Below, in pieces: positions 1 through 64,000 of a stretch of DNA of 64,000 nucleotides. The notes under the pieces were generated by a model. It saw only the letters and a list, made by a program, of their open reading frames with translations, did not search any database and had not been told where the DNA came from. Position 1 is the first letter of the stretch. The number at the start of each line of letters is the position of its first letter. The stretch comes from Deltaproteobacteria bacterium. GTDB lineage: Bacteria; SAR324; JACQKK01. Both the position numbers and the translations under genes were made by a program. The stretch spans positions 744,001 through 808,000 of the forward strand of contig JAOUEW010000001.1 in assembly GCA_029858505.1 (NCBI GenBank), written 5' to 3'.

Positions 1-60
1 CTTTCCAATTTTAATCCTTGGCTTGCCACAGCAAGCCCTTCCATGATGGGAGAACCGTTG

Positions 61-546
61 GTGAACAGAATCCCAAACTTCTCTAAGTCCCGTTTCTCTC
101 CCTGGCACCGGGTGGTGTGTGTGGTGATGGTGTGTCTGGGTCTGGCCCAGGGGGTTCAGGCTCAGGGTGGGCCAGTCAGCCAGCAACCCGTGATGCAAAA
201 CGTGTTTTTTAACGTGTTGTGGGGGTCGGCGGTGGGGGCCACGATTGGCGCTTCCGCGACGATTATCGCCTCTCAAGACAAAGCTACGCCCACGGGTTTT
301 CGAGACGGCGTGGTGTTTGGGGCTACCGGTGGAGCGGTGATTGGGTTGGGGGTGGGGCTGATTCTGGTGTTTAACGGGATCACGTTTATGGAGGAAGGTT
401 CTAACCCCCTGGGGTTGATCTCTCAAAATGACCCCACTCCTCCGGCATTGGTTTCTCCCCTGACCCCGGTGGAAGTGCGGATGGATCCCGATCGGCCCGG
501 TCAGGTTTCAGAATTCCGAATGTTGGTGCTGAACCAGCGGTTTTGA
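61..546 (+). CDS. Small exported glycine-rich protein, unknown function
   Basis: I do not recognise this protein. It opens with a basic stretch, then a hydrophobic signal-peptide core (VVCVVMVCLGLA) ending near AQA. The mature part has two alanine/glycine-rich hydrophobic segments (residues about 55-70 and 90-110) with G-x3-G spacing, as in glycine-zipper membrane proteins, so an envelope location is inferred. I chose the GTG at 61 because GGGAG sits 8 nt upstream; an in-frame ATG at 43 has no such site. No operon partner is visible, and the gene upstream lies outside the window. Confidence 0.55.
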   Translation: MNRIPNFSKSRFSPWHRVVCVVMVCLGLAQGVQAQGGPVSQQPVMQNVFFNVLWGSAVGATIGASATIIASQDKATPTGFRDGVVFGATGGAVIGLGVGLILVFNGITFMEEGSNPLGLISQNDPTPPALVSPLTPVEVRMDPDRPGQVSEFRMLVLNQRF

Positions 547-683
547 TGTTTCTCCAGGCATGCCCTCCAATTTTCCCCTCGTGATTTCCCTCCCCGAATC
601 TTGTGATATGATCCTGTGAGATGTGTGAACCCCTGGACAACGCAGCCCAAAATCTCTGGGATTGAGATTTCCGGGGGCACGAC

Positions 684-727
684 TCTAGGAGGATATTTTC
701 TAGGATCGGTTTTCTATTATAATAGAA
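684..727 (+). promoter_or_regulatory. Perfect 16-bp palindrome around a TATAAT box
   Basis: TTCTATTATAATAGAA at 712-727 is a perfect 16-bp palindrome that contains TATAAT (718-723). Just upstream, TCTAGGA occurs twice (684-690 and 699-705). The site lies about 40 bp before the acyltransferase gene. A promoter whose -10 element sits in an operator-like palindrome is the inference; no good -35 hexamer is visible at 17 bp. Confidence 0.4.
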
Positions 728-767
728 GAGTTTTGCATAACCCGGGTTTTCGCCGTGAAAAGGGGGA

Positions 768-1775
768 ATGGGATACCCCGCCATAAAATCAACTTTTTCA
801 CACCACTCTTCCACGCGTCCAATGGTCATGTTTTCTCCCGCCAAGACCCTTCAGCATTTGGCGGAATGGGCCTTTCTTGGCGGATTGTCTGTGACCGCCC
901 GGGTGTTGCCCCTGGCCTGGCTGTCGCCGCTGGGGGCGGCGTTGGGGTGGGTGGTTTATCATGTCCTTCCCTTGAAACGGGGGTTGACCGAAAACAACAT
1001 CCGGCTGGCTTTGGGCAACAGCCTGCCCCCAGGGGGGGTGGAACGTACCGCCGCACGCTGTTATCGGTTCTTTGGCTCTCTGCTGTTTCAAGTTCCGGCC
1101 ATGGCCCGGCTGGCCCGCCGCCCCAGCCTTCTTCCCTATGTCACCGTGGAAAACCCCCAGGTGCTTTCTAACCTGCTGGCCCAGGGCCGGGGGGTGGTGC
1201 TGCTGAGCGGTCATTTTGGCCACTGGGAGCTGATTTGCGCGGCCCTGGCCCGGCAGGGGTTTTCCATCACCATGTACGTGGGCCGGCAGCACAACCCCCG
1301 GGCCGATGACTGGATTAACCGCCTGCGACGGGGGTTTGGCATTGTGACCGTGGCGGAGGGGGCCTCGATGCGGGCCCTGTTGAAAGCCCTGCGGGAAAAA
1401 GGTGTGGTGGCCATGCTGGGGGATCAGCACAACAGCCGACAGGAAAACTTTGTGCGATTTTTTGGGCGGCTGGTATCGGCGGTGCCGGGACCCGCCGCCC
1501 TGGCGATGCGCACGGGCGCCGCCTTGGTGTTCTCCAGTGCAGCGGCAGAAGCCCCCTTTCGCTACCGGGTAAGGCTGGAAGAACTTCCCTGGACCCCCAC
1601 GGGGGAGGAAGAATGGGATCAGCTGGCCATCACTCAAATGTATTTCCAACGGATGGAGCAGATCATTCGGGATTACCCCGAACAATATTTTTGGATGCAC
1701 AACCGCTGGAAGGAAATGGCCACCCATAACCTCACGCCAGTGAACCGCCGTTTTTTAGACCTGGGGGCCCCATGA
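768..1775 (+). CDS. Lipid A lysophospholipid acyltransferase (LpxL/HtrB family)
   Basis: Members of this family move an acyl chain from acyl-ACP to Kdo2-lipid IVA or a related lipid at the inner membrane. The signature H-x4-E is present as GHFGHWE in the first half, followed by GDQHN and an FFG motif typical of the fold. An N-terminal hydrophobic anchor (ARVLPLAWLSPLGAALGWVVY) is as expected, and length (about 310-335 aa) is normal. The ATG at 768 follows AGGGGG closely; ATGs at 822 and 828 are alternatives and would fit the family start better. It overlaps gmhB by 4 bp (ATGA), so the two are probably translationally coupled in an LPS operon. Confidence 0.88.
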   Translation: MGYPAIKSTFSHHSSTRPMVMFSPAKTLQHLAEWAFLGGLSVTARVLPLAWLSPLGAALGWVVYHVLPLKRGLTENNIRLALGNSLPPGGVERTAARCYRFFGSLLFQVPAMARLARRPSLLPYVTVENPQVLSNLLAQGRGVVLLSGHFGHWELICAALARQGFSITMYVGRQHNPRADDWINRLRRGFGIVTVAEGASMRALLKALREKGVVAMLGDQHNSRQENFVRFFGRLVSAVPGPAALAMRTGAALVFSSAAAEAPFRYRVRLEELPWTPTGEEEWDQLAITQMYFQRMEQIIRDYPEQYFWMHNRWKEMATHNLTPVNRRFLDLGAP

Positions 1776-2374
1776 CGGATTCTCCGCCATCGGTGTTTAT
1801 CGACCGGGATGGCACCCTGATTGAAGAAGTGAATTACCTGTCTCGGCTGGACCAAATGGTGTTGATTCCAGGGGCGGGGGCGGCGGTGGCACGGGTAAAC
1901 CGTGCCGGTTTGCCGGTGGTGGTGGTGAGCAATCAGGCGGGGGTGGCCCGCGGGTTTTTTCCCGAGTCCTTTGCCAGCGAAGACAGCCCCCGGCATTTGA
2001 AAAACCTGCTGGCGGCCCAGGGGGCGGCCATGCAGGGGTATTATTACTGTCCGCACCACACGGCGGGCATTCCCCCCTACAACATTGACTGCGACTGCCG
2101 CAAACCCAAGCCAGGGATGCTTTTGCAGGCCCGGAGCGAACTTGGGGTGCGGCTGGAGGGGAGTTATTTTATCGGCGACCGGGTATCGGACGTGGAAACA
2201 GGAAGGGAATATGGAATGGTTCCCATTCTGGTGCGTACCGGGTATGGGCGGGAGAACGAACCGTTGCTGAGCCAGGAATTTTTCCAGCGGGGCGGGCAAG
2301 TGTTCGACCTTCTCCCCCAGGCCCTCGACTGGATTGTACAGCGTGAGACCTCGCCCAACAAACCAAGCGCCTAA
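1772..2374 (+). CDS. gmhB: D-glycero-D-manno-heptose 1,7-bisphosphate 7-phosphatase
   Basis: HAD-superfamily phosphatase of the ADP-heptose pathway for the LPS inner core. The nucleophile motif DRDGTLIEE lies at residues 12-20, SNQAGVARG supplies the second HAD motif, and the zinc-binding loop characteristic of GmhB is present as CPHH followed by CDCRKPKPG. A terminal acidic motif, GDRVSDVETG, completes the active site. Length (200 aa) is slightly above E. coli GmhB. Coupling to the upstream lipid A acyltransferase fits a role in LPS assembly. Confidence 0.93.
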   Translation: MTDSPPSVFIDRDGTLIEEVNYLSRLDQMVLIPGAGAAVARVNRAGLPVVVVSNQAGVARGFFPESFASEDSPRHLKNLLAAQGAAMQGYYYCPHHTAGIPPYNIDCDCRKPKPGMLLQARSELGVRLEGSYFIGDRVSDVETGREYGMVPILVRTGYGRENEPLLSQEFFQRGGQVFDLLPQALDWIVQRETSPNKPSA

Positions 2375-2412
2375 AAAAGAATCCCCCGGCTCCATCAATG
2401 GAACCGAGGGAT
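2373..2412 (-). terminator. Rho-independent terminator of the TPR lipoprotein gene
   Basis: Read on the minus strand, a long imperfect hairpin (arms at 2380-2395 and about 2397-2412) is followed by a run of six T residues overlapping the gmhB stop region. It lies about 55 bp after the minus-strand gene. Confidence 0.75.
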
Positions 2413-2465
2413 TGGGAACAAGAATCACCAGCAAAAGACTTCTAATTTAATCGTTCAACTTCAAG

Positions 2466-3551
2466 TTAAATACCGGAATCCATGCTGGGTTGACCAGCGG
2501 TGCCCATTTGCAGGGCATCCAATTCTCGCTGGGCCTTTTGGGCGGCAGAAGAATCGGGATAGCGGGCCACCACCTCCGACAGGTAATATTCCGCCTGGCG
2601 GGTTTTTTCGCGGGCAATGAAAATCACCCCTAACCGATAGATGGCATCGGGGGTTTTGTAGCCGTCTTGGGTGGAGCGGTGTTCGTAATGGCGCAGCACA
2701 TTGCGAAAGCCACGCTCGGCTTGGTCATAGGCTTTCATCTGGAAGTAAGATTCCCCGATCCAAAACTGAGCGTTGTCGCTGTTGTTGTCGTCGGGGTAGC
2801 GCTTCAGGAAGTCTTCCAAAACGATGACGGCCTGCTTGTAGTTTCCGTTGGCAAACAAAGAAAATCCCTTTTTATATAATTCCATCGCTTTGCTGTGGTT
2901 GCTTAAGCGGCGGGGGTGAGCCGGGGGGGCCAAATCAGGGTCTTCGCCCACGGTTTCATCATCTTCCGCGGCGCCAGAAAGGGTGGCGGCACCCGCTGCC
3001 GGTTTGGCGGTAGAGTTCGGACGAACCGCGGCCTTTTGAGCCCCAAAAGCCGAGCCCTTGTGTTTGCGCTCTTGGGCGGCCCCCAGGGCGGGTTCAGGCT
3101 GGGAGGCGGGTTGGGCGGAGGGTTGGGCCGCCGCTTTTCGGCCGGGTTGATTGCCCAGAGAGAGAGACACCGACTGCTCTAACAGGTCGAAGTTGGTGCT
3201 CATCATCTCTTGGTATTTCTGCTGCGCTTCGCGGTCTTTTCGCTGGCTGGCTTCCACCGCCTTCAAGCGGTTGGCCACTTCTTCTTGCTGGCGGCGAAGG
3301 TCCAGGTTTTCCCGGCGGGCCCGGGCCAGTTCCCGGCGCAGGGTGTCATCGTCCATTTTGGCCAAATCGGACTCTTCTGGGGCGGGGGCCTGGTCGGCCA
3401 CCTGTTGTTCGCCAGCCTTGGGCTGGTGCCACATATTGGCGGAAGGTTGGGTGACCTGACTGCACCCTGTCAGGGCGGCCAGTGCCGCCGCCGTCGCCGC
3501 CAGGGCAAACAAGCCGCCCAAGCGTGGATTAAATTGATTCGTGGTTGCCAT
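2466..3551 (-). CDS. TPR lipoprotein, YbgF/CpoB-like
   Basis: Exported lipoprotein: the chosen start is preceded by GGGAGCAAGAAC and gives a signal peptide ending in the lipobox LTGC (Cys about residue 29). A long coiled-coil region rich in Glu, Arg and Gln follows (about 65-125), then an Ala/Pro/Gln-rich linker. Three TPR-like repeats close the protein, beginning near SKAMELYKKGFSLFANG and containing FWIGESYFQMKAYDQA. Coiled coil plus C-terminal TPRs is the layout of YbgF/CpoB, which works with Tol-Pal and peptidoglycan synthesis at division, but no tol-pal genes are adjacent, so the specific role is inferred. Alternative: another outer-membrane TPR lipoprotein of the BamD type. Confidence 0.8.
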   Translation of the reverse strand: MATTNQFNPRLGGLFALAATAAALAALTGCSQVTQPSANMWHQPKAGEQQVADQAPAPEESDLAKMDDDTLRRELARARRENLDLRRQQEEVANRLKAVEASQRKDREAQQKYQEMMSTNFDLLEQSVSLSLGNQPGRKAAAQPSAQPASQPEPALGAAQERKHKGSAFGAQKAAVRPNSTAKPAAGAATLSGAAEDDETVGEDPDLAPPAHPRRLSNHSKAMELYKKGFSLFANGNYKQAVIVLEDFLKRYPDDNNSDNAQFWIGESYFQMKAYDQAERGFRNVLRHYEHRSTQDGYKTPDAIYRLGVIFIAREKTRQAEYYLSEVVARYPDSSAAQKAQRELDALQMGTAGQPSMDSGI

Positions 3552-3878
3552 GTTCTTGCTCCCATGCGTGAACATTTGGTCTATGGACCCGTGACATACG
3601 GTTCCCTGAGGGGAGTAAAGCAAAAACCGGGCCGAATAGAAAAAATAGGAATATTGCCTATATTAAAACCGCCGCCCCCTAATTGCATATTGTTGTGATG
3701 ACAATGAATCGAAGAAATATTTGTTTCTCTGCCGAGAGTTGAACCGAGGCGACCAGGAAATAAACACTGGTTTTTTGAAAAGGAATATGGATATAGAATA
3801 GGACCTGGAGAGTTGATTTTCCGGGTTTCTCGGCACACGAGAAATGACAATGAAAAACTCATCCTAATGGAGTTATTC
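3552..3878. other. Divergent intergenic region, A+T-rich
   Basis: This 327-bp gap separates the minus-strand lipoprotein gene from the plus-strand cytochrome cluster and should hold both promoters. It is visibly richer in A+T than the genes. I see no convincing gene. ATATTGCCTATATTA near 3652 is a possible promoter element but no confident -35/-10 pair could be assigned. Confidence 0.5.
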
Positions 3879-4217
3879 ATGAAAAAGTTGTTGATGGCTC
3901 TGCTTTCCGGCTTGATGCTGGCGGGTTTGGCTGGCGTGGCCAGTGCCGCCGACATGTCGGCTTTGGCTCCCTGCAAAAACTGCCACGACCTGTCCCCCGA
4001 AAAACGGAAAATCGTTGGTCCTCCGTTGTTCGGTATCTATGGTAGCAAGCCTACCATTGAAGGGCTTCCTGCCGACTACACGGTTTGGGATGACGCCCGT
4101 TTGGACAAATGGGAAGAAAAACCCCAAGCTGTGAAGCCCAGGTCTAAGATGAACTACCGCACGCCCTCTCCTGAGAAGCGCGCCGCGATCATCGCCGCCC
4201 TGAAAGAGCTGAAGTAG
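3879..4217 (+). CDS. Small monoheme c-type cytochrome, copy 1
   Basis: Periplasmic electron carrier. A cleavable signal peptide (MKKLLMALLSGLMLAGLAG, ending near ASA) precedes one heme motif, CKNCH. GPPLFGIYG follows, the conserved stretch after the heme in class I cytochromes c, and a downstream Met in SKMNY is the likely sixth ligand. At 112 aa (about 90 mature) it is class I size. The ATG at 3879 is preceded by ATGGAG. It is the first of three tandem paralogues and is followed by its own terminator, so the three copies need not be co-transcribed. Confidence 0.88.
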   Translation: MKKLLMALLSGLMLAGLAGVASAADMSALAPCKNCHDLSPEKRKIVGPPLFGIYGSKPTIEGLPADYTVWDDARLDKWEEKPQAVKPRSKMNYRTPSPEKRAAIIAALKELK

Positions 4218-4235
4218 TCTGTTTGGCAAGCAAAG

Positions 4236-4281
4236 AACAGCGCGGCTTCCTTTGGGGGGCGGCGCTGTTTTTTTGTTTTTT
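4236..4281 (+). terminator. Terminator after cytochrome copy 1
   Basis: AACAGCGC (4236-4243) pairs with GCGCTGTT (4262-4269) and a T-rich tail runs to about 4281, starting 19 bp after the cytochrome stop. Confidence 0.8.
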
Positions 4282-4458
4282 CGCGGTTTCCCATCTGGAG
4301 ATTTTCCCCGGTTCTTTTCTGGCCCTTTCTTGGTTTCTTTCTGGCTGAAAATGCGATTAGAATGGGTCCATACCAACGGATGGGAAGGCAATCCTGCCTC
4401 CATCCGAAAGGTTAGAAGTTGTTTTCCGGTATGGACCTATTTGCCAAGGAGGTGCCCC

Positions 4459-4779
4459 ATGAAAACGATCTTGTGGATGGTGGTTGGAGTTGTGCTGTTG
4501 GCCTATCCCCTAGCCGTGTCGGCGGGGCCGCTGAATGCGTGCACCAGTTGCCACGACATCACGGACGCCAAGCGCAAAGTCATGGGCCCCCCGTTGTTTG
4601 GGGTGTATGGCGCCAAACCCCAGACCGCCGGTGTTCCCTATGCCAAATGGGATGACGCCAGCCTGGATGCTTGGTTGAAAAACCCCAAGGCCGTGGTGCC
4701 CACGACCAAAAAAATGTTTAGCGTGCCCAACGATGCCAAACGGCAAGAAGTGATTGCTGCCTTGAAAGAGTTGAAGTAG
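4459..4779 (+). CDS. Small monoheme c-type cytochrome, copy 2
   Basis: Second member of the cytochrome triplet. It has a signal peptide (MKTILWMVVGVVLLAYPLAV), a single heme motif [22 protein letters not shown], and a late KKMF Met as likely axial ligand. A strong AAGGAGGT sits 5 nt before the ATG at 4459. The mature part is closest to copy 3 (both have [11 protein letters not shown]). Role: soluble periplasmic electron transfer; the partner oxidase or reductase is not in this window. Confidence 0.88.
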   Translation: MKTILWMVVGVVLLAYPLAVSAGPLNACTSCHDITDAKRKVMGPPLFGVYGAKPQTAGVPYAKWDDASLDAWLKNPKAVVPTTKKMFSVPNDAKRQEVIAALKELK

Positions 4780-4848
4780 GGCCGCCCAGGCAGCGGAATT
4801 CTTCCCGGTTCCGCTGTGTTTATCCACCACAAAAAACAGGAGACCTTC

Positions 4849-5172
4849 ATGCGTGCTGGAATCATCGGTGTTGCGGTGTTGTTGGTGTTCATCGGGCTGC
4901 CTTTGGCGGCCGCGGCAGATCCTCTGTCTAGCTGCAAAAGCTGCCACGATCTTTCCGCCGACAAGCGGAAGGTGATGGGCCCCCCCCTGTTTGGGCTGTA
5001 TGGAGCCAAACCCATCAATGCCGCTATTCCCGTGAAAAAGTGGGACGATGCCAGCCTGGACGCTTGGCTGGCCAACCCCAAAGATGTTCTGCCTGGCAAC
5101 ACCATGATGTTCAAGGTGGCCGACAAGGCCAAGCGGGATGAAGTCATCGCCGCCATGAAAGCCTTGAAGTAG
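4849..5172 (+). CDS. Small monoheme c-type cytochrome, copy 3
   Basis: Third tandem copy: signal peptide ending near AAAA, heme motif [22 protein letters not shown], and MMF as likely Met ligand region. AGGAG stands 8 nt before the ATG at 4849. Only 69 bp separate it from copy 2 with no clear terminator between, so copies 2 and 3 may form one transcript. Expansion of one small cytochrome into three neighbours suggests specialisation by redox partner or dosage; this is inference. Confidence 0.88.
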
Positions 5173-5178
5173 AAGCGC

Positions 5179-5212
5179 ACCACGGGGCCTAGGCCCCGTG
5201 GTTTCTTTCCAG
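5179..5212 (+). terminator. Terminator after cytochrome copy 3
   Basis: Positions 5179-5202 form a perfect 24-nt palindrome (ACCACGGGGCC / GGCCCCGTGGT) followed by TTTCTTT, 6 bp after the stop codon of cytochrome copy 3. Confidence 0.8.
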
Positions 5213-5263
5213 GTCATTTTCTTCCTTCAAGATCATCCCTGCGTTGAAGGATTTGACGCCCCC

Positions 5264-5677
5264 ATGAATATTCTCTTTTTGTGCGTGGCCAACTCGGCCC
5301 GCAGCCAAATGGCCGAAGGGCTGGCCCGGAAATGGTGGGGCAAGGACGCGCGGGTGGAAAGCGCAGGCAGTCATCCTGGCCAGCGGGTTCACCCCCTGGC
5401 CATTCAGGTGATGGCCGAAGTGGGAATATCGCTGGAAGGCCACCGCCCCAAAGCTTGGAACGACCTGCCCGAAATCTTTACCTCAAAGTTGAATTGGGTG
5501 ATGACCCTGTGCGCGGAGGAAGTTTGCCCGGTGGTGCCCTTTAAGACCCGCGTGTTGCCCTGGCCCCTGCCCGACCCGGCGGCTTTCCCCGAGGATCAGC
5601 AATTGGAGGCCTTCCGGCATACCCGGAACCTGCTGGAAGAGAAGTTGAAAGACTTTCAGCGGCAGCAGGGGTTGTAG
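5264..5677 (+). CDS. arsC: Arsenate reductase / low-molecular-weight phosphatase (thioredoxin-type ArsC)
   Basis: The fold is that of low-molecular-weight tyrosine phosphatases. The P-loop is CVANSARSQ (C-x5-R) near residue 8, and a pair of extra cysteines in CAEEVCP matches the Cys82/Cys89 relay of thioredoxin-coupled arsenate reductases. ESAGSHPG and LPDP (the Asp general acid) are also present. Length 137 aa is normal. I started at the ATG at 5264, which gives the family N-terminus MNILFLC. There is no arsR or arsB next to it, so the arsenate role rests on the cysteine pattern alone. Confidence 0.88.
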
Positions 5678-6245
5678 GCCGGGGCCCGTCTGGAAGATGG
5701 GGGAGCTGAGCCCCTTGCTTCCAAATACGCCAAATGGCCGCGTTGCCGTGAACCAGCCCTGCCATGGCAAACATGCCCACCCCCAGGCCCCCCCACCACG
5801 AAGCGGCGCGGGGGCTTTCCGCCAGCACCATCAGCCAGCCCCCCGCCGCCCCCGCCACGCAGGAACCCAGGGTGTTTAGCCCCCAAGCCCGCCCCAGGCC
5901 AATGGCCCGGATGGCCTGGGCTTGGCGCTGCAACTGGCGGCGTTCTCCCATGCCCCTGGCCAGGGCCCCGGCCGACAGGTTGCTCCCCGCAACCAGCAGG
6001 CTGGTGACGGTGAAGGTAACGGCCAGCCCCGGATGCAAAAACGCCAACCCCGCCAAGGGCAGGTTGAGCAGGGCCATGGGACCCCACCCCAGGCGGCGCA
6101 TCAGGGGGTTGGCTTCCAGGGCCAGCCGGGGGGTAACCACCCAGGTGGAGAAAAAATCTAGCGCGCGGGAGAACACCAGCAGGGCCGCCAGCCCCCAAAC
6201 AAAAGGGGTGGTGGGGGGGAAGTATTCCATGAAAGACGCGGGCAT
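5541..6245 (-). CDS. Predicted multi-pass membrane protein, unknown function
   Basis: Four or more hydrophobic segments are seen (around residues 10-32, 55-90, 118-143, 145-170). The start codon lies 6 bp after the stop of the upstream PLP enzyme gene, which supports a real gene in the same transcript. The last 45-50 residues are Pro/Gly/Arg-rich, not membrane-like, and run antisense through the 3' end of arsC, so the true C-terminus may be shorter or the stop lost. No family recognised. Confidence 0.55.
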
Positions 6246-6251
6246 GGGGGC

Positions 6252-7502
6252 CTATACGTGTTCCAGCGCTTGGTCCAGGTCGGCCAGAATGTCTTGGGGA
6301 GATTCGATGCCCAGGGAAAACCGGATCATGCCCTCGCTGACCCCCACCTGTTCCAGTTCGTGGGGCCAATAGCCCCCATAAATGGTCGAGGCCGGGTGCA
6401 GGGCCAGGGTTTTGGTGTCTCCCAGGTTGGTGGACCGCCGGGCCAGTTTCAACGCGTTCAAAAACCGAAAGCAGGCGGCTTTGTCGGGCAGGGTAAAGGC
6501 CAGCATGCTGCCGAACCTTCCTTGAAATTGCTGGGCGGCCAGGGCATGGCTGGGGTGACCGGGCAGCCCCGGATAGACCACGCTTTTGACTTTGGGGTGG
6601 GCTGCCAGGTGGCGGGCCGCCGCCAGGGCGTTGGCGCATTGGCGCTCCAGCCGCAGGGGCAGGGTTTCCATGCCGATCAATTGCAAAAAGGCCGACATGG
6701 GAGACAGGGCCGGCCCAATGTCCATCATCAGGCGGCGGCGAAGCTTGGCCAAGTAGGCGCCTTCTTTGGCTTTGCGGAAGTCGGCCAAGCCGGGGTCTTT
6801 GCGGGTCTCCCAGTTCATCCGGCCCATGTCGACCACAATGCCCCCCAGGGTGGTGGCCGCCCCGCTGAAAAACTTGGTGGTGGAAAAAAACACCACGTCG
6901 GCCTGCACGATTTGGTTGTCGAGCAGCACGGGGGTTAAGAAGGTGGCATCCACCAGCAGGGGCAGGCCCCGCTCATCGCAGAATTTTCGCCAGGCGGCAA
7001 AGTCGGGCACGGTGAGGGCCGGGTTGGCAATGGCCTCTAGCAGCACCAACCGGGTGGCCGGTCCCGCCACGGTTTCGGCCTGGGCCGGGGTTTGGGCCTC
7101 GACAAAGCGGGTGGTGATGCCCAACGGCGGCAGGGTTTTGTCGAGCAGGGTAAAGGTGCCCCCAAACAAATGGCGCCCGGTGATGATCTCATCGCCCGCT
7201 TTCAGCAGCCCCAGCAGCCCCAGGGTAATGGCGCTCATACCCGAGGCCATGGCCAGGGCGCCACGCCCCCCGCAGGCCGCGGTGATCCGTTTTTCCAGCC
7301 GGTCCACCGTGGGGTTTTGCAGCCGGGAATAGAGATAGCCCGTTTGTTTGCCAGCGAAGATTTCTTCCAACCGCTCGGCGGTGGGGTGTTCGAAGGCCGA
7401 GGAAAAGGAAACCGGGGGCACCAGGTCGCCGTCTTCCAGGTGAGGCTCCCCCTGGCCGTGGATCAGCCGGGTGTCTAGGGTCCAGAAGGGCGTGTCGTCC
7501 AT
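6252..7502 (-). CDS. PLP-dependent sulfhydrylase / trans-sulfuration enzyme (Cys/Met metabolism family)
   Basis: Fold-type I PLP enzyme acting on homoserine esters, cystathionine or methionine. YLYSRLQNPT (the Tyr/Arg phosphate-binding motif) lies near residue 55, AMASGMSAI follows, and the Schiff-base lysine is in STTKFFSG. Length 416 aa is typical. The family includes cystathionine gamma-synthase, O-acyl-homoserine sulfhydrylase and methionine gamma-lyase; the sequence resembles sulfhydrylases (RLIHG, PPVSFSSAF), but I cannot separate these by eye. It probably feeds methionine synthesis, with metK elsewhere in the window. A membrane protein gene follows 6 bp downstream. Confidence 0.85.
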   Translation of the reverse strand: MDDTPFWTLDTRLIHGQGEPHLEDGDLVPPVSFSSAFEHPTAERLEEIFAGKQTGYLYSRLQNPTVDRLEKRITAACGGRGALAMASGMSAITLGLLGLLKAGDEIITGRHLFGGTFTLLDKTLPPLGITTRFVEAQTPAQAETVAGPATRLVLLEAIANPALTVPDFAAWRKFCDERGLPLLVDATFLTPVLLDNQIVQADVVFFSTTKFFSGAATTLGGIVVDMGRMNWETRKDPGLADFRKAKEGAYLAKLRRRLMMDIGPALSPMSAFLQLIGMETLPLRLERQCANALAAARHLAAHPKVKSVVYPGLPGHPSHALAAQQFQGRFGSMLAFTLPDKAACFRFLNALKLARRSTNLGDTKTLALHPASTIYGGYWPHELEQVGVSEGMIRFSLGIESPQDILADLDQALEHV

Positions 7503-7586
7503 GAAATATTCTGGAAAGGGTCAGGGATTTGTTTTAGGTGAGATGATCATACACCATCCCATGGGCAGACAACACGGACCAAACGC

Positions 7587-7611
7587 AAAAACCCCCACCG
7601 GGGTGGGGGCT
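7587..7611 (-). terminator. Terminator of fliN
   Basis: Read on the minus strand, a CCCCCACC/GGTGGGGG hairpin (7592-7609) is followed by TTTTTG. It lies about 60 bp after the fliN stop. Confidence 0.7.
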
Positions 7612-7668
7612 GGGCAAACTCTTTTGTATGGCCGAATGGCAGAAATTTGTGCTGCCGGATGGCAAAAA

Positions 7669-8070
7669 TTATTGCCCGGTGGTGATGGGGCCCGATTCGT
7701 CGGGCCGGGTCACCTCGGAAATACGCACCCCGTAGCGTTCGTTCACCACCACCACCTCGCCCCGGGCCATCAACCGGCCAGAGATGGTGATATCCATGGG
7801 TTCGCCCACTACTTTGTTGAATTCCACCACTTTGTTGGGGTGCAGGGTCAGAATTTCACGCACCGACAACTCGGTTTGGCCAATCTCCACGCTCAGTTTC
7901 AGCGGGACATCCTGAAGAAATTCAATCTTATGGTAGGGAATGTTGCTGTCGTCTTCCTCTCCCCGGGCGGCGGCCAGGGGGTTGCTGGCCTGCTTGTTCG
8001 ACAGAACCGTATACAGTTCTTCGTCTTCCCCTTGGGGCAGGTTTTCGGTAGCGGCGGTTTTCTCGGCCAT
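7669..8070 (-). CDS. fliN: Flagellar motor switch protein FliN
   Basis: C-ring component that sets flagellar rotation direction and binds phospho-CheY indirectly. The C-terminal SpoA domain is clear: LQDVPLKLSVEIGQTELSV, then VVEFNKVVGEPMDI, then GRLMARGEVVVVNERYGVRI. The N-terminal 45 residues are acidic and low-complexity, as usual. GGAG lies just upstream of the ATG. It stands alone with no other flagellar gene beside it; its own terminator follows. With the MCP at 60-62 kb it indicates a motile organism. Confidence 0.9.
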   Translation of the reverse strand: MAEKTAATENLPQGEDEELYTVLSNKQASNPLAAARGEEDDSNIPYHKIEFLQDVPLKLSVEIGQTELSVREILTLHPNKVVEFNKVVGEPMDITISGRLMARGEVVVVNERYGVRISEVTRPDESGPITTGQ

Positions 8071-8270
8071 GGGGGGTCTCCGGTGGTGCGAACAATGGGT
8101 TAAGCGCTCGTTGATTCAATCTCCCCTATATGCTATCAAAACCCGTACCAAAGGGGAATCTTGCCCCCCTCCCCATTTGGTAGAAATTCCCGTAGGATAA
8201 TGCCAATCCCCTTTCGGCGTGTGGGGCTGTTCCCCGCCGCTCATCTCTCACTCTTCCGGCCTCGAATTCA

Positions 8271-8969
8271 ATGAATCTGGCAACGAAACCCGAGAAGAAG
8301 GGCCCCCGGGTGTATAGCCTGGAAATGACCGGGTGGACCCTGGTGCTGTTTGTGGGGCTGAGTCTGGCCACCGGGGCGGCGTTGTTTTACACCGGTCTGG
8401 TGACGGGCATGGGTCTTCGCACCCCGGGAACGGTGCCCCCGGTTACCGTTCGAGACGCCCAATCGCCTCCCTCAGGTACGTCGGCGGAAGATTTCTTCAA
8501 ATCGTTGGATGCCAAAAAACCAGCTGTAGAGCCGGTCTCGCCTTCTCCCCTGCACGAGGTCAGCCGGGAGTTGCCGGTGGAAGTGGTGCCCCCGGCGGGC
8601 GATACCCCCCCTGCGGCCAACCCTCCGGCCCCAACCCAGCCCACCGTTCAGTCTCCAGCGCAGTCTTCAGCCCACACCCCAGCGGCCGCCGAGAAGCCCC
8701 CGGCCAAACCCACAGCCCGGCCGGCTTCTCCCACCGAGCCCTACACGGTGCAGGTGTTCACCTCCAGCCATCAGAAGAACGCCCAAGACATTGTCTCCCG
8801 GCTGGTGAAAAGCGGCTTTCCGGCCTATGTGTCTCAGGGGCAAGACGGCAAGGCGGTGATCTACCGGGTGCGGGTGGGCCGCAACCTGAGCCGAGCGGAA
8901 GCGGAGAAGCTGAAAGACCGGTTGATCAAAGAGGGGAAAATGAAAGACCCCACCCTGGTGAAACTGTAA
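8271..8969 (+). CDS. SPOR-domain membrane protein
   Basis: A single transmembrane helix (about residues 24-43, WTLVLFVGLSLATGAALFY) anchors the protein, with a Pro/Ala-rich periplasmic linker of about 100 residues and a C-terminal SPOR domain (YTVQVFTSS, then YRVRVGRNLSRAEAEKL). SPOR domains bind denuded glycan strands at the division septum, so a FtsN/DedD-like role is likely. 15 bp separate it from the DUF1330 gene downstream. Confidence 0.88.
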   Translation: MNLATKPEKKGPRVYSLEMTGWTLVLFVGLSLATGAALFYTGLVTGMGLRTPGTVPPVTVRDAQSPPSGTSAEDFFKSLDAKKPAVEPVSPSPLHEVSRELPVEVVPPAGDTPPAANPPAPTQPTVQSPAQSSAHTPAAAEKPPAKPTARPASPTEPYTVQVFTSSHQKNAQDIVSRLVKSGFPAYVSQGQDGKAVIYRVRVGRNLSRAEAEKLKDRLIKEGKMKDPTLVKL

Positions 8970-8984
8970 ACCCGGAGCCACGAC

Positions 8985-9287
8985 ATGCCCAAGGGATATT
9001 GGATGGTTCGGGTGGATGTCCGCGATCAGGAGCAATACAAAGCCTATGTGGCGGCCAATGGGGAACCGATCAAAAAATATGGGGGAAAAATTTTGGCGCG
9101 CGGCGGACGGTTTGAAACCCCCGAGGGGGAAAGCCGTTCCCGCCATGGGGTGATCGAATTTCCCTCCTATCAGGCAGCGTTAGACTGCTGGAGCTCCCCC
9201 GAATACCAGCAGGCCAGGTCCCTGCGAACGCCCATCTCCACCCTGGATATGGTGATCATCGAGGGGTATGACGGCCCCCAGCCGTAA
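8985..9287 (+). CDS. DUF1330 family small protein
   Basis: A 100-residue dimeric alpha/beta-barrel-type protein. GYWMVRVDVRDQEQYKAY, then ILARGG, then IEFPSYQAALDCWSSPEY are the family hallmarks. The function of DUF1330 proteins is not established. It probably shares a transcript with the SPOR gene 15 bp upstream. Confidence 0.88.
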   Translation: MPKGYWMVRVDVRDQEQYKAYVAANGEPIKKYGGKILARGGRFETPEGESRSRHGVIEFPSYQAALDCWSSPEYQQARSLRTPISTLDMVIIEGYDGPQP

Positions 9288-9321
9288 ACCACGCCCAGGG
9301 CGCTTGCCCTTCCGTGCTCCA

Positions 9322-9622
9322 CAACAAAGCACCCCTCCCCTGCCCGCTTTGCGGGCATCCCCTCCCCTTCGTGGAGGGGAAATAAATCGAATCCGAAAAA
9401 TGATGCACTTGCTTCCGTTCAGTCTTCACCCACCGAACGGATTTTATTTCCCACCCCTCGGCCTAAGCCGTATTGTCCCTCCACGATGGGGAGGGGCAAA
9501 CGCCCGAAGGGCGTTGGGGAGGGGTGCTGTTGGGAAATAACTCGCAGCCGAAAAGTGATCTGCTTACTTCCTTCCTGTTTCATTTATCGAACGGTTGAAC
9601 AGAATCACCAATGGCTTCGAGT
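9322..9622. repeat. Dispersed inverted-repeat element, copy A
   Basis: Two arms of about 55 bp in opposite orientation (9329-9383 and 9474-9527), each ending in GCACCCCTCCCC or its complement and each carrying an internal GC-rich mini-hairpin, flank a spacer of about 90 bp. A tail (9541-9622) continues with a segment related to TGCTTACTTCCTTCCTG and ends near GGCTTCGAGTAT. Related sequence occurs at 26383-26600, 55603-55770 and 30570-30635. No coding capacity is seen, so a non-autonomous MITE/REP-like family is inferred. Confidence 0.65.
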
Positions 9623-9680
9623 ATAGGGTGGGGGTGTTTCAGAACGGGATCTACGGCAGTGCGTGTGTGGCCTTGCCCTA

Positions 9681-9726
9681 AAACAACCAAGCCGGGCCTG
9701 ATACAGGCCCGGCTTGGTTGTTTCTG
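9681..9726. terminator. 20-bp perfect hairpin, bidirectional terminator
   Basis: Positions 9681-9700 and 9704-9723 are perfectly complementary around a 3-nt ATA loop, with A-rich and T-rich ends so that it can terminate either strand. It sits about 90 bp beyond the 3' end of the minus-strand recombinase gene and is probably its terminator. Confidence 0.8.
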
Positions 9727-9811
9727 GGGGGAATGGCGTTGTGTTGTTTATGTTGGGGTGTTGCTTCCAGCGGAATTCCCAACCATGCTGCTTTCCAGCC
9801 ATGCCGCGGGA

Positions 9812-10525
9812 TTAGCCGTTGGCCACTTTTCCCATGCGCTCCAAAATCGGGCCGTACAGTTCGCTTTGGTACACGGTTTTCACCGTTTCAGCGTACCAGA
9901 TGCCGCCCCGCTTGGAGTTTATTTTCCGGTCGTTCAGCAACTTGGCCACCTTGTGGTAACTCATCCCCGAGTCCCGCTTTTCGCGGATCAACTTCACCAC
10001 GTCCAGTTCGCCTTTCACTTCCACCAGTTTTTTGTTCTGGTAGGTAAAGCCGAAGGGGGCATGGCCCACCCGCTCGCCCCGCTCTCGCTTTTGGGCGATG
10101 ATTTCACGGGTGCGGTCGGAAATGCGTTTGTTGTCCCACTTGGTGATAATGCCGATGATGTTGAGGGCCAGCCGTCCGCTTTCCTCAAACGTATTCAGAC
10201 CTTCCTCGATGGACACCAGCCCGATGTTGTTCTTGATGCAAATGGTGGAAATGATGGTGTTCAGGTGACGGATGTTGCGGGTCAGCCGGTCCAGCCGGGC
10301 AATCACCAGCACGTCGAATTCTTTGCGCTGGGCGGCCTTCAGAATTTCCTCCAGCTTGGGGTACTCCAAATCGTTGCTGGTGGTTTTCCGTTCCAAAAAC
10401 ATTCCGCTCAGGGTCCAACCGCGCTCTTTTACGTAATCGGCGATCAGTTGGTCTTGGTCATCCAAGTTTAAATTGTTGGGTGTGGGGCCTAAGGTGCTTA
10501 GGCCTGCGTATCCGATAGCTTTCAC
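9812..10525 (-). CDS. Serine recombinase (resolvase family), catalytic Arg substituted
   Basis: Small serine recombinase: resolvase N-terminal domain (about 1-150) followed by the start of a Recombinase domain (PFGFTY, then SGMSYHKVAKLLNDRKI). The catalytic-helix motif LDRLTRNIRHL is intact. The usual Y-x-RVS around the nucleophile is YAGLS here, so the conserved Arg two residues before the Ser is Gly and a short Pro/Asn-rich stretch follows. Start is GTG with AGGGGGC upstream. Length 237 aa lacks the long C-terminal coiled coil of phage integrases. No partner transposon gene or attachment site is visible. It may be domesticated or degenerate. Confidence 0.85.
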   Translation of the reverse strand: MKAIGYAGLSTLGPTPNNLNLDDQDQLIADYVKERGWTLSGMFLERKTTSNDLEYPKLEEILKAAQRKEFDVLVIARLDRLTRNIRHLNTIISTICIKNNIGLVSIEEGLNTFEESGRLALNIIGIITKWDNKRISDRTREIIAQKRERGERVGHAPFGFTYQNKKLVEVKGELDVVKLIREKRDSGMSYHKVAKLLNDRKINSKRGGIWYAETVKTVYQSELYGPILERMGKVANG

Positions 10526-10554
10526 GGTAGCCCCCTAAGGGTAGTGAAGGGTTT

Positions 10555-10607
10555 CCCGAACCGGCTCTCAAAACTCCGTTATGGTTTACGGAGTTTCTCG
10601 GCTCGGG
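10555..10607 (-). promoter_or_regulatory. Folded leader before the recombinase gene
   Basis: The outer arms CCCGA/TCGGG (10555-10559, 10603-10607) enclose a perfect 9-bp inner stem, AAACTCCGT/ACGGAGTTT (10571-10579, 10588-10596), with an 8-nt loop. It ends about 30 bp upstream of the recombinase GTG start. It could be a structured mRNA leader, an operator, or a recombinase site. Confidence 0.4.
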
Positions 10608-10927
10608 GGTGGGTTAAGAATTCGCCCGTACTCCTACAATTCCAACAATCAATCAGGTTCTCCCATGCGACTAACAGCACTATATCATGAAAGGGTGCAT
10701 TTATGGAAGCCTTTTTTTTGTTTGTCATAAAACCAATGCACCTAGCCTAGGATTAACGTTTTCAGCAGGCAATGTCCACCCACGAAAAACAGGATGGTTA
10801 CAAAAATAAATTCGATAACAACGGGATGGAATAAATATTCTTACTTGAAAGAGAGCATAAAAGAGAAACAGATAGGGCGGCTGTAAGGGTGGCGGGATGC
10901 TGAAAGGCGGAAAACATGCGTTGAAAT

Positions 10928-10966
10928 AAAATATCCCCCGGCGGACAGTGCCCCGGGGGATATTTG
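10928..10966 (-). terminator. Terminator of the exported-protein operon
   Basis: ATATCCCCCGG (10931-10941) pairs with CCGGGGGATAT (10953-10963). On the minus strand it is followed by TTTTATTTC. It lies about 90 bp beyond the stop of the 11052-12524 gene. Confidence 0.75.
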
Positions 10967-11051
10967 GAGATTGGATATTTATGAGGGCCTTGCCCCCACG
11001 TCTAAGACCTAAATATCTAAGACCTAAGACCGAAGCATATTTTTATGGAGC

Positions 11052-12524
11052 TTACTTTTTCAGCCATTCAATCAGTTGATCGGCATCGGCCCGCAGGTAC
11101 GGGTCTTTCGACAACTTCCGGGCGGTTTCTAACAAGCCCGTCAACTCGGCCTTGTTGATGTCTCCTTTGCCGTTCAGAATGCGGCGCACCTCGGAAACAA
11201 TGAGGGGCGGCAGCCGGGCTTCGATATCCGATCGCGCCTGGAAGGCCTCGGAAAAGTCGCGGTCGCTGACCCCGTTGGCGGCGGCCAGGGTAAACTGCTC
11301 CATGGCTTCTTGATACAACCGGGTGGTATGGGCAATGTCTTTGGACTCTCTGGCCTGGGTGGCCAGTTGGCGGCCTTTCTGGAAGGCTTCTCGGTATTGG
11401 GCCACCCGGGCCAATTCATCTTGGCTCAACTGCAAGCCGCCCGCTTCGGCTTGACGGCGGCGCAACTCGGCTTCTACCCGTTCCGTTTTGTTCAACACCC
11501 CAAGGTCAGTCACCTTAAAGAAGGTCACCAAAACCGAGGAACCGTGAACCTCCACCGTGGGGGGAATGCTCAACACGTCCGGGGTGAGGTAGGCTTGCAG
11601 ATACATCCGGTCGGGAGTGTTTTGCCGGGAAATCATTTGAATCCGGTGCAGATACTCCAGATCTTTGATGGTTCCGAGGCGCCCGCCGTTCACCGCGTTG
11701 GGCACAATGACCTCGATGGTAAAGTTCCCCTTGGCCTTTTTCCCGCCGGGCTGCTCGTACAATTGAAACGGAAAGTGGGATGGGGTGAAGTTGACTGAGC
11801 GGTTAAACACCATTTCGATCCCGAACCGGCTGACGCCGGAGGAATCGGTGTCCGACAGGCCGTGGGCTTTGATTTCTTGCAGCACATAGGGCTGCACTTC
11901 CTGCTCGGAGAGGTCGGTGGTAAGGGCAGATTCCTCCAACACCCGGTAAGCGTCTAGGTTAGACAGCAGGTCCCGCCGGCCGTTGGTCATTTCGACCACA
12001 TATCGGATGGGATACCCGAAGGCGTCCCGGGCGGTCACCCCTTCCACCTCGGCCAGATTGAAGGTGTGAATGGCAAAAGGAATTTTTTGCCCCACCAGGG
12101 GGTCGGGGTCCTGATAGGTTTTTACGTATACTTTGGCCGCCAGCCCGCTGCGAATGAACCGGGCGCGGTCCAACACCAAAAACCGGCCGGCATTGGGTGA
12201 AGGAAACAAGAGAATGTTGTTTCCCCGCAGGCGCACCCGTTCATCACGGGCATATTGCTGCAATTTGTCCAGGGTCCAGTCTTCCGATGTGTTGTTGTCC
12301 AGCACCACCCGCAGGTAGTGGCCGTTCACCCCGGCGTCTTGAATGAAGGTCGAGGTGATCAGATTCCCGTTGTACATGCCTTTGTCCAGCGCCTCGGCCA
12401 GTTTCATGGCCGTCTCGCGGTCGGTGTATTTGGGGGTGGCCCACAAACCAGGCGCGCCCAGCGCCAGCCCAAAGCACACGGCCAGGGAGAGAAAAAACCG
12501 GGAATGGAGCAATGGATGGATCAT
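11052..12524 (-). CDS. Exported protein, unknown function
   Basis: I do not recognise a family. A signal peptide (FFLSLAVCFGLALGAPGLWA) is clear. The 490-residue protein is mixed alpha/beta, with a helical Gln/Arg/Glu-rich stretch near 360-440 that looks like TPR or coiled coil (RRRQAEAGGLQLSQDEL) and a helical C-terminus. Its ATG overlaps the stop of the upstream gene by 4 bp, so the two proteins are probably made together and act together in the envelope. Confidence 0.75.
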   Translation of the reverse strand: MIHPLLHSRFFLSLAVCFGLALGAPGLWATPKYTDRETAMKLAEALDKGMYNGNLITSTFIQDAGVNGHYLRVVLDNNTSEDWTLDKLQQYARDERVRLRGNNILLFPSPNAGRFLVLDRARFIRSGLAAKVYVKTYQDPDPLVGQKIPFAIHTFNLAEVEGVTARDAFGYPIRYVVEMTNGRRDLLSNLDAYRVLEESALTTDLSEQEVQPYVLQEIKAHGLSDTDSSGVSRFGIEMVFNRSVNFTPSHFPFQLYEQPGGKKAKGNFTIEVIVPNAVNGGRLGTIKDLEYLHRIQMISRQNTPDRMYLQAYLTPDVLSIPPTVEVHGSSVLVTFFKVTDLGVLNKTERVEAELRRRQAEAGGLQLSQDELARVAQYREAFQKGRQLATQARESKDIAHTTRLYQEAMEQFTLAAANGVSDRDFSEAFQARSDIEARLPPLIVSEVRRILNGKGDINKAELTGLLETARKLSKDPYLRADADQLIEWLKK

Positions 12525-13516
12525 AGATTTCCGGGGGAAAGTGATCGGTTGTCGGATCGTACGCGGATTTCCACGTCGTTGTCACCGGGAAGGGTATCGC
12601 CGGGGGCGAGAAGGCGCACCACCGGGGCTCCTTCCATGGCCTGGGCCAGGGCCAGGGCGGCGGGCAAATAGGCTGGCCGGTAGATGACCTGGGTGCCACC
12701 GGCCAGGGATTCTCCGGGGTCTCCGGGTCGTTCTTGCCGGGTTAGGGTGAACACCATGCCCGTGCGGGATTCGGTGCCTCCCAACTGTTGGGTCAGCGCC
12801 GCCATCAGGGTATCGGCCGCCTTAGCGTCTTCCGCATAGGCGGTCACGGCTACTCTCACATGCACCACGCGGCCTTCGGTAAAGATCAAGGCCCCCATGG
12901 TCATGTCATCCAGGGCTTTTTCAGAATACTGGGGCTTGGGCGGCGGTGGCGGTTCCTGGCTTACCGGAGCTGGCGGAGGTGGGGCTTCCCCCACCCGGAA
13001 CACCAAACGATCCGACCCGCTGGAGGAAGAGAGAAACTCTGGTTTCTCTGGCCCCAGGCCTACAATTTCGATGTTGACCCAGGATGGCACGGTTTGGCCC
13101 TTATCACCCAGATCCGAGATAACCTCTACCCGCAGGGGTTTCCCGTTCAGATCCAATTCTAGCGGAGGCCCAAACACAGCCCCAATCACCGCCAGGGGAA
13201 TTCGGACGCGGTGGCGGAAAGCGGGGTTTCCTTGGTCATCGCTGGTTTCGTCCGACTCAACGCTCATTTTGTTTTGCCAGTCGGCTCGGAACTGCCCCTG
13301 CACCTGCAGCACCATGTTTTGGCCTTCTTGGGTAACCGAAACCTGATCGACCAACTGGCGATGCAGGGTTGGCTGCCCGGTTTCGGCGGTGCCTTGAGAG
13401 GCCCCCACGGCTAATGTAAATACGACAGCCAACCCGGCGGCCAGACCCCACCCCCCCCGGAACCCGAAACGGTTTTCCCGGCGAAGTAACTGATCATATA
13501 TAGAATAATTCCGCAT
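12521..13516 (-). CDS. Exported/anchored protein, unknown function
   Basis: An N-terminal basic segment followed by a hydrophobic helix (about residues 23-40) gives either a signal anchor or a long signal peptide. A beta-rich region follows, then a proline-rich linker (APPPPAPVSQEPPPPPKP). The last 100 residues (beginning near TMGALIFTEGR) form an alpha/beta region whose end, ALALAQAMEG then DVEIRVRSD, resembles the LytR C-terminal fold; that match is weak. It is the first gene of a two-gene operon with the exported protein downstream. Confidence 0.72.
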   Translation of the reverse strand: MRNYSIYDQLLRRENRFGFRGGWGLAAGLAVVFTLAVGASQGTAETGQPTLHRQLVDQVSVTQEGQNMVLQVQGQFRADWQNKMSVESDETSDDQGNPAFRHRVRIPLAVIGAVFGPPLELDLNGKPLRVEVISDLGDKGQTVPSWVNIEIVGLGPEKPEFLSSSSGSDRLVFRVGEAPPPPAPVSQEPPPPPKPQYSEKALDDMTMGALIFTEGRVVHVRVAVTAYAEDAKAADTLMAALTQQLGGTESRTGMVFTLTRQERPGDPGESLAGGTQVIYRPAYLPAALALAQAMEGAPVVRLLAPGDTLPGDNDVEIRVRSDNRSLSPGNL

Positions 13517-13978
13517 TCGTCCTGGCTTCCTGGGGTGTTTCAGCCTGTATCGCCCGCCTGTTGTGCCATCCCTAAAGGGGGTGCTCTCCCGGAATGGCTT
13601 CTGCAGACAGAGGAATTTTCACAAAATGAAATGCATTCCTCAAGCCAGGGGCATAAAAAACGTTGACTTTTTCATCTCATCCCCTTTATTTCTAACATAA
13701 ACCGTTGGAAAAGCGGTTTGAAAATAAATTGAAAGTAAATGAGAATAAAGCGTTGAGAAACCCGAACCAGAAAAATTAGACCCCTCGGGCATTCCCATCG
13801 CGCAGAGACGACAAGCAATTAGGGAAGACAAGTAAAAGGGACGAGAAGGAATCGAGAAGGAATCGAGAAAGAAAGTTGTACCCATCGAACCGGGAAGACA
13901 TGGGCCAGGATGGCCCTAACGTTCAATCCCCCCTTTCACCCCCTGGGTGGAACGGGAGTGCCAGGAAGGCCACCGGTC
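13517..13978. other. Gene-free divergent region with short tandem repeat
   Basis: This 462-bp region separates a minus-strand exported-protein gene from the plus-strand zinc-ribbon gene, so promoters for both should lie here. Near its right end CGAGAAGGAAT is repeated almost three times (13842-13874). A short minus-strand reading frame at 13640-13885 looks like chance: it is A+T-rich and has no recognisable features. Confidence 0.5.
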
Positions 13979-15598
13979 ATGATTATTCAATGCACCGCTT
14001 GCGAGACGAAATACCGGCTGAACCTGAGCAAGGTTCCCGCCGGGCGTGCGTTCGTCAAATGCCGTAAATGCGGTACCCCCGTTTACATCTCTGGCCAAGC
14101 CGAACCCCAAGAGCAAATTCCTCCCGTTCTTCCCCCCGACCCAGGGTGGGATGGCGGTGGTTCTGCCGCGGCAGAGGCCCCCTCTGGTTACTCAGAACCC
14201 CCCGGCAGCAAACACCCAGTGACCTGCCCCCGTTGCGGCAGCCGTTACCGCGTGGCCGGAGAAATTTTGGCCAACCCCAAAACCCAACTGAAATGCACCC
14301 GCTGCGATCACCTGTTCCGCCCTGGGCTGGAGGGTGTGGCCGGAACGGGCCGGGTGATTCCCCCAGGGGTTCCCCAGGGAATGCCCTCCATGCCGGGGGG
14401 GGGAGACATGCCCCTGCCGGATGAATCCAGACTGAACGTGATGTTTGATGACCTGCGGGAGGACCAACCCCCCCCCATGGCCAATCGACCCCGTGCCGCC
14501 CAACCGGCGGCCGCCGCGAAGCCGGCCAAATCTTCCAAGCCCACGTCACCCAGATTCGAGCCCGGCGGGGACCTCAACCCCGAATCGGCCTACCTGGAAG
14601 CGATTTCTCTGGGGGGAGAGGAACCCGCTCCCGAGGGTTACTCCTCTGGGCTGGCCCCGGTGCCAGACAGCCAGAAGTACAAATTTTTCCTCAAGCCCGG
14701 CACGCCTCCCCCCGCTGCCGGGGGCAAGGCCGAGCGGCCCTTTGCCGAGCATTTCGCCGCGGCCCAGGCGGCCCAGCCTGCGCCAACCCGCACGCCTCAA
14801 GACCGGCCAGGGCCGAACTGGGAGACCCTGGCGTCTCAGTCCTCTCCCTCTCACGAAACTGAAGGGTTAGATGACCCCGACCATCACGGCTGGGATGATG
14901 CCGAACTGCCCCACCCCGAACATTTTGCCGGGCTGTCGGGCCAGGTCTCCAGTCACACCCGCCCTGGCCAAGGGGCCCCTGGGGGTTCGCCCCAGGCCTC
15001 CCAGGTTTCTCCCGAGGCTGCGGTCGCGGCCCTCACCGGTTCAGCGCCCCGTGTGGTACGCCAACCCCTGTGGCCGGTGTGGTTGGCCGCCGTGGTGCTG
15101 CTCACCGGTGGGCTGGGCTGGGGGGCCAAAATGTATCTGGCGCCCCCCCTGCCCCACCCCCAACTGATGGTGGGCGGGGGAGAATTGCCCTTGCAGTTTA
15201 CGGGCGAACCCCGCCAGCACTTGGTGAAAAACAGTGAAACCGGGCGAAACCTGCTGGTCCTCTCCGGCGATCTGCGCCTGCAGGCCGCCAGCAAAAAACC
15301 GGTGGGCTGGGTAGAGGTGCGGGTGATCGCTCTGCGCGACGGGCTGGTGGTGGGGGAAGGCCGGGCCTACGCGGGCAATGTTTTACCCGATGAAGACATT
15401 AAGCGGTTTACCCTGCGGGCCATTCGGGCCAGCGCTGGCTACCGCAACGGCCAGCGCGACATCAACGTGAGCATCCCCCCCGGGGGCAGCATTCCTTATC
15501 AAGTGATTCTCGACGGCATTACCACCCCGGTGGACAGGGTGGAAACCCAGGTGTTGGGTTACCTGCAAGACGGACGGCAGGTCTACCCCAACCCCTGA
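13979..15598 (+). CDS. Double zinc-ribbon (MJ0042-type) membrane protein with DUF3426-like C-terminus
   Basis: Starts with a zinc ribbon (CTACETKYR, then CRKCGTPV), followed about 50 residues later by a second one (CPRCGSRYR, then CTRCDHLF). A long Pro/Ala-rich low-complexity region of about 250 residues follows, then one transmembrane helix (PVWLAAVVLLTGGLGWGAKM) and a beta-rich C-terminal domain. The layout is cytoplasmic zinc ribbons, linker, and periplasmic DUF3426-like domain. The ATG at 13979 gives the usual N-terminus; an upstream in-frame ATG at 13910 has no ribosome-binding site. Function unknown, perhaps envelope sensing. Confidence 0.8.
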   Translation: MIIQCTACETKYRLNLSKVPAGRAFVKCRKCGTPVYISGQAEPQEQIPPVLPPDPGWDGGGSAAAEAPSGYSEPPGSKHPVTCPRCGSRYRVAGEILANPKTQLKCTRCDHLFRPGLEGVAGTGRVIPPGVPQGMPSMPGGGDMPLPDESRLNVMFDDLREDQPPPMANRPRAAQPAAAAKPAKSSKPTSPRFEPGGDLNPESAYLEAISLGGEEPAPEGYSSGLAPVPDSQKYKFFLKPGTPPPAAGGKAERPFAEHFAAAQAAQPAPTRTPQDRPGPNWETLASQSSPSHETEGLDDPDHHGWDDAELPHPEHFAGLSGQVSSHTRPGQGAPGGSPQASQVSPEAAVAALTGSAPRVVRQPLWPVWLAAVVLLTGGLGWGAKMYLAPPLPHPQLMVGGGELPLQFTGEPRQHLVKNSETGRNLLVLSGDLRLQAASKKPVGWVEVRVIALRDGLVVGEGRAYAGNVLPDEDIKRFTLRAIRASAGYRNGQRDINVSIPPGGSIPYQVILDGITTPVDRVETQVLGYLQDGRQVYPNP

Positions 15599-15662
15599 TC
15601 AACCGTTCCATCCGCCACCACCCCCTCCCCCCTTCATTGTTCTCCCCTCCGCCGGTCCTCTC

Positions 15663-15700
15663 CCCAAAGTGGGGCGAGGACCGGTCCCCGCCCGGTTCTC
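15663..15700. repeat. Strong GC-rich hairpin upstream of dnaG
   Basis: CCGGTCCTC and GAGGACCGG flank an inner CCCC/GGGG pairing. There is no T tract, so it is not an obvious terminator. It may be a fragment of the same G+C-rich intergenic repeat family as at 9.3 kb. Confidence 0.4.
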
Positions 15701-15814
15701 CGCTCCGTTTTGCCGGGCTGGGGTGGTTTGGGGTAAAGTGAGAACAGCCCGGTGGTTTCGGTGCGTTCTCTCTTCTCCATTTCTTTGTTTCCTTTCCCAC
15801 TCTCCCAACGTGCC

Positions 15815-17569
15815 ATGGGCGCATCCGGCGACATCATTCAACAGGTCAAAGAGCGCGCCGACATCGTCCGGGTGATCGGCGAACGGGTGCACCTCACCGC
15901 CGCCGGGCGGAACTGGAAGGGGCTGTGCCCCTTCCATCAAGAGAAAACCCCCTCGTTTCAGGTGAACCCAGAGCGGCGGATGTTTCACTGCTTTGGCTGC
16001 GGCAAGGGGGGCAGCGTGATTGATTTCGTGATGGAAGTGGAACGGATTCCCTTTGCCGAGGCCCTGGCCAAGCTGGCGTCTGGGCTTGGGCTCTCCATGG
16101 ACCGCGACAAACCCGCCCGCGGCGGCGAGCGGGACCGCCTGGGGTTGGAGCAAGCCCGGGCGTTTTACCACGGGCGGCTGTTGGAGCACCCCGAGGGAGA
16201 AACCGCCCGCCGGTATTTATATCAACGGGGGTTTGAAGAACCCGCCTGGAAAACGTTTCAATTGGGGTTTGCCCCAGAGGGCTGGCAAAGCATCACCGAC
16301 CGGCTGCTGAACGAGGGGTTTTCTCCAGAGGAGGCCCTGGCCACAGGCCTGGTGAAGCGCAGCCCCACCGGGCGGCTGTATGACCTGATGAGAAACCGGA
16401 TCACCTTTCCCATTCAAGATGAGTCTGGGCGGACCCTTTCGTTTGGGGGGCGGCTGCTGGAAGGCGAGGAGGGCCCCAAGTATTTAAACACCCCAGAGAC
16501 AAGGCTGTATCACAAGTCGAAAGTGTTGTATGGCTTGGCCCAGGCCCGGGACACCTTACGCAAAAGCGGGCGGGCCATTTTGGTGGAGGGATACCTGGAT
16601 GTGGTGCGCTGCCACCTGGCGGGGTTTACCCAGGCCGTGGCCACCTGCGGCACGGCCTTGACCCCCCAGCATTTGGACCTGTTGGAGCGGTTCGCGCAGA
16701 AAGTGGTGCTGGTGTTCGACGGCGACCAAGCGGGCATCAAGGCCTCGCTGGCTTCGGCCCCGTTGTTTTTTAACCGAGGCGTGGAGGGGGCGGTGGTGAC
16801 CCTGCCAGACGGCCTGGACCCGGATGACTTTATTCGGCAGCGGGGGCCGGAGGCCTTTCAAGAACAATTGGAGCGGGCCACCCCCCTGCTGGAATACTTG
16901 GTGTTTCAAACCTTGGAACGTCAGGGGCGGTCTCCCCAGGGGCGGGAGCGGGCCCTGCGGGAGTTGTCTCCCCTGCTGGAAGGAATTCAGCGGGAAACCG
17001 TGCGCGACATGACCATTCGCCACTTGGCCGACCTGGTGGGGGTGCGGCCAGAGGCCATCCGCATTCAAAGCCCCCAGGCCCCAGCAGTGCAGGCCGGGCA
17101 GGCCCCGACCGAGGTGGTGTGGCCCGCCGCCCAGCGCCGCCAGCGGATGTTTTTGGGGCTGGTGTTCAAGCACCGCACCCTGCTGGCCCGGGCCAGGGAA
17201 ATTCTGGCGCCGGATGAGTTGACCGATCCTCCCTTGGCGGCACTGTATGCCAAGCTGCTGCGGTTGACCGACCAAGAGTTTGCCTCTGTTCCGCCGGAGG
17301 AACTGGCCGAGGTGTTCCCCGAGGTGGGGGAGCCGATGCGTTCGCTGCTGCTGGATGCCCCCCTGCAAACCAGGGTGGGGGTGGTGAAGGAACCCTTGGC
17401 CGAACTGGACCACTTGGCGGCGGCCATGAAAGAAGGCCGCAAGACCGACCTGCTGCGGAAAGTGAAAGAGGCGGTGGGGGAGGAAGAGAAAATCCAATGG
17501 ACCCGTGAACTTCAGGCGGTGCGCCGGGAACTGTCGGCCCTGAAGGCTTCTCGCAAAGGATATGGGTAA
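15815..17569 (+). CDS. dnaG: DNA primase
   Basis: Makes RNA primers at the replication fork. The zinc domain is at residues about 35-75 (CPFHQEKTPSF, then FHCFGCGKGG), then the RNA polymerase domain and the TOPRIM core (EGYLDVVRCH and VLVFDGDQAG). The C-terminal helical DnaB-binding region is present. Length (584 aa) is normal. The ATG at 15815 gives MGASGDIIQQ, the family start. It has no Shine-Dalgarno; instead the 50 nt upstream are pyrimidine-rich. No rpoD is adjacent. Confidence 0.95.
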   Translation: MGASGDIIQQVKERADIVRVIGERVHLTAAGRNWKGLCPFHQEKTPSFQVNPERRMFHCFGCGKGGSVIDFVMEVERIPFAEALAKLASGLGLSMDRDKPARGGERDRLGLEQARAFYHGRLLEHPEGETARRYLYQRGFEEPAWKTFQLGFAPEGWQSITDRLLNEGFSPEEALATGLVKRSPTGRLYDLMRNRITFPIQDESGRTLSFGGRLLEGEEGPKYLNTPETRLYHKSKVLYGLAQARDTLRKSGRAILVEGYLDVVRCHLAGFTQAVATCGTALTPQHLDLLERFAQKVVLVFDGDQAGIKASLASAPLFFNRGVEGAVVTLPDGLDPDDFIRQRGPEAFQEQLERATPLLEYLVFQTLERQGRSPQGRERALRELSPLLEGIQRETVRDMTIRHLADLVGVRPEAIRIQSPQAPAVQAGQAPTEVVWPAAQRRQRMFLGLVFKHRTLLARAREILAPDELTDPPLAALYAKLLRLTDQEFASVPPEELAEVFPEVGEPMRSLLLDAPLQTRVGVVKEPLAELDHLAAAMKEGRKTDLLRKVKEAVGEEEKIQWTRELQAVRRELSALKASRKGYG

Positions 17570-17606
17570 AAAAAATCCCCTGACCAGTGGAACCGGTCAG
17601 GGGATG
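17568..17606 (-). terminator. Terminator of the FecR gene
   Basis: ATCCCCTGACC (17575-17585) pairs with GGTCAGGGGAT (17595-17605). On the minus strand it runs into eight T residues overlapping the dnaG stop region. It lies about 33 bp beyond the FecR stop. Confidence 0.82.
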
Positions 17607-17638
17607 CTAGGAGACGATCAATCCCCAGTTGCCAGGGG

Positions 17639-18655
17639 TTATTTGGGCATTTTCTTGGGTTCCCCCGAGTTGGCGTCAATCCGCAGGCGGGACTTGTCGC
17701 CTGGGGTTTTGAAGCGGAACATCACCACCCCTTCCCCAATGTCGGTGTCGTCCTCGCGGTCCATCACGGCCCACACGTAAATGGTTCCCTTCAGGTCTTC
17801 ATGGGCGGCCTCTGGGGTGCCAAACCGCACGGCCACCCGCGCAAACCCTTGCTCGTTCAGCACCACCTGACCGGGGAAGGACGCCCGGTCGTAGTTGCTG
17901 CGCAAATACACCGGGCCGGAGCGCGTGACGTTGGTGCCGGATTTCACGTTGACCAATTGAATGACCACGAAGGCTTCTTCGGCATTGCCTTGGGCAAAAT
18001 CCAGGTCGCGCTTCTCCGATTTCACGTCGAGCTTGAAGGGAATGGGCTCTACCTTAGAGGACAGCCGGTCGTTGGCGGCAACACCCTTTACCTGATTGCC
18101 GGGTTTCAGGGTCACGGAATCTCGGCCGTTTTTCACCTCGACTTCGCCTTCGGTCAGGGCCACCGAGGTTTTCTCGTCGCGCTCCACAACCCGCAGGGTG
18201 GTGCCTTTTACCCCAATGGTGGCGGTGCGGGTGCGAATGGAAGCGGGGTTTTTCTGGCGGACCATGGTGCCCCAGATGGACCCGGCCTGCACCGACAGGT
18301 CATATTTAAAGCCCCGGCCATCGCCCGCTTCTTTCACCTGCTCTACCTTAAATTGAGAATTGGGGAACAGGCGGAATTCAGAACCGTCGCGGAATTTTAA
18401 TGTGGCTTGGCTTTCTTTGGAGGTGATGATGGTGTCTCCGTTCCGAAGCAGCAGGCCGTCGCGGCCGGAGATCACCTTTTTGTCATCTCCCTTGATGATC
18501 TTTACGCTGCCTTGGATGCGGTCCAGGGTGGCCACGATATCTCCCTTGGGCTCTTCGGCCAGGGCGGCAGCGGGCATCCACAGGTGCGTACTGGCCGCCA
18601 GCAGCAGGGCCAACAACAGGGGGCGAAACATACGGTGGGCTTGAACGGGGATCAT
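17639..18655 (-). CDS. FecR-domain exported protein
   Basis: Signal peptide ending near AAALA, then a FecR domain: VKIIKGDDKK, LLLRNGDTIIT, ATLKFRDGSEFRLFPNS, then TRTATIGVKGTTLRV. A C-terminal half of about 150 residues is beta-rich and has no family I recognise. FecR proteins of this secreted type occur outside iron-siderophore systems and their role is unclear. There is no sigma factor or TonB receptor nearby, so iron regulation is unlikely. GAGGTAA lies 3 nt before the chosen ATG. Confidence 0.85.
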   Translation of the reverse strand: MIPVQAHRMFRPLLLALLLAASTHLWMPAAALAEEPKGDIVATLDRIQGSVKIIKGDDKKVISGRDGLLLRNGDTIITSKESQATLKFRDGSEFRLFPNSQFKVEQVKEAGDGRGFKYDLSVQAGSIWGTMVRQKNPASIRTRTATIGVKGTTLRVVERDEKTSVALTEGEVEVKNGRDSVTLKPGNQVKGVAANDRLSSKVEPIPFKLDVKSEKRDLDFAQGNAEEAFVVIQLVNVKSGTNVTRSGPVYLRSNYDRASFPGQVVLNEQGFARVAVRFGTPEAAHEDLKGTIYVWAVMDREDDTDIGEGVVMFRFKTPGDKSRLRIDANSGEPKKMPK

Positions 18656-19296
18656 GGTTACCTCATCGGGGTTGGAGGATTCCGGAGTGGAATCGTCTCG
18701 TGGTTTTCGAATATGTATATTTTACAGGAAAATACCAATGTGCGTTGTTTAAACCAGATTTCCTGCGATCCATCCTTTGCCATCCTACTTACCCTAAATA
18801 CGTTTACATCAAATGACTCAATTTACCCAAATATCTTTACCCAAATATCTACCCCCAAAATATTCCCTACCAAAAATCCCCACAGATTTCCCCCCGCCCT
18901 GTTTTCCTCTCTCTTGATCCCTCGGCGGTGTTATGGTTTTACAGGATTGCCTTTGGGTCAAGAGCCAATGAGCCAAGGGTCGGTGAACCAAAGATAAGGC
19001 TGCAAGGAAGGTGCCCCTTTTCATTAAAAATAAAACGATAAATAATCAGATACTTTCATGGATGGTACTCTGCGACTACACGTCCGTGTGGTGAGATTTC
19101 TCCAGGGGTGTGGTGAAATTTCCATAGGTTCCGCAGGGGAAAAAAGCGGGAAAAAAATAAAAAAAAATAAAAAAGCGGTGGAGACCACAGGGTTTGACTG
19201 GTGTTTTGTTCTTTGAATCATGTATGATAACACTTTGGGTTTAATTTGGATACCCATGCCCATTTGATATCCACTTTTTTAGGGAAGATAAATCCT
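18656..19296. other. 641-bp intergenic region upstream of metK
   Basis: No gene seen; it is clearly A+T-rich. TTACCCAAATATCT occurs twice in tandem (18823-18836, 18837-18850). Nearer metK are two related 15-mers 22 bp apart (see 19086-19122). I looked for SAM-I and SAM-II riboswitch motifs and did not find them. A minus-strand frame at 19024-19263 is probably chance. Confidence 0.5.
19086..19122 (+). promoter_or_regulatory. Tandem operator-like repeat upstream of metK
   Basis: GTGTGGTGAGATTTC (19086-19100) and GTGTGGTGAAATTTC (19108-19122) match at 14 of 15 positions and start 22 bp apart, two turns of the helix, which suits a DNA-binding regulator. Position is about 175-210 bp before the metK ATG. 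Regulator unknown. Confidence 0.4.
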
Positions 19297-20460
19297 ATGC
19301 AGGAATCCGTGTTTACCTCGGAAAGCGTGACCGAGGGCCATCCTGATAAGATGTGCGATCAAATTTCTGATGCCGTGCTGGACGCGATTTTGGAACAAGA
19401 CCCCACGGCCCGCGTGGCCTGCGAAACCCTGACCACCACCGGGCTGGTGGTGATTGCCGGAGAAATTACCACCAACGCCGTGATTGACTTCCAAGATGTC
19501 GCCCGGAAAACCATCATGAGCATTGGTTACGACAACAGCGAACTGGGTTTTGATTACCGCACCTGCGGGGTGCTGACCTCCATCGGCAAACAATCTCCCG
19601 ACATTGCCATGGGCGTGGATGAAGGCTCTGGAACTTATAAAGAGCAGGGCGCCGGCGACCAAGGCTTGATGTTCGGCTTTGCCGTGCGGGAAACCGAGAC
19701 TCTGATGCCCCTGCCCATTCACCTGTCTCACCGCATGGCCGAGCGCATGTCTCAGCTGCGCCACTCGGGCGAGCTTTCTTACCTGGGCCCAGACGGCAAG
19801 ACCCAGGTGTCGGTGCGCTACAAGGGTGACCAGCCCGTGTCGGTGGACACGGTGGTGGTGTCTTCTCAGCACTTGGCCGACGCCGACCCCCACCGGCTGG
19901 AAAAAGAAATCATCGAAAAAGTCGTTCGTCCGGTGATTCCCGCCCACCTGCTCAACAACAAAACCCGCTTCTTGATCAACCCCACCGGGCGGTTTGTGGT
20001 GGGCGGTCCCCACGGTGATGCCGGTTTGACCGGCCGTAAAATCATTGTGGATACCTACGGCGGCATGGGCCGCCATGGTGGCGGGGCGTTTTCGGGCAAG
20101 GATCCCACCAAAGTGGACCGCTCGGCGGCTTACATGGGCCGCTACATCGCCAAAAACATCGTGGCCGCCGGTTTGGCCGACCGCTGCGAAGTGCAACTGG
20201 CCTATGCCATCGGCTTCCCCGAACCCGTCTCGGTAAAGGTCGATACCTTTGGCACGGGCAAGGTGGATGAAGAAAAACTCTCCGCCCTGGTGCGGGAATA
20301 CTTTCAACTGAAGCCCGCCGGTATTTTGAAAGAGCTGAACCTACGCCGCCCCATCTACCGCAAAACGGCGGCCTATGGCCACTTTGGGCGGGAGCTGCCC
20401 GAGTTCACCTGGGAAAAAACCGACAAGGCCGATGCCCTGAGGAAAGCCGCCGGAAAATAA
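19297..20460 (+). CDS. metK: S-adenosylmethionine synthetase
   Basis: Converts methionine and ATP to SAM. The family start [29 protein letters not shown] (the conserved ATP-binding hexapeptide region) and [19 protein letters not shown] (the P-loop-like motif) are all present. Length 387 aa is standard. I started at the ATG at 19297, 10 nt after AGGGAAG. It heads a metK-ptsH-aroE run with a 64-bp gap to ptsH. Confidence 0.96.
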
Positions 20461-20524
20461 CCGGCGGGTCAGGTTTCTCCGCGCCTTTGGCCTCCCTCTC
20501 GAAGAACCCTTTTCGGAGGATGCC

Positions 20525-20794
20525 GTGAAGACCGAACAGGTGGTGATTGCCAACAAGCTGGGGCTGCACGCCCGGGCCGCGGCAAAGCTGGTGCAGTTGT
20601 CGAATCAGTTTACCGCGCGGCTGACCCTGGACAAAGAGGGTCAGATGGCCGATGCCAAAAGCATCATGGAAGTTCTGATGCTGGCTGGCACCCAGGGCTC
20701 ACCCCTGGTGGTCACCGCAGAGGGAGAAGACGAATCCGCCGCCTTGAGCGAGGTCATTTCCCTGATCAAAGAGCGCTTTGGAGAGGATGAATGA
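20525..20794 (+). CDS. ptsH: HPr phosphocarrier protein
   Basis: Phosphocarrier of the PEP-phosphotransferase system: the active-site His lies in GLHARAAAKL and the regulatory Ser in AKSIMEVLML. 89 aa is typical. Start is GTG at 20525 behind CGGAGGA. It overlaps aroE by 4 bp. No ptsI, EIIA or hprK is in the window, so whether it drives sugar uptake or only nitrogen/regulatory phosphorelay is undecided. Confidence 0.92.
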   Translation: MKTEQVVIANKLGLHARAAAKLVQLSNQFTARLTLDKEGQMADAKSIMEVLMLAGTQGSPLVVTAEGEDESAALSEVISLIKERFGEDE

Positions 20795-21657
20795 CCGGCA
20801 GGCCCATTGACGGCACCACCCGCCTGTATGGGGTTTTGGGCCATCCGGTCAGCCATTCACTTTCTCCGGCCATGCACAATGCCGCCTTTGGCCACCTGGG
20901 CATCAATGCCGCCTATGTGGCCTTTCCGGTGGCCCCCGCCCGTCTACCTCAGGCCATTGCTGGTTTGTGGGCCCTGGGGGTGGCGGGCTGGAATCTCACC
21001 GTTCCCCACAAAGAATCCATCCTTCCGCTGTTGAACACCGTGCTGCCCGCGGCCCAGGCCCTGGGAGCGGTGAACACCGTGCGGGTGGAAGAAGACGGCA
21101 GCCTGACCGGTACCAACACCGATGGGGAGGGGTTCTTGCGTTCGCTGGACAAAGACCTGGGTTGGAACCCCGCTGGCCGGAAGGCTCTGGTGCTGGGGGC
21201 GGGGGGCTCGGCCCGGGCGGTGGCGGCGGCCCTGCTGGCTGGTGGGGTAGCGGAACTCATCCTTGCCAACCGCACCCTGGAGCGGGCGGAGGAGTTGGCC
21301 GCCCTGTGCCGGGGGCTGGCCCCCCAGGCCAAAATTGACCCCCTCCCCCTGGACCAACTGGAGGGCCTGGCCCCTCACCTGTTGGTGAACACCACCACCG
21401 TGGGGATGGGCGAAAGCCATTTGGCCCCGGTGGCCCTGGAGCGGGTGGGGGTGACCCAGGCGGTGCTGGACATTGTGTATTCCCCCCCGGTGACCCCTTT
21501 GCTGGCCGCGGCCCAGCGGCTGGGGCTGGCCCATGCCAACGGCCTGGGGATGCTGCTCTACCAGGGGGCCCTGGCCTTCACCTTTTGGACCGGCCAGCCC
21601 GCCCCGGAGGACGTGATGCGAAAAGCCCTGCTGGAGGCCATGGCCCGGAAAGGGTAG
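20791..21657 (+). CDS. aroE: Shikimate dehydrogenase
   Basis: Reduces 3-dehydroshikimate with NADPH in aromatic amino acid synthesis. Substrate motif SHSLSPAMHN, the catalytic Lys in NLTVPHKE, GTNTDGEGF, then the nucleotide-binding GAGGSARAV and NTTTVGM are seen. 288 aa is normal. It overlaps the HPr gene by 4 bp, a tight coupling without obvious metabolic link. Confidence 0.95.
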   Translation: MTGRPIDGTTRLYGVLGHPVSHSLSPAMHNAAFGHLGINAAYVAFPVAPARLPQAIAGLWALGVAGWNLTVPHKESILPLLNTVLPAAQALGAVNTVRVEEDGSLTGTNTDGEGFLRSLDKDLGWNPAGRKALVLGAGGSARAVAAALLAGGVAELILANRTLERAEELAALCRGLAPQAKIDPLPLDQLEGLAPHLLVNTTTVGMGESHLAPVALERVGVTQAVLDIVYSPPVTPLLAAAQRLGLAHANGLGMLLYQGALAFTFWTGQPAPEDVMRKALLEAMARKG

Positions 21658-21796
21658 GGTTGCATGGGTCTATCCCAACTCTATCCCAGGTCTATTCCAC
21701 CCCCTCAGCGTTTCCCTTCGGCCACTTGGCGCAATGCCTGATTGATGCGCTCAATCACCCTCGGTTTATTCCCCAACCCATTGACGCACCAGCCGG

Positions 21797-21816
21797 AAAG
21801 CCGTAGGCTTTTTTGA
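21797..21816 (+). terminator. Short hairpin with T run between aroE and ilvB
   Basis: AAAGCC/GGCTTT with a GTA loop followed by T residues, 140 bp after aroE. It could end the metK-ptsH-aroE transcript or act as an attenuator of ilvB; no leader peptide rich in Leu, Val or Ile is visible before it. Confidence 0.5.
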
Positions 21817-21890
21817 CAGGCCCTGGATTCGATTCGTGATCTTTATTGCTGGTAACCCGTCTGTTCAACCCTTTTCTTCAAGAGCCCCCC

Positions 21891-23585
21891 ATGAACGGTG
21901 CCGAAGCCTTGCTGGAGTCTCTGCGAAGAGAGGGGGTGGACGTGATTTTTGGCATATCGGGGGGGCAGGCTCTTCCCATTTACGATGCCCTGGCCAAGGA
22001 AGGGGCGGGGGGCATTCGCAACATTCTGACCCGCCACGAACAAGGGGCGGCCCACATGGCCGAGGGCTACGCCAAGTCCACCGGTAAGGTGGGGGTGTGT
22101 TTGGCCACCTCTGGTCCTGGGGCCACCAACTTGGTCACCGGCATTGCCGATGCCATTCTGGACAGCGTGCCCATGGTGGCCATCACCGGTCAGGTGCCCA
22201 CCACCTTCATTGGCACCGATGCCTTTCAAGAGGCCGACATCATGGGCATTACCATGCCCATCGTGAAGCATAGCTTTCAGGTGCGCTCGCCAGACGAAGT
22301 GGCCGACATTGTGAAGAAAGCTTTTTTCTTGGCCCGGTCGGGGCGCCCTGGACCGGTGCTGATTGACATGCCCCGAGACATGTCCATTGCCCCCGTCAAG
22401 TCCTATCGCTTTCCAGAAGAAGTGAGCATTCGGGGCTACGTTCCCAGGGTTTCCCCAGACCCCGCGGGGGTCGAGGCCGCCGCGGCCTTGATCGCCGCTG
22501 CGGAGAAGCCCGTCATCTACGCCGGGGGCGGGGTGATTATCGCCGGGGCCCAGGCCGAGTTGCTGTCTTTGGCCGAGAAGATCAACGCTCCCGTCACCAC
22601 GACCCTGATGGGCCGGGGGGCCATCCCCGACCGGCACCCCCTGGCCCTGCACATGCTGGGAATGCATGGCACTGCCTACGCCAACTGGGCGGTGGGCGAG
22701 AGCGACCTGCTGATTGCCGTGGGGGCCCGGTTCGACGACCGAGTGACCGGTGACCTGAAGAAATTTGCTCCCCACGCCAAGGTCATTCACCTGGAGGTGG
22801 ACCCGGCGGAGGTGAACAAAAACCGCGCGGCCCAGGCCGCCTTGATGGGCGATGCCAAAGAAACCCTGGCGCTTTTGGCCCAGGCCGCCCCCAAGAAAGA
22901 CAACAGCCCCTGGTTGGAGAAAATCTCCCGCTGGAAGCGCGACCAACCCCTGCGCTACCACAAAAACGGGCAGATCAAGCCCCAACAGGTGGTGGAAGAA
23001 ATCTCCCGCATTACCGGGGGAGACATTATTCTGGCCAGCGACGTGGGCCAGCACCAAATGTGGGCCGCCCAGTTCTTTCAGTTCAACCACCCCCGTCAGT
23101 GGCTGACCTCGGGGGGGCTTGGCACCATGGGGTTTGGGTTCCCCGCGGCCATTGGGGCCAAGGTGGCCAACCCCGACAAAGAAGTGTGGGTCATCACCGG
23201 CGATGGTTCGTTCCAAATGAATCTGCAAGAGTTGGCTACTTCCGCCGTGTACGGCATTCCGATAAAAATTGCCTTGTTCAACAACAAGTCGCTGGGCATG
23301 GTGAAACAATGGCAAGAGCTGTTCTACGACAAGCGTTACCAGGGAATTCACCTGGAAAACGTGCCGGACTACGTGAAACTGGCCGAAGCCTATGGGCTGG
23401 CGGGAATTAAAATCACCGACCCGGCCCAGGTGGTGCCAGCGTTGGAGAAAGCCCGCCAAATCAACGACCGCACCGTGCTGCTGGACTTTCACGTGGACCC
23501 CAACGAGCACGTGTACCCCATGATTCCAGGCGGCCAGTCGGTGGCCGAGATGCGCCTGCAACCCGATGAACGGAGGGATGGATAA
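21891..23585 (+). CDS. ilvB: Acetolactate synthase large subunit
   Basis: TPP- and FAD-dependent enzyme forming acetolactate/acetohydroxybutyrate for Val, Leu and Ile. The catalytic Glu is in RHEQGAAHMAEGYA, the central domain has the typical PVTTTLMGRGAIPD, and the TPP motif GDGSFQMNLQEL ends with NNKSLGMVKQWQ. 564 aa is normal. I chose the ATG at 21891, which matches the family start. ilvN follows 5 bp downstream. Confidence 0.95.
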   Translation: MNGAEALLESLRREGVDVIFGISGGQALPIYDALAKEGAGGIRNILTRHEQGAAHMAEGYAKSTGKVGVCLATSGPGATNLVTGIADAILDSVPMVAITGQVPTTFIGTDAFQEADIMGITMPIVKHSFQVRSPDEVADIVKKAFFLARSGRPGPVLIDMPRDMSIAPVKSYRFPEEVSIRGYVPRVSPDPAGVEAAAALIAAAEKPVIYAGGGVIIAGAQAELLSLAEKINAPVTTTLMGRGAIPDRHPLALHMLGMHGTAYANWAVGESDLLIAVGARFDDRVTGDLKKFAPHAKVIHLEVDPAEVNKNRAAQAALMGDAKETLALLAQAAPKKDNSPWLEKISRWKRDQPLRYHKNGQIKPQQVVEEISRITGGDIILASDVGQHQMWAAQFFQFNHPRQWLTSGGLGTMGFGFPAAIGAKVANPDKEVWVITGDGSFQMNLQELATSAVYGIPIKIALFNNKSLGMVKQWQELFYDKRYQGIHLENVPDYVKLAEAYGLAGIKITDPAQVVPALEKARQINDRTVLLDFHVDPNEHVYPMIPGGQSVAEMRLQPDERRDG

Positions 23586-23590
23586 GGCCC

Positions 23591-24115
23591 ATGTTCACGC
23601 CCTCTGGCCCTGCCGCCGATAAACGCAGCCACACCATTTCCGTGCTGGTGGAAAACCGCCCCGGCGTGCTGGCCCGGGTGGCCAGCCTGTTTGCCCGGCG
23701 CGACTACAACATCAACTCCCTGGCGGTGTCTACCACCGAGAAGCCCGGCATTTCTCGCATGACGGTGGTGACCACCGGAGACGAGCGCGAACTGCAGCAA
23801 ATCACCAAGCAGTTGAACAAACTGATTGACGTGATTCAGGTGATGGACCACACCGATGACGTGCTGCTGGAGCGGGAGATCGCGTTAATTAAAGTGCATG
23901 CCTCTCACGATGCCCGCCCCCAGGTGATGCAGGTGGCCCAGGTGTTCCGGGCCGAAATCCTCTCCATCTCTCCCAAGGATGAGACGATGGTGCTGGAAGT
24001 GACCGGTGACGCCGACCGGGTGGATGCCCTGCTGGACGCCCTGTCGGGCTTTGAAGTGAGGGAAATGGTGCGCACCGGAAAAATTGCCCTGGTGCGTGGG
24101 GCCAAACAAACCTGA
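23591..24115 (+). CDS. ilvN: Acetolactate synthase small (regulatory) subunit
   Basis: Regulatory partner of IlvB giving valine feedback inhibition. The N-terminal ACT domain is clear (SVLVENRPGVLARVASLFARR, trimmed: VENRPGVLARVASLF), then the second ACT-like domain. 174 aa is of the longer IlvN/IlvH type. It forms an ilvBN pair; ilvC is not found next to it, an uncharacterised amidotransferase is. Confidence 0.93.
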   Translation: MFTPSGPAADKRSHTISVLVENRPGVLARVASLFARRDYNINSLAVSTTEKPGISRMTVVTTGDERELQQITKQLNKLIDVIQVMDHTDDVLLEREIALIKVHASHDARPQVMQVAQVFRAEILSISPKDETMVLEVTGDADRVDALLDALSGFEVREMVRTGKIALVRGAKQT

Positions 24116-24148
24116 CCCGTCTTCCGTTCACCTTTTGGGGAACCCCCC

Positions 24149-24859
24149 ATGTCTTCCGTGTATGTGCTGCAGCATTTACCCATCGAACCGCCGGGGCTGA
24201 TTGCCCGGGCGTTTCATCAGCGGGGCCGCCATTTGCACTATTGTCGGCCCGATACCCCCCCCTATCCGCCAGAAAATCTGGACAAGTGCGCGGCCCTGGT
24301 GGTGATGGGCGGCCCCATGGGGGCCTATGAACAAGACGCCCATCCCTGGATGGCCCCGGAAATTGCCCTGATTCGCCGGGCCATGGATTCTGGCCTGCCG
24401 GTGCTGGGCATTTGCCTGGGGGCCCAGTTAATGGCTGCCGCCCTGGGGGCCAAGGTGTACAAGGGCCAAGCCGGGCTAGAGGTTGGCTGGTGCCCCATTA
24501 CCCTTGCCCCAGAAGCCCACAACGACCCTCTGTTCCGTCATTTGGGAGAGTGTTCCAATGGCCCCGGCGTGTTTCAATGGCACGGCGACACGTTTGATTT
24601 GCCCCCCCAGGCCACTCTGCTGGCCTCCTCGCAGAAATATCCTCACCAGGCCTTCCGTTACAAAAACAGCTACGGCCTGCAGTTTCATTTGGAGGCCGAC
24701 GAAAAGATCATCACCCGTTGGCTGCGGGAAGACCCCCACTACCCCGCCCAGGCTGGCACCAGTGCCGAGCTTATTCGCTCCCAAATCCATCCCTTCCCCC
24801 AGCAGGTGCACCAAATGGGCGAAGCCCTGTTCGGCGCGTTTGTGGAAATGATTGGGTAA
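24149..24859 (+). CDS. Class I glutamine amidotransferase-like protein
   Basis: Stand-alone GMP-synthase-type glutaminase domain. The catalytic triad is visible: Cys in GICLGAQLMA, and His and Glu in LQFHLEAD. VFQWHGDTF is the typical substrate loop. About 236 aa. Such proteins hydrolyse glutamine or gamma-glutamyl compounds; the physiological substrate is unknown here. It lies 33 bp after ilvN and may share that transcript. Confidence 0.88.
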   Translation: MSSVYVLQHLPIEPPGLIARAFHQRGRHLHYCRPDTPPYPPENLDKCAALVVMGGPMGAYEQDAHPWMAPEIALIRRAMDSGLPVLGICLGAQLMAAALGAKVYKGQAGLEVGWCPITLAPEAHNDPLFRHLGECSNGPGVFQWHGDTFDLPPQATLLASSQKYPHQAFRYKNSYGLQFHLEADEKIITRWLREDPHYPAQAGTSAELIRSQIHPFPQQVHQMGEALFGAFVEMIG

Positions 24860-24959
24860 AACCCCCCGGCCTCTTCTACCCTGGCGAAGTCCCTCTGGCG
24901 GGTTTAAGATAGAGTATCTCCATGGTTTCTCTCTAACGGCATATATCCACAGGCTCCCC

Positions 24960-26336
<1,377 letters not shown>

Positions 26337-26382
26337 CCCGGTTCGGGCCAGAATAAATTCGGATCGCACTCTTCACCAGACT

Positions 26383-26600
26383 CCGCCAACGGCACCCCCT
26401 CCCTGCCGCCCTATGGGCGGCTGTCCCTCCCCATCGTGGAGGGACAATGCTCGAATCCACCGGTGATTCTCTTTAACCGTTCAGAAAACAAAGACTGGAC
26501 GGAAGCAAGCGCATAACATTGCGGCTTCGATTGATTTCCCCTCCACGAAGGGGAGGGGATGCCCCCGCAAAGGGGCAGGGGAGGGGTGCTGTTGGGAGAC
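26383..26600. repeat. Dispersed inverted-repeat element, copy B
   Basis: Same design as the copy at 9.3 kb: two inverted arms (26392-26448 and 26534-26589) ending in GCACCCCCTCCC and GGGGAGGGGTGC with an internal mini-hairpin each, around an 85-bp spacer that carries, on the opposite strand, the family tail (ATGCGCTTGCTTCCGTCC). It fills the gap between tldD and the YgjP gene, about 290 bp in all. Confidence 0.65.
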
Positions 26601-26630
26601 GGGAGATCAACTGGGAGATGGGTTCTCTCT

Positions 26631-27422
26631 TTAGGGAGCGGGTTGCTCCCAGGGGGGGGTGAGGTCGGCTTGGCGCAGCCACTTTCGCCGGGCCTGCCAG
26701 TCGGGCAGAACCTTGGCCACCAGGGCCCAAAATTTGGGCGAGTGATTCATTTCGCGCAGGTGGCACAACTCGTGGACCACCACGTAGTCGAAAATACCAG
26801 GGGGCGCCAGCACCAGCCGCCAGTTGAGGTGAATCACCCCGGTCTGGGCGGCGCTGCCCCAGCGCTGTTTCTGATCCCGCACCTTCACCACGGTGGGCTT
26901 GACCCCCACCAGGGGGGCAAAGCGGGCCGCCCGGCTTTCGGCTTGGGCCTGGGCCTGGGCCCTGTACCAGCGGGTCATGCGTTGGGGAAAGCAGTCCTCT
27001 GGCGGTTGCCCCTTCCCCGCCCGTTCCCAGCGAACGCGGTCAATCCAAAACCGGTTGTTGCCAAACATCAGGCCGTCGCGCCCGGCCAGGTGGCAATAGT
27101 GAATGGGGTAGCGCTCTCCCTGAAAGGGCAGGGTTTCCCCCTCTTGCCACAGAAACGGGGGGCGCACCGGCGCTTGGGCAAACTCGGCCAGCTTGGCCAA
27201 AATCCAGGGGGCCTTCTGGCGCAGGATAGACTCCAGGGGGCCAGGGGGCATTCGGGCCGGGCTGTTCACCACCACCTCGCCCCCTGGGCGGACGGTGATG
27301 CCCACCGTGCGGCGGCGGGGGCTGGGCTTTAGCAGATAGGCGACCTCTCGGCCTTCCAGGGTCAAGCGCCCCTGGCGGGGGGCAATGGGAGAGGGGGCAA
27401 AGGGGTTGGCGCGGCGGCGCAT
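26631..27422 (-). CDS. YgjP-type metal-dependent hydrolase (M48/SprT-like)
   Basis: Zinc motif HELCHLREMNHSPKFW (H-E-x2-H and the third His/Asn region) is the hallmark of the YgjP/DUF45 family, along with QKQRWGSAAQTGVIHLNWRL, trimmed: RWGSAAQTGVIHLNW. 263 aa. The chosen ATG at 27422 follows GGAAGGA. Biochemical substrate is unknown. It is divergent from glk, with about 155 bp between the two starts. Confidence 0.87.
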   Translation of the reverse strand: MRRRANPFAPSPIAPRQGRLTLEGREVAYLLKPSPRRRTVGITVRPGGEVVVNSPARMPPGPLESILRQKAPWILAKLAEFAQAPVRPPFLWQEGETLPFQGERYPIHYCHLAGRDGLMFGNNRFWIDRVRWERAGKGQPPEDCFPQRMTRWYRAQAQAQAESRAARFAPLVGVKPTVVKVRDQKQRWGSAAQTGVIHLNWRLVLAPPGIFDYVVVHELCHLREMNHSPKFWALVAKVLPDWQARRKWLRQADLTPPWEQPAP

Positions 27423-27576
27423 GGGGTTCCTTCCGTGGAGGTTGCGCACAGCGTATGGGCATCCTGGCCCCCATGGACTGTTGTTACCTGTTCTGCTGGG
27501 GGTGTCAAACCAAATCCTTGCTTCGGGGCGGGGCTCCATCGTACAACAAAACATTCCGTTCACCGATAAGGGGTTT

Positions 27577-28554
27577 ATGGACGTTATTCTGGCGGGAGAC
27601 ATTGGGGGAACCAACACCCGCTTGGCCTTGCTGGCCCCAGGCCAGGGCCGCCCCTTGTTTCTGCGGGAGTATCCCTCTCGGGCCCATGATTCTTTAGAGG
27701 CGGTGCTGGCGGTGTTTCTGGCGGAAGCCGGGGCCGCTCATCCTGGGGTTTCTCCCACCCGTGCTGGGCTGGGGGTGGCGGGGCCGGTGACGGGCCGGGT
27801 GGCCACGGTGACCAACCTGCCCTGGCGGGTGGATGGAGAGGCCCTGGCGGCCAAGTTGGGCATTCCCACCCAAGTGATGAATGATTTTTCGGCCCTGGCC
27901 TGGGCCGTGCCAGAACTAACGGCCGGAGACCTGACCCCCCTGGGGGGCGGCACGCCGCGGGCGGGGGCGGTGAAGGCCCTGATCGGCCCAGGTACCGGGC
28001 TGGGCATGGGGGTGCTGGTGCCCGAAGGCCCCCGCTGGCGCGCCCTGCCGTCGGAAGGGGGCCATGCCGACTTTGCCCCGCGCAATGCCCAAGAAGCCCG
28101 CCTGCTGGAATTTCTGCGGGCCCGCCACGGGCGGGTCTCGTGGGAGCGGGTGCTGTCGGGCCGGGGGCTGGCCAACCTGTTCGACTTTCTGGCCAGCGAA
28201 CCGGGCCACCAAGAAAACCTCACGCCCCTCCGCCAAGCCATGGCCGGGGAAGACCCCGCCGCCGTCATCACCCGCCACGCCGGGGATTCTCCCCTCTGCG
28301 CCGCGGCCCTGGAACTGTTCTGCTCGCTGCTGGGGGCCGCCGCTGGCAACCTGGCCCTCACCGTGCTGGCCGAAGGGGGGGTGTATGTGGGCGGGGGCAT
28401 TCCGCCCCGCATCCTACCCCACCTGCAAGCGGGGTTCCGCCAAGCCTTTGAAGCCAAGGGGCGGTTCCAGGGGCTTTTGAAAGAAATTCCCGTCTATGTC
28501 ATCACCCACCCCCACCCCGGCCTGCTGGGCGCCGCCAAAGCCGCCCTGGCCTAG
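27577..28554 (+). CDS. glk: Glucokinase
   Basis: ATP-dependent glucose phosphorylation, group A bacterial glucokinase. ATP motif DIGGTNTRLAL at the N-terminus, GTGLGMGVL in the middle, SEGGHADFAP (the glucose-binding Glu/His), and VGGGIPPRI near the end. 325 aa. Start at 27577 with AAGGGG in front. Last ordinary gene before an A+T-rich foreign-looking segment. Confidence 0.93.
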   Translation: MDVILAGDIGGTNTRLALLAPGQGRPLFLREYPSRAHDSLEAVLAVFLAEAGAAHPGVSPTRAGLGVAGPVTGRVATVTNLPWRVDGEALAAKLGIPTQVMNDFSALAWAVPELTAGDLTPLGGGTPRAGAVKALIGPGTGLGMGVLVPEGPRWRALPSEGGHADFAPRNAQEARLLEFLRARHGRVSWERVLSGRGLANLFDFLASEPGHQENLTPLRQAMAGEDPAAVITRHAGDSPLCAAALELFCSLLGAAAGNLALTVLAEGGVYVGGGIPPRILPHLQAGFRQAFEAKGRFQGLLKEIPVYVITHPHPGLLGAAKAALA

Positions 28555-28743
28555 GTGGCTTTACCTCATTTGATGTCCCCGTTGAGAATTCGGACGGATT
28601 GGTGTTGCATACGATATTCGCACGAAGTTGATCCAGTTAGGTTTAGATCCTAAGACGATTTGGGTGTCATAGCCTGTTCAGAACAGAGAAAAAAAACAAA
28701 TGTGTCAAAAACACTAGGAATTCACTTTATTTGTTAGGGGAAT

Positions 28744-30204
28744 ATGAACGATGTTGGCGAGAAAATGGTTTGCTCTGATTGCATCGGAAATGAACTCCTA
28801 AAGGAAGAGGTACAAACCGAGGGTACAAAAGGAAGTTGCTCGTACTGTGGGAAAAAAAAGAAAGGCATTCTTATTAGTGACCTTGCGGAAAAGGTAGAAT
28901 CCGTAATTGATGATTTCTTTCAATTAACCGATGAAGACCCAACAGGCGATGAGTTTATACGGGAGATGAACGGTTATATGTGGGAGCGTTCGGGAGAAGA
29001 GGTAAATTTGGTGATTCAAGAAATAGCCGAGATTGAGGAAGAGATTGCGGAAGATGTTCGGGACTATCTAGAACTAAAAAATTGTGATCGCAGGGATGCA
29101 AGAGATGGGATAGAAAACCCGTTTAGTGCATCTGCCCACTACGAACATGTTGGTCCTGACACCTGGTATTTTAAAGAAACTTGGTCTTCTTTTAAGAGGC
29201 ATATACGCACAGAGGCTCGTTATTTTAGCCGAAAGGCGGAATATGCCTTGCGTCATATATTTTATAATCTAACAAACCTTGTTTCGGTTACTGGGGAAAA
29301 ACCCGTTCGTGTGATTGAACCTGGTGAAAAAGGAAGCCAAATATATAGGGCGAGGATGGCGGAATCAGATCACATGCTTAAAACAATACTGTCTGACCCA
29401 ACTAGGGAACTTGGCCCACCTCCATCAAGAAAAGCTCGTAGCGGTAGGATGAATGCATCAGGCATCTCTGTATTTTACGGTGGAATGAATGCTGAGACTT
29501 GTATAGCAGAGATTAGACCCCCTGTTGGGAGCCAAGTCGTAGTTGGGAAGTTTGAAATTATCAAGCCTATTCACATACTTAACTTTAAAGTATTGGAGGA
29601 AATCTTTGTGCATTGGAACTATTTTGATCCTGACTTAAAGATGAAATGGGGAAGTGCGGTATTTTTTGAGGAATTAGTAAAAGAACTCACTAGGCCAATA
29701 ATGCCGTCTGACGAGGAGTTTGAGTACCTACCCACACAAGTTGTGGCTGAATTTTTAGCACAATATGTTAATCCCAAATTGGACGGTATGATATTTCGAT
29801 CATCACAAACAAATAACGAGGGTGAAAATGTTGTTCTTTTTCAACACGCCTCTATAGTCGAACAATATATCCTGCCACCCGGTTGTAAGGTTTCTATTGA
29901 TATGGGTCAAGTATATGAGGATGAAGTTGATGATTCAATTTCGATTTATGAGGCTGAAGCGGAGAAAACTAATGAAGAAACACCTTCTGCGGAGGAGGAT
30001 TCAAATCCACTTAAGTATTTAGTAAACTTAACGGAGTTAAATACATTAAGGTTGAGGGGGTTGGAAGATCAAAGTCCGCTATTGCCACCAACCCTAAGGT
30101 TGGATGTGAAGGGCATAGAGGTTTTTAGAATCACTGCGGCGAAATACACCACTGAAAATCGCTCAGTACAACGTATTCGTTTTTCAAGAAAAAAATACAC
30201 ATGA
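28744..30204 (+). CDS. Zinc-ribbon + RES-domain protein (HEPN/RES-type N-terminus)
   Basis: The N-terminus carries a zinc ribbon (Cys10, Cys13, Cys32, Cys35). An acidic helical region of about 130 residues follows, of the kind found before RES domains (HEPN/RES N-terminal domain). Residues about 197-385 match the RES fold: YRAR (Arg202), GRMNASG (Arg235), Tyr245, Glu256 in IAEIRP, and Ser353/354 near IFRSSQ, then ENVVLF. RES domains degrade NAD+ in toxin-antitoxin systems. The gene is strikingly A+T-rich against its neighbours, which points to transfer. No Xre/ParS-type antitoxin is adjacent. TAGGGG lies before the ATG. Confidence 0.82.
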   Translation: MNDVGEKMVCSDCIGNELLKEEVQTEGTKGSCSYCGKKKKGILISDLAEKVESVIDDFFQLTDEDPTGDEFIREMNGYMWERSGEEVNLVIQEIAEIEEEIAEDVRDYLELKNCDRRDARDGIENPFSASAHYEHVGPDTWYFKETWSSFKRHIRTEARYFSRKAEYALRHIFYNLTNLVSVTGEKPVRVIEPGEKGSQIYRARMAESDHMLKTILSDPTRELGPPPSRKARSGRMNASGISVFYGGMNAETCIAEIRPPVGSQVVVGKFEIIKPIHILNFKVLEEIFVHWNYFDPDLKMKWGSAVFFEELVKELTRPIMPSDEEFEYLPTQVVAEFLAQYVNPKLDGMIFRSSQTNNEGENVVLFQHASIVEQYILPPGCKVSIDMGQVYEDEVDDSISIYEAEAEKTNEETPSAEEDSNPLKYLVNLTELNTLRLRGLEDQSPLLPPTLRLDVKGIEVFRITAAKYTTENRSVQRIRFSRKKYT

Positions 30205-30386
30205 TTAACTTAGACGAACATTTTTTGTTTTTTAAAATGAGGGTAATTTTGTTCAAAGTATCTTCATTTTTCGCACGTCATCATACAATCATGTCCTTTG
30301 TTCAAAACAATCAGCGGGCAATTTGGCGAGGAATATTTTTTTGCAAAGGTGGGCCAATTTGCCCCACGGTGTTTCAATGCGAGTAG
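30201..30386 (+). CDS. Possible small ORF coupled to the RES gene
   Basis: A 61-codon reading frame overlaps the RES stop by 4 bp (ATGA) and ends in a TAG that lies at the edge of the chimeric tRNA. It is A+T-rich, Phe-rich at its start, and matches no family I know. It may be a real coupled gene cut short by the rearrangement, or chance. I give it low weight. Confidence 0.25.
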   Translation: MINLDEHFLFFKMRVILFKVSSFFARHHTIMSFVQNNQRAIWRGIFFCKGGPICPTVFQCE

Positions 30387-30457
30387 CGGGGGCAGGATTT
30401 GAACCCGCGACCCTCAGTTTGGAAAACTGATGCTCTAGCCAGCTGAGCTATTCCCGC
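30385..30457 (-). pseudogene. Chimeric tRNA: tRNA-Gly(UCC) body with tRNA-fMet 3' end
   Basis: The first 62 nt (acceptor 5' strand, D-arm, anticodon arm with TCC, variable loop, T-arm 5' strand) match the intact tRNA-Gly at 31263-31336. The last part, from the T-loop outward, matches the 3' end of tRNA-fMet at 31161-31234, including bases beyond the gene. The joint lies in the shared GGATTTGAACC. The gene is one base shorter (73 nt) and its 5' GCGGGAA cannot pair properly with the fMet CCCCGCT strand: with a one-base shift only about five pairs form. It probably does not make a charged glycine tRNA. Confidence 0.75.
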
Positions 30458-30576
30458 GGATGCCCTAAGAACTCCGGGTTCCCGCAAGATTCAGTTGATC
30501 CAAGCCAGATCAACAGAACAGAACCCCTGGAATTCCTTCATTTTTCTCATCTCTCTACACTGCAGGATGGAATGCG
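30395..30576 (-). repeat. 182-bp direct repeat, copy 1
   Basis: Nearly identical to 31274-31455 (five mismatches by eye over 182 bp). It contains most of the tRNA-Gly sequence plus 119 bp of its 5' flank, so the chimeric copy has inherited the upstream region and could be transcribed. Confidence 0.9.
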
Positions 30577-30635
30577 CTTGCTTCCTTCCTGCTTCACCAA
30601 CCGAACGGATGATTCAATGAACCGGTGGCTTTGAG
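30570..30635. repeat. Partial copy of the dispersed repeat tail
   Basis: ATGCGCTTGCTTCCTTCCTG and the following CACCAACCGAACGG match the tail of the inverted-repeat elements at 9.3, 26.4 and 55.6 kb. The second copy of the 182-bp repeat stops exactly at ATGCG, where this tail begins, so the repeat tail may mark a recombination boundary. Confidence 0.5.
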
Positions 30636-31099
30636 AGTCTGGACAGGCGGCGCAGCAGCCAAGCGTACCCCGCCCCCAGCAGTGCCCCGGCCAGCAGGTT
30701 CCACCACATCAGCAGCGAAACCCCCCAGAAAAGCACTAATTCCACCGGAAGTTTGACCCATGCGGCCCACCAGCTTTCATCTGGGGGGATGTTTCCCTTT
30801 ACGGTGACCCAGATCAGGATTTGAAAGATGAACAGCCCATGGGCCAGCACCGCACCCAGGGTTCCAGCCAGTGCCCCCTTGAGCAGGGAAGCCGGGCTCC
30901 CGGCTCCCCGCTCCATGATTTTCCGCCAAGCCAGGGTTGGCCCGCCCCAGCAAGCCAGCGCTGCCATCTCTGCCTGAATGAGTCCTGCTAGGCCCTCAGG
31001 CCAAGGGCCCGCCTGCCACCACACCAGGGCGAATCCCGGTGCCAGGCACACCAGCCCAAACCCCGCCGACCGCCGCCATTTGATGGGTTTTTCGTTCAT
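30614..31099 (-). CDS. Predicted membrane protein, unknown function
   Basis: 161 residues with four hydrophobic segments (about 10-30, 33-55, 70-100, 117-150) and a C-terminus rich in Arg. No recognised family. It lies between the chimeric tRNA and tRNA-fMet, inside the rearranged segment, and its last codons overlap a dispersed repeat tail, so the C-terminus may be altered. It is G+C-rich like the rest of the chromosome, not like the RES gene. Confidence 0.6.
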   Translation of the reverse strand: MNEKPIKWRRSAGFGLVCLAPGFALVWWQAGPWPEGLAGLIQAEMAALACWGGPTLAWRKIMERGAGSPASLLKGALAGTLGAVLAHGLFIFQILIWVTVKGNIPPDESWWAAWVKLPVELVLFWGVSLLMWWNLLAGALLGAGYAWLLRRLSRLSKPPVH

Positions 31100-31160
31100 G
31101 TGTATTCACGAGAGCAAAAAAAAAGCCGATCACGGATTTCGTGAGCGGCTGGTGTGGGAG

Positions 31161-31234
31161 TAGCGGGGGCAGGATTTGAACCTGCGGCCTTTGGGTTATG
31201 AGCCCAACGAGCTACCGGACTGCTCTACCCCGCG
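31161..31234 (-). tRNA. Initiator tRNA-fMet (CAU)
   Basis: A 74-nt cloverleaf. CAT anticodon in CTCATAA, with the three G:C pairs (GGG/CCC) next to the loop that mark initiators. The first base C is opposite a T at position 72, an unpaired end as in other initiator tRNAs. CCA is not encoded. Its 3' 25 bp with flank recur at the chimeric tRNA (30381-30405). Confidence 0.93.
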
Positions 31235-31262
31235 ATCAAGGATGGGAGGAAGGAGAAGGGAG

Positions 31263-31336
31263 AGCGGGAAACGGGATTTGAACCCGCGACCCTCAGTTTG
31301 GAAAACTGATGCTCTAGCCAGCTGAGCTATTCCCGC
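31263..31336 (-). tRNA. tRNA-Gly (UCC)
   Basis: Complete 74-nt cloverleaf: acceptor GCGGGAA/TTCCCGC with discriminator T, D-arm GCTC/GAGC, anticodon stem TCAGT/ACTGA with loop TTTCCAA, T-arm GCGGG-TTCAAAT-CCCGT (one wobble pair at the end). CCA not encoded. It is the intact partner of the chimera at 30385-30457 and is 26 bp upstream of tRNA-fMet on the same strand. Confidence 0.95.
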
Positions 31337-31455
31337 GGATGCCCTAAGAACTCCGGGTTCCCGCAAGATTCAGCAGATCCAAGCCAGATCAACCGAACAG
31401 AACCCCTGGAATTCCTTCATTTTTCCCATCTCTCTACACTGCCGGATGGAATGCG
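31274..31455 (-). repeat. 182-bp direct repeat, copy 2
   Basis: Copy associated with the intact tRNA-Gly; offset to copy 1 is 879 bp. It ends 26 bp before the SDR gene stop, so the duplicated flank is the intergenic region upstream of tRNA-Gly. Confidence 0.9.
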
Positions 31456-31480
31456 GGATGTCAAACAAGAAGAATGGTGT

Positions 31481-32194
31481 TCACAGCCCCAACCCGCCAG
31501 CCACGGAAAGGGCCGTGCCGGTGGTGTATTGAGCGGCGGGAGACAGGAGGAAATCCAGGGCGGCCAGCACATCATCAAAGGTACCCAGCCGCCCGGCGGG
31601 GATGGGAACCTCCAGCCCATCGTTGGAGTTTTCCAGCACCCCCGGCGCGATGAGGTTGACCGTGGTGCCCTGGGCCGCCAGGGCCTGGGCAAAGGTTTTG
31701 GTGAGCTGCCACACCCCCAGCTTGGCGGTGAAGTAATCGGCGGCACGGGGGCGGGCGGCGGGGGCCAGGGCCAGGGCGTCGCCCAGGTTGATCACCCGCC
31801 CCTGGCCAGAGGGGGCCAGCAGGGGTGCGGCCCGTTGGGTGAGGTGAAAGGCGGCCCCCAGGGTGCCTTCCAGGGTGCGGGACCATTGTTCAGGGGTAAG
31901 CTCATTCAGTGGCAGGGGGTTGTATAGCCCCACGTTGTTGATCAGCACATCCAGCCGGGGGGTTAGGGCCGCCACTTGGTCCATCAGGGCTTCTCGCTGT
32001 TCCAGGCGGGCCAGGTCGGCTTGCAGCAGGTGGGCCTGGGCGCCGTTCTGCTGGGCCTGCTGGGCCAGGGCTTGGGCCTGGGGCAGGCTGCTTCGGTAGT
32101 GCAGCAGCAGCAGGGTGCCCGGCTGGGCCAAGTGCAGGGCCATGGCCCACCCCAATCCCTGGGCCGCCCCGGTGATGAGAATGGCTCGGGTCAT
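31481..32194 (-). CDS. Short-chain dehydrogenase/reductase, possibly a pteridine reductase (FolM-like)
   Basis: Rossmann-fold SDR: GAAQGLGWAMA (cofactor loop), NNVG, and the catalytic Tyr and Lys in DYFTAKLG. 237 aa. SDRs next to folB are often dihydromonapterin/pteridine reductases, and the gene overlaps folB by 4 bp, so a folate/pterin role is the best inference; substrate is not shown by sequence alone. Confidence 0.83.
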   Translation of the reverse strand: MTRAILITGAAQGLGWAMALHLAQPGTLLLLHYRSSLPQAQALAQQAQQNGAQAHLLQADLARLEQREALMDQVAALTPRLDVLINNVGLYNPLPLNELTPEQWSRTLEGTLGAAFHLTQRAAPLLAPSGQGRVINLGDALALAPAARPRAADYFTAKLGVWQLTKTFAQALAAQGTTVNLIAPGVLENSNDGLEVPIPAGRLGTFDDVLAALDFLLSPAAQYTTGTALSVAGGLGL

Positions 32195-32580
32195 GGCGCC
32201 TCCCGGCGGGAGAGGGTCAGCCGGGCCGCGGCCCCCTGGGCCTGGGGCAGGGCCCCCGGTTTCACCACCTCCAATTGGATTTCCTCTAGGCCAAAAGTTT
32301 GCGCCAGGTGCAGGGCCAGGGCCCGGCAGAGGGTCTCTAACAGGTGGAAGGAACGCCCCGCCAGGAAGGTTTCTGTCTCTCGGGCCACGGCGGCGTAGTC
32401 CAGCGTGTCGGCCAGCCGGTCTGTTTCGGCCGCCCGCTGAAAAGACAACGGAAGGGTGAGGGAAATTTCCAGGGGTTGGGGTTGATCGCGCTCGGCGGGG
32501 GTGACCCCAATTTTGGCGGATACCCGCAGCCCGGCCACGCTTAAAGACTCCCCAGAAAACCGCCAGGGGGCCGGTGTCAT
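32191..32580 (-). CDS. folB: Dihydroneopterin aldolase-type protein
   Basis: Tunnelling-fold enzyme of folate synthesis. IGVTPAERDQPQPLEISLTL and DTLDYAAVARETETF match the FolB/FolX pattern, with a late Lys in VVKPGAL. 129 aa. It overlaps both neighbours by 4 bp in a PilZ-folB-SDR operon read on the minus strand. FolB and FolX (epimerase) cannot be told apart here. Confidence 0.85.
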   Translation of the reverse strand: MTPAPWRFSGESLSVAGLRVSAKIGVTPAERDQPQPLEISLTLPLSFQRAAETDRLADTLDYAAVARETETFLAGRSFHLLETLCRALALHLAQTFGLEEIQLEVVKPGALPQAQGAAARLTLSRREAP

Positions 32581-32951
32581 GGCTTGCCCTGGGGCAAATT
32601 CAAGCCCTGAACGATTTGCTGGAAGATATCGTCATCCAAAGGGCCCTGGGTAAACCGAACGCCGCACTTGTATTTGGCTTCCAAAAACACATCATCCGTC
32701 ATCACCACTTCTTGGTGCATCACTTCTACCTCCATTTGAAACTGGCGGCGGAAGCTCACCACCAGTTTTTTCCCCTCAGGGAAGGGCAGGTTAGACCAAA
32801 AGTACAACCCCCCCCGCGACACATTCAGCAGGGTGTACTCGTGATAGCCGTCGTCCAGCAAAATTTTCGGGTCGGGGCGTTCTACCTCGATCCGGTCATA
32901 CTTGCGCATGTTGGCCCCCTTCGGCATGGCGGCTTGGGTATTTCCACTCAT
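32577..32951 (-). CDS. PilZ-domain protein
   Basis: Small cyclic-di-GMP receptor type. The two ligand motifs are present: R-x3-R in MRKYDRIEVE and N-x-S-x2-G in NVSRGGLYF. 124 aa. Stand-alone PilZ protein heading a folate operon with ATGA overlap to folB; a functional link is not obvious. Start at 32951; ATGs at 32927 and 32909 are in frame and possible. Confidence 0.88.
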   Translation of the reverse strand: MSGNTQAAMPKGANMRKYDRIEVERPDPKILLDDGYHEYTLLNVSRGGLYFWSNLPFPEGKKLVVSFRRQFQMEVEVMHQEVVMTDDVFLEAKYKCGVRFTQGPLDDDIFQQIVQGLNLPQGKP

Positions 32952-33187
32952 CGGCAGACTCTACATGGATTTAGCGTGAAGGTGTCTTGCCGCAAACCAG
33001 CCCCATCCTAACGCCATCCCCGGCGCAAGATCAACGGACGCATGGGTTTTCCTGACAATCTTTCTCGCTGACGGTTTCCCCCTCTTTATCATAAGCGTAT
33101 TCTAGGGGAGAGAGTTCCCTAAAAAAATATCCATTGACTCCCCCCGCCCCCAGCAGGGAAACTGATTCCATTCTGTACCCGCTCTTA

Positions 33188-33237
33188 TTTCCCCCTTTTC
33201 TCTCTTTCTCTCTTTCTCTCTCTCCCTCTCTCCCTCT
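33188..33237 (+). promoter_or_regulatory. 50-nt all-pyrimidine leader directly before the start codon
   Basis: From 33188 to 33237 every base is C or T, mostly CTCTCT and TTTCTC repeats, ending exactly at the ATG of the SRPBCC gene. There is no Shine-Dalgarno. It could serve as an S1-type ribosome site or be a phase-variable simple repeat. Confidence 0.6.
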
Positions 33238-33675
33238 ATGGCATCCATGCGCGAAGTGTACACAGACTTTGACATCCCCGTGGAGCCGGGGAAGGTGTGG
33301 CGGGCCCTGACCGACTTCCCCTCCTATCCCCAATGGGCCCCCTTTCTGGAAAGCGTGAAGGGCAACGCCGTGCCGGGAGAAACCCTGCTTGTGGTAGCCA
33401 AGGCCCCCGGTCTTTTTCGCATGAAGCTCTCTCCCGTGGTGCAGTCGGCCACCCCCGGCTACAACCTGCGCTGGCGGGGGGTGGTGGGGGCCGGGTGGCT
33501 GTTCGCCGGAACCCACGAGTGGCTGCTGGAACCCCAGCGCGACGGCGGTACCCATGTCATCCACCGGGAGCGGTTCACCGGTCTGCTGTCTTGGTTCATC
33601 GCTCCCTTGCTGACCCCCTCCCTGGCCAAAGGCTTCCGCCAGTTCAACGCGGCCTTCTGGAAAAGATGCCAGTAG
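33238..33675 (+). CDS. SRPBCC (polyketide cyclase-like) domain protein
   Basis: START-like fold of about 145 aa: a first strand (REVYTDFDIP), then VWRALTDFPSYPQWAPF, and a C-terminal helix (LTPSLAKGFRQFNAAF). These bind small hydrophobic ligands; specific role unknown. The start has no ribosome-binding site and follows an uninterrupted pyrimidine tract; a second ATG lies 9 nt in. Confidence 0.85.
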   Translation: MASMREVYTDFDIPVEPGKVWRALTDFPSYPQWAPFLESVKGNAVPGETLLVVAKAPGLFRMKLSPVVQSATPGYNLRWRGVVGAGWLFAGTHEWLLEPQRDGGTHVIHRERFTGLLSWFIAPLLTPSLAKGFRQFNAAFWKRCQ

Positions 33676-33731
33676 GGGGTTGAAGGTTCTCCGGCTGGCT
33701 ATTCTATCTGTTCTCCTTTGCTGAGTAGGAG

Positions 33732-33758
33732 AAGGGGGTATGACCTCCCCCCTTTTTT
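33732..33758 (+). terminator. Terminator between SRPBCC gene and mnmG
   Basis: AAGGGGG pairs with CCCCCTT, followed by TTTTTT, about 55 bp after the SRPBCC stop and just before the mnmG start. Confidence 0.65.
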
Positions 33759-33774
33759 AGTTTATCCTGTTGGG

Positions 33775-35688
33775 ATGAGCACTTCTCCCCACCCCATTAT
33801 TATTATTGGCGCCGGGCACGCTGGCTGCGAGGCGGCCCTGGCGGCGGCCCGCCTGGGTTCCCCCGTGGTGGTTCTCACCCTCAGCCGGGAGACCATCGGC
33901 CACATGCCCTGCAACCCGGCCATTGGCGGGCTGGCCAAGGGCCACCTGGTGCGGGAAATCGACGCCCTGGGGGGGGCCATGGGCCGCGCGGCGGACGCCA
34001 CCGGCATTCAGTTTCGGGTGTTGAACCGCTCTAAGGGCCCGGCGGTGCGGGGCACCCGTGCCCAGAGCGACATGATGCGCTACCGGGCCTGGATGCGGGC
34101 CGAGCTGGAGGCCCAGCCGGGGCTGGAGATTCACATTGGAGAGGCGGTGGGGCTGGTGGTGGAGGAAGGCCGTGTATCGGGGAGCCGGGTGACCGGCGTG
34201 GCCCTGCGGAGCGGGGAGATTCTGCCCGCCGCCGCGGTGGTGGTGACCACCGGCACGTTTTTGAACGGGCTGATGCACATCGGCAGCCAGCAGACCCCTG
34301 GGGGACGGGTGGCGGAACCGCCCTCCCGGCCCCTGGCCGAATCCCTGCGGAGCATGGGGCTGGAGCTGGGGCGGCTGAAGACCGGCACGGTGCCGCGCAT
34401 CGCCCAAGACTCCATTCGCTATGACGGATTGGAGGAGCAATGGGGCGATGACCCCACCCCCCGGTTTTCGTTTTGGGGCCCCAGGTCTTTTGTGCCCCCC
34501 CTGCGGCAGGTAAGCTGCCACATTACCTACACCAACGCCGCCACCCACCAGGTCATCCGGGAAAACCTGGGCCGCTCGGCCATGTACAGCGGGGCCATTC
34601 AGGGCATTGGGCCCCGCTACTGCCCCTCCATTGAAGACAAACTGGTGAAGTTCCCCGACAAGGAGAGTCACCAAGTGTTTTTAGAGCCCACTGGGTTGGA
34701 CACGGGAGAAGTCTATCCCAACGGGTTGTCGACCAGCCTGCCGGAAGACGTGCAGCTGGCCTACCTGCGCACCATTCCAGGGCTGGAGGAAGCCCGCATG
34801 GTGCGCCCCGGCTACGCCGTGGAGTATGACTACATTCCCCCCTATCAATTGCATGCCACCCTGGCGGCGAAGGCCTGCCCCAACCTGTTCAGCGCCGGGC
34901 AAATCAACGGCACGTCTGGTTATGAAGAAGCCGCCGCCCAGGGGCTGATGGCGGGCATCAACGCGGCCCTGCTGACCCAGGGGCGGCCGCCCTTCACCGT
35001 GGGCCGGGGAGAGGCCTACATTGGAGTGTTGATTGACGACCTGATTACCAAGGGCACCCAAGAGCCCTATCGCATGTTCACCAGCCGGGCAGAGTACCGC
35101 CTGCTGCTGCGGGAAGACAACGCCGACCTGCGGTTAAGCCGCCAGGGGTTCGATCTGGGGCTGCTGCCGGAGGACCATTGGAAACAAGTGGAGGAGAAAA
35201 CCCGCCGGATTCACGCCTTGCGGGCCGCCCTGGACACCCTGCGGGTGAACCCCACCCCAGAGTTGAATGCCGAACTGGCTCGGCACGGTATGCCACCCAT
35301 CAAAAACCCCGCCACGGCGGCGGAACTGGTGACCCGGCCCGAAGCCCGCTTGGCCCACCTGCCAGAATTAAACTTTCTGCGGGATAAGTTGACCTTGGCG
35401 GGGGAAGACCCGGCGGTGGTGGAGCAGGTGGAAACGGCTCTGAAGTACAGCGGCTATATTGAACGCCAAGAAGAAGAAGTGCGGCGGATGGAAAAGCAGG
35501 AGCAAACCCGGCTGCCGGAAGGGCTGGATTACTCGGTCATACCGGGGTTGTCGAACGAGGTGGCGGGGAAACTGGCCCGCCACCGGCCCGACACCCTGGG
35601 CCAGGCCGCCCGCATCAGCGGGGTCACCCCCGCCGCCGTGGCCCTGCTGGCCGTGTGGCTAAAATCCAAAGGCAAACGCTCGGCCTAG
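33775..35688 (+). CDS. mnmG: tRNA uridine-5-carboxymethylaminomethyl modification enzyme MnmG
   Basis: FAD enzyme that, with MnmE, modifies the wobble uridine of tRNAs. [17 protein letters not shown] (dinucleotide site), [20 protein letters not shown], trimmed: [13 protein letters not shown], and the C-terminal [20 protein letters not shown], trimmed: [16 protein letters not shown], are typical. 637 aa. I chose the ATG at 33775, which gives the family start. mnmE is not in the window. Convergent with ilvE, 4-bp overlap at the 3' ends. Confidence 0.96.
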
Positions 35689-36764
35689 GGGGTTTTTACT
35701 TTCTCCACCCAGCCAAAGGGGTCGGGGCGGGTGCCATATTGGATACCCACCAGTTCATCGAACAGTCGCTGGGCGGTGGGGCCGGTTTTGCCTCCACCCA
35801 CCACATAGTCTCGCTCTTTGTGGTTCAGCAGCCCCACCGGAGAGATGACCGCCGCCGTGCCGCAGCCAAAAATTTCCTCCAGTTGCCCAGACTTCTGGGC
35901 CTCGGTTACTTCATCAATGCTGATGGGCCGCTCTTCCACGGGAATTTTCCAGTGCCTCAGCAGGTGAATCACGCTGTCGCGGGTAACGCCCGCCAGAATG
36001 GTCCCCGCCACGGGAGGGGTGATCACCTTCCCCCCGATTTTGACCATGATGTTCATGGCCCCTACTTCTTCCAGATATTTGCGGTTGCAGGCGTCTAACC
36101 ACAGCACCTGGGTGTAGCCCTGCTCGGCGGCTTCTACCTGGGCCAGCAGGCTGGCGGCATAGTTGGCGGCGGTCTTGGCCTGGCCCAGGCCCCCCGGTCC
36201 GGCCCGGCTGTAGCGCTCGCACACCTGAATCTTCACGGGATTAAAGCCCTCGGGGTAATAGGCCCCCACCGGCGAGGTGATGATGAAGAACAGAAATCGC
36301 GAGGATGACTTCAGCCCCACATAGGGGTCCATGGCAATCATGGTGGGGCGAATGTACAAAGACGTGCCGGGGGAGCGGGGCACCCAGTCGTGGTCCAGGG
36401 TCAGCAGCTGGCCTAGGCCCTCCGTCACGGCGGCTTCGTCTAGGGCGGGCATCGACAACCGTTGGGCGCTTTGGGTCATGCGGGCCCAGTTCATGGCCGG
36501 GCGGAACAACTGCAGGTTCCCTTGGGGGTTGCGGTAGGCCTTCAGCCCCTCGAAAATAGACTGCCCATAGTGCAGCACCAGGGTGGCCGGGTCCATGGCC
36601 AGGGGCTGATAGGGGGTAATCCGGGCACCATGCCAGCCTTTTTCCCGGGTCCAGTCCAGCAAGAACATATGGTCGGAGTAGATTTTCCCAAACCCCAAAT
36701 GGCTCTCATCGGCGGGTTTTGGCCGGCGCTGGGCCGGGTCTGCGGTTTGTATGTGCATGTCCAT
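35685..36764 (-). CDS. ilvE: Branched-chain amino acid aminotransferase
   Basis: Fold-type IV PLP enzyme for the last step of Val, Leu and Ile synthesis. [19 protein letters not shown], the PLP Lys in [14 protein letters not shown], and EVGAMNIMV are seen. 359 aa is the longer IlvE type. It complements ilvBN elsewhere in the window. The start is uncertain: ATGs at 36764 and 36758 are both possible. Confidence 0.94.
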
Positions 36765-36910
36765 GGGGGTCGGAAACGAAGGGTGAACGAACCAGCTATC
36801 CTCCTAACGGGGGAATGTTCTGCCATTGTTCAAAAAAACCTTCCTTCGGTCAAGGTAAAACAAGGCCTCCCCATGGCTTCCCGTTGGATACCCCATGGCA
36901 AAAAGGGGGC

Positions 36911-36940
36911 TTGACAGCCATCGAAAGTCTCCATCATAAT
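36911..36940 (+). promoter_or_regulatory. Sigma70-type promoter of rplU-rpmA
   Basis: TTGACA (36911-36916, perfect -35) and CATAAT (36935-36940, 5 of 6) with an 18-bp spacer, about 75 bp before the rplU start. The best promoter in the window. Confidence 0.75.
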
Positions 36941-37014
36941 GTTCTTTTCCCTGAATTCGCCCCAGGGACCGGGATTTCCCGGGCCGGGGCAGACATCCCC
37001 CCAGAAAGAGCGCC

Positions 37015-37467
37015 ATGTACGCCATTATTGAATGCGGCAACCACCAATTTAAGGTCGAGCCCGATACCCTGATTGAAGTCAACCGCCTGGACCTGGAAGA
37101 AGGCGCCCAATACCTTACTGACAAAGTGCTGCTGGTGGACCAGGGCGAAGGAAAAGTGGCGGTGGGGGCCCCCTACGTGGCCAACAGCAAAGTTACCGCC
37201 CGGGTGGTGGAGCATTACCGCGGCAAGAAAATCGTGGTGTTCAAAATGAAGCGCCGCAAGAACTACAAGCGCACCCGCGGCCACCGGTCGGAACTCACCC
37301 GGTTGGTCATCGAGTCCATCGAATCCCAGGGCGCCAAGGCCGTGTCGGATGGCAAGCGCAAAGCCGCCCCCGTACCCCGGAAAAAATCCGCCGAGGGCGA
37401 CAAACTGAAGGCCGAGAAAAAAGCGGCCGACAGCCCCAAACCGAAAAAAACAGCCCGCAAGGCTTAA
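37015..37467 (+). CDS. rplU: 50S ribosomal protein L21 with long basic tail
   Basis: L21: YAIIECGNHQFKVEP at the start and KIVVFKMKRRKNYKRTRGHR, trimmed: FKMKRRKNYKRTRGH. The normal protein ends near residue 103; here a Lys/Ala/Pro-rich tail of about 45 residues follows, ending in PKKTARKA. It leads the classical rplU-rpmA pair and is preceded by a good sigma70 promoter. An obg gene, often next, is not found. Confidence 0.95.
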   Translation: MYAIIECGNHQFKVEPDTLIEVNRLDLEEGAQYLTDKVLLVDQGEGKVAVGAPYVANSKVTARVVEHYRGKKIVVFKMKRRKNYKRTRGHRSELTRLVIESIESQGAKAVSDGKRKAAPVPRKKSAEGDKLKAEKKAADSPKPKKTARKA

Positions 37468-37525
37468 TTTCATCCGCGAGATCCGTGCGATCTCGGTATC
37501 TTCGACCAGCACTAAGGATTGATTC

Positions 37526-37786
37526 ATGGCACACAAAAAAGCAGGCGGGTCGTCCCGCAACGGACGCGATTCCATTGGCAAGCGCCTGGGCGTGAAAAAA
37601 TACGGCGGAGAAGCGGTGATTGCCGGAAACATTTTGGTGCGCCAGCGGGGCAGCACCTTCCATGCCGGTCACAACGTGGGCACGGGAAAAGACTACACCC
37701 TGTTTGCCCTGGCCGACGGCCAGGTGACGTTCACCACCCGCCGCAACAACCGGAAATACATCAACGTGCTGCCAGCCCAAGGTTAG
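37526..37786 (+). CDS. rpmA: 50S ribosomal protein L27
   Basis: L27: [38 protein letters not shown], and NRKYINVLP. 86 aa, with no extra N-terminal cleaved peptide. The start is the ATG at 37526, 58 bp after rplU. Confidence 0.96.
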
Positions 37787-37979
37787 TTTCAGGCCAACCG
37801 CTTGGTCGGCGAACCCGTGGCTTTGTGAACCGATGATTTGAGAGTCAACGATTAGAGATCCCATGACTGAAAGTGAGCCCATCCGTTAAGAGCCCTTTTT
37901 GGGAGCACATTTTTAGAACAAATGGGGTGAGTCAAATAGGGTGAGCCAAATAACACTGAACGAAGATAGATGATTGCCC

Positions 37980-38011
37980 AAACCCCCCAGCCATGGGGGG
38001 TTTTGTTGTTT
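37980..38011 (+). terminator. Rho-independent terminator before the GNAT gene
   Basis: AAACCCCCC (37980-37988) pairs with GGGGGGTTTT (37995-38004) and is followed by TTGTTGTTT. It lies about 195 bp after rpmA and probably ends that transcript. Confidence 0.72.
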
Positions 38012-38040
38012 CAGCCCTCCAGCACCCAACCGGATCTCCC

Positions 38041-38460
38041 ATGGATTTCACTTGGAACGATCAACTTACTCCCGCGCAAACCGAGGTCTTGGTGGGCTGG
38101 TATCAGCAAGAGTGGTGGTCGGGGGGCAGGCAGCCCAAAGACGTTCAGCGGATGCTGACCCACTCCAAAGTCGTTGCCCTGGCCGGGCCCGACGGCCAAT
38201 TGGCGGCCTTCAGCCGGGTGGTGAGTGATTTCACCTACAAAGCCCTCATCTTGGATGTCATCGTGGCCCCCTCGCTGCGGGGCCAGGGGTTGGGGCGGCG
38301 GATGATGGGGGAGATTCTGGAGCGCTTAAAGGAAGTGGCTCACCTGGAGCTTTACTGTGCTGGAGGAATGGTGCCCTTTTATCAGTCCTTCGGTTTTGAG
38401 GTGCTGGCCCAGTCTGAAGCCTTATTCTTTATGCGAAAAGTCCAGAAGGCTCTCAAGTAA
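38041..38460 (+). CDS. GNAT-family N-acetyltransferase
   Basis: Acetyl-CoA motif VIVAPSLRGQGLGRRMM (motif A) and PFYQSFGFEV (motif B) are seen. 139 aa. Substrate unknown. I started at the ATG at 38041, which gives a compact GNAT; one at 37993 would lie inside the terminator region. Confidence 0.85.
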   Translation: MDFTWNDQLTPAQTEVLVGWYQQEWWSGGRQPKDVQRMLTHSKVVALAGPDGQLAAFSRVVSDFTYKALILDVIVAPSLRGQGLGRRMMGEILERLKEVAHLELYCAGGMVPFYQSFGFEVLAQSEALFFMRKVQKALK

Positions 38461-38593
38461 CAACAAGTCAAGGAGTGAAAACCAACGCATAGATTTTCCC
38501 CGCCATCCCCCTGCCCTCACCTTATGCGCTTGCCTTGTCACAACAAGTCGCCATCATCAGCCACATGTTTCCGAACACAATCATTCTAAACAG

Positions 38594-39046
38594 TCATTCT
38601 GCCCAGGGAGGATACAACCCAGGGAACCCGGCCTGGGCCAGCAGGTCGTCCTCCACGGCCCGCATCTCTTGCTCTTGAGCGGGGGTGTGGTGGTCGTATC
38701 CCGCCAAGTGGGCCATGCCGTGGGCCAGCAGCCGGGCGGTTTCCGTTGGCACGTCCCAGCCGTTTTCCTGGGCCTGGGCGGCGGCCCGCTCCACCGAAAG
38801 GGCCAAGTCTCCCCAGTGTTCCGACTCCTCATAGGCCCACGAGAGAATATCCGTGGGTTTGTCCATGCCCCGCCAAGTTTGGTTCAGTTCCCGCAGCCGG
38901 TCATCCCCCGCCAGCAACAGCGAAACCCCCCGGCCGGCAAAACCCAGCCTAACCCGGAAGGCGTCCAGCAATTCGGTGAACCACTCATCGGGCAGGTCTT
39001 CCCGGGGAGGGACTTCCCATTCCACCAAAATAGGTGAAGATTTCAT
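38594..39046 (-). CDS. ybeY: Endoribonuclease YbeY
   Basis: Zinc endoribonuclease for 16S rRNA 3' maturation and ribosome quality control. The metal motif HGMAHLAGYDHHTP is diagnostic, and TDILSWAYEE matches the family core. 150 aa. It lies 63 bp after the PgpH gene on the same strand, as in many bacteria where phoH-pgpH-ybeY occur together; phoH is not found here. Confidence 0.93.
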   Translation of the reverse strand: MKSSPILVEWEVPPREDLPDEWFTELLDAFRVRLGFAGRGVSLLLAGDDRLRELNQTWRGMDKPTDILSWAYEESEHWGDLALSVERAAAQAQENGWDVPTETARLLAHGMAHLAGYDHHTPAQEQEMRAVEDDLLAQAGFPGLYPPWAE

Positions 39047-39109
39047 GGCTGTGCTCGCAAAATTCTGCCGAAAGAGAACAGGGAAAGAATTCCAGGGGAG
39101 GGGAATGAA

Positions 39110-41692
39110 TTAGGGGTGAGAATGTTCGCCCTCATCCTCCATGGCTCGGCGGGCTACCTTCAGGTCGGGGTAGGCAATCCGGTGGTGGTGGATGGACAGC
39201 AGCATTTTGGTGAAGGTTCGTTCAATGTAATTCATGTCGTTGAAGGTCATCCCCGACTCATCCAATTGGCCTTCGGTATACACGCGGGTGGTCTGCTTTT
39301 GTACCATTTCCCGGATGTTGGTTTCCGAGGGGTCTTTCAGGCTGCGGGTGGCCGACTCGGTGATGTCGGCCAGCATGACCACCCCGGCCTCTTTGGTTTG
39401 GGGCTTGGGTCCGGGATAGCGGAAGTTCATTTCGTCCACGTCTCCTCCACCACCCATGTCCTCCGATTCTTTCTTGGCCTTGTGGAAGAAGAACCGCACC
39501 ATGCCGTCTCCATGGTGCTGCTCTAAAATATCGGTAATGGCCTGCCCCAGCTTGTAGCGTTTGGCAATTTCCAGCCCGTTGCGCACATGGCTGATGATGA
39601 TCCGGGCCGATGTTTGGGCGGGCAGATCATCGTGGTAATTCTTGGTGTGTTGGTTCTCCACGAAATACAAGGGGCATAGCATTTTCCCCAAGTCGTGGTA
39701 ATAGGCCGCCACCCGAACCAGCAGGGCGTTGGCCCCTACCCCATCGGCCGCCGAATCGGCCAGATTGCCCACCACGATGCTGTGGTGATAGGTGCCGGGG
39801 GCCCGGACAGACAACTCCTTCAGGGCCGGGTGGTTCATGTTGGACAATTCCAGCAAACGGCTGTTGGTGGTGATGTCGAACCCGGTTTCCAAAAAAGGAA
39901 GCAGGGTGGTGGTGAGGAAGGCCACCCCCAGGCCATTCACGAAGGCCCCCACCAAGTTCATGGCCAGCAGGCCGTCAAGGGGCACTTGATTCAGCAGGGC
40001 CATTAACAGCAGCACGGGAACTTGAATCAGGGAAATTTTCAGCCCCTGGCGCCACAAGGCATAACGGGTGTCGAAGTGGGTCATGGGCAGGCTGGCCGCC
40101 ATCGAGCCCAACAGGGCGAACACAAAATAGGGCAAACCCATGCCCAGGAACAGCGTCATGAACAGCGAAGTGATAAACCCCAGCAAAATGGCGGCTTCAA
40201 ACCCCAGCAGCACCCCCGCCAGCATGGAACTGAGGGCCACTGGCAGCATGTAGTTGTACGTTATCGGCGGAGGGATGGGATACACCATGGTCAGCACGGG
40301 CACCAGCGATAACACCACTTTGGCGAACAACAGGGGAAACAACAATAAAATGGAAACCAACACCAGCCGCGATAGGGTGGTGAATTTGCCTTTGGAGAAT
40401 TGTTTGGCCAGTTGATAAAACAAAATCAAAATCAGCAGCACCGTGAAGAAGGTTCCCAAAATCATCGGATATTTGGGGTTGTCTATCTGGTGCCTGTTCA
40501 GGGCCTTGATGACCTCTACCTGTTGGGCCGTGGCCCGGTCGCCGGTGCGGGCCACCACATCACCCTTTTTCAGGTTGAAAAACACGGGGCTGACGGTTTC
40601 TTGCAGGTTGCCCCGCTGCCGCTCGGTTTCGGCCTTGTTTTCAGTCAGGGTGGGCCGCAGCAGCTGCACCGCCAAGTTCACCACCGCCTCTCGCAGGTTG
40701 GTCAGCCCCGCTGGCATGGTGAGCGACTGCCCGTTTTTCTTCACCTGCCCCTTGGCGGTCTCCAGGTCAATCACCGATCCCAGATCGGTGAACCGTTGCA
40801 GCAGGGGGGTATCAAGGTTTTGGATTTGAATGACCCCGCCCGACAACGGTAAATTTTGGACGGAATCCACGATTTTTTGATCCAGCACCGGGTCCAGTAA
40901 CTTTTGCACCAGGATTTCCACATCTTTGGAAAATTCCGCTTTCAACAAGGCCCGGTACACCGATTCATCAATGGGAATGTTCAGGTGGGCTTCCAGGTCG
41001 GCCCGCCGGTTTTTCAGTTCATCTTGCCTTAACCGTTCGGCTTGACCGGCATCGGCGTGAATTTGAGAAACCTCTCGGCGGAGTTTGCGGAGCTGGGATT
41101 CCAACTGAGCTTCGGCTTGGCTGGCTTCGGCCAGCAGGGCTTTGCGAGCGGTTTGATCGAACCGGGTTTTTTCTGCCGCCAAGGCTTTTTCCTCTGGCGT
41201 GGCGCCATCGCCGGAACGCTTATCGAAGCGCGATTCCTTTTGGATGAGTTGAATCTGCGCTTTGACCAGGGCCAATTGAGATTGCGCCATTAGTTGGTCC
41301 ATGGAGTTTTGGCGTACCCTGGCTTCCCACGAACTCCGCTCGCGGTCCCGGTCTTTCAATACTTGGCGCATCACCTCGAAGGCGTTGGCCAGTTTCATGA
41401 ATGTCCGGGCTTTCAGGCGGGTGTCATGGTCGAATATGGGGGGGAAGTCTTTGGCGGCTTCGGTGCGGCGGGCTTGGGTGGAGCGGTCATCCACCAAGTT
41501 TACGTTCTCTTTCACCACAATGTCTTGGGCAATCGTCTCCCCCTCATCCACGGTGGCAAAGGTCACCAGGTCAAACACGGGCGCCAGCAGCAGGGTCACA
41601 GTCAAAGCCACCGCCAGCAACAGGGCCGCCTTCCGGATTCCCTGACGGTGAAGAACCTGCCGGGTTTTTTCCTGAAGGAACGGGGTGGCCAT
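39110..41692 (-). CDS. 7TM-HD phosphohydrolase (PgpH-type c-di-AMP phosphodiesterase family)
   Basis: 860 aa. N-terminal transmembrane helix, an extracellular 7TMR-HDED region (about 50-370, coiled-coil rich), seven hydrophobic segments (about 400-590), then a cytoplasmic HD domain with HHSIVVGNLADSAAD and AYYHDLGKM. PgpH hydrolyses c-di-AMP in Firmicutes; whether c-di-AMP is used in this organism is not known, as no cyclase gene is seen here. ybeY is downstream in the same orientation. Confidence 0.9.
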   Translation of the reverse strand: MATPFLQEKTRQVLHRQGIRKAALLLAVALTVTLLLAPVFDLVTFATVDEGETIAQDIVVKENVNLVDDRSTQARRTEAAKDFPPIFDHDTRLKARTFMKLANAFEVMRQVLKDRDRERSSWEARVRQNSMDQLMAQSQLALVKAQIQLIQKESRFDKRSGDGATPEEKALAAEKTRFDQTARKALLAEASQAEAQLESQLRKLRREVSQIHADAGQAERLRQDELKNRRADLEAHLNIPIDESVYRALLKAEFSKDVEILVQKLLDPVLDQKIVDSVQNLPLSGGVIQIQNLDTPLLQRFTDLGSVIDLETAKGQVKKNGQSLTMPAGLTNLREAVVNLAVQLLRPTLTENKAETERQRGNLQETVSPVFFNLKKGDVVARTGDRATAQQVEVIKALNRHQIDNPKYPMILGTFFTVLLILILFYQLAKQFSKGKFTTLSRLVLVSILLLFPLLFAKVVLSLVPVLTMVYPIPPPITYNYMLPVALSSMLAGVLLGFEAAILLGFITSLFMTLFLGMGLPYFVFALLGSMAASLPMTHFDTRYALWRQGLKISLIQVPVLLLMALLNQVPLDGLLAMNLVGAFVNGLGVAFLTTTLLPFLETGFDITTNSRLLELSNMNHPALKELSVRAPGTYHHSIVVGNLADSAADGVGANALLVRVAAYYHDLGKMLCPLYFVENQHTKNYHDDLPAQTSARIIISHVRNGLEIAKRYKLGQAITDILEQHHGDGMVRFFFHKAKKESEDMGGGGDVDEMNFRYPGPKPQTKEAGVVMLADITESATRSLKDPSETNIREMVQKQTTRVYTEGQLDESGMTFNDMNYIERTFTKMLLSIHHHRIAYPDLKVARRAMEDEGEHSHP

Positions 41693-41935
41693 GGGGGTTG
41701 GGGGGCTTTCACAGGTGGGACAAGAAAGGGGCCGGACCGTTTAGGCCCGGTGCTTAGGGTTTTCTACCTTACCCCGTTGATGGGGAGGCGGGCAAGTTTC
41801 CATACCCCATTCCCCAGGGTTAAAACAGGCGTTTTTTTAACAAAAACGATAGATTTGGCTATGGGATTGCATTGAAACCCGATGAATCGTGGGAAAGTTT
41901 TCACCAAAGGCCATCCTTCTGCACCAAGGAACACC

Positions 41936-42658
41936 ATGAAACCAGGAAAAATACGCCTCTTAAGACTAGGAATTCGTTTGATTCCCTTCATGGGGGCGGC
42001 CTTGATGATGGCCAGTTCTCCGGCCTGGGCCGAGGTCATTTATTTAAAGTCTGGAGAGACCATTCGCGGGAAAATCGTGGCCTTCGACCAGCAAACCGTC
42101 ACCGTGGATTCGGAACGGGGGTTTGGCACCCTGCAGATTAACCGGGACGACATCACCATGATCGAGTTCGACTCGGCCCAGCGCAGCCCTGCCCGCACCA
42201 TGGGTCTGGGGTATCTGCACCGTTCCACAGCCCTGGGCTCGGCGGCTTCCGTGGGGGATTATGGGCTGGATTCGCTGTCGATCAAATATTGGATTGGCGA
42301 CACCAGCGCCATGGATTTTCTGGTGGGTTTTTTCAGTTCCTCTCAGGGGACGACCACGAAATTGGATATCTTTTCGGTGGAATTGCGTTATTACAATGTA
42401 TTCAAGCGAAACGGGAATTTAGACCTGTACTGGGGCCTAGGCGGTGGATTTATGAACGTGAATGACACCACACGTTCTTTGAATGCCGCCGGGGTATCGG
42501 TGCGGGGGGTGTTGGGGGCGGAAATCTTCTTCCCCTCCATGCCAAACCTGGGGATTTCCACGGAAATTGGCATGGGTGCCCAAACCTTGGGCAATATCAC
42601 CACCACCAATATTTCCACCACCACCTTTCCTAACTTCTCTATGCGTTATTACTTTTAG
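41936..42658 (+). CDS. Outer-membrane beta-barrel protein with short N-terminal beta module
   Basis: Signal peptide ending in AWA. A small beta-rich module follows (VIYLKSGETIRGKIVAFD, then VTVDSERGFGTLQINRDDI), of a type often seen at the start of exported proteins. The rest, about 150 residues, is alternating hydrophobic/aromatic strands ending in FPNFSMRYYF, the Phe-terminal signature of Bam-inserted porin-like barrels. Start at 41936 behind AAGGAAC. Function unknown. Confidence 0.75.
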   Translation: MKPGKIRLLRLGIRLIPFMGAALMMASSPAWAEVIYLKSGETIRGKIVAFDQQTVTVDSERGFGTLQINRDDITMIEFDSAQRSPARTMGLGYLHRSTALGSAASVGDYGLDSLSIKYWIGDTSAMDFLVGFFSSSQGTTTKLDIFSVELRYYNVFKRNGNLDLYWGLGGGFMNVNDTTRSLNAAGVSVRGVLGAEIFFPSMPNLGISTEIGMGAQTLGNITTTNISTTTFPNFSMRYYF

Positions 42659-42892
42659 CCATTTGTTGATGCTCCGAGCCCCCTGTATAACTGTATATCC
42701 AGGGTTTTTGTGGTGAAAAGGGGGCTGGGGGAAAAATGAGGCGGGGTTTTCAACCCAAAATTCCAGAAAGGGATTTGGCTTTTCCGGGGGATTCAAATAG
42801 GCTAAAATATAAAATTAGAGGTCGAAATTTTCCGCGATGCGTCCGTTCACACCTGAAAAGGTGCCACCGCCATTGGATTGAAAGAGGGTCTT

Positions 42893-44173
42893 ATGAGCCA
42901 GTCCAGAGGAAACGTTCTCCGCTGCTCGTTCTGCGGGAAATCCCAGAATGATGTCAAGAAGATCATTGCCGGCCCCACCGTGTATATCTGCAACGAGTGC
43001 GTGGAACTGTGCAACGACATCATGGAGGAGGAATGGAGCAAAGAGCAGACGGCCCCCCAAGAGGGCAGCCTGCTGAAGCCCTATGAAATCAAAGAAATCC
43101 TTGATAGTTACGTGGTGGGGCAGGATCACGCCAAGAAAGTGTTGTCGGTGGCGGTGTATTCCCATTACAAGCGCATCCGCAACCAGGGAAGCCAACCTGC
43201 CGACGTGGAGCTGCAAAAAAGCAACATTCTGATGGTGGGCCCCACCGGCACGGGGAAAACCCTGCTGGCCCAAACCTTGGCCAAACTGCTGAACGTGCCC
43301 TTTGCCATGGCCGATGCCACCACCCTGACCGAGGCGGGCTATGTGGGGGAAGATGTGGAAAACATCATCCTCAAACTGCTCCAAGCCGCAGATTACGACA
43401 TTGAGCGGGCGGAAAAAGGCATTGTGTACATTGACGAGATCGACAAAATCGCCCGCAAGGGAGAAAACGTGTCCATCACCCGCGATGTATCGGGAGAGGG
43501 CGTGCAGCAGGCCCTGCTCAAAATCATCGAAGGCACCGTGGCCAACATTCCTCCCCAGGGCGGGCGCAAGCACCCCCAGCAAGAATTTTTGCAGGTGGAT
43601 ACCAGCAATGTGCTGTTCATCGTGGGGGGGGCCTTTGTGGGGCTCACCAACACCATTGCCCAGCGCATCGGTAAAAAGTCCATCGGCTTTGGCACCGAAC
43701 AGGTGGGTAAAAAACAGCGCAACCAGAACGACATGCTGAGAAAAATGGAGCCGGAGGATCTCATTAAGTTTGGGATGATCCCTGAGTTCGTGGGGCGTAT
43801 CCCCATCATCACCACCCTGGAAGAACTGAGCGAAGAAGACTTGGTGACCATTCTGACCGAGCCCAAGAACGCCCTGGTGAAGCAATACAAAAAACTGTTC
43901 GAGATGGAAGGGGTGGAACTGGAAATCACCGAGAGCGGCATTCGGGCCGTGGCCCAAGAAGCCATCAAACGCAAAACTGGCGCCCGGGGCCTGCGGGCCA
44001 TTTTGGAAAAGGTGATGCTGGAAATCATGTTCCAGCTGCCTTCCATGGGCAACGTGAAGAAAGCCATTTTAGACGAAAAAGTGATTTCTCAGGGAACCCA
44101 GCCGTTGCTGGTGCTGGAAGACCAGGCCGCCAAGCCCGCGCCCCAAAAAGACCGCAAGCTGCGCATCAGTTAG
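42893..44173 (+). CDS. clpX: ATP-dependent Clp protease, ATPase subunit ClpX
   Basis: AAA+ unfoldase partner of ClpP. Zinc domain [13 protein letters not shown] and [10 protein letters not shown], Walker [12 protein letters not shown], Walker [12 protein letters not shown], and a GYVGEDVE pore-loop region. 426 aa. Start at 42893 with AGAGGG in front. clpP and tig are not adjacent, unlike in most proteobacteria. Confidence 0.97.
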
Positions 44174-44525
44174 CCGGAGGGTCTGGCTGGGGAGTTCCCC
44201 TCTACCGCGTGTTTTCATTGCTGATGGTTTCTCTTATCTCATTTTTTTGGTCTAGTGCCTTATTTATTGTATGGCCCCTGGGAAACCAGGGGCTTTGTTG
44301 TTTCCCCCTTTTCTCTTTTCCCCGCAATTCCCTATACTCAAAGTCTCGCTGTCTTTGAGCGAGCATGTTGGTTTCACATGAGACTTTCATATAAAAATAT
44401 AACGATTTATATCGCCGCATACGGATGAATACGGGCATGTTTGCATGGCCCCTGGTTTAGCCGTGAATAGAAGAGGCGAAGCCCCAAGACGTTTCGCAGA
44501 AGTTTCATTTCAACCGGAGAATCCC
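44174..44525. other. Gap after clpX
   Basis: 352 bp with no gene seen. It holds the terminator at 44274-44303 and, near 44338, an inverted repeat CTCAAAG/CTTTGAG. The right part is A+T-rich (ATATAAAAATATAACG) and may hold the promoter of the next operon. Confidence 0.5.
44274..44303 (+). terminator. Terminator downstream of clpX
   Basis: GCCCCTGG (44274-44281) pairs with CCAGGGGC (44286-44293), followed by TTTGTTGTTT, about 100 bp after the clpX stop. Confidence 0.7.
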
Positions 44526-44960
44526 ATGGTAGACGTGGAAGGAATGTTGAAGCAGGCCATGAAGTCGAAGGACGCCGTGGCGCTTTCCGCTTGGCGGGCG
44601 GTGAAGTCGAAAATGGGCGCCAAACTGACCGAAGCGGGGCGCAACCAAAAACCCCTCGACGCCCAAGAAGTGTTGCAGCTCATCCGCAAAGAATCTCGGG
44701 AGCGGGAAGAAGCCAACCAGTTTCTTAAACCCGACCAGCCGGAATTTCAGGAGAACGTGAAAATCATCGCCATTCTGGGGCAGCACATCCCCAAACAATT
44801 GTCGCCGGAAGAAGCCACGGCGGTGATTCAAAAAGTCATCGGCGAGGTGGGAGCCAAAACCCCCCAAGACATGGGCAAGGTGATGGGCGCTCTGAAAAAG
44901 TCTGGGGTAGAAATGGACATGGGGTTTGCCTCGGCCAAGGTGAAGGAACTGCTGGGATGA
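44526..44960 (+). CDS. YqeY/GatB-related protein
   Basis: 144-residue helical protein of the YqeY family, related to the C-terminal domain of GatB. KSKDAVALSAWRAVKSKM, the RKESREREEANQF helix and LGQHIPKQLSPEEATAVI are typical. YqeY is thought to act on tRNA-dependent processes; the exact function is unproven. ATG at 44526 with GGAGA upstream; it overlaps ggt by 4 bp. Confidence 0.85.
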   Translation: MVDVEGMLKQAMKSKDAVALSAWRAVKSKMGAKLTEAGRNQKPLDAQEVLQLIRKESREREEANQFLKPDQPEFQENVKIIAILGQHIPKQLSPEEATAVIQKVIGEVGAKTPQDMGKVMGALKKSGVEMDMGFASAKVKELLG

Positions 44961-46840
44961 GACCCAGAGGGTTTTGCCGTGTTGGCCGGGGGGGTGGCAG
45001 AATTTCAGTGTGGCTGGCGGGGGCCGCCCTGGGGGCTTGGCTGTTGGTGCCGGGTGCCGCCCTCCCGGCACCCCCGGGGGCGTCTGGCCAAGCCTCCGCG
45101 AAGTCCCCCGAAATCACCGAGCCGGAGAAACGGAGTCCTCGACTTACCGCCCCCGCACGGCAACCCTCTTCGCAACCTGCCCGGCTACCCGCCGCCCAGA
45201 CTGCCCAAAGCCGAAAGGGCATGGCGGTCACCGCCAATCCCCACGCCACCCGGGCGGCGGTGGAGGTGTTGCGGGCGGGGGGCAATGCCCTGGATGCCGC
45301 CATTGCGGCCCAGTGGGTGCTGAACGTGGTGGAGCCCCAATCCTCTGGCATGGGGGGGGGCGGGTTTCTGCTGCTCCATCTGCCGGATGGCCGCACCGTG
45401 GCCCTGGAAGGCCGGGAGACCGCCCCCGCCGCCGCCGGGCCGGATTTGTTTGTGGCGGGAGGCTCCCCCCAGCCGTTTTATCCCCAGCGCATCAGCGGGG
45501 GCAGACCGGTGGGGGTGCCGGGGCTGCCCGCCCTGCTGGCCGAAGCCCACCAACGTTACGGGCGTACCCCCTGGCCGCGGTTGACCGCCCCGGCCCAGGC
45601 TCTGGCCCGCCAAGGGTTCCCCGTATCTGCCCGGTTGGCCGCCCTGCTGGCCCAGGAGCAAGAGCGGCTGGGGAAGTTCCCCTCCACACGGAAAGTTTTT
45701 TTCTCTCCCGGCGGGGTGCCCTGGAAAGAGGGGGAAATTCTCAAACAGCCGGACCTGGCCGATACGTTGGAGGTCATCGGTCAGCAGGGGCCAGAACCCT
45801 TTTATCGGGGAAAAATTGCCCAGGACCTGGTGAACATCGTGCGCCGCACCCCGGAAAACCCCGGCCTGCTCACCCTGGAAGACTTGGCCGCCTATCATTC
45901 GCTCGAACACCCGACCCTGGATTCAACCTTTGGCGGGGCCAGGGTGGTATCGTTTGGTCCCCCCACATCTGGCGGGGTGGCCATGTTGGAAATATTGAAC
46001 CTGCTGGAAGCCCACCCTCCCCGGGGAAAGAACCCCTACAGCCCAGAAAACATTCACCGGTTTGTGCAGGCGGTGCGGGTGGCCTATGCCGACCGGGATC
46101 GCTGGCTGGCCGATGACGCCTTCGAGCGGGTGCCAGCCAAAGAATTGTCGGGCAAAGCATACGCCCGGCGCCGTTCCGCCGCCCTGGACTGGGATGGCCC
46201 TCTGGTGTCCGTGGAGGCGGGTGTTCCGCCGGGGTGGAGCGGCCCCCTGCCTGGGCTGGGGGCCAGCCTGGAGCAGCCCTCTACCACCCACCTGTCGGTG
46301 GTTGATGCCGACGGCATGGCGGTGAGCTTGACTTCGTCCATTGAAATGGCCTTTGGCAGCGGCCTGGTGGTTCCGGGGCGGGGGTTTTTGCTGAACAACC
46401 AATTGACCGATTTTTCTCCCCTGCCCGCCGACAGCCAGGGCCGCCCCGCGGCCAACCGGGTGGCCGGGGGCAAGCGCCCCCGCAGCAGCATGACCCCCCT
46501 GCTGGTGTTAAAAGATGGGAAGCCCTGGCTGGTGCTGGGTTCTCCCGGCGGGCCTCGTATTCCCCAATACACTGCCTGGGCACTGGTGCTGATGTTGGAA
46601 AACGGCTGGAGCGCCCCCCGGGCCTTGGCCGCCCCCCATGTGACCCACCTGGGAGGCACCACTTTTCTGGAGCCCTTCCCCCCCCTGACCCCGACCGCGC
46701 AAACATGGCTGGCCAAAAAGGGCCATCGGCTGGAGATGGTCCCCCAAGACAGCGGCCTCCATGCCGTCACCCGGCTGCCCAAAGGTTGGTGGCAAGGTAC
46801 GGCGGACCCTCGCCGCGAGGGCCTGCCCCTGGGGCCGTGA
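44957..46840 (+). CDS. ggt: Gamma-glutamyltransferase
   Basis: Periplasmic N-terminal nucleophile hydrolase that splits gamma-glutamyl bonds, as in glutathione. The N-terminus has a hydrophobic export segment (SVWLAGAALGAWLLVPGA). The precursor is cleaved before the catalytic Thr in PSTTHLSVVDADG. NPHATRAAVEVLRAGGNALDAA, trimmed: AAVEVLRAGGNALDAA, and SSGMGGGGFLL are also typical. 627 aa. It overlaps the YqeY gene by 4 bp and is followed by egtD. Confidence 0.93.
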   Translation: MRPRGFCRVGRGGGRISVWLAGAALGAWLLVPGAALPAPPGASGQASAKSPEITEPEKRSPRLTAPARQPSSQPARLPAAQTAQSRKGMAVTANPHATRAAVEVLRAGGNALDAAIAAQWVLNVVEPQSSGMGGGGFLLLHLPDGRTVALEGRETAPAAAGPDLFVAGGSPQPFYPQRISGGRPVGVPGLPALLAEAHQRYGRTPWPRLTAPAQALARQGFPVSARLAALLAQEQERLGKFPSTRKVFFSPGGVPWKEGEILKQPDLADTLEVIGQQGPEPFYRGKIAQDLVNIVRRTPENPGLLTLEDLAAYHSLEHPTLDSTFGGARVVSFGPPTSGGVAMLEILNLLEAHPPRGKNPYSPENIHRFVQAVRVAYADRDRWLADDAFERVPAKELSGKAYARRRSAALDWDGPLVSVEAGVPPGWSGPLPGLGASLEQPSTTHLSVVDADGMAVSLTSSIEMAFGSGLVVPGRGFLLNNQLTDFSPLPADSQGRPAANRVAGGKRPRSSMTPLLVLKDGKPWLVLGSPGGPRIPQYTAWALVLMLENGWSAPRALAAPHVTHLGGTTFLEPFPPLTPTAQTWLAKKGHRLEMVPQDSGLHAVTRLPKGWWQGTADPRREGLPLGP

Positions 46841-46939
46841 GATTGTGAAGACGGGTGAAGTCGAGGGGGGCCTTCAACCGGTTTGACTCCCCCCGCTTGG
46901 GGGCCTAAAATGTTTTTGTTCCCCCCTTCAGGTCTGCCC

Positions 46940-47941
46940 ATGCATCCACCGGCTCCTCCCCTTCGATCCCATCCTCGCTTGCAACTGCACCACAGCGCGC
47001 CGCTGGACCTGCATGCTTCCTTTGCTCAGGATGTGGCCATAGGCTTGGCCAAAACCCCCAAGCAGATTCCACCCAAATATTTCTACGACCAGGCGGGTTC
47101 TCTGTTGTTCGAGGAGATTACCCGGCTGGATGCCTATTACCTGACCCGGCTAGAGCGGGTCATTTTGGCCCAAGGGCTGCGAGATATTCTGGCCCTCGTG
47201 CCCGCACGGGTGGCCGTGGTGGAGTTTGGCAGCGGCAGCGCCGACAAAACCCGTGCCGTGCTAGCGGCCTTGATGGCCCGCCAGGGGCGGCTGGATTATA
47301 TTCCCATTGATATTTCCTCTTCCGCCGTGGCTCAGTATGGCCAAACCCTGTTGGCGGAATTTCCCGACCTGCACATACAGGGCATGATTTCCGATTACCC
47401 TCAGGCCATCCAGCGGTTGGGGGGTGCGGCAGAATCCCCCCGTCTGTTTTTGTTTCTGGGCTCTAGTCTGGGAAATTTCACCCCAGAGGAGTCGGTGGAG
47501 TTTTTAGGAAACGTGCGGGCCGTGATGGGCAAAGAGGACCGGTTTCTGCTGGGGGCAGACATGGCCAAGGATCCCGCCGTGTTAAACGCGGCCTATGATG
47601 ACCCCCAGGGGGTCACCGCCCGGTTTAACGTAAACCTGCTGGCCCGCATCAACCGTGAACTGGCCGGGGGGTTTGAATTGTCTCGGTTTGCCCACCGGGC
47701 CTGGTACCTGCCAGAACACCATCGGGTGGAAATGCACTTGGAAAGTTTGGAGGATCAAATTGTGCCCGTGGGGGCCAGGGGAATTTCTTTCCGTAAAGGG
47801 GAAACCATCCATACGGAAAACTCTTACAAATACACCCCCCCCTTGCTAACGACCATCGTGCAGCAGTCTGGTTTGGTCCCCCTGGGCCAATGGAGCGATG
47901 AGCGGGGCTGGTTTACCCTGAATATGCTGGGCCCAGCTTGA
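46940..47941 (+). CDS. egtD: L-histidine N-alpha-methyltransferase EgtD
   Basis: SAM-dependent trimethylation of histidine to hercynine, the first step to ergothioneine. IPPKYFYDQAGS near the start, the SAM site EFGSGSADKTR, IPIDISSSAV, FLGSSLGNFTPEE, and TIHTENSYKY near the C-terminus match EgtD closely. The ATG at 46940 is chosen for AGGT upstream; 46910 is an alternative. egtB is not adjacent, but ggt is directly upstream, an unusual pairing. Confidence 0.88.
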   Translation: MHPPAPPLRSHPRLQLHHSAPLDLHASFAQDVAIGLAKTPKQIPPKYFYDQAGSLLFEEITRLDAYYLTRLERVILAQGLRDILALVPARVAVVEFGSGSADKTRAVLAALMARQGRLDYIPIDISSSAVAQYGQTLLAEFPDLHIQGMISDYPQAIQRLGGAAESPRLFLFLGSSLGNFTPEESVEFLGNVRAVMGKEDRFLLGADMAKDPAVLNAAYDDPQGVTARFNVNLLARINRELAGGFELSRFAHRAWYLPEHHRVEMHLESLEDQIVPVGARGISFRKGETIHTENSYKYTPPLLTTIVQQSGLVPLGQWSDERGWFTLNMLGPA

Positions 47942-48238
47942 AGCATGGAACCATCCTTGCAGTCTATCCCACCTATGGTATTGGGCAGGGGGTCAAAAAC
48001 ATCTGAAAACCCTGGAATTTGATTCGATTCCAGGAAATGTAGGTTGTTTTTTGAGGCATAAATACCACAGCGGATCGGATTCTTGAGGAAAAAATTCCAC
48101 AGGGAACCAAGCCTGTGGTTTGGGCCAGCCAGTTGGCGGGTTTCGACAGCCTATGGTAAACTTACAAGAGAAATTCCCGATAGGATTATTGGGAATCACA
48201 GCCACCCACGGATATATCCCACGACGCAAGGAAAAACC

Positions 48239-49366
48239 ATGAATCGCAAAGGATGGAAAATATTGGCGGTGATGGCGGCTTTATTGTTTGAGACCTCCAA
48301 CCTGTGGGCAGTCCCGAATGTGCTGCTCACTGAATATTACCAAAACGATATCCGCGCCATGGCCATGGGCCAGGCCTATGGCCCCCTGGCCCGGGGAGAG
48401 GGCGCCCTGTACTACAACCCGGCGGGGCTGGTGCAATATGACATGGACATTAAAATCGAAGGCTCCATGTTGATGGGGGGAGACTGGGTATTCGTGCAGG
48501 ACCTGCTGGCTGCCCAGACAGGGGGCCCTGCTACTGTTTTAAACTTCCAAACCAAGTGGGCCAACAAATCCCCCCAGGGGATGTATCAGTATGCTTTCAA
48601 CGGTGTGGCCAACATGGCCAAATTCCATTGGGGAATTGGGGCTGGAGTGGTGGATAATCATATTTCGCAATATACGTTTTCCGCAACGCAAATCACCCCA
48701 TCTGAAACCGCGGTAGAAACCCGGTTTGCCAGTCTGGGGTTTGATATGCTGGAAGGTCGGCTGCTGGTGGGCATGACCTACAAACCCATCCGATTCTCGA
48801 AGGGAAGTGCTCCTGCCACCAATTTCGGGGGTACCCTTCCTCCGTTAACCTACACGACCGACGTCACGTCTTCCCTGGATGTGGGGATGATTTACCGCAT
48901 GGAAATGATGTCGGCTTTGCGGGGGCAATGGAGCCTGACCATGCTGAACGCCGGAGGGGTGAATCTGACCAACAATGCCAGTACGGTTCCCCAAACCATG
49001 AACTTCGGGTTTTCGTTTCAACCCAAGTTTTCCGCGGCCGAAATGTTGATTTCCGCCGAGATGGAAGACGTGCTGGCCCAGTCCTTTCGTTATGACCCGA
49101 TCACCCTGACCAATCACAAGCGCTCTCCGTTTCTTAAATCCCATGTGGGGATGGAACTGGGTTTTTGGCGCACCACCACGGGCAACCACATTCTGAATCT
49201 GCGGGGGGGGCTCAACCGTGGGCAACCCACCTATGGTTGGGAGTTAAATCTGTGGTCGACCATCCGGTTGGGATACGTGTTTTATGGAGACAATCAGGGT
49301 TGGGATAAGAACCCCATCGTCACAAAGAACACCTATGCGTTTGCCGCCATGGGCCTAGGGTTCTAA
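48239..49366 (+). CDS. Outer-membrane protein, FadL/OmpP1-like
   Basis: Signal peptide (ILAVMAALLFETSNLWA), then the family mark AMAMGQAYGPLARGEGALYYNPAGL, trimmed: GEGALYYNPAGL. The remainder is a long alternating beta-strand sequence (about 340 residues) ending in aromatic-rich AFAAMGLGF. Resembles FadL/PorV-like barrels for hydrophobic compounds. AAGGAAAA precedes the ATG. Single-gene unit with its own terminator. Confidence 0.78.
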   Translation: MNRKGWKILAVMAALLFETSNLWAVPNVLLTEYYQNDIRAMAMGQAYGPLARGEGALYYNPAGLVQYDMDIKIEGSMLMGGDWVFVQDLLAAQTGGPATVLNFQTKWANKSPQGMYQYAFNGVANMAKFHWGIGAGVVDNHISQYTFSATQITPSETAVETRFASLGFDMLEGRLLVGMTYKPIRFSKGSAPATNFGGTLPPLTYTTDVTSSLDVGMIYRMEMMSALRGQWSLTMLNAGGVNLTNNASTVPQTMNFGFSFQPKFSAAEMLISAEMEDVLAQSFRYDPITLTNHKRSPFLKSHVGMELGFWRTTTGNHILNLRGGLNRGQPTYGWELNLWSTIRLGYVFYGDNQGWDKNPIVTKNTYAFAAMGLGF

Positions 49367-49391
49367 GAAGGAAGCCTACCCATTCAGAAAT

Positions 49392-49424
49392 AAAAAAGCC
49401 CCCGGAAAACCGGGGGCTTTTTTG
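49392..49424. terminator. Bidirectional terminator between OM protein and dtd
   Basis: AAAAGCCCCCGG and CCGGGGGCTTTT pair around a short A-rich loop with A and T flanks, so it can end both the plus-strand outer-membrane protein gene and the minus-strand moaA-mur-dtd run. Confidence 0.85.
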
Positions 49425-49460
49425 TTGGTGGTGCTTGCTTCTTTCACCCATCTATCTTGC

Positions 49461-49913
49461 TCACCAGCCCATCTCTTGGCTGTCTAACAAAATCGTTACC
49501 GGACCCTGGTTGACCAAGTGCACGTCCATGTCGGCACCAAACTGGCCGGTTTGGGTGTGGGGCACCCGGCCACGGCAAATGTCTGCGAAGCGTTGAAACA
49601 ACCCAGACGCCTTCTCCGGTTCCAACGCCCGCATAAAGTTGGGGCGGCGGCCCTTGCGGGCATCGGCATACAGGGTGAATTGGGGAACCAGCACCAGGGT
49701 TCCCCCCGTGTCGGCCAGCGACCGGTTCATCCGCCCCTCTTCATCGGGAAAAATTCGCAAGGTAATCATCTTGTCGGCCATGGGTTCCAACAGGGATTCT
49801 ACATCTCCCTGGCAAAAGCCCACCAACACGGCCAGGCCAGGGCCCTGGGGCTGGTTGTGATGGCCGGGAAAGGTGACCCAGGCGGTGGTGGTTCGTTGCA
49901 GCAGTAGTCGCAT
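49461..49913 (-). CDS. dtd: D-aminoacyl-tRNA deacylase
   Basis: Removes D-amino acids from charged tRNAs. LVLVPQFTLYADARKGRRPNF, trimmed: PQFTLYADARKGRRPNF, and the Gly-Pro pair in NQGPVTILLDS (cross-subunit motif) are diagnostic. The ATG at 49913 lies right after the ftsQ stop. 150 aa. Last gene of the moaA-murC-murB-ftsQ-dtd run. Confidence 0.93.
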   Translation of the reverse strand: MRLLLQRTTTAWVTFPGHHNQPQGPGLAVLVGFCQGDVESLLEPMADKMITLRIFPDEEGRMNRSLADTGGTLVLVPQFTLYADARKGRRPNFMRALEPEKASGLFQRFADICRGRVPHTQTGQFGADMDVHLVNQGPVTILLDSQEMGW

Positions 49914-49914
49914 G

Positions 49915-50682
49915 TTAGGGCTCTGGGCGAAAATACATGCGGGCGGGGGCCAGCCGCAGGTCCACCACCCGGAAGAGGCGGGTGTCATCCGTCTGGGAGG
50001 CCCATGCTTGGTAGGCCACCAGGGCTTCCAGCAGGCCTGCTCCGGGGGTTAGCCACAGGTCTGGGCCGGGGGCGGGGGCCGTCAGCCGGGTGACCAGGGG
50101 GTTTCGCCCGTCCGCGGTCAGGGTGGCCCAATTGTTCAAGCCCACCTGCCGGGCGGCCGCCAGGGCGGCCAAGCCCCGGGTCACGGCAGCCACGTTCAGT
50201 TTTTCTCCCGGGCGACCGGGCAGGGGTGCCCCCGCCAGCCGGGGCAGCCGCAACCCCTGGGCAGAGGTCGCTTGCCCCACAATCACCCCCTCGTCATCCA
50301 GCAACAGAAAGCGGCCATCGCGCCCCAGGGCCAGGGCCAGGGGTTTGCGTTCTTCCACCCACAGCCACAATCCCCCAGGGAACCGCCGCCGGGCGTCGGC
50401 TTGGCGCACCTGAGGGTGGGTGCTTAATCGTTGGGCAATTTGAAACGGGTCTAGTTGGTTCAGGGGTGTGCCGGGGCCGAGCCCCGTCCATTGAAGAATT
50501 TCTTGTCGGGTCAATTCTTGGTTGCCTTCCACCTGAACCCGCGCCAGGGGGGCGGTGTACAGCATGGCCCCCTGGGTCAGCAGCCCCAACACCAGCCAAG
50601 CCGCCGACAGCACCATCACCACCCGCAGCCAGGGGAACCACTTGGCCCATGCTTGGTGAAAAGGGGAAGGAGATTTCTTCAT
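49915..50682 (-). CDS. ftsQ: Cell division protein FtsQ
   Basis: Bitopic division protein: one transmembrane helix near residues 20-45, then a POTRA domain (VQVEGNQELTRQEILQW) and a beta domain (RRRFPGGLWLWVEERKPLAL, trimmed: LWLWVEERKP). 255 aa. It overlaps murB by 4 bp, the usual order in division/cell-wall clusters. Confidence 0.88.
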   Translation of the reverse strand: MKKSPSPFHQAWAKWFPWLRVVMVLSAAWLVLGLLTQGAMLYTAPLARVQVEGNQELTRQEILQWTGLGPGTPLNQLDPFQIAQRLSTHPQVRQADARRRFPGGLWLWVEERKPLALALGRDGRFLLLDDEGVIVGQATSAQGLRLPRLAGAPLPGRPGEKLNVAAVTRGLAALAAARQVGLNNWATLTADGRNPLVTRLTAPAPGPDLWLTPGAGLLEALVAYQAWASQTDDTRLFRVVDLRLAPARMYFRPEP

Positions 50683-51635
50683 GGCTGGCTTTTCTGAATG
50701 ACCGGTGGCGGATGCACCGCCAACGGTTGAACCTCCATTTCTAACCCAATGCCGAACCGGCGTTCTACTTCCGCTCGAATTCGCTCCACCAGGGTCAACA
50801 CATCGGCAGCGGTGGCACCGCCTCGGTTTACGATAAAGTTGGCGTGCTTCTCACTCACCTGGGCCCCTCCCAAGGTTACCCCCTTCAAGCCCGCTTCTTG
50901 AATCAACCGGGCGGCGTGGTCGCCTGGGGGGTTTTTGAACACCGACCCGCAGTTGGGGAAGTCTCGGGGTTGGGTGGCCCGGCGTTTGTCTTGAATGTCT
51001 TTCTCTCGCTGGGTCATGTCCTGTTCGGTCATGGCGGCCAACTGAAATTCCGCCGACAGCACCACCACCCCTTGTTGGGCCGACAGGGGCGAATGGCGGT
51101 AGGCAAAGGGCAGGTTGGCGGCGGGCAGGTCTTCTACCAGGCCCGTGGCAGGGCGAAACACCCGCGCGGAACGAAGGAAAGCCGCGGTTTCTTTACCGTG
51201 GGCCCCGGCGTTCATGGCTACGGCCCCCCCCAGGGTGCCGGGGATGGCGGTAAGGAACTCCATACCCCCCAGCCCCCAGGCGCGGCAGCGCCGCACGAAC
51301 ACCGGGTTGCTGACCCCGGCACCAGCCCGCACCAGGTCTTCCCCACAGCGCTCAATTTCAGCAAAACCTTTTCCCAGCCGAATGACCACCCCGTCCACGC
51401 CTTCATCCGGGGCTAGCACGTTGGAGCCCTTCCCCAGAAAGGCCCAGGCCGTCTGGCGGTGGGCCAGCACTTGGAACAACCTCTCCAGGTCCTGTTCCGA
51501 TTCGACATCCACCAAGCAGCGGGCCGGGCCGCCAATGGCCAGGGTGGTGGCCTGGGCCAGGGGCATTCCGGGCCTCACCCGCGAGTGTGTGAGGACCTGT
51601 TGCAGTTCGCTGGCCAGGGGGTCGGGGCTGGTCAT
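50679..51635 (-). CDS. murB: UDP-N-acetylenolpyruvoylglucosamine reductase
   Basis: FAD enzyme giving UDP-MurNAc. FLGKGSNVLAPD and FLTAIPGTLGGAVAMNAGA (FAD-binding), the catalytic Ser in NCGSVFKNP, and a C-terminal Glu in EVERRFGIGLEMEVQPL, trimmed: RRFGIGLEMEV. ATG at 51635 chosen for 4-bp overlap with murC; an upstream in-frame start would invade murC. 318 aa. Confidence 0.95.
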   Translation of the reverse strand: MTSPDPLASELQQVLTHSRVRPGMPLAQATTLAIGGPARCLVDVESEQDLERLFQVLAHRQTAWAFLGKGSNVLAPDEGVDGVVIRLGKGFAEIERCGEDLVRAGAGVSNPVFVRRCRAWGLGGMEFLTAIPGTLGGAVAMNAGAHGKETAAFLRSARVFRPATGLVEDLPAANLPFAYRHSPLSAQQGVVVLSAEFQLAAMTEQDMTQREKDIQDKRRATQPRDFPNCGSVFKNPPGDHAARLIQEAGLKGVTLGGAQVSEKHANFIVNRGGATAADVLTLVERIRAEVERRFGIGLEMEVQPLAVHPPPVIQKSQP

Positions 51636-53095
51636 GGGGCGGTACCCATCAGTTCTGGGCCCAGTTTCCAAATGTCGCCCGCCCCCATGGTCACCAATAG
51701 CCCGGTGGCGTGGGCCGTGGGCAGGCTGCCATTTTGGGCCAGGGTCAGCAGATCCCGCCAATGGGCCAAGCGGTGGGCCGAGGGATGATGGGGGAGATGG
51801 TCCAAAATGGTGCGGGCATCAATCCCCGGCACCGGGGCTTCCCTGGCTCCATACACGTCGGTCACAAACACATGCTGGGCTGGGGCCAGGGCCTGGGCAA
51901 ATTCCTGGGCAAAGTGTTGGGTGCGGGAATACAGGTGGGGTTGGAACACCACCGTCAGCGGCGAGCCGTACATGCGTAAAAATCCTTCCAGGGTCACCCG
52001 CACTTCGGTGGGGTGATGGGCGTAGTCATCGAACAGGTGCAGGCCCCGCCAGGTTCCCAAAAACTGTTGGCGGCGGTCCACCCCAGAAAATTCTCCCAGG
52101 GCCTGGGCCAGCCCCCCCAGGTTTTCTCCACCGCTGCCCCAGGTTAAGGTGGGCGCGCGCCGGGTCCAGCCCAGGGCGGTGGCGGCCACCCCCGCCATGT
52201 TCTGGGCGTTTTGTTCTCCCCCCAGGGGAGAAACCACGGTGAGGGGTCCCCAGGGGGTGTCCAGGCGCACCTCCATGCGGCCCGGCGCCATGGACAGCAC
52301 CTGGGCCCGCACATCGGCCTTGGGCCCCAGGCCGTAGGATAACTTTCCGGCCTTGCACCCGGCGGCGGCTTCTCGGGCTCCAGGGTCATCCCATCCATAC
52401 ACCAGCAGTCCCCCCGGAGGAATCCGCTCTAAGAATGCCCGGAAGGCGGCTTTGAGTTCGGCCAGGGTGCCGTGATGATCCAGGTGGTCTTCCTCCAGGT
52501 TGGTGAGCAGAACGCCCTGGGGAGACATGTTCACAAAACTGCCGTCGCTCTCGTCGGCTTCGGCCACCAGCACGCCCTGGGCAGAGGTATCGCCCACCAG
52601 CAGGTTTCGCCCCTGGAACTGGCGCACCACACCCCCCACCAGGGCGTTGGGGTTGATGCCGCCCCGGCGCAGCACCCCGGCCAGCCAAGCCGAACTGGTG
52701 GTCTTGCCATGGGTGCCCGCCACCGCCAGGGTGGCCCAGCGCCGGGTGAGGGCCCCCAGCACTTGCGAACGGTGGTAACGGGGCAGCCCCAGCCGCTGCA
52801 CCTGGGCCCATACGGGGTTGTCTGGCCGCACCGCCGAGGAATACACCACCGCCCCCGCTTGCTCCAAGGGGGCCGATCCATGGCCCACCCACACGGGAAT
52901 GTTCAATTCGGCCAGACGGTCGAGCTGGCCGCCGGGGGCCTGGTCGCTGCCAGAGACCCTATACCCCAGATGGTGGAGCAGCTCCGCCAGCCCGCTCATG
53001 CCAATGCCCCCCGCCCCCAGAAAGTGGGTGGGCCGGGAGGCATCGGGGAGTTCATGGGGAATGGGTTGGGTGGGCATGGCGGAGCTGGGCGGCAT
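51632..53095 (-). CDS. murC: UDP-N-acetylmuramate-L-alanine ligase
   Basis: Mur ligase adding L-Ala. ATP motif AGTHGKTTSSAWL, FLGAGGIGMSGLAE (Rossmann start), DDYAHHPTEV and VFQPHLYSRTQHF all match MurC. 487 aa. ATGs at 53095 and 53077 are candidates. It follows moaA by 5 bp, an unusual head for a mur/fts run. Confidence 0.95.
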   Translation of the reverse strand: MPPSSAMPTQPIPHELPDASRPTHFLGAGGIGMSGLAELLHHLGYRVSGSDQAPGGQLDRLAELNIPVWVGHGSAPLEQAGAVVYSSAVRPDNPVWAQVQRLGLPRYHRSQVLGALTRRWATLAVAGTHGKTTSSAWLAGVLRRGGINPNALVGGVVRQFQGRNLLVGDTSAQGVLVAEADESDGSFVNMSPQGVLLTNLEEDHLDHHGTLAELKAAFRAFLERIPPGGLLVYGWDDPGAREAAAGCKAGKLSYGLGPKADVRAQVLSMAPGRMEVRLDTPWGPLTVVSPLGGEQNAQNMAGVAATALGWTRRAPTLTWGSGGENLGGLAQALGEFSGVDRRQQFLGTWRGLHLFDDYAHHPTEVRVTLEGFLRMYGSPLTVVFQPHLYSRTQHFAQEFAQALAPAQHVFVTDVYGAREAPVPGIDARTILDHLPHHPSAHRLAHWRDLLTLAQNGSLPTAHATGLLVTMGAGDIWKLGPELMGTAP

Positions 53096-53100
53096 GGGGG

Positions 53101-54126
53101 TTACCCCCCCACCTGGTGCATAGACACCCGGCGGCCGGAGGCGGGGGGATGCAAGCCCCGTTGTTCAGAATATCGGTCGGAGCGGGACGTCCATTGGCTG
53201 GCAATCAACCGGGCCAAGTCTTGGTTGCTGGCGCCCTGGCGCAAGGGCTCTCGCAGGTTCAAGCCCTCCCGGGCGAACAGACAGGTGTAAAACACCCCCG
53301 CCGCCGACAGCCGGGCCCGGGTGCACCCGGCGCAAAACGGCTGGGTAATGGAAGAGATGAACCCCACCTCGCCCTTGCCATCGCCATACCGATAGCGGGA
53401 AGCCACCCCCCCCATGCCGGGCTCGGTCTCCAGGGGCTCCAGCCCAAAGCGGCGCGCTAGCCGGGCGCGAATTTCAGCCGAAGGGACCACTTGCTCGGCG
53501 TTCCAGGGGTGCAGGGTTCCGGCGTCCATGTATTCAATCAATCTCAGCACGGCCCCGGTCTCTCGGGCAAACTGGGCCAGGTCCTCCAGGCCGTGGTCGT
53601 TCACCCCGCGCTGCACCACGGTGTTGATCTTCAGGGGGGTTAACCCCTGGGCCAGGGCTTGGTGAATTCCCTCCACCACCCGTTCTGGGTGGCCCCGGCC
53701 TCCGTTCATGCGGGCAAACACCTTGGGGTCCAGGCTGTCCAGGCTCACGGTGACCCGTTTCAACCCGGCCTGCTTCAGGGCCTGGGCCTGGGCGGCCAGG
53801 TGCCAGCCATTGGTGGTCAGGGCCACTTCTTCTACCCCCGGCAGGGCCGTCAGCCCCGCCACCAAGCGGGATACCCCCGGCCTCAACAGGGGTTCGCCTC
53901 CAGTCACCCGCACCCGGGCGGCACCCAGCCCGGCAAATATCCCGGCCAGCCGAAGGATTTCCTCATCGGTCAGCACTTGCTCCGGGGCGGAAAAATCGGG
54001 CGATTCGTTGCCCAGCGGGTGGTTTCCCCGGGGGGGCAGGCAATACACACAGCGAAAGTTACACCGGTCGGTGACCGACAGGCGCAGGGTGCCCAGGGGG
54101 CGACCCAGCAGGTCGTGGGGATTCAT
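53101..54126 (-). CDS. moaA: GTP 3',8-cyclase MoaA
   Basis: Radical SAM enzyme of molybdenum cofactor synthesis. CNFRCVYCLPP (4Fe-4S/SAM), VRVTGGEPLL, and a second cluster region FCAGCTRARLSAAGVFYTC. The C-terminus is GG, as required by MoaA. 341 aa. ATG at 54126 with an excellent AAAGGAG. No other moa gene is in the window. Confidence 0.94.
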   Translation of the reverse strand: MNPHDLLGRPLGTLRLSVTDRCNFRCVYCLPPRGNHPLGNESPDFSAPEQVLTDEEILRLAGIFAGLGAARVRVTGGEPLLRPGVSRLVAGLTALPGVEEVALTTNGWHLAAQAQALKQAGLKRVTVSLDSLDPKVFARMNGGRGHPERVVEGIHQALAQGLTPLKINTVVQRGVNDHGLEDLAQFARETGAVLRLIEYMDAGTLHPWNAEQVVPSAEIRARLARRFGLEPLETEPGMGGVASRYRYGDGKGEVGFISSITQPFCAGCTRARLSAAGVFYTCLFAREGLNLREPLRQGASNQDLARLIASQWTSRSDRYSEQRGLHPPASGRRVSMHQVGG

Positions 54127-54252
54127 TCGGCTCCTTTCCAAGGGGAGGCCGGAAGGTTTCCCCGCCGGCCCTGTCGTTCCCGCGTCCGTGGCGGTTGGGG
54201 CGTTAGGCCCGCGGGAATCGGAGAGAATGAGACTATTCGTTTAGGTTTTGCG

Positions 54253-55506
54253 TCAAGTTTCACTGGCCTGGGGAAGGCGGCTGGCCAGGGGCATTTCTTG
54301 ATTCACCTGTTTTTCTACCCAGGCCATGCCGGGGAGAAACAACAGGGCCATCCCAAGAGAAATGTAGGCCATCCAGTCCATTCCCACAAGAACCCCCCCG
54401 GGGCCTTCCGACAACAGCAGAGACGAGGCCATGGCCCCCAGGGCGGCGGAAAAATTTTGCACGGCGGTTTGTAGCGACATAAACCGGCCCCGCTCTTGGG
54501 GCTTGGGCAGGCGGGAGGAGAGGGTGCTAAAAGCCACCATGCGAAAAGAACTGCCCAGCATGAAGCCCACATAAATGACCAACACGGGTATAAGGACGGG
54601 CTGGTGGATGAACCCCCCCCAAAACACCAGGGCCAGAATCACGGTGGCCCCGGCGGCCACGGTAAAGCCCCCGTTTCGGTCCACCAGGGGGCCCGCCAGC
54701 CGGGTGGCGAAAAAGCTCACCACGCCCCCCACCAGGTAGAGCATCCCCAGTCCTTCCCTGGGGTAGCCCAGGTTGACTTGAATGTAGGCGGCCAAGTTGG
54801 CGATCAGCATGAACTGTCCGCCCATCACCACCACGGTCATCAGCAGCATGGTCAATATGTTGGGGTTGGCCAGCATCGAGGTGTATCCAGACAGAAAACT
54901 TCCTGGGTGGGGGTGGGCCAGGTGTTCCCGCATGGGGGGGAGCACCCGCCACACGGCGGTGACCAAGATCAATCCCAGCAGGCCCATGCCCCAAAACGCC
55001 GCCTGCCAGCCCCAGCGGTGGGCCAATTCCAGCCCCGCGGGCACCCCCAAAATAGACGCCAGCGAGAAGGCGCTCATCACCACCCCCATGGCCCGGCCCC
55101 GTTTTTCCGGAACCACCACGTCGGACAGGATAGCCATCACCACCGCCATGGATGGCCCGGCAAACAACCCGGCCGCCACCCGGCTTAAAATCATGTCAGG
55201 GTAGCCCTGGGCCAGCCCCCCCAGCCCGGTTCCGATGGTCATCCCCCCCAGGGAAAGCAACAGGGCCTGACGGCGGCCCAGCTTGTCTAAAAACACCGAG
55301 GCCATCACCCCCCCCACCCCGGCCGCCAGGGTGTAACTCCCTCCGATGATGCCCAGGTGGGACAGGGGAATGTTCAAGTGCTCCGCGAAGTCGGGCCCCA
55401 GGGGCATCACAATCATGAAATTGAGGATATTCACGAATTGCACGGCCGCCAGCATGAAAATCATGCTGCCTTGGGAAGCGCCGTGGGTTTCGGTTGGGTG
55501 GGGCAT
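54253..55506 (-). CDS. MFS transporter
   Basis: 417 aa with 12 hydrophobic segments and the MFS loop motif DKLGRRQALLLSL after TM2 and KPQERGRFM in the central loop. Sugar/drug-efflux-like; substrate cannot be read. It is alone, between moaA and a dispersed repeat. Confidence 0.88.
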   Translation of the reverse strand: MPHPTETHGASQGSMIFMLAAVQFVNILNFMIVMPLGPDFAEHLNIPLSHLGIIGGSYTLAAGVGGVMASVFLDKLGRRQALLLSLGGMTIGTGLGGLAQGYPDMILSRVAAGLFAGPSMAVVMAILSDVVVPEKRGRAMGVVMSAFSLASILGVPAGLELAHRWGWQAAFWGMGLLGLILVTAVWRVLPPMREHLAHPHPGSFLSGYTSMLANPNILTMLLMTVVVMGGQFMLIANLAAYIQVNLGYPREGLGMLYLVGGVVSFFATRLAGPLVDRNGGFTVAAGATVILALVFWGGFIHQPVLIPVLVIYVGFMLGSSFRMVAFSTLSSRLPKPQERGRFMSLQTAVQNFSAALGAMASSLLLSEGPGGVLVGMDWMAYISLGMALLFLPGMAWVEKQVNQEMPLASRLPQASET

Positions 55507-55602
55507 GGGGGCTCAGATCAGGAGGATTGGAGGACGTCTTTTTCATGTCATTTCTCATATCATACCCCATTCCCCCCAGAGAGAAACCATCCAACCTTTT
55601 GC

Positions 55603-55770
55603 TCCTTGAAACCGATGGGTTATGCGCTTACTTTCGTTCGGTTTCAACAGCACCCCACCCCTGCCCGCTGCGCGGGCATCCCTATACTCGAATCCAATGG
55701 GATATGTGATTATTTCCTTCCGGTTTCGCCAACAGAACGGCTGGATAGAATAACCGGTGGATTCGAGTAA
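55603..55770. repeat. Dispersed repeat element, copy C (incomplete)
   Basis: One arm only (ACAGCACCCCACCCCTGCCC with its mini-hairpin GCCCGCTGCGCGGGC, 55646-55680) and then the tail with TTTCCTTCCGGTTTCGCC and ACCGGTGGATTCGAGTA. The second arm is missing. A second tail-like segment lies to the left (ATGCGCTTACTTTCGTTC). Confidence 0.6.
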
Positions 55771-55781
55771 AGGCGATTACC

Positions 55782-56600
55782 CTAATCCTTGGGTTTGGCG
55801 ATGGAGTCGGGGGCGGGCAGGTCATCTCCCGCGGCTTGAGGGAACTGGTGGTAATACCACAGTTTGAAATAGATCATGGCCTGCTCCCAACCGTCCACCA
55901 GAATGAGCAGCATTCCCGGCGGGCCGTCGAGAAAGCCCAGCTTCAACACCGCCCGCGACACAAACCGGCGCAGGGGCTTGAGCACCATCATTTTCAACCC
56001 CAGCCCGGCGGAGGGCTTCACCCCTTTCCGGTAGAGTTCCCGGGCGTAAAAGGTGGTGTTGCGGTCCATTTTGTACAGAGTGGTGGCGGGGGTGACCGTG
56101 GTGTGGTGGTCGAAGGGGTGCTTCAGCCGCCCGATGGAGCCATCGACCGCCAGCCGCTCGTGAAGGTCTTTGCAGGGAAAGTGGGCCCGGCCCCGGCGGA
56201 ACAGCCGCAACTGGTTGTCGGGGTACTTCCCTCCCCGCCGCACCCAACGGCCAAAAAAGAAATTCCGCCGGGGCAGCAAGTAGGCCGCGTGGGGCGGGTC
56301 GGAGGCGATGACCTGTTGAATTTCATTCGCCAAGTCTGGGGGAATCACCTCATCGGCGTCCAGGTAAAAAATCCAATCGGTGGTGGCCTGGGCCATGCCG
56401 TGGGTTTTGGAAATGTTCAGGTTTTGCACATTGGGGTGGGTGAACACATGGGGGGTGTACCTGCGGGCCACCGCCAAGGAGCCATCGGTGGATTCGCAAT
56501 CCACGTAGATGATCTGATCCGCCCAACCAATGGACTCGAACATGCGGGGGAGGCACTTTTCTTCGTTGTGGCCGATGATGGAAAAGGCAAGGGTGGCCAT
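55782..56600 (-). CDS. Glycosyltransferase family 2 (LPS core type)
   Basis: GT-A fold: FSIIGHNEEKCLPRM at the start, YVDCESTDGS, and the metal motif LDADEV. C-terminus basic with a hydrophobic patch. 272 aa. Resembles WaaE-type LPS core glucosyltransferases; acceptor unknown. Monocistronic with a repeat upstream. Confidence 0.85.
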   Translation of the reverse strand: MATLAFSIIGHNEEKCLPRMFESIGWADQIIYVDCESTDGSLAVARRYTPHVFTHPNVQNLNISKTHGMAQATTDWIFYLDADEVIPPDLANEIQQVIASDPPHAAYLLPRRNFFFGRWVRRGGKYPDNQLRLFRRGRAHFPCKDLHERLAVDGSIGRLKHPFDHHTTVTPATTLYKMDRNTTFYARELYRKGVKPSAGLGLKMMVLKPLRRFVSRAVLKLGFLDGPPGMLLILVDGWEQAMIYFKLWYYHQFPQAAGDDLPAPDSIAKPKD

Positions 56601-56682
56601 GGGTGTTCTCGATAAGGGGAATATTTGCGAGAGTTGTGTTTATCGTTAAACGGCTGCGGTTAAAACTGAACGAACCTGTGAC

Positions 56683-57111
56683 TTAAGGGTGGGAGAAGCC
56701 ATAGGCCAGCGCCCAACACGCCGCCGCCAGGGCCAGGCACAAGGGGGTGAACAGCCGGTCATCCCAATGCGAGAACCGTGTCCCCCGGACTTTCTTGAAC
56801 ACCCCAACGTATCGGAAATCTCCCACCACCCGCAGGGCGAACACCCCGCCGCCCATGGCCAGCGCGGGATACAATTCCACCGCTGGGGGCCAAGCCAAAC
56901 CCCCACCCAGGGCCATCACCGCCAGGGCACCCAGCCCCCCCGCCACGGCCAGTGTTCCCCAGGGGCCGGGGGTAAACAGCACCGCGTGGTTTTCTCGCTG
57001 CGGAATGGCTGCCGCCAGGCCCCTGGTTCCACCCAAGGCCCAGTACACATGCCACATCGCAATCGCGGCTAAAGTGAGGGCCGTGATGGCCGCCAGCCAG
57101 AGCATGAGCAT
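56683..57111 (-). CDS. DUF3995-like small membrane protein
   Basis: 142 residues with four hydrophobic segments; WHVYWALGGTRGLAAAIP is a mark of DUF3995 proteins. Function unknown. It lies 6 bp after purL and probably shares its transcript. Confidence 0.78.
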   Translation of the reverse strand: MLMLWLAAITALTLAAIAMWHVYWALGGTRGLAAAIPQRENHAVLFTPGPWGTLAVAGGLGALAVMALGGGLAWPPAVELYPALAMGGGVFALRVVGDFRYVGVFKKVRGTRFSHWDDRLFTPLCLALAAACWALAYGFSHP

Positions 57112-57117
57112 GGGTTC

Positions 57118-60100
57118 CTAAAAGTCCTTCAGGGTGGCCTGCCAGGCTTGTTTGAGTTCCGCGGTGGGCAGGTTCATCCAGGTGTCTTTTCCCCCGTTCA
57201 GAATCAGTTGCTCCCCTTGGGTCACGGTGCCCAGCCGGTGGCAGGGCAGCCCGGCCAACAATTTTTCAAAGCGTGCTTGTTGACTGGGGGGCACCGTGAC
57301 CACAAACCGGCCGGGGCTTTCGGCGAACAGCAGTTCATGGGGGGCCAGCCCTTCCGCTTGGGCCAGGGGCCCCAAATCCAGAGTCATGCCCAGGCCCCCG
57401 GCAAAGGCGGTTTCCGCCAGGGCCACGGCCAATCCCCCATCCGAGCAATCATGGGCCGAGGCCAGCACCCGTTCCCTGGTGGCCAGGGCCATGGCCCGGT
57501 ACAGGGGCACGGTTTCTTCCGGGCGGACCGTGGGCACTTGCCCTTGGAAGACCGGTTCCTGCTCGCCGGTTTGGGGGCCGGGGTTCCCCAGCCAGCCGTG
57601 AAATTCTGACCCGCCCAGTTCGGGCCGGGTGCGCCCCAGCACATACACCAAGTCTCCGGGGCGCTTGGCATCCATGGTCACCGCTCGGCGGCAGTCGTCC
57701 AGCATCCCCGCCGCCGACACCAGCAGGGTGGGGGGGATGGAAATTCGCTTGCCGTCTCGCACGTAGTCGTTTTTCATGGAATCCTTCCCCGAAATGAGCG
57801 GAACCCCATAGGCCAAGCACAGGTCGTACAGCGCCTGGGAGGCCTGCACCAGTTGGGCGGCCTTGTGGCGGGCGTCTGGGTTGGTGGGGGAGGGCAGGGG
57901 GTCGCACCAGCAGAAGTTGTCCAAGGCCGAGATGTGTTCCAGGCTTCCCCCGGTGGCAATGATTCCCCGCACGGCTTCGTCGAAGGCGTTGGCGGCCATG
58001 GCGTAGGCATCGAGCAGGCTGTAGCGGGGGCAAATGCCGTGAGACACCACAATGCCCTCTTGGCGGTGGAGCAGGGGCCGAACCACGGCGGCATCGGAGG
58101 GGCCGTCGTGGGCGGCGCCCGTCAGGGGCTTCACCACCGACTGCCCCCGCACTTCGTGGTCATACTGGCGGATCATGCTTTCCTTGCCGCACACGTTCAG
58201 CCGCCCCAGCACGCCCTTCAGGGCGGTGCTGAGGTCTTGGGGCGGGGTGGGCGGCGGGGGCAGCGTTGGGGCCGGGGCTGGCTCGGCTTCAATCCGCAGG
58301 GTGGGAACGCCATCGTGCAGAAAGGTCATGTCTAGCCGGGCCACCGGTTTTCCAAGGTAATAAGCAGTGAGAAGTCCGGAATTGTTAAAGCTGCCCAGGT
58401 CGGCGGCTTCCACGTCCATACGGGCCGCCAGGGCCAGCAATTCCTCCATGTGCTCCGGGGGCACCGCCAGGGTCATCCGTTCTTGAGATTCAGACACGAA
58501 GATTTCCCAGGGCTGCAGGCCGGGGTATTTCACCGGGGCCCGATCCAGGTGAATGTCGGCCCCGCCGCTGGCCTCGGCCATTTCTCCCACCGAGGAGCTA
58601 AGCCCCCCCGCCCCGTTGTCGGTGATGGCGTTGTACAGCCCCAGGCGGCGGGCTTCCAGCAAAAAGTCGAACATCTTCTTTTGGGTGATGGGATCGCCAA
58701 TCTGCACGGCGGACACGGGGGAGTGTTCGCTCAACTCCAGAGAGGAGAACGTGGCGCCGTGGATGCCGTCGGCCCCCACCCGCCCCCCGGCCATCACAAT
58801 GCGGTCGCCGGGGTTCACCCATTTTTGGTGGCCGGGTTTGCCAGCGATGTTCACCGGCAGCAGCCCCCCCGTTCCGCAAAACACCAGGGGCTTGCCCAAA
58901 AACCCTGGATGAAAGGTGACCGAACCGTTCACCGTGGGTACCCCCATTTTGTTGCCTCCGTGCTCCACCCCGTGGCGCACCCCTTCGTAAATGCGCCGGG
59001 GGTGCAAAATGGCCGGGGGCAGGGGGTGGCTCCAAAACGGCGAGGCAAAGCAGAACACATCGGTGTTGAACACCAGGTCGGCGCCCCGCCCGGTGCCGAA
59101 AGGGTCTCGGTTGACCCCCACGATGCCGGTGAGGGCCCCGCCGTAGGGGTCCAGGGCCGAGGGCGAGTTATGGGTTTCTACCTTAAACACGAAGTGGTGG
59201 GTATCGGTGAATTTCACCACCCCGGCGTTGTCAGAGAACACGCTGACGCAGCGGTCGTCCTTCCCCAGGCGGCGGCGGATTTCTTTGGTGGCCCCTTGAA
59301 TGAAGGTTTTGTACAGCGAGCGGATTTCCCGGGTGCCCTGGGCGTCTTTGTATTGAATGACCGCGTTGAAGATTTTATGTTTGCAGTGTTCGCTCCAGGT
59401 TTGGGCCAGCACTTCCAACTCGACATCGGTGGGGTGGGGCCCCAGACCGGCCTGCTCACGGGCCCGGCGAACGTTCTCTTGGGCATAGTGGGCCTGGATG
59501 GCCTCCATTTCTTCCCCCGACAGGGCCAGCAGCCGCTCTTTCGACATCTGCTCCAGGTCGGCCCGGCGGCTGGGCAGGGCCAGGGTTTGGGTTTCCACTG
59601 GCCGGGTGAGTTCCACCACCGGCAGCCGGAACAAGGCCGCCCGGCTGGCCCCCTCGCTTCCCTGTTCCACCAGGGTCACTTGCTGAATCATTTCGTTGGC
59701 CAGCCATTCTTTGGCCAGGGCCAGGGCTTGGTGCTGGGTCAGGGGGCCAGACAAAAAGTATCCCACCGCGGAATGTATGTGGTGGCCTGGGCTCAGGGGG
59801 CGCCCCAGGCGCCATTCCACCGACTCTTGGGCGGTGCGGCCCACGTTGTCGGTGACCCCAGGGCGGAAGGAAACCTCCACGTACCAATCAAAGGGGTGGG
59901 CGTTCAGGGCCCCGCCATCGGTGGTCAGTTGTTCCAGCACGGGGTCTAAAAACAGGTCGGCCCCCAGGGCTTCTGGGCCGGGGGCGTTTGGCCCCAGGGC
60001 GGCCTGGTCGTAGCGAAACACCGCCAGCGAGCGCACCTGGGCCAGGGGCAGGTTGGAAAACCGAGAGACGCGCTCCAGGGTGGCCGTGCCCAGGGGGTCG

Positions 60101-60141
60101 GGCTGGCCGGGAGAGGGAGAAATTTCAATGCGGTGGATCAT
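57118..60141 (-). CDS. purL: Phosphoribosylformylglycinamidine synthase, PurSL-type
   Basis: Converts FGAR to FGAM in purine synthesis. About 1007 aa: an N-terminal PurS-like part (MIHRIEISPSPGQPDPLG), then the PurM-like halves with TWSEHCKHKIFN, VKVETHNSPSALDPYGGA (trimmed: ETHNSPSALDPYGGA) and DNGAGGLSSSVGEMA. There is no glutaminase domain at the end, so a separate PurQ is needed; none is in the window. The ATG at 60141 is chosen; upstream residues do not fit. Confidence 0.94.
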   Translation of the reverse strand: MIHRIEISPSPGQPDPLGTATLERVSRFSNLPLAQVRSLAVFRYDQAALGPNAPGPEALGADLFLDPVLEQLTTDGGALNAHPFDWYVEVSFRPGVTDNVGRTAQESVEWRLGRPLSPGHHIHSAVGYFLSGPLTQHQALALAKEWLANEMIQQVTLVEQGSEGASRAALFRLPVVELTRPVETQTLALPSRRADLEQMSKERLLALSGEEMEAIQAHYAQENVRRAREQAGLGPHPTDVELEVLAQTWSEHCKHKIFNAVIQYKDAQGTREIRSLYKTFIQGATKEIRRRLGKDDRCVSVFSDNAGVVKFTDTHHFVFKVETHNSPSALDPYGGALTGIVGVNRDPFGTGRGADLVFNTDVFCFASPFWSHPLPPAILHPRRIYEGVRHGVEHGGNKMGVPTVNGSVTFHPGFLGKPLVFCGTGGLLPVNIAGKPGHQKWVNPGDRIVMAGGRVGADGIHGATFSSLELSEHSPVSAVQIGDPITQKKMFDFLLEARRLGLYNAITDNGAGGLSSSVGEMAEASGGADIHLDRAPVKYPGLQPWEIFVSESQERMTLAVPPEHMEELLALAARMDVEAADLGSFNNSGLLTAYYLGKPVARLDMTFLHDGVPTLRIEAEPAPAPTLPPPPTPPQDLSTALKGVLGRLNVCGKESMIRQYDHEVRGQSVVKPLTGAAHDGPSDAAVVRPLLHRQEGIVVSHGICPRYSLLDAYAMAANAFDEAVRGIIATGGSLEHISALDNFCWCDPLPSPTNPDARHKAAQLVQASQALYDLCLAYGVPLISGKDSMKNDYVRDGKRISIPPTLLVSAAGMLDDCRRAVTMDAKRPGDLVYVLGRTRPELGGSEFHGWLGNPGPQTGEQEPVFQGQVPTVRPEETVPLYRAMALATRERVLASAHDCSDGGLAVALAETAFAGGLGMTLDLGPLAQAEGLAPHELLFAESPGRFVVTVPPSQQARFEKLLAGLPCHRLGTVTQGEQLILNGGKDTWMNLPTAELKQAWQATLKDF

Positions 60142-60225
60142 GGAACCGGAAGAGGGAGGCTTGGGGCTGAACCGAAAGCATAGCCCCAAACCGAAAACCG
60201 GGTCAATCGGGGAGCAGAGGGGGGG

Positions 60226-61965
60226 TTACGCGTGAAAGCGGCGGACGGCTTTTTCCAACTCATGGGCCAGCATGGCCAGCCCCTTGGCCGAGTCGGAGAT
60301 GCGTTGAATGCCTTCGCTGGATTCATTGACCCCCTGGTTTACCCCATGGATGTTGTTGGAAATTTCGCTGGAGCCCCGGGCGGCTTCCCCCGCGTTGCGG
60401 GCCATGTCGGTGGTGCTTTTGGAAACCTCGTTGATGGAGACCGCCACGTTCGACACCACCCGGGCGGTTTGCTCCACAATGGTGGAGATATCCGCGGCGG
60501 AGCGGTTTTGGTCGTTGACCGACTTGGTGATGAGCTCCACCGAGTCGTTGATGGTTTCGATGATTCCGCTGACATCCAAGATGGCCTGAACGGCTTGGGT
60601 GGTGCGGTTTTGAATGTCTCCGATTTTTTTGGCGATGTCTTCTGCCGCCCCAGCCGACTGGTTGGCCAGTTCTTTAATTTCGTTGGCCACCACGGCAAAC
60701 CCCTTGCCCGCGTCTCCGGCAGAGGCGGCCTCGATGGTGGCGTTCAGGGCCAGCAGGTTGGTCTGCTCGGCAATACGTTTAATCACCGCGGTAACCTCGC
60801 CAATTTCCTGGGCGGCGGACCCCAGCGAGTTCATGGTGTTGGAGGCGCTGACGGACATTTCTTTGGCCTTCCCCGAAACTTGGGCGGCCTGCTGGGCCGA
60901 CTGGGAAATGTATAAGAACCCGGCCCGCATTTCTCCCACCGCCCCCACCACGCTGTTCACGTTTTCGGTCATCTGCTTTGCCCCCGAAGACACCGATTGA
61001 ATGTTCACGCTCATTTCTTCCACGCTGGAGGCCATGGAGTTGATGTTGGCCGACATTTCCTCGGTGGCGCTGGCCATGGAGTTGGTCTGGCTGCTGATTT
61101 CCATGGTGGTGGTGGCCATTTGTCCGCTGATCTGGGTCAGGCCCCCAGATTGGTCCGCCAGCAGCAGGCTGTTTTGCTTGATCTCGCTGAACATGGTCCG
61201 CAGTTCAGCGGTCATGCTGTTCACCGCCATGCCCAGGGTGCCAATTTCATCGGCTTGTTTAATCGCCACGTTGGTCATCAGGTTCCCCTTGGCAATTTCT
61301 TTGATGGTGCCAATGGTCTTATACAGGGGAATCAACAGGCTTTGAATGTAAAAATAGGTCAACACGGACAAAAACAACATGCCCGCCCCATACCCCCCAT
61401 AGGCCACGGTTTGGGCCTGTTTTACCCCTTGAATGACGAGGGGAAAACTTTGGGTGGATTGTTCATTGGCTTGGGTGATGATGGCCCCCAGCAGGCCGTT
61501 CACCGGGCGGTCTTTGCCCTGCACTATTTTGTCTGCCGCGCGGGGGTCTTTGCCCCCCTTGGCCGCGAACACAGCGTAGGCTTGGTTGTATTGTTCGGTT
61601 AAATTCTGAAATTCTTTTTGCACAGAGGCCACCAATTCCCGGTCGTTCTCCGGCACCTCTTGGTGGTACTTTTGAAGTAGCGTATTCACCTGCCCGATTT
61701 CTTCTTGAAAGGCATGGTGGTGCTTTTCCCGCATGGCGGGGTCGTAGCCCCGCAGCAGGGTGTTCTTCCACTCCTGCACCATTCGGTCGAAATGAAACTG
61801 CGTCTGGCGGGCCAATTCTAGTTGGGTGTTGGCCCGCAGGGCGTCTTGCCCCACAAAATCGGTGAGGTGCTTGATTTGAACCGTTAGATACACGGCGGGG
61901 GCCAGCATCACGACCATGAAAATAATGGCCATGGCAATGGTCTTCGACAGATAGGTTGTCAGCAT
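60226..61965 (-). CDS. Methyl-accepting chemotaxis protein
   Basis: Chemoreceptor of 579 aa: TM1 at about 7-30, a four-helix periplasmic sensor ([16 protein letters not shown]), TM2 near 190-212, HAMP, and the signalling hairpin [19 protein letters not shown] then [13 protein letters not shown]. No CheR-binding pentapeptide at the end. Ligand unknown. No che genes nearby. Gap of about 280 bp to queG, divergently read. Confidence 0.94.
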
Positions 61966-62064
61966 GAAGGGATTTGTGGGGAAGGAGCGTGCTAGGATTC
62001 AGAGATCCCCTGGGGTCATTCCACAGGGGGTTGGTGCTGTTCAGTCAGATGGTATGGGATGATC

Positions 62065-62093
62065 GGAACGTTACAAGTGAAACGAAACGTTCC
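62065..62093. promoter_or_regulatory. Inverted repeat GGAACGTT-N13-AACGTTCC
   Basis: Perfect 8-bp arms in the divergent gap between the chemoreceptor gene and queG; operator-like spacing. Confidence 0.4.
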
Positions 62094-62248
62094 CCCATTC
62101 TGCCCTACCATGCAGTTGGTCTGAGTTCCCCCCAAGAAAGAAGTCGGTTATTTCTATACCTATATGACATACGCCCTAGGGCTGGATGTCAAGAGACGCA
62201 GAAAAGTAAGGTTTATCTTTTCATTCAAACAAGGGCGGTTCCATCCTC

Positions 62249-63466
62249 ATGGGTGATTCTCAAGCATTGGCTCAGGCCATCCGCCAGGCGGCTTTGGATT
62301 TGGGGTTTGATGACGCCGGGTTGGTCCCGGCGGGGCCGACCCTGACCCATGGGTTTTACCTGGACTGGCTGAAGGACGGACTGGGGGGAGAACTGACCTA
62401 TTTAACCCGCCATGCCGAGCTGAAGGCCGACCCCCGCCGGGTGGCCCCCTGGGCCCAAACGGTGCTGATGACGGCCCGCGGTTACCGCCCAGCAGCCCCC
62501 CGGCCAGAGGGGAACTTTTCCAGCCGGACGGCCCGTTATGCCTGGGGGCCGGATTATCACCTCGACATGAGGGAAAGGTTGGACCGCCTGGGGCGGGAAG
62601 TGGAGCGGCTGGCGGGCCAGCCCGTGCGCCGCAGGTCGTTTGTAGATACCGCCCCCCTGATGGAGCGGGAATGGGCGGCCCGGGCGGGGCTGGGCTGGGT
62701 GGGGAAGAACGGCCTGCTCATTCACCCCCGGCTGGGGTCTTATTTGTTTCTGGGGGGGGTTCTGCTGGAGCTGCCCCTGCCTTCGGCGCCAGGGTCGGGG
62801 GGTTTCTCTCGTTCTGCGGAGACTCCCGGTGCCTCCCAGGCCGACTCTCGCTGCGGAACGTGCCAGGCCTGCATCGCAGCCTGCCCCACCGGGGCCATCA
62901 CCGCCCCCCGCCGGGTAGACGCCCGCCGCTGCATTGCCACCCCCACCATTGAAAGCAAGGGGCTGCCCCCGCTGGAGCTGCGCCCCCACATGGGCGACTG
63001 GGTGTTTGGCTGCGATGTCTGCCAAGAGGTGTGCCCTTGGAATCGCAAGGCCCCCAGCCGCCATGGGCCTGCAGAAGATCCCCCGGAACTGGACCGCTGG
63101 TTAATGTTGGACCCGGCGTCTTTTCAACAGCGCTATCGCCACACGCCTTACGGCAGGCCAGGGGCCGGGGGCATGGCCCGTAACGCCGCGTTGGCCCTGG
63201 GCAACCGCTTGGCCGCCGGAGGGTGGGATGAGTTGTCGGCGGGGCGGGGCCTGACGGCGTTGTTGCAAGCCCTGGGGCGGGCGGAACCGGTGGCCCGGGG
63301 GGCTGCCGCCTGGGCCCTGGGGCGGGCCTGCCAAGCCCGGCCAGAGGGGCGGGTGGCGGCCCAGGGGCTGCTGGCCGCCGCCCTGGCCAGGGAAAGCGAT
63401 CCTTCCGCCCGCCAGGAAATGGAACAGGCCCTGGCGGTGCTGAAGGCCCTGGGGGCCACGGCCTAG
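62249..63466 (+). CDS. queG: Epoxyqueuosine reductase
   Basis: Last step of queuosine synthesis in tRNA, cobalamin and 4Fe-4S dependent. SFVDTAPLMEREWAARAGLG, trimmed: VDTAPLMEREWAARAG, GKNGLLIHPRLGSYLFLG (trimmed: KNGLLIHPRLGSY), CGTCQACIAACPTGAI and CDVCQEVCPWN match QueG, with the extra C-terminal HEAT-like helices. 405 aa. ATG at 62249. Confidence 0.95.
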   Translation: MGDSQALAQAIRQAALDLGFDDAGLVPAGPTLTHGFYLDWLKDGLGGELTYLTRHAELKADPRRVAPWAQTVLMTARGYRPAAPRPEGNFSSRTARYAWGPDYHLDMRERLDRLGREVERLAGQPVRRRSFVDTAPLMEREWAARAGLGWVGKNGLLIHPRLGSYLFLGGVLLELPLPSAPGSGGFSRSAETPGASQADSRCGTCQACIAACPTGAITAPRRVDARRCIATPTIESKGLPPLELRPHMGDWVFGCDVCQEVCPWNRKAPSRHGPAEDPPELDRWLMLDPASFQQRYRHTPYGRPGAGGMARNAALALGNRLAAGGWDELSAGRGLTALLQALGRAEPVARGAAAWALGRACQARPEGRVAAQGLLAAALARESDPSARQEMEQALAVLKALGATA

Positions 63467-63669
63467 CCTTGGGAGGGGGAAAATCTGCCAGTGTCTTTGA
63501 AAAAACTACCTATGGGCAAACGCAATAGATTTCTGTACACTGATTGACTGTCTTGGCCAACGGGGGTTGGTTGTTGCCGAGAAAAGGGTGTGTCTTTTTT
63601 AATGCGTTTCGTCGAGTTCACTTTTTTCTTACATAAACGGCCCCCAAACGGAAGAAGACCAGGAGCATG

Positions 63670-64000
63670 ATGTTGAAAAAAACGGTGATGACCCTGCAAC
63701 AGGCCCAGCAGCGATTGGCCAAAGAAAACGCAAAATCCGGGGAAACCCCAGCCCAGCCCTGGCTGGTGGTGAGCGCCTGCTTGGCGGGAGAAAAATGCCG
63801 CTACAACGGGGGGGACCGCCTGGACCCTGCCGTGAAGGCCCTGGTGGAACAGGGCCACGCCGTGGCCATGTGCCCCGAACGGGAAGGCGGGCTGCCCACT
63901 CCCCGGCAGCCAGCCCATCTGGAGGGCGGCTTGGGATTCGACGTGGTGGCGGGGTTGGCCCGGGTGCTTACCCGCACTCCTCCGGGGGTCACCGCCCAGG
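63670..64000 (+). CDS. DUF523 family protein, cut by the window edge
   Basis: The reading frame runs off the right end. After about 30 residues the family marks appear: VVSACLAGEKCRYNG then MCPEREGGLPTPRQPAHLEGG, trimmed: CPEREGGLPTPRQPA. DUF523 proteins are small, possibly metal- or sulfur-binding (Cys motifs), with function not established. AGGAG sits before paired ATGs at 63667 and 63670; I use the second for spacing. Confidence 0.8.
   Translation, partial: MLKKTVMTLQQAQQRLAKENAKSGETPAQPWLVVSACLAGEKCRYNGGDRLDPAVKALVEQGHAVAMCPEREGGLPTPRQPAHLEGGLGFDVVAGLARVLTRTPPGVTAQ

Follow-up and report, generated by a model that had tools for sequence, protein, structure and literature searches.

Three tandem trimmed class I cytochromes c as candidate periplasmic electron carriers in a SAR324 bacterium

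Three small c-type cytochrome genes stand in tandem in a SAR324 genome, raising the question of which electron transfer they serve and why the genome keeps three of them. The window analyzed here is a 64,000-nucleotide stretch of that genome, and the genes occupy positions 3879 to 5172 of its plus strand, from the ATG of the first to the final base of the last stop codon. C1 (3879..4217), C2 (4459..4779), and C3 (4849..5172) encode precursors of 112, 106, and 107 amino acids, with intergenic gaps of 241 nucleotides between C1 and C2 and 69 nucleotides between C2 and C3. Each protein carries a single CxxCH heme motif (CKNCH in C1, CTSCH in C2, and CKSCH in C3), and among the 52 called genes in the window this motif is confined to these three. 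All three also begin with a Sec-type signal-like sequence, and each gene has a purine-rich ribosome site immediately upstream. With cleavage sites chosen by hand, the predicted mature proteins are 89, 84, and 84 amino acids long. The initial annotation had described three paralogous monoheme cytochromes of about 90 residues, each with its own signal peptide; its coordinates prove exact, its size fits the mature rather than the precursor length, and its view of them as copies of one carrier, probably soluble, agrees with the sequences.

C2 and C3 are the closest pair by BLASTP (60% identity, E = 3e-45); C1 is 45% identical to each (E = 3e-33 to C2 and 1e-29 to C3). Exactly these three proteins match in the genome (2.79 Mb, 97% complete), with no fourth copy at an E value of ≤1. 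Between C2 and C3, dN is 0.267 and dS is 0.981; with dN well below dS, the pair is under purifying pressure.

To which family do they belong? A profile of five members, comprising C1, C2, C3, and two copies in one related metagenome-assembled genome (MAG), G003, finds cytochrome cH (1qn2, chain 1qn2_A) as its best match among solved structures (E = 3.4e-12), with tuna cytochrome c (1cyc) at 6.5e-11, and 93 distinct solved-structure sequences match at an E value of ≤1e-4. In tuna numbering, which was taken from the alignment of a three-row profile to the solved structures, the members retain Cys14, Cys17, His18, Gly29, Pro30, Trp59, and an aromatic residue at position 82. They share with cytochrome cH and tuna cytochrome c the CxxCH motif, Gly29-Pro30, Trp59, the aromatic at 82, a C-terminal helix-like sequence, and, in four of five members, Met80. 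At the level of sequence, C1 to C3 thus resemble class I cytochromes c of the mitochondrial/c2 type. The Pfam model Cytochrom_C (PF00034) has a cut-off of 21.3 bits; C2 (17.2 bits) and C3 (15.9 bits) fall below it, and C1 gives no match. Other assignments were rejected. The Bradyrhizobium-type cytochrome c-550 CycA model (NF043008) scores 19.3, 32.9, and 21.6 bits for C1, C2, and C3 against an NCBIfam cut-off of 240 bits, and Magnetochrome (PF18509) matches C2 at 13.2 bits, through the heme motif only, against a cut-off of 30.4, with C1 and C3 unmatched at an E value of ≤1. A phage or viral origin was likewise dismissed: C3 has no tblastn match at an E value of ≤1e-5 in 50,697 phage records, and none of 26 peptide-pattern stretches from viral contigs was confirmed.

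The five members differ from cytochrome cH and tuna cytochrome c in several places. The number of residues lying between Gly37 and Trp59 is 21 in tuna, 14 in C1, and 12 in C2, C3, and both G003 copies, making this stretch 7 to 9 residues shorter than in tuna in all five aligned sequences. The trimmed members also have one residue less after Phe82. At the other end, the first heme cysteine is residue 14 in tuna; after the chosen cleavage, 8 residues precede it in C1, 5 in C2, 5 in C3, and 6 and 7 in the G003 copies, such that the N-terminal helix appears to be mostly gone. An aromatic residue (F, Y, or W) comparable to Phe10, anywhere among the seven residues preceding the first heme cysteine, is found in none of the five, and the position of Tyr97 in the C-terminal helix holds Ala in all five. 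Control c domains from the class, in contrast, keep both: the pre-heme aromatic is present in 44 of 46 and the C-terminal-helix aromatic in 45 of 46. The latter number is based on inspection, the pattern alone having counted 43; it missed a Phe in L021 and L027, L040 has Leu, and in L035 the hit lies behind the true Tyr. These 46 domains were drawn from 50 PF00034 loci, a few of them in the same genome as C1 to C3, after L032 and L034 (C2 and C3 themselves), L030 (a MauG fragment), and L026 (cut by a contig end) were dropped. Many are repeats of one kind and hence not independent, and the names c4 and c553 that we use for them are provisional labels.

The N-terminal shortening rests on the cleavage sites together with the missing aromatic, because the distance from the hydrophobic stretch to the heme cysteine (13 to 17 residues in the five members) overlaps that of 25 controls (16 to 50 residues). 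The hand-chosen sites have A-S-A, V-S-A, A-A-A, V-M-A, and A-L-A at their −3 to −1 positions; a loose −3/−1 rule also permits sites 9 to 15 residues before the cysteine in four of the five (not C3), mostly within the hydrophobic stretch. If the segment were left uncleaved, the proteins would be tethered carriers, with a membrane anchor helix replacing the missing N-terminal one, and a hydrophobic helix ending so near the heme could restore the lost contact. We consider this unlikely, since all five have a fitting hand-chosen −3/−1 site just past the hydrophobic stretch, as is typical of cleaved signals. AlphaFold2 models of C2 and C1, computed from 5-row alignments, had mean pLDDT values of 57.3 and 50.4, too poor to use, probably because the family has few relatives.

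At the level of sequence, the two changes at the ends of the protein may belong together. One study describes a conserved terminal-helix contact, formed by Gly6 and Phe10 with Leu94 and Tyr97, that steers folding and heme attachment, and the Phe10-Tyr97 contact across the terminal helices is said there to direct folding (PMC9380692). Losing the N-terminal helix together with the residue that it contacts on the C-terminal one would fit a single architectural change. Our search of the open-access literature found no description of small or N-helix-less cytochromes c, which is not proof of their absence in print; we regard the trimmed class I form as new and, so far, narrowly distributed.

That narrow distribution emerged from several searches. 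Across 40 genomes (C1 to C3's own and 39 relatives), five match at an E value of ≤0.001. G003 is the sole strong match beyond the home genome (4e-30 and 6e-26, on two contigs); G004, G005, and G032 match weakly (1e-4 to 7e-4). The G004 match (E = 1.4e-4) is a caa3-type oxidase cytochrome c domain (L005) on a contig shared with COX1; unlike the trimmed members, it lies within a longer oxidase subunit II-like protein, has a long tree branch, and retains Phe at position 97. Across the whole class, an E value of ≤1e-6 is reached in 4 of 52 genomes, namely the home genome and G003 with trimmed proteins and G005 and G032 with long-loop ones. A peptide-pattern scan of genome contigs, which requires exact short peptide matches and can let remoter relatives escape, confirmed 3 of 29 stretches; two of these represent the G003 copies, and the remaining one (L011, 60 matched bases) was taken as chance. 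Separately, G005 contains a cytochrome-like open reading frame (ORF) (L014:1275-1761) with a CxxxCH heme motif, CYKTCH, instead of CxxCH, and a Met80-like PGTWM.

Are the three copies simply a recent amplification? The mature part of C1 is 66% identical to the G003 copy on contig C18, compared with 54% to C2 and 50% to C3. Consistent with this, the phylogeny that the initial annotation had called for sides C1 with that G003 copy (support 99/98) and not with its window paralogues, and uniting all three window copies in one clade is rejected (p-AU = 0.012). The tree has long outgroup branches, and the sequences of those two outgroups and of 1qn2 were trimmed by hand. The pairing of C2 with C3 has support of only 40/0, and no well-supported branching order emerges for C2, C3, and the second G003 copy. 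Because C1 has its sister copy in another genus, type A (C1 and its partner copy on contig JAOUFO010000176.1) and type B (C2 and C3) probably split before the two genera parted, as judged from the sequences, and the array is probably not a recent dosage expansion. Their neighborhood was sought elsewhere too: when the TPR and LMWPc proteins encoded nearby were searched for in five relatives, G003 had no TPR match and an LMWPc match of 41% on a third contig.

These results bear on whether the copies are interchangeable, retained for the amount of one carrier. Such a dosage reading draws on the tandem layout, on the ribosome site of each gene, and on the similarity of sequence and charge: C1 to C3 have pI values of 9.2 to 9.4 (9.2 to 9.6 across the five members, whose net charges are +4 to +6). 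The near-identity on which the initial annotation would have dropped its proposal does not appear in the sequences. The divergence is deep, the residues at positions 80 and 81 differ among C1, C2, and C3, and the tree, with its long outgroup branches as a caveat, speaks against pure dosage for all three copies. For C2 and C3 alone, their weak pairing in the tree leaves more room for it. Taken together, we judge dosage improbable as the explanation of the set.

The copies differ at the position of the distal heme ligand. Position 80 is Met in C1, C3, and both G003 copies and Lys in C2, in an alignment with no nearby gap. Residues 80 and 81 are Met/Asn in C1, Lys/Met in C2, and Met/Met in C3. 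Either Met81 or Lys80 is a candidate distal ligand in C2, and a Met-Met ancestor like C3 would explain C2 as a register shift. The initial annotation had proposed distinct redox potentials for the copies; Lys80/Met81 in C2 is the one concrete hint in that direction. Tentatively, and with somewhat less than even confidence, we describe C1 to C3 as class I cytochromes c, specific to this lineage, in which the contact between the N- and C-terminal helices has been lost (the helix and both aromatics); in one paralogue, the register of the distal ligand would also have shifted naturally by one residue.

The copies may also be transcribed separately. Terminator-like hairpins running into T-rich stretches follow C1 (4228..4278, plus strand, z = −3.43) and C3 (5179..5202, plus strand, z = −3.63), and a hairpin without a T run lies between C2 and C3 (4790..4817, plus strand, z = −1.95). 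Shuffled sequences folded equally well in 1 of 200 cases for the C1 hairpin, 1 of 200 for that of C3, and 7 of 200 for that of C2. A consensus terminator scan listed only the C3 hairpin of the three, and its total of 3 equals the shuffle mean of 3.0, so there is no excess. The earlier claim that two copies have their own terminators therefore holds for the hairpins and T-rich stretches after C1 and C3, but the consensus scan bears it out for C3 only. Separate transcription signals for the copies are plausible.

An operon with redox partners was considered and rejected. In a Pfam scan, none of the ten neighboring ORFs encodes a cytochrome, an oxidase, or another electron-transfer protein; the neighbors are a lipid A acyltransferase, an HAD hydrolase, TPR and LMWPc proteins, a Cys/Met enzyme, FliN, SPOR, and DUF1330 proteins, and two without a family. 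Elsewhere in the window, three tRNA genes (Gly-TCC, Met-CAT, and Gly-TCC, the two Gly anticodons being identical) lie on the minus strand at 30383-31336.

Candidate partners are found farther away in the genome. One locus (L045:1008-8662, on contig C5) holds an alternative complex III (ACIII) cluster in ActA-to-ActF order: a pentaheme protein, a fused 991-amino-acid Mo/FeS protein, NrfD, ActD (PF11821), a monoheme subunit, and a second NrfD. This contrasts with one SAR324 pangenome study, in which no ACIII was reported; ACIII does appear, with cytochromes c553 and c4, in another SAR324 study (PMC4782131). The genome also has two COX1/COX2 pairs, an aa3-like oxidase (L041) and a second pair (L042). 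Both COX2 proteins contain a CuA-like C-x3-C-x3-H-x2-M motif, and CxxCH is absent from both COX1 and both COX2 proteins. With CuA motifs and no fused heme c, these two oxidases need a separate heme carrier, unless the complexes touch directly. One di-heme peroxidase-type (CCP_MauG) protein is encoded as well (L046).

Next to the second oxidase pair, at L042:5042-10021 (positions 27041-32020 of contig C10), a 526-amino-acid protein with cytochrome b (PF00033), 4Fe-4S dicluster, and FlpD (MvhD-like) domains is followed on one strand by a 194-amino-acid protein without a Pfam match and by COX2/COX1. G003 (L049) has cytochrome b, a 189-amino-acid protein without a Pfam match, COX2, and COX1 on the same strand, with one opposite-strand ORF between them. 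In G010, G012, G017, G020, and G024, too, cytochrome b and COX1 matches are separated by no more than about 3 kb. The arrangement possibly represents an unusual oxidase complex.

We consider it fairly likely that C1 to C3 are secreted, basic, one-heme periplasmic carriers of trimmed class I origin, with transfer from ACIII to the CuA oxidases as the most likely route. Their ancestor would have been a class I cytochrome c of the mitochondrial/c2 type, from which 7 to 9 residues of the 37-59 loop and the greater part of the N-terminal helix were lost. Types A and B would have separated before the genus split, with B present here twice. In the periplasm, the cleaved and heme-loaded proteins would take electrons from ACIII, and perhaps from other donors, and pass them on to one heme-copper oxidase or to both, at the CuA site; the di-heme peroxidase is a further possible acceptor. 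Support for this role comes from the class I homology, the signal-like starts, the basic pI, the purifying pressure on C2 and C3, the presence of the ACIII cluster and the two COX1/COX2 pairs, and the scarcity of other class I domains in the genome. Cytochrom_C matches at an E value of ≤0.001 number 2 in this genome, 1 in G003, and from 1 up to 32 in each of the remaining 50 class genomes. Weighing against this last point, counts are low as well where the family search gave no match (G006, G016, G022, G030, and G038), although several of those genomes are incomplete. Many of the Cytochrom_C matches listed, and those of g11 genomes in particular, sit in open frames of about 630 amino acids that contain several c domains. 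Against the role stand the lack of a neighboring partner gene and two other monoheme candidates outside ACIII in the same genome (L043:7756-8325 and L044:7359-7748). One study offers precedent on both sides: for Rhodothermus marinus it reports an ActE reactive toward soluble cytochrome c and also HiPIP, whereas the ACIII of Flavobacterium johnsoniae is argued to feed aa3 within a supercomplex, with no free carrier, and to react poorly with cytochrome c (PMC8552683).

In a further reading, each copy would serve its own donor or acceptor branch (aa3, the second oxidase, or the peroxidase), tuned near the heme ligand. Two CuA-motif oxidases and a CCP_MauG protein would provide such branches, the residues at 80 and 81 differ by copy, and separate transcription signals are plausible. 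No partner gene is linked to any copy, however, and the charges are alike; G003 carries its two copies on different contigs and shows three COX1 matches, so that the numbers do not pair one to one. Such a division of labor is conceivable, though we lean against it. The distinct partners proposed in the initial annotation are left unsupported, the five members being alike in charge and the ten neighboring ORFs holding no electron-transfer protein.

Within SAR324, C1 to C3 resemble the cytochrome c4- and c553-type proteins in being repeated, putatively periplasmic c-type carriers. The affiliation of the lineage was also examined through the SAR324-1412 probe target: an exact copy lies in the 16S gene of G028, from the same order, and a copy with one mismatch in that of G009, from the same family, with none in this genome or 49 others, which makes a SAR324 lineage probable. 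A Guaymas SAR324 bin has five cytochrome c4 copies in tandem, according to the SAR324 study cited above (PMC4782131), and because tandem cytochromes have already been reported there, the array itself is ordinary in kind. The trimming is the more unusual feature, and one that the initial annotation missed. C2 and C3, which differ at the Met80 position, would together serve as a natural experiment on it, and if the helix contact is truly lost, these proteins would offer a natural test of the minimal fold for a working carrier.

Follow-up and report, generated by a model that had tools for sequence, protein, structure and literature searches.

Partial tRNA genes arise by integration and are widespread at the edges of genomic islands, where they are often annotated as real tRNAs (PMC9897764). 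A well-described case of integration within a tRNA gene is mycobacteriophage Ms6, which integrates in the T loops of tRNA-Ala with the crossover in the T loop, and for which identity was required across the entire 26-bp core (PMC1762012). For bacterial tRNA genes described as chimeric or hybrid, our literature search found only the case of Rickettsia peacockii, where a 'chimeric tRNA gene' lies at an island (tra-cluster) junction (PMC2791219). Partial and chimeric tRNA genes at island edges are thus already known, and the in-register fusion of a tRNA-Gly to an initiator tRNA that we describe here, in a SAR324 bacterium, is a new case.

Like the partial tRNA genes (att remnants) that flank integrated elements, the fusion repeats the 3' portion of a tRNA at the edge of foreign DNA and is called by software as a tRNA gene, but it differs in that another tRNA supplies the body to which the remnant is joined in register and in that the adjoining islet lacks the partner repeat at its far end (PMC9897764). 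R. peacockii likewise has a chimeric tRNA gene where horizontally acquired DNA begins, but both the locus and the cargo are different, and the published text consulted describes neither a fold nor the parental origins of its parts (PMC2791219). The 25-bp block that forms the 3' end of the chimera occupies the same tRNA sub-location as the Ms6 core, which begins in the T arm and extends as far as the 3' end of the tRNA; unlike in the Ms6 system, no integrase is present and tRNA-Gly shares just 11 bp of the block (PMC1762012). The features of the locus are as follows, with all positions referring to the window, that is, the whole stretch of 64,000 nucleotides that we analysed.

28560..30380 (right edge approximate), no strand: foreign AT-rich islet, delimited by GC change-points and abutting the chimera on its 3' side
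28744..30204, plus strand: gene for a 486-aa RES-domain protein, the sole gene of the islet (RES domain, HEPN/RES-NTD1, N-terminal CxxC..CxxC pair)
30381..30405, minus strand: 25-nt initiator tRNA (fMet) 3' end with flank, identical (25/25) to 31158-31182
30385..30457, minus strand: chimeric tRNA with the body and anticodon of tRNA-Gly(UCC) and the 3' end of fMet (ARAGORN, Rfam tRNA model, alignment, fold)
30395..30405, minus strand: T-arm stretch common to Gly and fMet, GGATTTGAACC, the 11-bp overlap of both matching blocks
30458..30576, minus strand: duplicated tRNA-Gly upstream region (119 nt with 5 mismatches, all beyond the first 37 nt)
30572..30661, plus strand: copy of a dispersed intergenic repeat at the duplication breakpoint (about 59 matches in the genome)
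30614..31099, minus strand: 161-aa ORF, probably a membrane protein, between both Gly copies and absent from the other 9 family genomes
31130..31144, minus strand: native terminator hairpin 3' of fMet, similar in relatives and missing 3' of the chimera
31160..31234, minus strand: intact initiator tRNA-Met(CAU) (ARAGORN, Rfam, fold)
31262..31336, minus strand: intact tRNA-Gly(UCC) (ARAGORN, Rfam, fold), in a Gly-fMet pair conserved in the order

ARAGORN predicted a Gly(UCC) tRNA at 30383-30458, a Met(CAU) tRNA at 31160-31234 and a second Gly(UCC) tRNA at 31262-31336; these three are its only calls in the window, and all lie on the minus strand. The Rfam tRNA model (RF00005; cut-off 29 bits) placed the first of these at 30385-30457, where the preliminary description had located a chimeric tRNA, with 52.0 bits compared to 66.7 bits for fMet and 71.1 bits for the intact tRNA-Gly. 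A Gly-derived block of 182 nt (30395-30576), which covers the 5' flank, body and anticodon of tRNA-Gly(UCC), matched 31274-31455 with 97% identity. All five mismatches (30495, 30496, 30515, 30547 and 30564) lie in the upstream flank, and there are none in the tRNA body or in the first 37 nt upstream of it. The upstream region is therefore retained, as had been proposed, with 5 mismatches over 119 nt. The description also held true at the other end of the gene, where the sequence from the T arm to 3 nt beyond position 73 is that of fMet, flanking bases included (25 of 25 positions identical). With up to three mismatches allowed, this 25-mer was found at only two sites in the 2.79-Mb genome (30381-30405 and 31158-31182) and its backwards control had zero occurrences, which together exclude a chance origin of the identity. 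The join between Gly and fMet falls, in register, within the 11-bp T-arm sequence GGATTTGAACC. The chimera is thus genuine, including its flanking bases. We considered and rejected a viral origin of this fMet 3' end, given that the exact 25-mer occurs in four viral contigs as part of complete tRNA-Met genes rather than of fragments.

Comparison with related genomes showed that the intact Gly-fMet pair is conserved across the family and order, with no third Gly- or Met-like tRNA near the pair in these relatives. The chimeric junction, with up to two mismatches allowed, was absent from 51 relatives in the phylum, and the exact junction pattern was absent from the genome_contigs collection, which possibly does not include the window's own genome. 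In the window the T loop of tRNA-Gly reads TTCAA, as it also does in most fMet genes, whereas it reads TTCGA in the relatives shown, and the 11-bp identity between Gly and fMet is therefore particular to this lineage. The terminator hairpin 3' of the intact fMet resembles those of two relatives (L020 and L030), while no terminator-like site was found downstream of the chimera. The intact tRNA-Gly (31262-31336, minus strand) additionally carries a compensated change in the anticodon stem, from C-G to U-A, compared to the relatives shown.

Several other observations concern the surroundings. The 161-aa ORF had no Pfam, NCBIfam or PADLOC match, and the best matches of the neighbouring 494-aa TldD/PmbA protein are mostly to genomes of the SAR324 cluster, which places the window within SAR324 or very close to it. 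Further along, a Moco (molybdenum cofactor) riboswitch at 54115-54235 (minus strand, 56.4 bits) sits where a moaA-like gene (53101-54141) begins, which is the usual arrangement. Elsewhere in the assembly (G000), contigs C6 and C11 gave matches at identical coordinates (tRNA-Phe and several repeats), suggesting a redundant contig.

When folded, the chimera forms a cloverleaf in which the acceptor stem has five pairs (GCGGG/CCCGC), with AA left unpaired across from a C, and in which all 5 bp of the T stem are formed. There are seven acceptor pairs in the intact tRNA-Gly, so that the acceptor stem of the chimera is short of one nucleotide and two pairs, and the predicted folding energies are -28.5 and -30.9 kcal/mol, respectively. 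No full acceptor stem appeared in the folded model, in agreement with the earlier statement that this stem can no longer pair fully, while most of the cloverleaf survives. Among the 43 tRNA matches over the cut-off genome-wide, the score of the chimera is the lowest of any ordinary-length tRNA, and only two tRNAs, of 82 and 85 nt, score below it. In a functional elongator tRNA-Gly(UCC), an acceptor stem of 7 bp is expected to stack on a T stem of 5 bp, and the chimera lacks this arrangement. Because two pairs and one nucleotide of the 12-bp stack are gone, we infer that the chimera is not a working translational tRNA, and the altered stack in the model makes normal translational use unlikely. 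The D arm, anticodon arm and UCC anticodon are identical to those of the intact tRNA-Gly, and the folded sequence retains G1-C72, C2-G71, U73, C35 and C36, which are determinants for bacterial glycyl-tRNA synthetase. With these determinants in place, the chimera might still be charged with glycine.

Beyond what had been described before, we found that the chimera sits at the edge of a foreign islet, that its junction lies in the 11 bp shared by both T arms and that it has no native terminator. The islet has a GC content of 40% in surroundings of 68%, with change-points at 28560 (from 68% to 40%) and at 30350 (a rise), the latter about 30 bp from the 3' boundary of the chimera; foreign DNA starts 3-4 nt beyond the end of the chimeric tRNA. 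The locus thus shows two properties expected of an att remnant, namely a second tRNA 3' end that runs from the T arm to just beyond position 73 (25/25) and foreign DNA that begins at this 3' end, as seen from the change-point at 30350 and the absence of the RES gene from nearly all relatives (50 of the 51 in the phylum). Plasmids commonly carry relatives of the RES protein, with an identity of about 33%. Its HEPN/RES-NTD1 match scores slightly under the Pfam cut-off, and the architecture of HEPN/RES-NTD1, RES domain and CxxC..CxxC pair has already been described for a RES group (PMC3710099). We dropped a role as a HEPN nuclease, since HEPN/RES-NTD1, an N-terminal domain that HEPN proteins also have, is not itself a HEPN domain (PMC3710099). 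At the left end of the islet there was no matching tRNA-like repeat, with the best local scores being no better than those of shuffled sequence, and no integrase was found in or near the islet, the nearest Phage_integrase match in the genome being 40 kb off.

The phylum has a single other RES homologue, in genome G046, with 27% identity across 370 aligned columns. Its gene has the same convergent layout as in the window, with about 200 bp between its end and the 3' end of a tRNA-Arg(CCU) gene. On the locus L185 (G046:C93:66501-86500), copies of about 50 bp of the tRNA-Arg(CCU) 3' half lie at 3936, 12748, 15901 and 19515, the last of which is the intact tRNA, with degenerate copies at 5068 and 11522; the RES gene sits between the last two full copies. 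The array (3936-19604) comprises at least four such repeats, followed by a conserved stretch of about 200 bp, and the units that they separate carry an SNF2/DpdE-like helicase, a PIF1/RecD-like helicase and the RES gene. No Phage_integrase match was found on this contig. The array looks like the product of elements that accreted one after another at a single tRNA (compare PMC9897764). Both genomes have, among foreign genes, a RES gene that points towards the 3' end of a tRNA, while the G046 repeats, unlike the window, extend to the anticodon loop and include an intact end tRNA and no chimera. Direct comparison of the window islet with the G046 array gave no DNA similarity. Because the G046 RES gene lies in an array of tRNA 3' halves, it is plausible that the RES islet of the window came in at a tRNA target, by analogy with a single case that cannot prove the route of arrival.

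We consider the chimera to be a tRNA pseudogene, a recombination scar formed by duplication and by T-arm crossover or deletion at the boundary of a tRNA-targeted islet, and give this reading a probability of roughly 0.68. Both the AT-rich, RES-bearing DNA past the 3' end of the chimera and the native terminator kept with the intact pair count in its favour, whereas the missing tRNA-like repeat at the left end of the islet and the missing integrase count against it. The route that we infer begins with duplication of tRNA-Gly(UCC) together with about 120 bp upstream, which is directly visible in the sequence, followed by integration of the islet at a tRNA 3' end. With the Gly-fMet unit duplicated, the islet would have entered its second fMet at the 3' end, and the 102-bp stretch from one T arm to the other would later have been lost by slippage or illegitimate recombination. 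Alternatively, an attP carrying an fMet 3' end might have been joined to the Gly T loop through crossover by a recombinase. Deletion is more likely, because Ms6 demanded identity over its full core and Gly and fMet share only 11 bp; against it stands that the second complete fMet it requires is not seen. Either route would leave no working translational tRNA and at most a low-level transcript that is degraded. We disfavour a 777-bp element between the 25-bp repeats (31158-31182 and 30381-30405) with the 161-aa ORF as its cargo, because the terminator of the intact fMet resembles those of relatives, so that this flank looks native, and because the junction lies in register between the T arms.

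A plain duplication of the Gly-fMet unit followed by the 102-bp T-arm deletion, with the adjoining islet a coincidence or a later unrelated event, is a distinctly less probable origin. It would account for the lack of both an att partner and an integrase, and the intact pair does present the 11-bp direct repeats 102 bp apart that such slippage would use. The far breakpoint of the Gly duplication, at 30576, also falls at a dispersed intergenic repeat. Against this origin, the composition changes just where the chimera has its 3' end, this site lacks the native terminator, and the G046 homologue likewise lies at a tRNA 3' end among tRNA repeats. The dispersed repeat, which is possibly a REP-like family of this lineage, is about 65-90 bp long with about 59 matches in the genome, often paired 150-220 bp apart, and has further copies in the window at 9403-9442, 9562-9598 and 55714-55767; some copies contain inverted TCCGTTCGG/CCGAACGGA. 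As an agent of transposition it was rejected since its copies fold weakly, and we note only its position at the breakpoint.

The preliminary description had left open whether the fusion is a dead by-product or an RNA with a new role. The former fits the data, while the latter went unsupported, as no relative keeps the chimera and there are only weak hints of constraint. It is improbable that the chimera is expressed and acts as a decoy, as a source of fragments or as the head of a terminator-less transcript running antisense into the RES gene. Retention of the promoter-proximal sequence makes transcription possible, no terminator-like site follows, the cloverleaf mostly folds, and the chimera still has the outer acceptor pairs, the anticodon and the U73 found in tRNA-Gly. 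The unmutated body and 37 proximal nucleotides, set beside five changes in the distal flank, could likewise hint at constraint. This pattern is nevertheless statistically weak, with a chance probability of 0.12 (body alone) that all five substitutions fall outside the tRNA body, and the chimera is confined to one genome in the comparison with 51 phylum relatives and genome_contigs. With no positive sign of a role, a pseudogene scar is the most economical verdict. Specifically, it is very improbable that the duplicated Gly upstream region drives synthesis of either a stable tRNA-like RNA or a tRNA-headed RNA that continues, antisense, across the RES gene; were this true, a recombination scar would have become the regulator of an acquired toxin-like gene. 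An artefact of this metagenome-type assembly is just as improbable, since the redundancy indicated by C6 and C11 and an estimated contamination of 4% are set against a duplicate that differs at 5 of 119 upstream sites, a contig of 982 kb and a join that has unique sequence on either side.

Read as a recombination scar, the locus provides a clean example of adjacent tRNA genes recombining through a common T-arm sequence, and the chimera is a doubtful tRNA-Gly call that both ARAGORN and Rfam accept. In addition, our results indicate that RES-domain cargo may land at tRNA 3' ends in the genomes of SAR324 bacteria.
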